A stretch of 21,043 nt of DNA, taken from the IMG/VR virus record IMGVR_UViG_3300048121_000282, positions 1 through 21,043 of that record; one strand, written 5' to 3'. Below are positions 1 to 21,043 of the stretch, piece after piece. The translations under genes were made by a program, and so were the position numbers. The notes beneath the pieces are model-generated. The model was given only the letters and a program-made list of their open reading frames with translations, was not told where the DNA came from and did not search any database. The DNA comes from a virus. The number at the start of each line of letters is the position of its first letter. Within the stretch, counting starts at the first letter, position 1.

Positions 1-971
1 TGCGCCGCTCTGCTGTTACTAACGCAATCACCAACAACTCTTACTTCGGTGAGATTGCAAACCAAGGCGACACTGTTCGCATTCAAAAAGAGCCAGACGT
101 AACAGTCAACGCTCTGCAGCGTCACACAGGTATCTCAGTAGAGAAGCTTGATGACTCTGACTTCTCGCTCACCATTGACCAAGCTAACTACTTTGCTTTC
201 AAAATGGATGACATTGAAGAGCAGTTTGCAAACGTAGACTTCACATCTTTGGCTGCTGATCGTGCTGCCTATAAGATGGCTGATGCTATGGACACAGACG
301 TACTGTCGTACCTCTCAGGTCACACAACTGCAGGTGCTTTCATCACTACTTCTGCTGGCGACAAGCAAACTGCTTTGACAGCTACTGGTGAATACATCAC
401 TGCAAACCACTTGGACGCAACTGACTTCGGTAACTTGACCATTTCTGGTACAGCTACTGCAGGTGATTCCGTACCATTGGCACCACGTTTGCCAGGTGCA
501 ACTGCCCTGTCAGCTACAACTGTTTCCCCCTTGACCGTACTTGCACGTATGGCTCGTAAGATGGACCAAGCAAATGTAGAATCACGTGGACGTTGGGTTG
601 TTCTTGATCCAGTATTTATTGAGATGCTGAAAGATGAAGACTCACGTATGCTGAACGGCGACTTCGGTGGTGCTGGCCTGCAAAACGGTCTGGTGTTGAA
701 CAACATTCACGGCTTCCGTGTTTATCAGTCCAACGCTCTTCCTGCTGCTGGTACTGGTGCTGGTACTTCTGGTACAACTGCACAGTCCACTAACTACGGT
801 GTTATCGTAGCTGGTCAGGACGATGCTGTTGCTTCTGCTGAGCAGATCAACAAAGTTGAGAACTACCGTGACCCAGACAGCTTTGCTGACATCGTGCGTG
901 GTATGCACCTCTATGGTCGCAAGATTCTGCGCCCAGAGGCACTCCTCACAGCACGTTACAACGCTGCCTAA
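1..971 (+). CDS. Major capsid protein, 5' end outside the window
   Basis: The reading frame is open from the first bases (first full codon at position 3) to the TAA ending at 971, giving 322 visible residues, so the N-terminus lies upstream. An internal ATG at 204 is not the true start, because the protein-like sequence continues without break before it. The length, the mixed alpha/beta composition without membrane segments, and the segment beginning 'DDIEEQFANVDFTSLAADRA' fit a phage coat protein of the HK97-like fold as found in P22/T7-type podoviruses. The next two genes, an adaptor-like and a nozzle-like protein, are what follows the capsid gene in short-tailed phages. The product would form the icosahedral shell. 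The identification rests on context and general resemblance, not a defined motif. A structural protein of another kind, such as a decoration protein, is less likely at this size. Confidence 0.8.
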   Translation, partial: RRSAVTNAITNNSYFGEIANQGDTVRIQKEPDVTVNALQRHTGISVEKLDDSDFSLTIDQANYFAFKMDDIEEQFANVDFTSLAADRAAYKMADAMDTDVLSYLSGHTTAGAFITTSAGDKQTALTATGEYITANHLDATDFGNLTISGTATAGDSVPLAPRLPGATALSATTVSPLTVLARMARKMDQANVESRGRWVVLDPVFIEMLKDEDSRMLNGDFGGAGLQNGLVLNNIHGFRVYQSNALPAAGTGAGTSGTTAQSTNYGVIVAGQDDAVASAEQINKVENYRDPDSFADIVRGMHLYGRKILRPEALLTARYNAA

Positions 972-986
972 ATCACTTAGTCTGTC

Positions 987-1012
987 GGGCTGGTCTCTTA
1001 CGAGGCTGGCCC
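987..1012 (+). other. Hairpin in the gap after the capsid gene
   Basis: GGGC at 987-990 pairs with GCCC at 1009-1012. After a 2x2 TG/TG mismatch, GTCTC at 993-997 pairs with GAGGC at 1002-1006 around a TTAC loop. There is no T-tract after it, so it is not a standard intrinsic terminator. It sits between the capsid stop and the next gene. T7 has its terminator just after its capsid gene. Here a weak attenuator, or an RNA-stabilising structure protecting the abundant capsid message, is plausible but unproven. Confidence 0.4.
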
Positions 1013-1041
1013 TTCGGCACACTTAACGGTAGGATAACTCT

Positions 1042-1767
1042 ATGGCTACTTACGTATCGCTAGTTAATGAATTACTAAGACGCATGAATGAAGTCACACT
1101 TGATACTGCAGGTGATGGCTTTGACACTGTGCGCAATGTTCAAGCTCTAGCTAAGGATGCAATTAATAGTAGCATTAGACTTATTCTACAGAACGGTCAA
1201 GAGTGGCCTTTCCTCAAGACTACATACACACAGACACTTACAGTAGGGCAGAGACAGTATGACTTCCCTGCAGACTACTCTAGTGCTGACTGGGATACTT
1301 TTTACATTAAGCAATTAGCTTCTCAGAACAACGGTCCACGTAGACTTTCACCTATCTCGTATGAGTCCTACATTCAGAACTTCCGCACGGGTGATGATAC
1401 AGGCGATACAGTAAATGGTGATGGCGCTCCTGTTACGGTGTACCAGACGTTTGAAGAGAAGTTTGGTGTTACGCCTGTGCCTAACGCTGCATACGAGATA
1501 GAGTACGTTTACTGGTCTTTCCCTGCTGATCTTGCTGTGTACAATGACGTAGCAATTATACCTGATCGCTTCAAGCACGTACTCATTGATGGCGCTATGA
1601 TGTTTATGATGCGCTTCCGTAGTAATGAACAGAGTGCTGCGATGCACCAGAATAACTTTGAGGATGGTATTAAGTCAATGCGCCGTGTGTTGATGGATGA
1701 TGCCCTTTCTATTCGTTCTACAGTAGTTACACGAGGCAGTACAACCTCTTTTAGTGGCGGGTACTAA
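1042..1767 (+). CDS. Head-tail adaptor / tail tubular protein A-like
   Basis: This 241-residue protein has a helical N-terminal half ('LVNELLRRMNEV' at residues 7-18, then 'ALAKDAINSSIRLILQNGQEW') followed by a beta-rich middle and a helical C-terminal part around 'IIPDRFKHVLIDGAMMFMMRF'. The size, the helix-strand pattern, the 'GQRQYDFPADY' segment and the place directly after the capsid gene match T7 gp11 / P22 gp4-type adaptors, which form a ring beneath the portal. The start has a weak AGGA-like purine run at 1030-1034 and lies downstream of the post-capsid hairpin. The stop shares its last A with the start of the next gene (TAATG), indicating translational coupling with the nozzle protein. 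The role is inferred from architecture and order. Confidence 0.72.
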   Translation: MATYVSLVNELLRRMNEVTLDTAGDGFDTVRNVQALAKDAINSSIRLILQNGQEWPFLKTTYTQTLTVGQRQYDFPADYSSADWDTFYIKQLASQNNGPRRLSPISYESYIQNFRTGDDTGDTVNGDGAPVTVYQTFEEKFGVTPVPNAAYEIEYVYWSFPADLAVYNDVAIIPDRFKHVLIDGAMMFMMRFRSNEQSAAMHQNNFEDGIKSMRRVLMDDALSIRSTVVTRGSTTSFSGGY

Positions 1768-3305
1768 TGGCTGATAATCTAGCCTCCTTTAAGGTCTTCT
1801 GCCAAGGCGGTCTAAACACCAGTCGTGATGTGCTATCACAGGGTGAGACACAGCCTGGTTCAGCTATCTCGTTGATTAACTACGAGCCTGCTGTTACTGG
1901 TGGTTATCGCAAGATGAGTGGCTACAGTAATGACTATGGTACTGTACCAGGTTCTGGTAATGTATTAGGTGTCTGTGTAGCTAATGGTGTGAATGACGGT
2001 ATTCTCGCCGCACGATATGATACTGGAAGTACTGACTATCTGTACTACTGGAATACGTCTACCTCTGCTTGGGTAACTATTACTACTCCAGCTTCTGTTG
2101 ATGTTTCCACTTATCCCAAGGTACGCTTCTCTCGTTACAACTGGGGTACATCTAAAGTAGTTATTACTGATGGTGTAAATCCTGCTGCAACATACGATGG
2201 CACAACTTACACTCAGATTACTAGCACCAATGCGCCCAGCGCACCTAAAGTATCTCATATATTTAAGAACCACCTATTCTTAGCGGGTGATGCTACTGAG
2301 TCTACTAACCTGTGGTTTTCTGCGCCTTACAATGAGACGGACTTTGATCCTGCAGACGGTTCAGGTGTCGTTAACGTAGGCTTCCCTATTGTCGCAATCA
2401 AGTCCTTTCGTGATGCACTATATGTTTTTGGATCTAACAATATCCGCAAGCTTGTAGGCAATAACATAGCAGACTTTGTACTTGAAGAAGTTACAGATGA
2501 CTTGGGTTGTTTAGCTACAGACAGCGTTATTGAAATTGGTGGTGATTTACTATTTCTATCTCAAGATGGCTTGCGTCCTGTTACTGGTACTGATAAGATA
2601 GGTGACGTAAATCTTGAAACAGTATCTAAGGATATTCAGTCTGTCTTTACTGATGTGGTATTTGATGTAGACTTAGATAAGCTGAACGCTGTAGTTATCA
2701 GACAGAAGACACAGTTTCGATACTTCCTTGGTGCGGCTGATGGTCAGGGCATCATTGGTGGCTTTAGACAGACACCTAACGGCTTGCAGTTTGAGTACGG
2801 TCAAATGCTTGGTGTCTTTACTACCTGTGCTACTAGCGGTTACATTGGTCAGAACGAGTTTGTAATACATGGTGATAGCAACGGTAAAGTACACCGACAA
2901 GAGCAAGGCAATAGCTTTGACGGAGATGACATCTTTAGTGTATTCCAGACGCCTTTCTTTCACATGCAAGACCCAGAGCAACGCAAGGTATTCTACACTG
3001 TAGCTACATACTTGCGTTCTGAGGGTGACAATGAACTTATCATGTCTGCTCTTTACGACTACGAAGACGTAGACACTTTGCGTCCTACAAACTTCACACT
3101 AACAACACAGGGCGCAGCTGCATACTATAACGAAGCCTTGTATAACAGCACAGCAATCTTTGACGGTAACCCTGCCCCTGTACGGCGCACTAACATTTCA
3201 GGTTCAGGTATGTCAGCATCATTTAAATACGTAACCAATGACACTAACGCCTCTCACAGTATCCAAGGCATCGTGGTGACATTCGGAGTAGGAGACAGGT
3301 TATAA
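1767..3305 (+). CDS. Tail nozzle / DNA-stabilisation beta-propeller protein (P22 gp10 / T7 gp12-type)
   Basis: This 512-residue protein is almost entirely beta-strand, with repeated blade-like units: 'HIFKNHLFLAGDATESTNLW' (about 164-183), 'SFRDALYVFGSNNIRKLVG' (about 213-231) and 'GGDLLFLSQDGLRPV' (about 257-271). The 'LWFSAPYNETDFD' segment is of the kind seen in podovirus tail nozzle proteins, where a value is reported per blade. P22 gp10 is about 470 residues and T7 gp12 about 790, so this is nearer the P22 type. It starts on the last base of the adaptor stop (TAATG) with no strong ribosome binding site of its own, so it probably depends on coupling. It would form the tube extension that closes the tail after DNA packaging and bind the fibre made by the next gene. 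The fold call is fairly safe. The precise homology group is not known from sequence reading alone. Confidence 0.68.
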   Translation: MADNLASFKVFCQGGLNTSRDVLSQGETQPGSAISLINYEPAVTGGYRKMSGYSNDYGTVPGSGNVLGVCVANGVNDGILAARYDTGSTDYLYYWNTSTSAWVTITTPASVDVSTYPKVRFSRYNWGTSKVVITDGVNPAATYDGTTYTQITSTNAPSAPKVSHIFKNHLFLAGDATESTNLWFSAPYNETDFDPADGSGVVNVGFPIVAIKSFRDALYVFGSNNIRKLVGNNIADFVLEEVTDDLGCLATDSVIEIGGDLLFLSQDGLRPVTGTDKIGDVNLETVSKDIQSVFTDVVFDVDLDKLNAVVIRQKTQFRYFLGAADGQGIIGGFRQTPNGLQFEYGQMLGVFTTCATSGYIGQNEFVIHGDSNGKVHRQEQGNSFDGDDIFSVFQTPFFHMQDPEQRKVFYTVATYLRSEGDNELIMSALYDYEDVDTLRPTNFTLTTQGAAAYYNEALYNSTAIFDGNPAPVRRTNISGSGMSASFKYVTNDTNASHSIQGIVVTFGVGDRL

Positions 3306-3306
3306 C

Positions 3307-6108
3307 ATGGCAGGTTACACTAGACAGTCGGTAGCTGACATTATCGCAAATGCGGTTATTAAAGCTGCACCAGTTAACGCAGAATATAACGCTATTCGAG
3401 ATGCCTTCGCTTTCTCTGGTGGACACAAGCATGACGGCAGTTCAACAGAAGGTGCTTATGTACCTCTGATTGCAGACGTAGACGCTCTTAACAAGGTAGT
3501 TGTAGATACAGCTAACAATCGTATCAGCTTCTACAGTGAAGTAAGTGGTGCAGCTGTTGAGCAAGTACGCATTCAAGATGGTGCTATTGTTCCTGTAACT
3601 GATGATGATGTAGACCTTGGTGCTGCAGGTGCTGAGTTCAAAGACTTGTACATTGATGGTGTAGGTTATATTGATACCCTTACCGTACACGAAAACGCTA
3701 CTATTGCAGGTACGCTGGGTGTTACAGGTGTTATAACCGCTACTGGCGGTGTTGTAGGTGATGTAACAGGTGATCTCACAGGCAATGTAACGGGTGACTT
3801 AACAGGGGATGTTACTTCTTCTGGTACTTCTACCTTTGCTACTGTAGACACTACAGGTAACACCTCTATCGGTGGCACATTTGCTGTAACAGGTACGTCC
3901 ACCTTCACGGGTGCTATCTCTGCTGGTAGCCTTACTACAACAGGTAACTCAACACATGCTACTGTAGACATTAACGGTGGTGCGATTGATGGCACAGTCA
4001 TTGGTGCTTCTACTGCTGCTGCAGGTACATTCACTACAGTAACGACTACAGGCCAGGCTACCCTTGCAAGTGCTGACATTAATGGTGGTACTATTGACGG
4101 TTCAGTTATTGGTGGTACTACTGCACAAGCTATCACAGGCACAACGATTACAGCTAACACAGGCTTTACTGGTGCGCTTACAGGTAATGTCACGGGTAAC
4201 GTAACAGGTAACCTTACAGGCGATGTAACTGGTGATGTAACAGGTGACCTGACAGGTAATGTTACAGCTTCTACAGGTACAACAACTCTGAATGACCTTG
4301 TAGTTAACGGCACTGTAGACTTTACAAGCACAGCACTGCTTAACGTCAGTGATCCTACTGCACCACAACATGCGGCTACGAAGAGCTATGTAGATACTGA
4401 AGTAGCTAACCTTGTTGACTCTGCTCCTGCTGCACTAGATACACTTAACGAACTAGCTGCTGCGCTGGGCGATGATGCAGACTTTAGTAATACTGTAACT
4501 ACTAGCATTGCTGCCAAGCTACCTCTAGCAGGAGGCACTATGACTGGTGCTATTGCTATGGGTACCTCTAAGATCACAGGCTTGGGTGACCCTACTGCAG
4601 CACAGGATGCAGCTACAAAAGCGTATGTAGACACTGCAGATGCAACTAAGTTGAACTTGTCTGGTGGCACTATGACTGGTGCTATCGACATGGGTGCTAA
4701 CAAGGTCACTACGACTTACACGCCTACAGACAACGCAGACCTTACTACTAAGACATACGTGGATGGCATTCTTGGCTCCGCTACTGCTGCGGCGGATAGT
4801 GCTGCTGCTGCGGCTACATCTGAGACTAATGCTGCAACAAGTGAAACTAACGCAGCTAACTCAGCAAGTGCTGCTGCAGCAAGCTATGACGACTTTGATG
4901 ATCGCTGGTTGGGCGCTAAAGCTTCTGCACCTACAGTAGACAATGACGGTGATGCACTTGTAACAGGTGCAGTGTACTTCAACACGACAAATGACAGCTT
5001 GTATATCTGGACGGGTTCAGCTTGGTCTGCTGCAGTGTTCGACACTAATGACGCTCTGTTCGGCGCTAACAACCTGAGTGACGTAGCTAGCGCTGCTACT
5101 TCTCGTACTAACCTTGGGCTGGGTACTGCTGCGACTACAGCTTCAACTGATTATGCTACGGCGGCACAGGGTACAACAGCGGATGCTGCTTTGCCTAAAT
5201 CTGGCGGCACCATGACGGGGAATTTAGCTATTGCGTCTGCTTCTGGTTTCACAAATATTGAAATTGGTGGCCCCTCTGGTGCATATATTGACCTAAAGTC
5301 GCCATTCAGTGATGACTACGATGCTCGGATCATTACCACAGGCAGTGGGCTGCAAATTACTACGAGTGGTGATAATGCTGTTGATATACAACACAACGGC
5401 AGCACCAAAATCGCCACAAGAGCCACAGGCATCGACGTAACGGGCAACGCCACTTTTGGCGACAACGACAAAGCCATCTTCGGCGCTGGGTCTGACCTAC
5501 AGATTTATCATGATGGCAGTAACAGTGTAATCGCTGACACGGGAACAGGTGCTTTAATCACTTACGCTAGTGATTTTATTATACAGCAAAATGGCTCCAA
5601 TGAACGTATGGCTGACTTTGCTCAAAATGGTGCGGTTAGGTTATATCACGATGGTGCAGTAAAAACCACCACAACAGCCACAGGCGTATCAGTCACAGGC
5701 GACATCGCCGTCACAGGCACAGTAGATGGTCGTGACATTGCAACAAACATCCCTGCGTCACTCGGCACGGCAGGTCAGGTTCTAACGGTTAACGCAGGCG
5801 CAACGGCTGGCGAGTGGGCAGATGCTGGTGGAGGTGGTGGTCTTGAGTACCTCACAGGTAGTACAACTCTAGTTGCTGGAGGGCAGTACTTAGTAAGCAT
5901 TAGTGCTGCTACTACTTTAACTCTACCTGCTTCACCTTCGGCAGGTGATACTGTTCGTATTGTTGCGGCTGAAGGTAATGACTCAAACATACTTACCGTT
6001 GCTCGTAACGGTTCAACTATTCAATCTTTATCAGAAGACATGGCAGTGGATATCTTGGGTATTGACTTTATCTTGTGGTACAACGGAACAACATGGAGCT
6101 TAATCTAA
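3307..6108 (+). CDS. Tail fibre protein with marine-phage-type repeats
   Basis: This 933-residue, Thr/Ala/Gly/Asp-rich protein is built of modules. The N-terminal part (1-55, with 'GGHKHDGSSTEGAYVP') probably attaches to the virion. Two blocks of four-residue TG(N/D)(V/L) repeats lie at 151-170 and 289-320. Three 'GGTMTG' units start at residues 409, 453 and 633 with interleaved 'AATKAYVD'-type segments. An Ala-rich coiled-coil-like region precedes 'YDDFDDRWLGAK' near 526. Two 'YHDG' units follow at about 734 and 780, and the protein ends in a strand-rich tip. These elements are typical of trimeric phage fibres that bind surface glycans. It follows the nozzle gene by one base. Residues about 632-837 use markedly more GCC, ACC and ATC codons than the rest, suggesting an exchanged segment. 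No chaperone domain or hydrolase motif was recognised. Confidence 0.85.
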   Translation: MAGYTRQSVADIIANAVIKAAPVNAEYNAIRDAFAFSGGHKHDGSSTEGAYVPLIADVDALNKVVVDTANNRISFYSEVSGAAVEQVRIQDGAIVPVTDDDVDLGAAGAEFKDLYIDGVGYIDTLTVHENATIAGTLGVTGVITATGGVVGDVTGDLTGNVTGDLTGDVTSSGTSTFATVDTTGNTSIGGTFAVTGTSTFTGAISAGSLTTTGNSTHATVDINGGAIDGTVIGASTAAAGTFTTVTTTGQATLASADINGGTIDGSVIGGTTAQAITGTTITANTGFTGALTGNVTGNVTGNLTGDVTGDVTGDLTGNVTASTGTTTLNDLVVNGTVDFTSTALLNVSDPTAPQHAATKSYVDTEVANLVDSAPAALDTLNELAAALGDDADFSNTVTTSIAAKLPLAGGTMTGAIAMGTSKITGLGDPTAAQDAATKAYVDTADATKLNLSGGTMTGAIDMGANKVTTTYTPTDNADLTTKTYVDGILGSATAAADSAAAAATSETNAATSETNAANSASAAAASYDDFDDRWLGAKASAPTVDNDGDALVTGAVYFNTTNDSLYIWTGSAWSAAVFDTNDALFGANNLSDVASAATSRTNLGLGTAATTASTDYATAAQGTTADAALPKSGGTMTGNLAIASASGFTNIEIGGPSGAYIDLKSPFSDDYDARIITTGSGLQITTSGDNAVDIQHNGSTKIATRATGIDVTGNATFGDNDKAIFGAGSDLQIYHDGSNSVIADTGTGALITYASDFIIQQNGSNERMADFAQNGAVRLYHDGAVKTTTTATGVSVTGDIAVTGTVDGRDIATNIPASLGTAGQVLTVNAGATAGEWADAGGGGGLEYLTGSTTLVAGGQYLVSISAATTLTLPASPSAGDTVRIVAAEGNDSNILTVARNGSTIQSLSEDMAVDILGIDFILWYNGTTWSLI
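3757..3816 (+). repeat. 12-bp tandem repeat in fibre gene, block 1 (5 units)
   Basis: Five in-frame 12-bp units encode GDVT, GDLT, GNVT, GDLT and GDVT (fibre residues 151-170). The protein repeat is tighter than the DNA repeat, because synonymous codons differ between units, so it is maintained by selection on the protein rather than by very recent slippage. Confidence 0.9.
4171..4266 (+). repeat. 12-bp tandem repeat in fibre gene, block 2 (8 units)
   Basis: Eight in-frame 12-bp units encode GALT, GNVT, GNVT, GNLT, GDVT, GDVT, GDLT and GNVT (fibre residues 289-320). The block repeats the motif of the one 355 bp upstream, so the two could recombine and change the length of the shaft. A regular beta-helical or collagen-like shaft segment is the likely structure. 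Confidence 0.9.
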
Positions 6109-7053
6109 ATGGCTAACATCTCTTTATTCAAAACACCTACCCAACCAGAATTTGGCCCTCGTGACATCTTTGGTAGAGGTAGAGCACAAACATTCTTTAG
6201 TAATGGTACCTTTACTGTGCCTGATAGTGTGTCTTCTATCCGTGTTACTGTACATGGTGCTGGAGGTGATGGAAACTACTCCCAAAGTTATACATACGCT
6301 GGCGCCGGTCCAGGCGGCGGCGGTGGTGGATGTGCTATAAAAACAATCTCAACTAGTCCAAATACTTCTTATTCGGTAACTGTCGGGACTTCTTCGGCTG
6401 CATCTTCTTCTTTTGGTACAGAATGCAGTGCTACTGGTGGGGGTAATGCAACTACCACTGCAAAAGGTACTGGCGGTACTGGGACAGGAGGCGATACGAA
6501 CTTAACAGGCGGGAATGGTGGCAATAGAGCACAGAGCAGCTCCTCAGGCGGCGCTGGTGGCGGAGCAGGATACGGAGGCGGGAACGGAGCCAATTCCATA
6601 TCAAACAATGACTACGGCCAAGGCGGCGGCGGCATTGGCGGCAATGGTTACGGCAGCTTCGGTGCAGGCTCCGCAACTAGAGAGGCTAACTTTTGGGGGT
6701 CTATCACAACTACCACTTTGAACTTTACACCACTGCACATTTTAGACCTTTATCATCTTACTGGCGGTAAAACTCCTGCAAATGACTACATAACTGGCAC
6801 AGTTAATACAGCTGGCCCTGGTTCAGGAGGTGGAGGTGGAAGCTGCTCCGTTTTTAACAATGATATAGATAGAATACAAGGGTCCGACGGAGGTGTATGT
6901 GGCGGCGGGGGCGGTGCTCCAGCTGGAGATCAAGGCAATCACACAAAGCCTACGTCACAAGCTGGCAACGGCGGATTAGGTGGAGGCGGAGGTGGAGGTG
7001 GCTTCTCGAGCCACGGTAGCGGCGGTCAAGGTTTCGTCATTGTAGAATGGTAA
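6109..7053 (+). CDS. Glycine-rich tail adhesin-like protein
   Basis: This 314-residue protein starts immediately after the fibre stop. An N-terminal beta unit, 'SNGTFTVPDSVSSIRVTVHG' (about 31-50), leads into long glycine-rich loops with many GGG and GGGGGG runs. It ends in 'GGQGFVIVEW', the closing strand typical of the phage glycine-rich domain. Related glycine-rich tips (for example gp38 of phage S16) fold as packed polyglycine helices and carry the receptor-binding loops. The non-glycine insert around residues 190-230 ('FWGSITTTTLNFTPLHILDL') would be a candidate exposed or host-contacting segment. Its position after the fibre suggests it caps or decorates the fibre. An appendage protein of unknown role is the alternative. 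Confidence 0.72.
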   Translation: MANISLFKTPTQPEFGPRDIFGRGRAQTFFSNGTFTVPDSVSSIRVTVHGAGGDGNYSQSYTYAGAGPGGGGGGCAIKTISTSPNTSYSVTVGTSSAASSSFGTECSATGGGNATTTAKGTGGTGTGGDTNLTGGNGGNRAQSSSSGGAGGGAGYGGGNGANSISNNDYGQGGGGIGGNGYGSFGAGSATREANFWGSITTTTLNFTPLHILDLYHLTGGKTPANDYITGTVNTAGPGSGGGGGSCSVFNNDIDRIQGSDGGVCGGGGGAPAGDQGNHTKPTSQAGNGGLGGGGGGGGFSSHGSGGQGFVIVEW

Positions 7054-7070
7054 TAGAGAGGTAACTTAAC

Positions 7071-7289
7071 ATGAAATATGTTCGCACAGTAGACAGCGTA
7101 GCACAGGAAGTTACTACAACTAACCCTGCTACAATTTTTCACCCTGATCTTGCAGCAATGTTCACTGCATACGAAGACTCTGTAGACGTTCAGGTAGGTT
7201 ATACACTAGAGGGCGGTACATGGACAGCGCCTCCAGAGCCTGAGCCTATCCCTGAAGAAGAAGAAGAAGAAGTGCCTCCTGCTGAGTAG
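7071..7289 (+). CDS. Small acidic-tailed hypothetical protein
   Basis: This 72-residue protein has an AGAGGT ribosome binding site at 7056-7061, about 9 bases before the ATG. The body ('MKYVRTVDSVAQEV' onward) is compact, and 'VDVQVGYTLEGGTWTAPPEP' is reminiscent of small proteins beside tail fibre genes. The C-terminus is a Pro/Glu run including six consecutive Glu residues encoded by near-identical GAA/GAG codons, a slippage-prone tract. There is no membrane segment or signal peptide. Its place right after the fibre and glycine-rich genes suggests a fibre accessory or assembly factor, but no family was recognised. Confidence 0.6.
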   Translation: MKYVRTVDSVAQEVTTTNPATIFHPDLAAMFTAYEDSVDVQVGYTLEGGTWTAPPEPEPIPEEEEEEVPPAE

Positions 7290-7311
7290 CACTATTAGAG
7301 GAACAAATATA

Positions 7312-7857
7312 ATGAAACACTTAATCCTAATACCCGCTCTGGCATTGGCTGCTTGCTCGACTAAGAATGATGTAGCAATGAACAGAGATTATCAGTTATC
7401 TGTGGCTGAAAGTGAGAAAGCTCGAATGTATGCTATCAGAGAGATTGCAAGTCAGGGTGAAACGGGTGCGGTTGCAGCAGCTATGATGATGCAGAACCAA
7501 GGGAATAAATCTCATGCGGCACCTCGTAGTAGCGGTGATAATGCTTTGGCATGGGCGCAAGTCCTTGTCCCTGCTACAGTTCAATCCGCTGGAATTGCTG
7601 TAAATGGTTTGGTTGCAAGAACGCAGTCGAATAATAACAAGGACGTTGCAATCGTTAATAGCGATAACACCACAGCAGTTGCGGTAGATACAAACTCAAC
7701 TATGGCGACGATTGCTGAGGTTACTATTGTCAATCCAGAAGTTGTCAATCCAGAAGTTGTTAACCCAGAAGTTGTTAACCCAGAAGTCGTAATAAGTACA
7801 AACACATCCACAAACACGGTGACTTGTGTAACGGACGATACATATACCTGTGAGTAA
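7312..7857 (+). CDS. Phage-encoded lipoprotein with VNPEV repeats
   Basis: This 181-residue protein has a short charged N-terminus, a hydrophobic core and a lipobox 'LAAC' with the acylated Cys at residue 15. Ser at +2 favours the outer membrane. An AGAGGA ribosome binding site at 7295-7300 precedes the ATG. Residues 25-60 are helical and charged, with 'AVAAAMMMQNQGN' following. The C-terminal half is Asn/Thr/Val-rich and carries four tandem VNPEV units (140-159). Two Cys near the end (within 'TVTCVTDDTYTCE') could form a disulphide in the periplasm. A lipoprotein in a late operon next to a membrane protein and near lysis genes could be an outer-membrane spanin, a superinfection-exclusion factor, or a virion component. 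None is shown by sequence. Confidence 0.7.
   Translation: MKHLILIPALALAACSTKNDVAMNRDYQLSVAESEKARMYAIREIASQGETGAVAAAMMMQNQGNKSHAAPRSSGDNALAWAQVLVPATVQSAGIAVNGLVARTQSNNNKDVAIVNSDNTTAVAVDTNSTMATIAEVTIVNPEVVNPEVVNPEVVNPEVVISTNTSTNTVTCVTDDTYTCE
7729..7788 (+). repeat. 15-bp tandem repeat x4 in lipoprotein gene
   Basis: Four 15-bp units at 7729, 7744, 7759 and 7774 each encode VNPEV. Units 1-2 share GTCAAT while units 3-4 share GTTAAC, so the array looks like an expansion of two related pairs. It is in frame, so unit number could vary without breaking the gene. Confidence 0.95.
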
Positions 7858-7937
7858 CTAGATGCCTGACTCGTGGCTTATGTGTTATCAAGATTTAAAA
7901 CCTCTAAGATAAATAATAACTTGACTTACCAGCATAA

Positions 7938-8204
7938 ATGAGTAATACTATGAGTGAAGTAAAACTCTCACATGACGAACTAGAAGAGATGCTGGATCGG
8001 GCAGCAAGGCGTGGGGCTAAAGAGGCTCTACGCTCTATTGGCTTACTTGATGACTCCGCTCAGAGAGATATTACTGAGATGCGTAGCTTGTTAGAGGCTT
8101 GGCGTGATACCCGCAAGTCTATCTGGACAACAGCAATAAAATTAACCACTGTCGCCGTACTGACGTTTATCGCAGGCGCAGTATATATGACAATGGATAA
8201 GTAA
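7938..8204 (+). CDS. Small C-terminal-anchored membrane protein (DUF6127-like)
   Basis: This 88-residue protein has a helical, charged N-terminal domain ('LSHDELEEMLDRAARRGAKE', 'ALRSIGLLD', 'DITEMRSLLEAWRDTRKSIW') followed by one membrane segment (about 64-84) and a 4-residue tail. The pattern of ARRGAKEALRSIGL, then a DI..MR.LL.AWR helix, then one membrane span matches what I recall of DUF6127 proteins of alphaproteobacteria and their phages; this was not searched. ATG 7938 or the in-frame ATG 7950 (MSEV) could be the start, and neither has a clear ribosome binding site. The topology (soluble head inside, C-terminal anchor) does not match an inner-membrane spanin. It may assist lysis or be a holin-like or envelope-remodelling protein. 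It lies after an 80-bp gap from the lipoprotein gene. Confidence 0.65.
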   Translation: MSNTMSEVKLSHDELEEMLDRAARRGAKEALRSIGLLDDSAQRDITEMRSLLEAWRDTRKSIWTTAIKLTTVAVLTFIAGAVYMTMDK

Positions 8205-8215
8205 AGGCGTAAGAC

Positions 8216-11200
8216 ATGGCATTTGAATCACGAATAAAACAAAGAGAAAAAAAGAACCCTATTACAGGTCAAACTCAGTATGCACGTCAAGTATCTATGT
8301 ATGACCCTGACCTGAAGGCGAGTGTTTCTTTAGGTACAACAAGCTGGCACACATCTAAGAAAGCCGCTGCTGACGAATCTGTTGTAATGGTAAGTAAGTT
8401 TAAGTCTTCTGAGCAGGGTGGTACGCCTCGTACTGCTCGTATGAGTACGGGTGAGAAGGTTAAAGTCGTAGAAGACCCTAGAGTAGCACTAAAAGCGCAG
8501 CAGTCTGCGCTACGCCAGTCGTTGCAACAATACGAAGAAGTAGGTGCAAGTAAAAAGTTAGGTAGAGGTAAAGTTGCTGTAACAAAAGAGCAGTACGATA
8601 AGGCAAAGGCTGACTACGATAAGTATATAGGTGGTCAAGCTACACATTTTACCAGAACTTCAGGTGGACAGATTTTTGATGTCATCACTAACAAACCTGC
8701 AGATATGAATAAGTACTACGCTGCTCAAAACTGGAATAATGTACAAGATTCTCTAGTAGCGGGTAGTGAAGCGCATGAAGCTATAAAGTCTCAATATGCT
8801 GACGTTACAGCAAAACTTAAAAACGCAGGTGACTGGACGCCTCCTCAAGTAGAGCAACCTACCACTACTACTACTTCTCGTTCTACCTCTACAGGTTCTC
8901 CTCAAGCAGGTTCTACAGGTGCGCCTTCACCTACTGCAGGTGAGACGTATGGCGGCACAGGTGCTTTACAAACAACGCAGACTACACCTAGTGTAACACC
9001 TGCAGGTACAACTACAGACTACGTACCTCTTGCAGCTACTCCAGTAGACCCTACTACAGGTGTCTCTACCGTACCTACACAAACAGGTAGCCTATCTGCA
9101 CTACCTACAGATGTAACCTATGCTACACGTCCTGCTGGTACACCTGGCTATGTGCAAGAGTCTCTGCTTGCTCCATCTATCTCAGGTCAAGGCGAAAGCA
9201 CATATGACCAGTGGATGCAACAAACACAACAGGCTGAGGAGCAGCAAGGCGGTTACGTTGTAACTATGCCTGATGGTACAGAGCAGACTGTTGCATACGG
9301 TCAAGCCATTCCTGTAGGTGCTATTATTAAAGAGTATGTAACTGGTGCTGCTAAGGGTGGCCTGATGCGCAAGGGTTACTCTGATGGTGGACTTGCTGTG
9401 AAGCAGAACGAAGACGGTACAGCTTCTATTACATTTACTGACAAGACTTTTAATTATAGGACTGTACCGCCTACTGCTACTTTTAGTACGCAGGAAGAAG
9501 CAGATACCTTTCTTAATACCTACAATCAAACATCTGGAGATGTACGTAAAAGAGAGCTTGTAAATAAAAATGCACAAGCGGCGTATGAAAAAAGAGCGCA
9601 GCAAAGTAGAGATGCTAGTGCAGCTAACAGAGATGCAGCAGAGGCGGCTAAAAGTAAAGTAATTACAGGGCGTGATATATTCTACCCTGATAAAAAGATT
9701 GGTAAGCCCCGCCCTGATGAGTTTGCTCAAGCTGCAGGTATATCTTCTACTGAAGCATCTAATGTATTAAGATCCGATATGGGTGACATAGACGCACGTA
9801 ACTGGTCTGCTATTATGGCTAGTGATAACCCTTACAAAGCTGCTCAAGATGCAAAACAAGCTCAGTTAGATTCTTTTGATCCTCGTCATTTTAGGGATCT
9901 TGTTCAGAAATATAAAGGCACTAACGAATTAGGCGATGCTGCTGCGGGTTCTAAGTACTTACTAAGCTTAGACGAAAAAACTTTTAATTGGTTAAAAGAT
10001 AAAGACGTATCAAGTCCTGCAGAACTTCGTAGTGCTGAAGTGCTTACAGCACTAAACCCTGAGACAGGGCAGATGGATACTGCAGTATATTATGAAAATC
10101 CTCAGTCTACAAAACCCTACATTGAACGCACCACTTTCCGTCTACAAGCATTCCCTTGGGAAAGAGGGGCAGAAGGGCCTATAGACCCTGCTTCCTTTGA
10201 GAACTTACCTAATTACCCCGGCGAGTTTAAGCAAGTAATGGGTCGCCCTGTAACGCCACAAGACTTCGAGGACTACGGTTATACGGACCCTCAGGGAGCC
10301 TACGATAGAAATGTTACTCCTGAAGTAACTATACCTGCTACTACAGTTACACCTGTAGAACAACAAACAAATGAGGCTTTAGGTGTGAGTCAACCTACCT
10401 ATAACCAACAACCTACCTATAACCAACAACCTAGCGTGTATGATCAGTTTATGCAGAGTACTTATACACCGCCTACATACGATAATACAGGTACTTTTAA
10501 TGTCCCTTCTCAGACAGCGGGATTTTCTGCTATTCCTCAGTACAACCCGCAATTTATGCAGGGTCAATCTGGTTACAACGTACCGCAACTTACGGGTGCG
10601 GCTAAAGGAGGCGTTATGCGTAAAGGCTACGCTGCAGGTGGTATGCCTGAAGACCCTATGCTGGAAGCTAAGTATCGTATCGCTAGTATGAATGGCTACA
10701 ATGGTCCTAAGACTAATGCTGCTCTTAACTCTTTCGCTAACTCAAACGAAGGTATGAAGCGTAAGTTTAACGCTATCGGTACTATGATGAACCGTGGCGG
10801 CTTAGCTATGGCCCAAGGTGGCACTGTACCTAATCAGGCAATGATTGCAGGTCAGCCTCACCGTCTTGCTTACGTTAACCCTCAAGAAGAGGCTATGATG
10901 AAAGCTGCAGGAGGTGCAGGTGTACCCTCTTATGGTGGAATACCAGCTTACTTTAGTATAGGGCCAGGTACAACGGTAGGTCAGGTTGCTACAGACCCTG
11001 CTACGGGAACAGTCTACACTTGGAACGGCACTTCTTGGGATATTCAAAGCTCCTCAGGTGAGACTTTGGGTCAAACAGAAGGCATGAACTTGCCTGGTTC
11101 TGATGTAACTTCCCCCACTACTATAGGGCTAACTAAAGAACAGCTGTCTACAAAGATGCAGGATGTTGTATCACGAACCATGACGCCTCAACAAGCAGCA

Positions 11201-12766
11201 GTTTCGTTCATTCAACCACAAGCAGAGGACTTTGTTCCCCTTGATGCAGGGCAGGCTGCTCCTGTAGCACCTTTTGCAGAGGCAGCTAAAGTACAGACTA
11301 CTGCACAATCTGCCCTCCCTGCTTATATGCAGTACGCACAGATGCAGCCTGTTACTGCAGCGGATCAAGTACAACAAGCTACTGCTGCTACTCAAGCTGC
11401 ACAGGGTCAAGTATCACAGGGCGCTCAGGTACAAGCAGCCCAGCAGCAGCAAACCTCTGTATCAGGCATGGAAGCTGCTCAGGGTACAGCTACTATGGTT
11501 AATGCCCCTGCAGCACGTGAGATCCAAGCTGGAGAGCTTATCTCTGGTGTAGCGGATGCAGAGAAAGCGGCACTCTTCAATGAGCAGATCCAAGCTGCTA
11601 CAGCTACACCCTCTAAGCAAGCTACTGTAGCAGGCCAGCTAGAGGGTCTTATGCAGCAGTTCGAGGGTGGTGAAACACCTGCATGGGCTGCAGGCTCTAT
11701 GCGTACAGCTATGGCTACTCTTTCTGCTCGTGGCTTAGGTGCATCTAGCATGGCTGGTCAGGCTGTTATCCAAGCTACAATGGAAGCTGCACTTCCTATC
11801 GCTCAGATGGATGCACAGGTACAGGCACAGTTTGAAGGTCAGAACCTGTCTAATCGCCAACAACGTGCTATGCTTGCTGCACAGCAACGTGCTACTTTCC
11901 TTGGCATGGAGTTTGACCAAGACTTCCAATCACGTGTACAGAACTCAGCACGTATTGGTGATATAGCTAACATGAACTTTACTTCTGAGCAGAACATTGC
12001 TTTGGAGAACTCTCGTGCAGCTAACACGATGAACCTGAGTAATCTCAATAACCGTCAGGCTATGGTTATGGCTGAGGCTGCTGCACTGTCACAACTTGAT
12101 ACTCAGAACCTTAACAATCGTCAACAAGCTGCTGTACAGAATGCTCAGAACTTCATGCAGATGGACATGGCTAACTTGTCTAATGAGCAGCAGACTGCTA
12201 TGTTCGCTTCTCAGCAGAACATTCAAGCTCTGTTCACAGATCAGGCTGCAGAGAATGCTGCTGCACAGTTTAACGCTTCTAGTGAGAATCAGACTAATCA
12301 GTTCTTTGCTAACTTGACCAGTCAGACATCACAGTTCAACGCATCTCAGCAGAACGCTATGGATCAATTTAACGTGAATAGTGTTAATGCTCTACGTGAG
12401 TTTAACTCTGAAATACAACAACAGCGTGACTTGTTTAACGCACAGAATGGTCTTGTGATAGCACAGTCTAATGCTCAGTGGCGTCAGAACCTAGCCACAC
12501 TAAACACAGCCGCACAGAACCAGAGTAACTCTGACTTTGCAAAGACTATAAATGCTTTGACTGCATCTAACATGGATCAGATATGGCAACGTGAGCGTGA
12601 CCTTATGAGCTTTGCATTTGCTGCCTCTGAGAGTTCTGCTGATCGTGCTACTAACATTGCTATCGCTAAACTCACTGCAGATGAACAAGCTAAGTTACAG
12701 GATAGCATTGGTAAAGGCAAACTATCTGCTATTGCATTTAATGCTGTACTAGGGAAGTGGTTATAA
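8216..12766 (+). CDS. Giant low-complexity virion-type protein, 1516 residues, function unknown
   Basis: This is the largest gene here, with AAAGG at 8204-8208 before the ATG. Residues 1-200 are charged and helical. A Thr/Ser/Pro/Gly linker follows (about 217-330). Then come two copies of TGAAKGG(L/V)MRKGY..GG at residues 376-392 and 793-809 and a divergent 'MMNRGGLAMAQGG' near 857. A short 'YTWNGTSWDI' beta motif lies near 936. The C-terminal 450 residues are Ala/Gln/Asn-rich and predicted helical, with repeats of NLxNRQQxA (about 1210-1450). There is no enzymatic motif or long hydrophobic stretch. It lies between the envelope/lysis-type genes and the transglycosylase and internal-protein genes, which suggests an internal or ejected virion protein. 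A tape-measure or scaffold-like role is the alternative. Marine phage proteins with KGG and RQQ repeats exist, to my memory without known function. Confidence 0.6.
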   Translation: MAFESRIKQREKKNPITGQTQYARQVSMYDPDLKASVSLGTTSWHTSKKAAADESVVMVSKFKSSEQGGTPRTARMSTGEKVKVVEDPRVALKAQQSALRQSLQQYEEVGASKKLGRGKVAVTKEQYDKAKADYDKYIGGQATHFTRTSGGQIFDVITNKPADMNKYYAAQNWNNVQDSLVAGSEAHEAIKSQYADVTAKLKNAGDWTPPQVEQPTTTTTSRSTSTGSPQAGSTGAPSPTAGETYGGTGALQTTQTTPSVTPAGTTTDYVPLAATPVDPTTGVSTVPTQTGSLSALPTDVTYATRPAGTPGYVQESLLAPSISGQGESTYDQWMQQTQQAEEQQGGYVVTMPDGTEQTVAYGQAIPVGAIIKEYVTGAAKGGLMRKGYSDGGLAVKQNEDGTASITFTDKTFNYRTVPPTATFSTQEEADTFLNTYNQTSGDVRKRELVNKNAQAAYEKRAQQSRDASAANRDAAEAAKSKVITGRDIFYPDKKIGKPRPDEFAQAAGISSTEASNVLRSDMGDIDARNWSAIMASDNPYKAAQDAKQAQLDSFDPRHFRDLVQKYKGTNELGDAAAGSKYLLSLDEKTFNWLKDKDVSSPAELRSAEVLTALNPETGQMDTAVYYENPQSTKPYIERTTFRLQAFPWERGAEGPIDPASFENLPNYPGEFKQVMGRPVTPQDFEDYGYTDPQGAYDRNVTPEVTIPATTVTPVEQQTNEALGVSQPTYNQQPTYNQQPSVYDQFMQSTYTPPTYDNTGTFNVPSQTAGFSAIPQYNPQFMQGQSGYNVPQLTGAAKGGVMRKGYAAGGMPEDPMLEAKYRIASMNGYNGPKTNAALNSFANSNEGMKRKFNAIGTMMNRGGLAMAQGGTVPNQAMIAGQPHRLAYVNPQEEAMMKAAGGAGVPSYGGIPAYFSIGPGTTVGQVATDPATGTVYTWNGTSWDIQSSSGETLGQTEGMNLPGSDVTSPTTIGLTKEQLSTKMQDVVSRTMTPQQAAVSFIQPQAEDFVPLDAGQAAPVAPFAEAAKVQTTAQSALPAYMQYAQMQPVTAADQVQQATAATQAAQGQVSQGAQVQAAQQQQTSVSGMEAAQGTATMVNAPAAREIQAGELISGVADAEKAALFNEQIQAATATPSKQATVAGQLEGLMQQFEGGETPAWAAGSMRTAMATLSARGLGASSMAGQAVIQATMEAALPIAQMDAQVQAQFEGQNLSNRQQRAMLAAQQRATFLGMEFDQDFQSRVQNSARIGDIANMNFTSEQNIALENSRAANTMNLSNLNNRQAMVMAEAAALSQLDTQNLNNRQQAAVQNAQNFMQMDMANLSNEQQTAMFASQQNIQALFTDQAAENAAAQFNASSENQTNQFFANLTSQTSQFNASQQNAMDQFNVNSVNALREFNSEIQQQRDLFNAQNGLVIAQSNAQWRQNLATLNTAAQNQSNSDFAKTINALTASNMDQIWQRERDLMSFAFAASESSADRATNIAIAKLTADEQAKLQDSIGKGKLSAIAFNAVLGKWL
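9341..10642 (+). repeat. Two separated KGG-MRKGY motif copies (9341-9391 and 10592-10642)
   Basis: Two 51-bp segments, 1.25 kb apart, encode TGAAKGGLMRKGYSDGG and TGAAKGGVMRKGYAAGG in the 1516-residue protein. Identity is high in protein (14 of 17) but only moderate in DNA. A shorter variant (NRGGLAMAQGG) follows near 10790. They act as boundary marks between low-complexity sections. Confidence 0.85.
10391..10432 (+). repeat. 18-bp tandem repeat encoding QPTYNQ
   Basis: Two identical 18-bp units (10391-10408 and 10409-10426) are followed by a 6-bp partial copy, encoding QPTYNQ twice and QP. Identity is perfect at the DNA level, pointing to a recent duplication in the linker of the 1516-residue protein. 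Confidence 0.95.
11843..12580 (+). repeat. Degenerate Gln/Asn-rich helical repeat region
   Basis: This covers residues about 1210-1455 of the 1516-residue protein. Related segments such as 'NLSNRQQRAMLAAQQ', 'NLNNRQAMVMAEAA', 'NLNNRQQAAVQNAQ' and 'NLSNEQQTAMFASQQ' are spaced about 28-57 residues apart, followed by 'QFNASSENQTNQFFANL' and 'QFNASQQNAMDQFNVNS' units. It is probably a long helical or coiled-coil rod. Confidence 0.75.
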
Positions 12767-12770
12767 TAAA

Positions 12771-13664
12771 ATGAATGTATTAGATAAAAGTATAGTAGAA
12801 GCAATCCGTAGTACATACGCTGCGCCTACACCAGAAAGCATTTCCTCTAAGAGTGCTGAGCGTCAGGGTGTGATGGCTAGAACGCAGAGCAGGGTAAGTG
12901 AAGCCTTGAAAGATACAGCAAGTGATGCTATGGCTTCTATACAGACTCTTGTAGGTAAAACTATGGATGCTCGTACAGATAAAGATGAATCTATGGAAGA
13001 GTTAGCTGAACAGTCAGCTAAGGAAAACGCTATTTATCGTGATAGTTTAGGTATTACAGAATCATTAAAGGAGGGTGGCGGTGCTACATCAGAGGATGTT
13101 TTGCTTAGTATTAATACTCAGTCTTCTGGTCTCATGTCAGCCACTAAAGATGAAGAGGTTTCTGCACCGATGACTGCAGAAGCTAAAGAGATTGTAAAAA
13201 CTGAAATAGGTATCTCTTCCTCTATGTGGGACGCATACAGAGAGGAGATCTCTGCTATTGAGTCTGGTGGAAAAGAAAACCCCTACGCCGCTAAAGGCGG
13301 GGCTAATAAACACTACGATGGTATGTATCAACTAGGTAAAGTAGCTAAGCAAGACGCTGGGCAGCTTCTAGGTATTACTTTAGGTCACACAGCACAGGAA
13401 CGAGAGGCATACCGCAACGACCCTGAACTGCAGGAGAAAGCTTTTGCTGCTTATACTGCTAAAAACCACGACTACCTTATGAATAAATCAGAGAAGTACA
13501 AAATGCTACCTTTAGAAGAGAAGCTTGCTGTACTGGGTTATGCCCACAATCAAGGTTGGAGTGGTGCTGATAAATGGCTAGAGACAGGAGAGACAGGTGA
13601 GGATGCGTTTGGTACTAAAGGTACTAAATACTATGACGCTCTTATTGATAGGTTAAACCCCTAA
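12771..13664 (+). CDS. Lytic transglycosylase-like protein with long N-terminal extension
   Basis: In this 297-residue protein, residues 1-150 are polar, low in structure and of unknown role. Residues 155-297 form an SLT/lysozyme-like domain. It has the candidate catalytic Glu164 in 'AIESGG', then 'GGANKHYDGMYQLGKVAK' (177-194), which resembles the Gly-Met-Gln strand of SLT enzymes with the usual 'GLMQ' changed to 'GMYQLG', and 'LGYAHNQGWSGADKWL' (255-270). It would cleave the glycan strands of peptidoglycan. There is no signal peptide, so access to the wall needs a holin or delivery in the virion. It starts 4 bases after the 1516-residue gene and its stop overlaps the start of the holin-like gene by one base (TAATG). 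It could be the endolysin or a virion-borne wall-penetrating enzyme like that in T7 gp16. The long polar N-terminal part fits the second a little better. Confidence 0.7.
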   Translation: MNVLDKSIVEAIRSTYAAPTPESISSKSAERQGVMARTQSRVSEALKDTASDAMASIQTLVGKTMDARTDKDESMEELAEQSAKENAIYRDSLGITESLKEGGGATSEDVLLSINTQSSGLMSATKDEEVSAPMTAEAKEIVKTEIGISSSMWDAYREEISAIESGGKENPYAAKGGANKHYDGMYQLGKVAKQDAGQLLGITLGHTAQEREAYRNDPELQEKAFAAYTAKNHDYLMNKSEKYKMLPLEEKLAVLGYAHNQGWSGADKWLETGETGEDAFGTKGTKYYDALIDRLNP

Positions 13665-14107
13665 TGTTTGGACTCCCTTTAGAACTCATCACAATGCTCT
13701 TCTCTACCCTGCTAGGCGGTGTAATGTCTATATGGGGGCAGAATATAAAAGCTAAACAAGCTCAGCAAGCCATGCTTATGCAACGTGCTGAGTTTAACCG
13801 TAGTGCTGTAGCAGATGCACGTGATGCTGGTAAGACAGACAAACACTTTGCTTGGACACGTAGGCTCATTGCTTTATCTGCTGTATTTTCTATTATAGTC
13901 TTGCCTAAGTTAGTTGCTGTGTGGTATCCTATGGTAGACGTGTATGTAGGCTACACAGAAGTGCAGGGCGGATTTATGAACTGGTTGTTTGGTCCTGCAG
14001 AGGCTATACAATGGAAGTCAGCTACAGGCTTTGTTATCACACCCCTCGACACACACATCGTATCAGCTATTGTAGGTCTCTACTTTGGCGCAGGCTTCAC
14101 TAAGTAA
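13664..14107 (+). CDS. Three-transmembrane holin-like protein
   Basis: This 147-residue protein has membrane segments at about 4-24 (starting 'LPLELITMLFSTLLGG'), 67-88 ('RLIALSAVFSIIVLPKLVAV') and 128-144 ('DTHIVSAIVGLYFGAGF'). A charged helix (28-62) separates the first two. The architecture resembles the 3-TM holin family known from the gene transfer agent of Rhodobacter, though I recognise the layout rather than a signature. It is coupled by TAATG to the transglycosylase gene, the usual partner of a holin. It would form holes in the inner membrane to release the lytic enzyme. If the transglycosylase is virion-borne, this protein could be a channel or membrane accessory. No dual start motif was seen at the N-terminus. 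Confidence 0.6.
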   Translation: MFGLPLELITMLFSTLLGGVMSIWGQNIKAKQAQQAMLMQRAEFNRSAVADARDAGKTDKHFAWTRRLIALSAVFSIIVLPKLVAVWYPMVDVYVGYTEVQGGFMNWLFGPAEAIQWKSATGFVITPLDTHIVSAIVGLYFGAGFTK

Positions 14108-14118
14108 GGTATTTTATT

Positions 14119-14700
14119 ATGGAACTACTAAAAGCTCCTATTCCCGGTCAGTCACTTACAGACGAACCTAAGAATTACCCATGGGAAAACCCTCCAGAGA
14201 TTACAGATCCTGAGGAAGCCATTGCAATGCACATGAGTAAGTTCAATGATCCAGAAGTCATAGACAATATGCTAGACTTGCTGGACATTGGCTTTCCTGT
14301 ACGTGCTTTGGCTGAGAGTATTCTTACTGCTAGTGTAGCCGCAGGCTGGCACAGCATAGATGTAAGCCTTCTTGTTGCACCCTTTATGCACGAGCATATT
14401 ATCTCTATGGCTAATGAGGCAGGTGTCTCTTATGTAGAGGGCTTTGAGAAGGATGAAGAGGCAGCACAAGAGAAAGAGCGTCAGTTCATCTTAGCTAAGG
14501 CTACTCAGATGCTCAAGGATACACCTGAGGGTGATAGAGATGCAGGTTATGAAATGGCTATGGAGTCACTAGGTATCCTAGACAAACCAGAGGCTGAGTA
14601 CCAGACTATGCAAGAAGAGGCTCCTGAAATGGATACCTCTATAATGGAAACAGAAGAAGAGCCGCAGCAAATGCAACGTGGCCTTATGGCACGAGGATAG
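14119..14700 (+). CDS. Acidic helical protein, function unknown
   Basis: This 193-residue protein has a ribosome binding site (AAGG at 14107-14110) 8 bases before the ATG. The N-terminal 'LLKAPIPGQSLTDEPKNYPW' is a proline-containing segment I have seen in proteins of marine tailed phages, including T4-like cyanophages, where no function is assigned. The middle (about 45-110) is hydrophobic-helical without a membrane-length span. The C-terminal third is strongly acidic (many Glu, 'EEEPQQMQ'). It follows the holin-like gene by 11 bases and ends just before the ribosome binding site of the next gene. It may be a structural or chaperone protein for the internal core proteins downstream, which is only a guess from place and acidity. 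Confidence 0.55.
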   Translation: MELLKAPIPGQSLTDEPKNYPWENPPEITDPEEAIAMHMSKFNDPEVIDNMLDLLDIGFPVRALAESILTASVAAGWHSIDVSLLVAPFMHEHIISMANEAGVSYVEGFEKDEEAAQEKERQFILAKATQMLKDTPEGDRDAGYEMAMESLGILDKPEAEYQTMQEEAPEMDTSIMETEEEPQQMQRGLMARG

Positions 14701-14707
14701 TAACATG
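14693..14707 (+). promoter_or_regulatory. Ribosome binding site deciding the start at 14705
   Basis: GAGG at 14693-14696 lies 8 bases before ATG 14705. An upstream in-frame GTG at 14678 would overlap the preceding gene by 23 bases and has no purine run at the right distance, so the ATG is preferred. The Shine-Dalgarno sequence lies inside the last codons of the upstream gene. Confidence 0.7.
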
Positions 14708-16423
14708 GCAGCAGGTTTTTGGGCAGGTTTTGGAGAACAGTTTAGTCAAGATCTTGGAAAACGTCAGGATTCGCTAGATGCACTTATTAAAGAGAACTTA
14801 GCTAACGCACGTATTGCTAAACGTGATTATGCTAAGCGTAAGAGTTTAGCAGATACAATACTTGATACTACACAGGCTATTCAAAACAAGTATGGATTGA
14901 AGGACGAGCAAGCCATAGCTCTTGCTGAGGCTTATGGTACTGACTTACCTGGGCTACAGGTTAAGCTTGACCAAACAGACACTCAAGTTAGAAGTACGGG
15001 TGGTGTAGGGTTAGGCGCAGAGCAAGTCATGTCTTACGTTAATATGACAAACGAGCTTGCACCGCTTAATGGTATGACAAAGTTGCAGGCTATTGAGAGA
15101 CTGATGGGTCTAAATGCTACAGAGCTTGCAAAGGAAGCAGATCCTAAATCAGAGGGTGCTCAGACACGTAGTTTTATTCGTGCTGCATTGGCTTATGACC
15201 CCCAGCTACAGGCTGCTGAGAAGATGCAAAACATCAAGGGACCAGGCGGTATGTCATACGCACAGTTACTTGAAATGCAAGAGGCTGGTTTTGCACCTGA
15301 GGATGTAGTAGGTGGTGTGACACGTAGTGGTGGCTTGGCGTATGACTACACCGCATCTACACCTAAGCAAACACGTAGTGAGTATGCTCGTCTGCTATCC
15401 ATTAATGTGTTTGATGGCTCTGATCTAACGGATCAAGTACAATACAATGACTACTCATCCAGTTCAGACACAGATAAGGCCTCACTTAAAGCATCTGTAT
15501 TAGGAGCAGGTACAGCACTAGCACGTTTAGAGAAGGACATTGTTCTGTCTAACCTTGGTAAAGACCTGTCCCTAAATGCTTTCCGTAAGGCTATTCTTGA
15601 TGACATCTATGATCGTGTAAATTCACCAGAAGAATTAGATACTCTAAAAGAGAGTGTTGCTAATGGTACAGCACTTAAGATTGTACAGCGTACAGGTGGC
15701 AAGCTGACAGATGATGACATTGATGCTATTATTTCAGGGGCAGACGTTGAGGAAGGTGCTACTACTGATGTTGATATGTCAGGTACACCAAGCTTTCGTG
15801 ATAGAAGTGATGAAATAGTTAGCGCAACGCCAAAAGCAGAACCTAAGGCTGACATACCCGCTGTTCTAACAGAAGAACTACGTAAGGCGTGGCTATCAAT
15901 GGACCCAGAGAACAGGCCAAACCTTGAGGGTGTTACCGATCCTGAAATAGCCCGTATGTTATTGACTGTATCAGAAGATGAACAGGAACCAGAGTCAGTA
16001 AGCGAAACAGGTGCAGCTGCTACAGCGCAGCTTAATATAGATAACGCAGAGAAGAGAGCCGCATCTGTTTCAGACATAACTTACTCAGATTGGAAGAAAC
16101 TATCTCGACAGGAGCGTAAGGATAAAGGCTATCCTGTACGCAATATAGATGGTGTATATACTGATCCTGACGCATGGAAGCCAGAACCAGAAGACACCTC
16201 AGGAGAGTCCAAACCCACACTTAATACTACATCTTTTGTAGATAAGTATGGAAAGGAGCTTGGTGCGTTTATCAACGAGAACGAGACAGATGTTACTGAT
16301 AAAGAAGAAATAAAGAGTACGCTAGCTGCATGGTTTAGTGACAATGCTGGAAATCCAGAGATAAGAGGCTCAATGGACATGGACACGCTTACTGAGCTTG
16401 TGTACAATGCACTAAACCGATAA
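14705..16423 (+). CDS. Probable internal virion (ejection) protein, 572 residues
   Basis: It starts at ATG 14705 rather than GTG 14678, on ribosome-binding-site grounds. The N-terminal 120 residues are helical and Lys/Ala-rich ('ALIKENLANARIAKRDYAKR'). The middle (about 150-330) is mixed. The C-terminal third has long acidic, Pro/Thr/Ser-rich linkers ('VSETGAAATAQLNIDNAEKR') and ends in a small helical unit. It has no signal peptide, membrane segment or enzymatic motif. T7 and related podoviruses have a run of large internal proteins (gp14, gp15, gp16) at the end of the structural cluster, and this gene with the 1125-residue gene and perhaps the 1516-residue one fills that place. Assignment is by size, helicity and order, not by sequence match. 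Confidence 0.5.
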   Translation: MAAGFWAGFGEQFSQDLGKRQDSLDALIKENLANARIAKRDYAKRKSLADTILDTTQAIQNKYGLKDEQAIALAEAYGTDLPGLQVKLDQTDTQVRSTGGVGLGAEQVMSYVNMTNELAPLNGMTKLQAIERLMGLNATELAKEADPKSEGAQTRSFIRAALAYDPQLQAAEKMQNIKGPGGMSYAQLLEMQEAGFAPEDVVGGVTRSGGLAYDYTASTPKQTRSEYARLLSINVFDGSDLTDQVQYNDYSSSSDTDKASLKASVLGAGTALARLEKDIVLSNLGKDLSLNAFRKAILDDIYDRVNSPEELDTLKESVANGTALKIVQRTGGKLTDDDIDAIISGADVEEGATTDVDMSGTPSFRDRSDEIVSATPKAEPKADIPAVLTEELRKAWLSMDPENRPNLEGVTDPEIARMLLTVSEDEQEPESVSETGAAATAQLNIDNAEKRAASVSDITYSDWKKLSRQERKDKGYPVRNIDGVYTDPDAWKPEPEDTSGESKPTLNTTSFVDKYGKELGAFINENETDVTDKEEIKSTLAAWFSDNAGNPEIRGSMDMDTLTELVYNALNR

Positions 16424-16432
16424 GGAATAACC

Positions 16433-19400
16433 ATGTCAGATAAGTTCTCTTATTATACACCTGAAAACATGCAAGATAAGAAGCTGTCAGATCTTAAGTC
16501 TGACCCTGCTTTCCTTCAAGATGCTGTAACCTTTCTTAAGTCTGGGCGTAAAGGCTATACACCAGATGACATAAAGGGTATGTCTGCTAATGATGTAGTA
16601 TCTGAGGTATTAGAGCATTTCCGTTACCAAACTACCAATGAAGTCACGGTAGCTAAAGACATCTACTTTATGAATGACGATTCTGTTGATGTAAAGCATC
16701 GTGAGTCTTTTGGTAGGCTTATGTTTGCGTTTGATAACGCTAAGGGTGAGGGTCTCTTTGATCGTGGTGGTGAGAAGATTGGTGACTACCTTGGTGGTGT
16801 TGCCTCTGCGCCCTCCACATATGCTTCGGCTGTTGCGGGTGTAGGTAGTGCTGGCGTAGGCGCTGCTGCTATTCAAGCCACTAAGCAGGCATCTCTTCTT
16901 GCATTACGTACAGCAGGTAAGCAAGCCATTAAGCGTAGTCTAGTTGCTGGTATGGCAGATGGCGCTGTTGGTGCGTCTTTTGAATATGGTAACCAGAAGA
17001 TTCGTGAAGCTGCAGCTGACGATATGGATATGGACTACAAGGTAGACAAGGGTGCAGTCGCTCTTAGCGGTGCGCTGGGCTTTGCTGTAGGTGCTGGTAC
17101 ATATGGTGCTGGTGCTGCCTTACAACACCGTGGTGCTAAGAAGTTAGCTGATACCATTGATGAGGGGCGTGTTGCTAACGCTGATCGTGTAAAGGAAGCG
17201 GCTGCTCTTGCAGCAGTAAAGACTAAAGAAGCGGTTAAAGACCCTAAGAACCTAGCTAAGATGGAAGCTGCTACAAAGAAAGTATTGCAGTCTATTGACC
17301 CAGACCTAGTTAAAGAGGGTGACAATGTTAAGCGTTACCTTCTTAGTAATGATATGCCTGAGGGTGTCATGGGTGGTCTTAGCCAAGAGACAGTACAACG
17401 CTTGAGTGCAGCCTCTTATGAATTAGCAGAGCGTATTGGTGCAGATCTTAGCGATCCTAATATCCGTATTACGGAAGTACTGGCTAATAACATAAGCAAG
17501 AACAAAGTAGCGTTCATGGATGTAGCACAGGAGTTTGGGCTTAGTCCTAGACAACTCTCTGCAGCCTACGCATCTGAGGTTTCAACAGCTGCTAAGATAC
17601 TTGCTACCCAAAGTGCTATTTCTAAGAAGGCTTCAAGGCAGCAGTTGGAAGCTTTGTCTAAGAAGGTAGACGATCTATACGAGGCTGGTATGGCTCCTGC
17701 TAAGGCAGAAGATCTACAAGCAATCACATCTGCTACACGTGATACTCAGAATGTTATCTGGAAGAAGTTTAAGGATGTTGAAAACGCTAGACGTATGTTT
17801 ATGACATCACAGCCTGCTACTACCATGCGTAACAACATCTTCTCTGTAGCCATGACAGGCATAGACATTATAGATCAACTTAACACTGCAGTACTAAAGA
17901 CTGTAACTAAAGGCCGCAAAGAGGGTATGACTACTCTCAACGGAGCCTTTGACAATCTTAAATACCTTACACGTGATAACTACGTAGCAGACTCTCTTGT
18001 TACGATGATTGGGTCTGACTCACCTCAAAAGTTACAGCGAGTGTTCTTTGATGCTGCACTCGTAGAGGCTAACGTAGCTAAGGATACAAAGCTTGCTAAG
18101 ATGGGTGCTGCAGTCAACACACTAAACACCATGTCAGACTTTGTAGTAAAACGTGCTATAATTGCTGGTAGCATTGACCGTCAACTTAAAAAGATGGGCG
18201 ATGAAAAACTAGGCACTAGCGTCATGGATATGCTAAAGAAGGGTACAGTAAGTGAGTTGCCTGATGATGTACTGGACGCTGCATTAGATGAATCACTAGC
18301 CTTTACTTTCCAGCGTAGGTTTGGTGGTAAAGACGCCAGTGATATGAATAAGTTTGCTGCAGATACTATTAAGTACATTCACAACTACGGACTTACTACT
18401 ATAATACCTTTCCCTCGTTATCTGGCATCACAGGCTAAGTTTATTTCTGACTATACAGGATTAACTATACTGCGCCGTGGTATAAAGGACACTACTACAG
18501 AAGAGTCTGCTAAGTTTATGACAGGCGCTTTGATGTTTGGTGGCCTGTACATGACACAGAAAGAGAACATAGCTAAAGGCTTGGAGTGGTTTGAAGTAGA
18601 GGGTGAAGACAGTAAGGTGTATGATGGACAGGCAGCATTCGGCCCCCTATCAGCACAGGTATACGCATCTAATTACATTGCACGTCTTATGGAGGGTGCT
18701 CCAGTTAAGCCTAATGCAGAGGCTCTAAAGGATCTCACTAAGATACTAGGTGCAACAGAGTTTAGACCTGGTACAGGCCTTGCAGATAACCTAGTTAAAG
18801 CACTAGAGGCAGGTAATACTGAGCCTTTGCTTAACCAGTTAGGCGACTACTTTGGTTCATTCACTTACCCTGCTGCAGTAGTTAAAGACTTTTACGGTCA
18901 GCTAGACCCTCGTTCATCCTACTTACCTGAGACACGAAATGCGTCTGTTTCTACTGTAGAGTTTATGGGCTATGATATTCCTATGTCTGCTATTCAACGT
19001 GTAACACGCCACCTGCCAGACTTTGATAGTGCTAAGATCTCTAAACAACTAGATGACTTGACAGGCATTAGTATTGCACCTGATACATTAGCTAAGTTTC
19101 TAGAGTTTGCTAATACCTCTACCCGTACACACTACCAAACGCAGTACAATAAGGATGCTGACGGTAACAACATGCGTCAGGATGCTATTAGGTTTGACAT
19201 CTTTGGTGATGGGCCTATCAAGATGCAAGACCCTCTAGTAAAACAGATCACAGGTTTTGTAGGTAGACCTCCTAAGAACGCACTGCAACGTGAAATGTCT
19301 CGCTTACAGATTGACCCCTTTAAGCTGTACAATCCTTATCGTGAACAGAACGTAGCTCTTGAGATATTCACACAGCAAAAGATGCAGGGCAACCTAGCTA

Positions 19401-19810
19401 TGTTTGCTGAGCAGTACATGGACTCTGAACGCTACACAGCTGCTGTTTCTGATGATGATAAGCGTATGCGTCTTGAAGCCTTCCTAAAGAACCAGATTAA
19501 AGTAGCTCGTGAGGATGCCAAGGATACCCTAGTACGTATGGGTAGTATAGAAGAAGGTAAAGGCGACTACGGAGCTTATATGCGTGGTGAGGTAGAGGCA
19601 ATAGGCAGGGCAGGTAAGGAACGTGCTGACATGGCTTGGAGTCAAGTGTCAGGTAAGTATGGCTACAAAGGCCTAACCTTTGAGGAAGCATTGGATGCGG
19701 TAGACGCTAGTAACGAAGAGAACAAAGAGGTCTACAAAGCAAATATGAGAGAGAGGTATCTGTACCTGAGCAAGAACTATGACAAGTTCTTAAAAGACTT
19801 AGTAGACTGA
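16433..19810 (+). CDS. Large internal virion / DNA ejection protein, 1125 residues
   Basis: The start has a strong AAGGA at 16422-16426 before the ATG. The N-terminal 110 residues are polar. Gly/Ala-rich hydrophobic stretches follow at about 121-149 ('SAVAGVGSAGVGAAAIQAT') and 206-230 ('GALGFAVGAGTYGAGAAL'), like membrane-active segments. Long helices with many Lys and Ala continue from 230 to 420. Another hydrophobic patch, 'GALMFGGLYM', lies near 698, and the C-terminal part is charged and helical. This matches the general design of T7 gp16-like ejection proteins that insert in the inner membrane and form a channel for DNA. The transglycosylase domain found at the N-terminus of T7 gp16 is absent here; a separate transglycosylase gene lies upstream at 12771. 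It is the last gene of the operon, followed by a terminator. Confidence 0.6.
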   Translation: MSDKFSYYTPENMQDKKLSDLKSDPAFLQDAVTFLKSGRKGYTPDDIKGMSANDVVSEVLEHFRYQTTNEVTVAKDIYFMNDDSVDVKHRESFGRLMFAFDNAKGEGLFDRGGEKIGDYLGGVASAPSTYASAVAGVGSAGVGAAAIQATKQASLLALRTAGKQAIKRSLVAGMADGAVGASFEYGNQKIREAAADDMDMDYKVDKGAVALSGALGFAVGAGTYGAGAALQHRGAKKLADTIDEGRVANADRVKEAAALAAVKTKEAVKDPKNLAKMEAATKKVLQSIDPDLVKEGDNVKRYLLSNDMPEGVMGGLSQETVQRLSAASYELAERIGADLSDPNIRITEVLANNISKNKVAFMDVAQEFGLSPRQLSAAYASEVSTAAKILATQSAISKKASRQQLEALSKKVDDLYEAGMAPAKAEDLQAITSATRDTQNVIWKKFKDVENARRMFMTSQPATTMRNNIFSVAMTGIDIIDQLNTAVLKTVTKGRKEGMTTLNGAFDNLKYLTRDNYVADSLVTMIGSDSPQKLQRVFFDAALVEANVAKDTKLAKMGAAVNTLNTMSDFVVKRAIIAGSIDRQLKKMGDEKLGTSVMDMLKKGTVSELPDDVLDAALDESLAFTFQRRFGGKDASDMNKFAADTIKYIHNYGLTTIIPFPRYLASQAKFISDYTGLTILRRGIKDTTTEESAKFMTGALMFGGLYMTQKENIAKGLEWFEVEGEDSKVYDGQAAFGPLSAQVYASNYIARLMEGAPVKPNAEALKDLTKILGATEFRPGTGLADNLVKALEAGNTEPLLNQLGDYFGSFTYPAAVVKDFYGQLDPRSSYLPETRNASVSTVEFMGYDIPMSAIQRVTRHLPDFDSAKISKQLDDLTGISIAPDTLAKFLEFANTSTRTHYQTQYNKDADGNNMRQDAIRFDIFGDGPIKMQDPLVKQITGFVGRPPKNALQREMSRLQIDPFKLYNPYREQNVALEIFTQQKMQGNLAMFAEQYMDSERYTAAVSDDDKRMRLEAFLKNQIKVAREDAKDTLVRMGSIEEGKGDYGAYMRGEVEAIGRAGKERADMAWSQVSGKYGYKGLTFEEALDAVDASNEENKEVYKANMRERYLYLSKNYDKFLKDLVD

Positions 19811-19821
19811 CAAACGAGAGA

Positions 19822-19849
19822 GGGGAGCCACTAAGCTCCCCTTTTCTTT
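19822..19849 (+). terminator. Intrinsic terminator of the late operon
   Basis: GGGGAGC (19822-19828) and GCTCCCC (19835-19841) form a perfect 7-bp stem around a 6-base loop, extendable by A19821-T19842, and are followed by TTTTCTTT. It lies 12 bases after the 1125-residue gene. The T-tract overlaps the TAA stop of the convergent - strand gene (19850-19848), so the two transcription units meet here. In the other direction the stem is followed by a pyrimidine-rich but less uniform tract, so it may also act weakly on the - strand. Confidence 0.9.
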
Positions 19850-20051
19850 AATGTACTCCATGTTTCTTAGCACAGTGGCTTGCCCATAGTATTGCAGCTA
19901 CTAGGTGCTCTACGGCTTTGTCCCTTTCATCACTCTGCCACAGATTATTCTTGATGTGTTGCTCCAACGCTTCAGCGTGTTGAGATAACTCATCGTAGAA
20001 CTTAATGCGTGTACCTTCTATGTGTGCTTTCGCTTCTTGTTCTAGTTTCAC
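19848..20051 (-). CDS. Small helical protein, possibly Acb2-like (weak)
   Basis: The start is best placed at GTG 20051, giving 67 residues. It overlaps the phoH stop by four bases (GTGA), and a purine run (AAGGAAGG, 20062-20055) lies 3-6 bases upstream. An upstream GTG at 20081 would add 10 residues inside phoH. The protein is two or three helices: 'VKLEQEAKAHIEGTRIKFYD', 'LSQHAEALEQHIKNNL' and 'DERDKAVEHLVAAILWASHC'. The last helix has the AxxxxLxxAIxWA spacing I recall from Acb2/Tad1-type proteins that trap cyclic nucleotide signals of bacterial defences. That resemblance is from memory and short, so I treat it as a hypothesis. It may instead be an unrelated early regulator. Confidence 0.6.
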   Translation of the reverse strand: MKLEQEAKAHIEGTRIKFYDELSQHAEALEQHIKNNLWQSDERDKAVEHLVAAILWASHCAKKHGVH

Positions 20052-20758
20052 AGACCTTCCTTCATAAATACTTTGACCCACTCAGCACATATGCCACTAC
20101 GTACAATGTCATCTATGCCAAACTCTACTACGGGAACATCAAGCATATGCTTCTTAGCTAGGTGTATGATCTTAGCTAGACCAGACGTACCCTTCAAGTC
20201 AGACTGCTGGATGTCACCATTGAGTACAATAGTACTGCCTTCACCCACACGTGTCAACAGCATCTTGATCTCTGGTATGTCTATGTTCTGTGCTTCATCT
20301 ACAATAATGAACGCATTGTCAAAGCTACGTCCACGCATCAACGCAAGTGTAGCTACTTCAATGTTACCATTCTTTACACCCGTATCAACAGCGCCCCTAC
20401 CCAAGTGTTTAATCAGTACGTCTAACACAGGCAAGGCCCACGGTTGTGCTTTCTCTTCAATCGTACCTGGCAGGAACCCAATGTCTTTACCTACAGCTAC
20501 GTGAGGACGTGTGATAACAATCTTGTCTATCTCTTTGAGTGTGTACAAGTCTGCTGCGCATGTAGCTGTAACGTAGGTCTTACCAGTACCAGCAGGGCCA
20601 AGGATTAGCACCTGCTTGCTGTTAGTGATAGCATCAATGAGCTTGCCTTGGTTCTCTGTCTTAGGTAGAATACCAGAGGTAGGCTTGGTAGCTGCACCTT
20701 TGTATGTTGTCTTGCGCCGTGTACGTGTTGGCTTAGCTAGAGGTTCTATGTTGTTCAT
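20048..20758 (-). CDS. phoH: PhoH-like ATPase
   Basis: This 236-residue protein has a Walker A 'GPAGTGKT' at residues 54-61, the PhoH segment 'RPHVAVGKDIGFLPGT' at 84-99, a Walker B 'FIIVDEAQN' at 150-158, and 'NGDIQQSD' at 180-187 (sensor-type motif). These are diagnostic of the PhoH family. The first 30 residues are basic and extended. The family name comes from induction under phosphate starvation in E. coli. In phages PhoH is a common auxiliary gene whose exact job is unresolved, with links proposed to phosphate scarcity, RNA handling or nucleotide metabolism. ATG 20758 follows the nuclease stop by one base. Its 3' end overlaps the next gene by four bases (GTGA), so the three form one - strand unit. 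Confidence 0.93.
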   Translation of the reverse strand: MNNIEPLAKPTRTRRKTTYKGAATKPTSGILPKTENQGKLIDAITNSKQVLILGPAGTGKTYVTATCAADLYTLKEIDKIVITRPHVAVGKDIGFLPGTIEEKAQPWALPVLDVLIKHLGRGAVDTGVKNGNIEVATLALMRGRSFDNAFIIVDEAQNIDIPEIKMLLTRVGEGSTIVLNGDIQQSDLKGTSGLAKIIHLAKKHMLDVPVVEFGIDDIVRSGICAEWVKVFMKEGL

Positions 20759-20759
20759 T

Positions 20760-21043
20760 TTACTTATAGTCTCCTAAGTATGCTGCAGCGTTTAGTAGAG
20801 ACTGTTTATCATCTGTAAAGAAACCTAAACCCCTATTACATCTGTGGCACAGCCAACCTCTAAATGTAAGAGTCTCCCAGCAGTGGTCAAAACTCCATAC
20901 GGTAGACTTTGTTTTCTCTAGGTTCTTTAACTCTTGCTCTCCTCTTTTGCATATAGGGCAGAGATAATCTTTATTAGGTAAAGCTACAGTTTCTCTTAAT
21001 TGTTTTACTTTTTTATACTGGTACTTAAAGCAGCTTTTACACA
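20760..21043 (-). CDS. Endonuclease VII / HNH-like nuclease, 5' end outside the window
   Basis: The - strand frame is open from the window edge (first full codon 21041-21039) to the TAA at 20762-20760, 93 visible residues. It contains CKSC (1-4) and CPIC pairs, then 'FDHCWETLTFRGWLCHRCNR' and 'GLGFFTDDKQSLLNAAAYLG'. This matches the recombination endonuclease VII pattern DHxHxxxxxRGxLCxxCNxxLG....D....L..A..YL: zinc-binding Cys pairs, the active-site Asp-His, and Asn in the LCHRCN helix. The second His of DHxH is replaced by Trp. Such enzymes resolve branched DNA before packaging, or act as HNH homing-type nucleases. A stop immediately before phoH shows they share a transcript. The start and any N-terminal zinc element are not visible. 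Confidence 0.8.
   Translation of the reverse strand, partial: CKSCFKYQYKKVKQLRETVALPNKDYLCPICKRGEQELKNLEKTKSTVWSFDHCWETLTFRGWLCHRCNRGLGFFTDDKQSLLNAAAYLGDYK

Follow-up and report, generated by a model that had tools for sequence, protein, structure and literature searches.

An 11-residue-quantized repeat protein at the head of a candidate DNA-ejection cassette in HMO-2011-type podophages

Ejection proteins of the T7 gp14/P22 gp7 type are about 180–240 aa long, and those resembling T7 gp14 have predicted membrane helices (PMC8954989). Repeats with an 11-residue period also occur in other phage proteins. In the phiX174 H pilot tube the hendecad part is Gln/Asn-rich and virtually Pro-free (PMC7354561), and a subset of tape-measure proteins has as its signature 11-residue repeats that vary in number and carry Phe/Trp markers (PMC3271669). 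Two proteins of cultured marine phages, HMO-2011 gp25 (YP_008320287; 706 aa) and CRP-2 gp49 (QBQ72525; 1014 aa), are of the same family and occupy the same cassette position as the protein described here; both are annotated as 'hypothetical protein'.

The DNA that we analysed (the window) is an entire viral record of 21,043 bases, a 21 kb piece from the genome of an HMO-2011-type podophage. The protein in question, which we call X, has 1516 residues and is encoded on the plus strand at 8216–12766; Roseobacter phage CRP-2 is the closest cultured relative at this gene. In the conserved C-terminal domain window X is 88% identical to CRP-2 gp49 and 61% identical to HMO-2011 gp25, whereas neither protein resembles residues 1–215. 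The open reading frame is real, as a first-pass annotation made from the sequence had proposed. Its 1516 codons run without a break, from ~12 nt behind the preceding gene to 4 nt ahead of the following one, and GC content at codon position 3 is low along the whole gene (0.27–0.39), a coding-like pattern. Comparison of the C-terminal part with its relatives gave a dN/dS of about 0.1, indicating purifying selection.

X has relatives in 27 phage records, and viral contigs contain at least 549 stretches that match it. Annotated relatives are called 'hypothetical protein' throughout, apart from one machine-given name, 'huntingtin'. The 165 unique full-length members range from 459 to 1516 aa with a median of 696 aa, and only the C-terminal ~380 aa are common to them. 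Neither the whole of window X, searched against Pfam and PHROG, nor its segments, searched against Pfam, gave a match. Of this marine-phage protein, common but uncharacterised, no form longer than window X is known. The earlier statement that it has no recognised equivalent holds for T7 and P22 but not for marine phages, in which there are hundreds of relatives.

The shared C-terminal domain consists of three conserved caps linked by two arrays of Ala/Gln/Asn repeats, of 22 and 11 residues. On the plus strand of the window it begins with an N-cap (residues 1140–1209; 11633–11842; GQL..PxWAxG..RGLxxSS..PIAxxDA), followed by rod 1 (residues 1210–1330; 11843–12205), a 121-aa array of 22-residue repeats of the form NLSNxQQxAvxNAQ... 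whose self-similarity reached z = 6.9 at lag 22. A middle cap (residues 1331–1368; 12206–12319) separates it from rod 2 (residues 1369–1411; 12320–12448), which is built of 11-residue FN repeats. The C-cap (residues 1412–1452; 12449–12571; QSNAQWRxxxxTxNTA) and a C-terminal tail (residues 1453–1516; 12572–12763) complete the protein. Three caps, two 11-quantized arrays and a 193-aa partner encoded downstream define the HMO-2011 gp25 family, and window X has all of these.

Rod lengths were determined as distances between the caps, which were located by profile HMMs in 191 usable X proteins with the window as reference. For both rods, the length differences from the window were exact multiples of 11 in 191/191 proteins. 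Rod 1 showed 13 distinct distances (34, 56, 78, 111, 122, 144, 188, 232, 342, 408, 452, 518 and 562), all 13 on an 11-residue grid and 12 on a 22-residue grid; the six distinct distances of rod 2 were likewise all on the 11-residue grid. Held-out relatives from bacterial assemblies conformed as well (7/7), one of them adding 298 to the distances seen. With 12 independent differences in length, the probability of such a fit by chance is about 3e-13. Modulo 11, the lengths of the N-terminus and of the C-tail in these proteins are evenly spread, so the steps are not an artefact, and because X proteins fall into 70 sequence clusters, the steps are not the property of a single lineage. The rod arrays of X change length solely in steps of 11 residues, mostly of 22. 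Rod length did not clearly follow the sizes of the genes that come next; the Spearman coefficients, calculated over non-independent sequences, were about −0.27 and 0.29. The longest rod seen, in an X protein at L229:5502–8798, is a 561-residue array of near-perfect 22-residue repeats.

Phenylalanines of window X are also spaced by 11, at residues 1352, 1363, 1374, 1385, 1396 and 1407. A run of six at exactly this spacing was present in 116 of the 191 X proteins and in 0/862 other ORFs of at least 300 aa. X therefore combines Phe every 11 residues with a variable repeat number, the two elements of the published tape-measure signature (PMC3271669). Together with the quantized lengths, this likeness speaks for a tape-measure-like ruler, in which the arrays would gauge length during virion assembly (for instance that of an internal core or of an extended tail nozzle) and ejection would be unnecessary. 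We consider this reading unlikely. The run of six is one short of the strict seven-marker pattern (PMC3271669), and no match to a known tape-measure or scaffold family was found, despite a repeat pattern like the one of tape-measure proteins. Moreover, tape-measure proteins belong to long-tailed phages, whereas the cultured relatives of X are podophages and lack a long tail to measure, and the tail-tube genes of the window are podoviral only.

An AlphaFold2 model of X built from 45 sequences was all-helical with a mean pLDDT of 66, the N-cap being the best-modelled part (about 75–88). A PDB fold search with this moderately confident model found no match, and PDB sequence and fold searches for X and the tested cassette partners were negative; a viral structure library returned members of the family itself, such as a 460-aa CHOED protein. 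Among 773 unique 22-mers of rod 1, 92% have Ser/Thr/Asp/Asn at repeat position 3, as at a helix N-cap, 80% have Gln/Glu/Asp at position 6, and Gly is found chiefly at position 21. These positional preferences favour short helices of ~17 residues with turns between them, and rod 2 looks like a hendecad helix. The rods contain 28–33% Gln/Asn and virtually no Pro. In this composition, and only in this, X resembles the DNA-translocation protein H of phiX174 with its Gln/Asn-rich hendecad helices; H has a fixed length and comes from an unrelated ssDNA phage, and segregation of faces of the amide/guanidinium type is not significant in X. In helical-wheel tests of the rods neither a hydrophobic nor an amide face reached significance, so these tests do not demonstrate a tube lined with Gln/Asn, nor was a simple amphipathic hendecad tube supported. 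The earlier idea of a helical rod gains strength from the quantization of the repeats.

The rest of window X is a variable N-terminal extension (residues 1–1139; 8216–11632, plus strand). It comprises a charged segment (residues 1–215; 8216–8860), a Thr/Pro/Ser/Gly-rich linker with 24% Thr (residues 216–345; 8861–9250), two KGG..GG motifs (residues 377–392, GAAKGGLMRKGYSDGG, 9344–9391; and residues 794–809, 10595–10642), a helix-like GYxGP module after the second of these (residues 817–843), an RGG..GG motif (residues 860–869; 10793–10822) and short beta-like stretches. Followed by the Ala/Gln/Asn-rich end, this is in outline the layout given in the first-pass annotation. Its description of the protein as mostly low complexity was overstated: 32% of 25-residue windows have an entropy below 3.2 bits, compared with 53% and 72% in the fibre genes and 2–17% in the remaining genes scored. 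KGG..GG motifs are strongly enriched in the family (61/165 X proteins versus 42/3166 other ORFs of the same loci). Residues 1–215 and 541–720 had no relative anywhere we searched. Where N-terminal segments did have relatives, these were only in other X proteins and in a different order, from which we conclude that the N-terminus is a mosaic. Comparison across marine phages, proposed earlier as a search for conserved ends, thus found one such end, the shared C-terminal domain; the first ~1,130 residues are hypervariable and fast-changing. The extension measures 129–1139 aa in the family, and because the length of window X stems mainly from it (1139 aa versus a median of 309 aa), the argument that so large a protein is costly and must be in the virion provides no evidence. 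The notable feature of X is the exact 11-residue quantization of its shared helical end, which the first-pass annotation did not contain; its large size is mostly N-terminal accretion.

Like the T7 gp14/P22 gp7 type (phrog_805, phrog_598), X leads a cassette with two large genes at its end and is helical and Ala/Gln/Asn-rich. In contrast to those proteins, which have about 200 aa and predicted membrane helices, X proteins have 459–1516 aa. Window X has no membrane-helix-like stretch (best 19-residue mean hydropathy 0.93), and just 1 of 184 C-tails of X relatives reached a 19-residue hydropathy of at least 1.6. Comparison of X with T7 gp14 and P22 gp7 by hhalign gave probabilities below 1%, and a PHROG scan was negative. 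X was rejected as a member of this family, as the tests of homology, size and membrane helices all failed. Apart from the Peptidase_S74 tail, the C-terminal domain also showed no homology to phiEco32 gp23/24 or to the abundant DB2_18-type ejection proteins. In profile comparisons with ejection proteins of T7, P22, phiEco32, 7-11, H6/1 and the DB2_18 type, the only match was to the S74 tail of some relatives. Weak hhalign matches were not counted as evidence because column-shuffled decoys of these compositionally biased alignments at times scored spuriously high probabilities.

The C-terminal tail of some X relatives is lengthened. The addition is either Peptidase_S74 or an end of the CWVAREVYG type; the latter, as found in HMO-2011, matched no other phage record. 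Pfam identified S74 in X of CRP-3 and CRP-738 and not in window X, and a loose motif was present in 17/165 X proteins. X of CRP-738 matched phrog_4287, which contains the phiEco32 and Salmonella 7-11 ejection proteins, with E = 2e-13 and over the S74 tail exclusively. Without this tail those ejection proteins did not match X, and the size order of Salmonella 7-11 gp20–gp24 is similar to that of the X cassette.

S74 is typical of tail fibres and the N-terminus of X is hypervariable, as might be expected of a trimeric external fibre or needle, that is, a helical coiled coil with S74 acting in some members as a trimerization chaperone and with a variable N- or C-terminus touching the host. This reading is quite improbable in our view. 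The window has separate fibre genes (3307–7053), window X and most of its relatives lack S74, and X is strictly coupled to the genes for the 193-, 581- and 1125-aa proteins. Peptidase_S74 also terminates the annotated ejection proteins 7-11 gp20 and H6/1 gp17, and elsewhere in their sequence some S74-bearing ejection-type proteins match DNA-ejection PHROGs. The S74 tails are therefore in keeping with an ejection role as well.

Upstream of X on the plus strand are a major head protein gene truncated at its 5′ end by the window end (3–971), two tail-tube-type genes (1042–3305), one matching the tail protein phrog_10775 and the other phrog_5107 with weaker matches to head closure Hc3 and internal virion protein, and the fibre genes. 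A 181-aa protein encoded at 7312–7857, for which there was no confident family match, has an N-terminus like that of a lipoprotein (MKHLILIPALALAACS) and contains a VVNPE tandem repeat. Directly upstream of X lies the gene for an 88-aa DUF6127 protein whose C-terminal part includes a hydrophobic stretch (7938–8204). X is followed, also on the plus strand, by genes for a 297-aa protein matching the endolysin PHROG phrog_5867 (12771–13664), a 147-aa holin-like protein with hydrophobic stretches that matches phrog_38283, of unknown function (13664–14107), the 193-aa partner (14119–14700; APIPGxSLT..YPWExPP), a rapidly diverging 581-aa protein for which no family match was found (14678–16423) and a 1125-aa protein (16433–19810). 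PhoH-like and endonuclease VII-like genes on the minus strand (20048–21041) mark the start of a converging non-structural module.

The cassette order was constant in 13 phages (12 named records and the window), always after the capsid, tail-tube and fibre genes: X, 0–3 small genes, a 164–193-aa protein, a 365–928-aa protein and an 817–1638-aa protein. A partner gene of ~190 aa was downstream of X in 162/162 loci with enough flank, and X and this partner occur in the identical set of 27 phage records. With its DUF6127, endolysin-like and holin-like neighbours, its disordered N-terminus and no virion evidence, X could also be read as a late, unpackaged assembly factor, such as a chaperone, core scaffold or lysis-cluster protein. 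We judge this improbable, since the lysis genes are missing in HMO-2011, where X directly adjoins the partner, and the size and conservation pattern of X are unusual for a chaperone.

In the 13 phages, X is upstream of genes in the positions of a gp15/gp20-type protein and of gp16, to which the 581- and 1125-aa proteins, respectively, were assigned by position and by the domains of homologues. A PDB fold search with a moderately confident model of the 1125-aa protein (pLDDT 62) found no match. An 'internal virion protein D' appears in the figure key of a paper on RCA phages (PMC6918029). The last cassette gene of HTVC104P has matches to Phage_lysozyme and 'internal virion lysozyme', and that of HTVC033P (L092:14967–19145) contains LPD38 and can be aligned with polyvalent proteins of the DarB-like and LPD5 kinds. 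DarB/LPD-type polyvalent proteins are a class injected with DNA, as established for the Dar proteins of P1. The alignment suggests that the HTVC033P protein may be anti-restriction cargo in an ejection cassette.

Tail-tube genes before X, a set of genes after it that does not vary, and a last gene whose homologues can carry lysozyme or DarB/LPD-type domains together suggest an ejection role for the X cassette. The first-pass annotation had considered X probably a virion component, perhaps an ejection protein or a DNA-passage rod. The cassette argues in favour of this, whereas homology and fold searches gave no match to a known ejection protein. We lean towards the view that HMO-2011-type phages have a podoviral DNA-ejection cassette whose first protein is X, and that X forms a rod, barrel or solenoid from its repeat arrays. 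Several copies would pack their helical arrays side by side, and the assembly would be kept inside the head, close to the portal. At infection X would leave before or with the DNA, alongside the 193-, 581- and 1125-aa proteins, and would lengthen the short tail across the cell envelope. Repeat number would fix the physical length of the element, which would act rather like a tape measure or pilot tube, and the mosaic N-terminus may be a host-adapted or cargo part. Packaging, ejection, oligomerization and length-setting by X are all inferred here, and we found no virion proteomics for any X relative in the open literature.

A bolder form of the ejection model is possible but doubtful. Here X would be a length-quantized helical tube or solenoid, ejected to span the envelope, with repeat number tuning its reach and the mosaic serving as a host-adaptive arm; such an evolvable 'telescopic tail' would constitute a class unrelated to T7 gp14/15/16. 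As the units are exactly 11 residues, 33 or 66 bp can be added or removed, which offers a direct experimental handle on whether podophages possess a molecular ruler or an extendable DNA conduit. X and its 193-aa partner also provide a marker for annotating hundreds of 'hypothetical' cassettes.

Relatives of the CRP-3 type encode a second protein, unrelated to X, of ~480 aa (L089:8892–10337; homologues in L183, L185–L193 and L195). It contains an acidic coil with up to five Phe residues exactly 11 residues apart.
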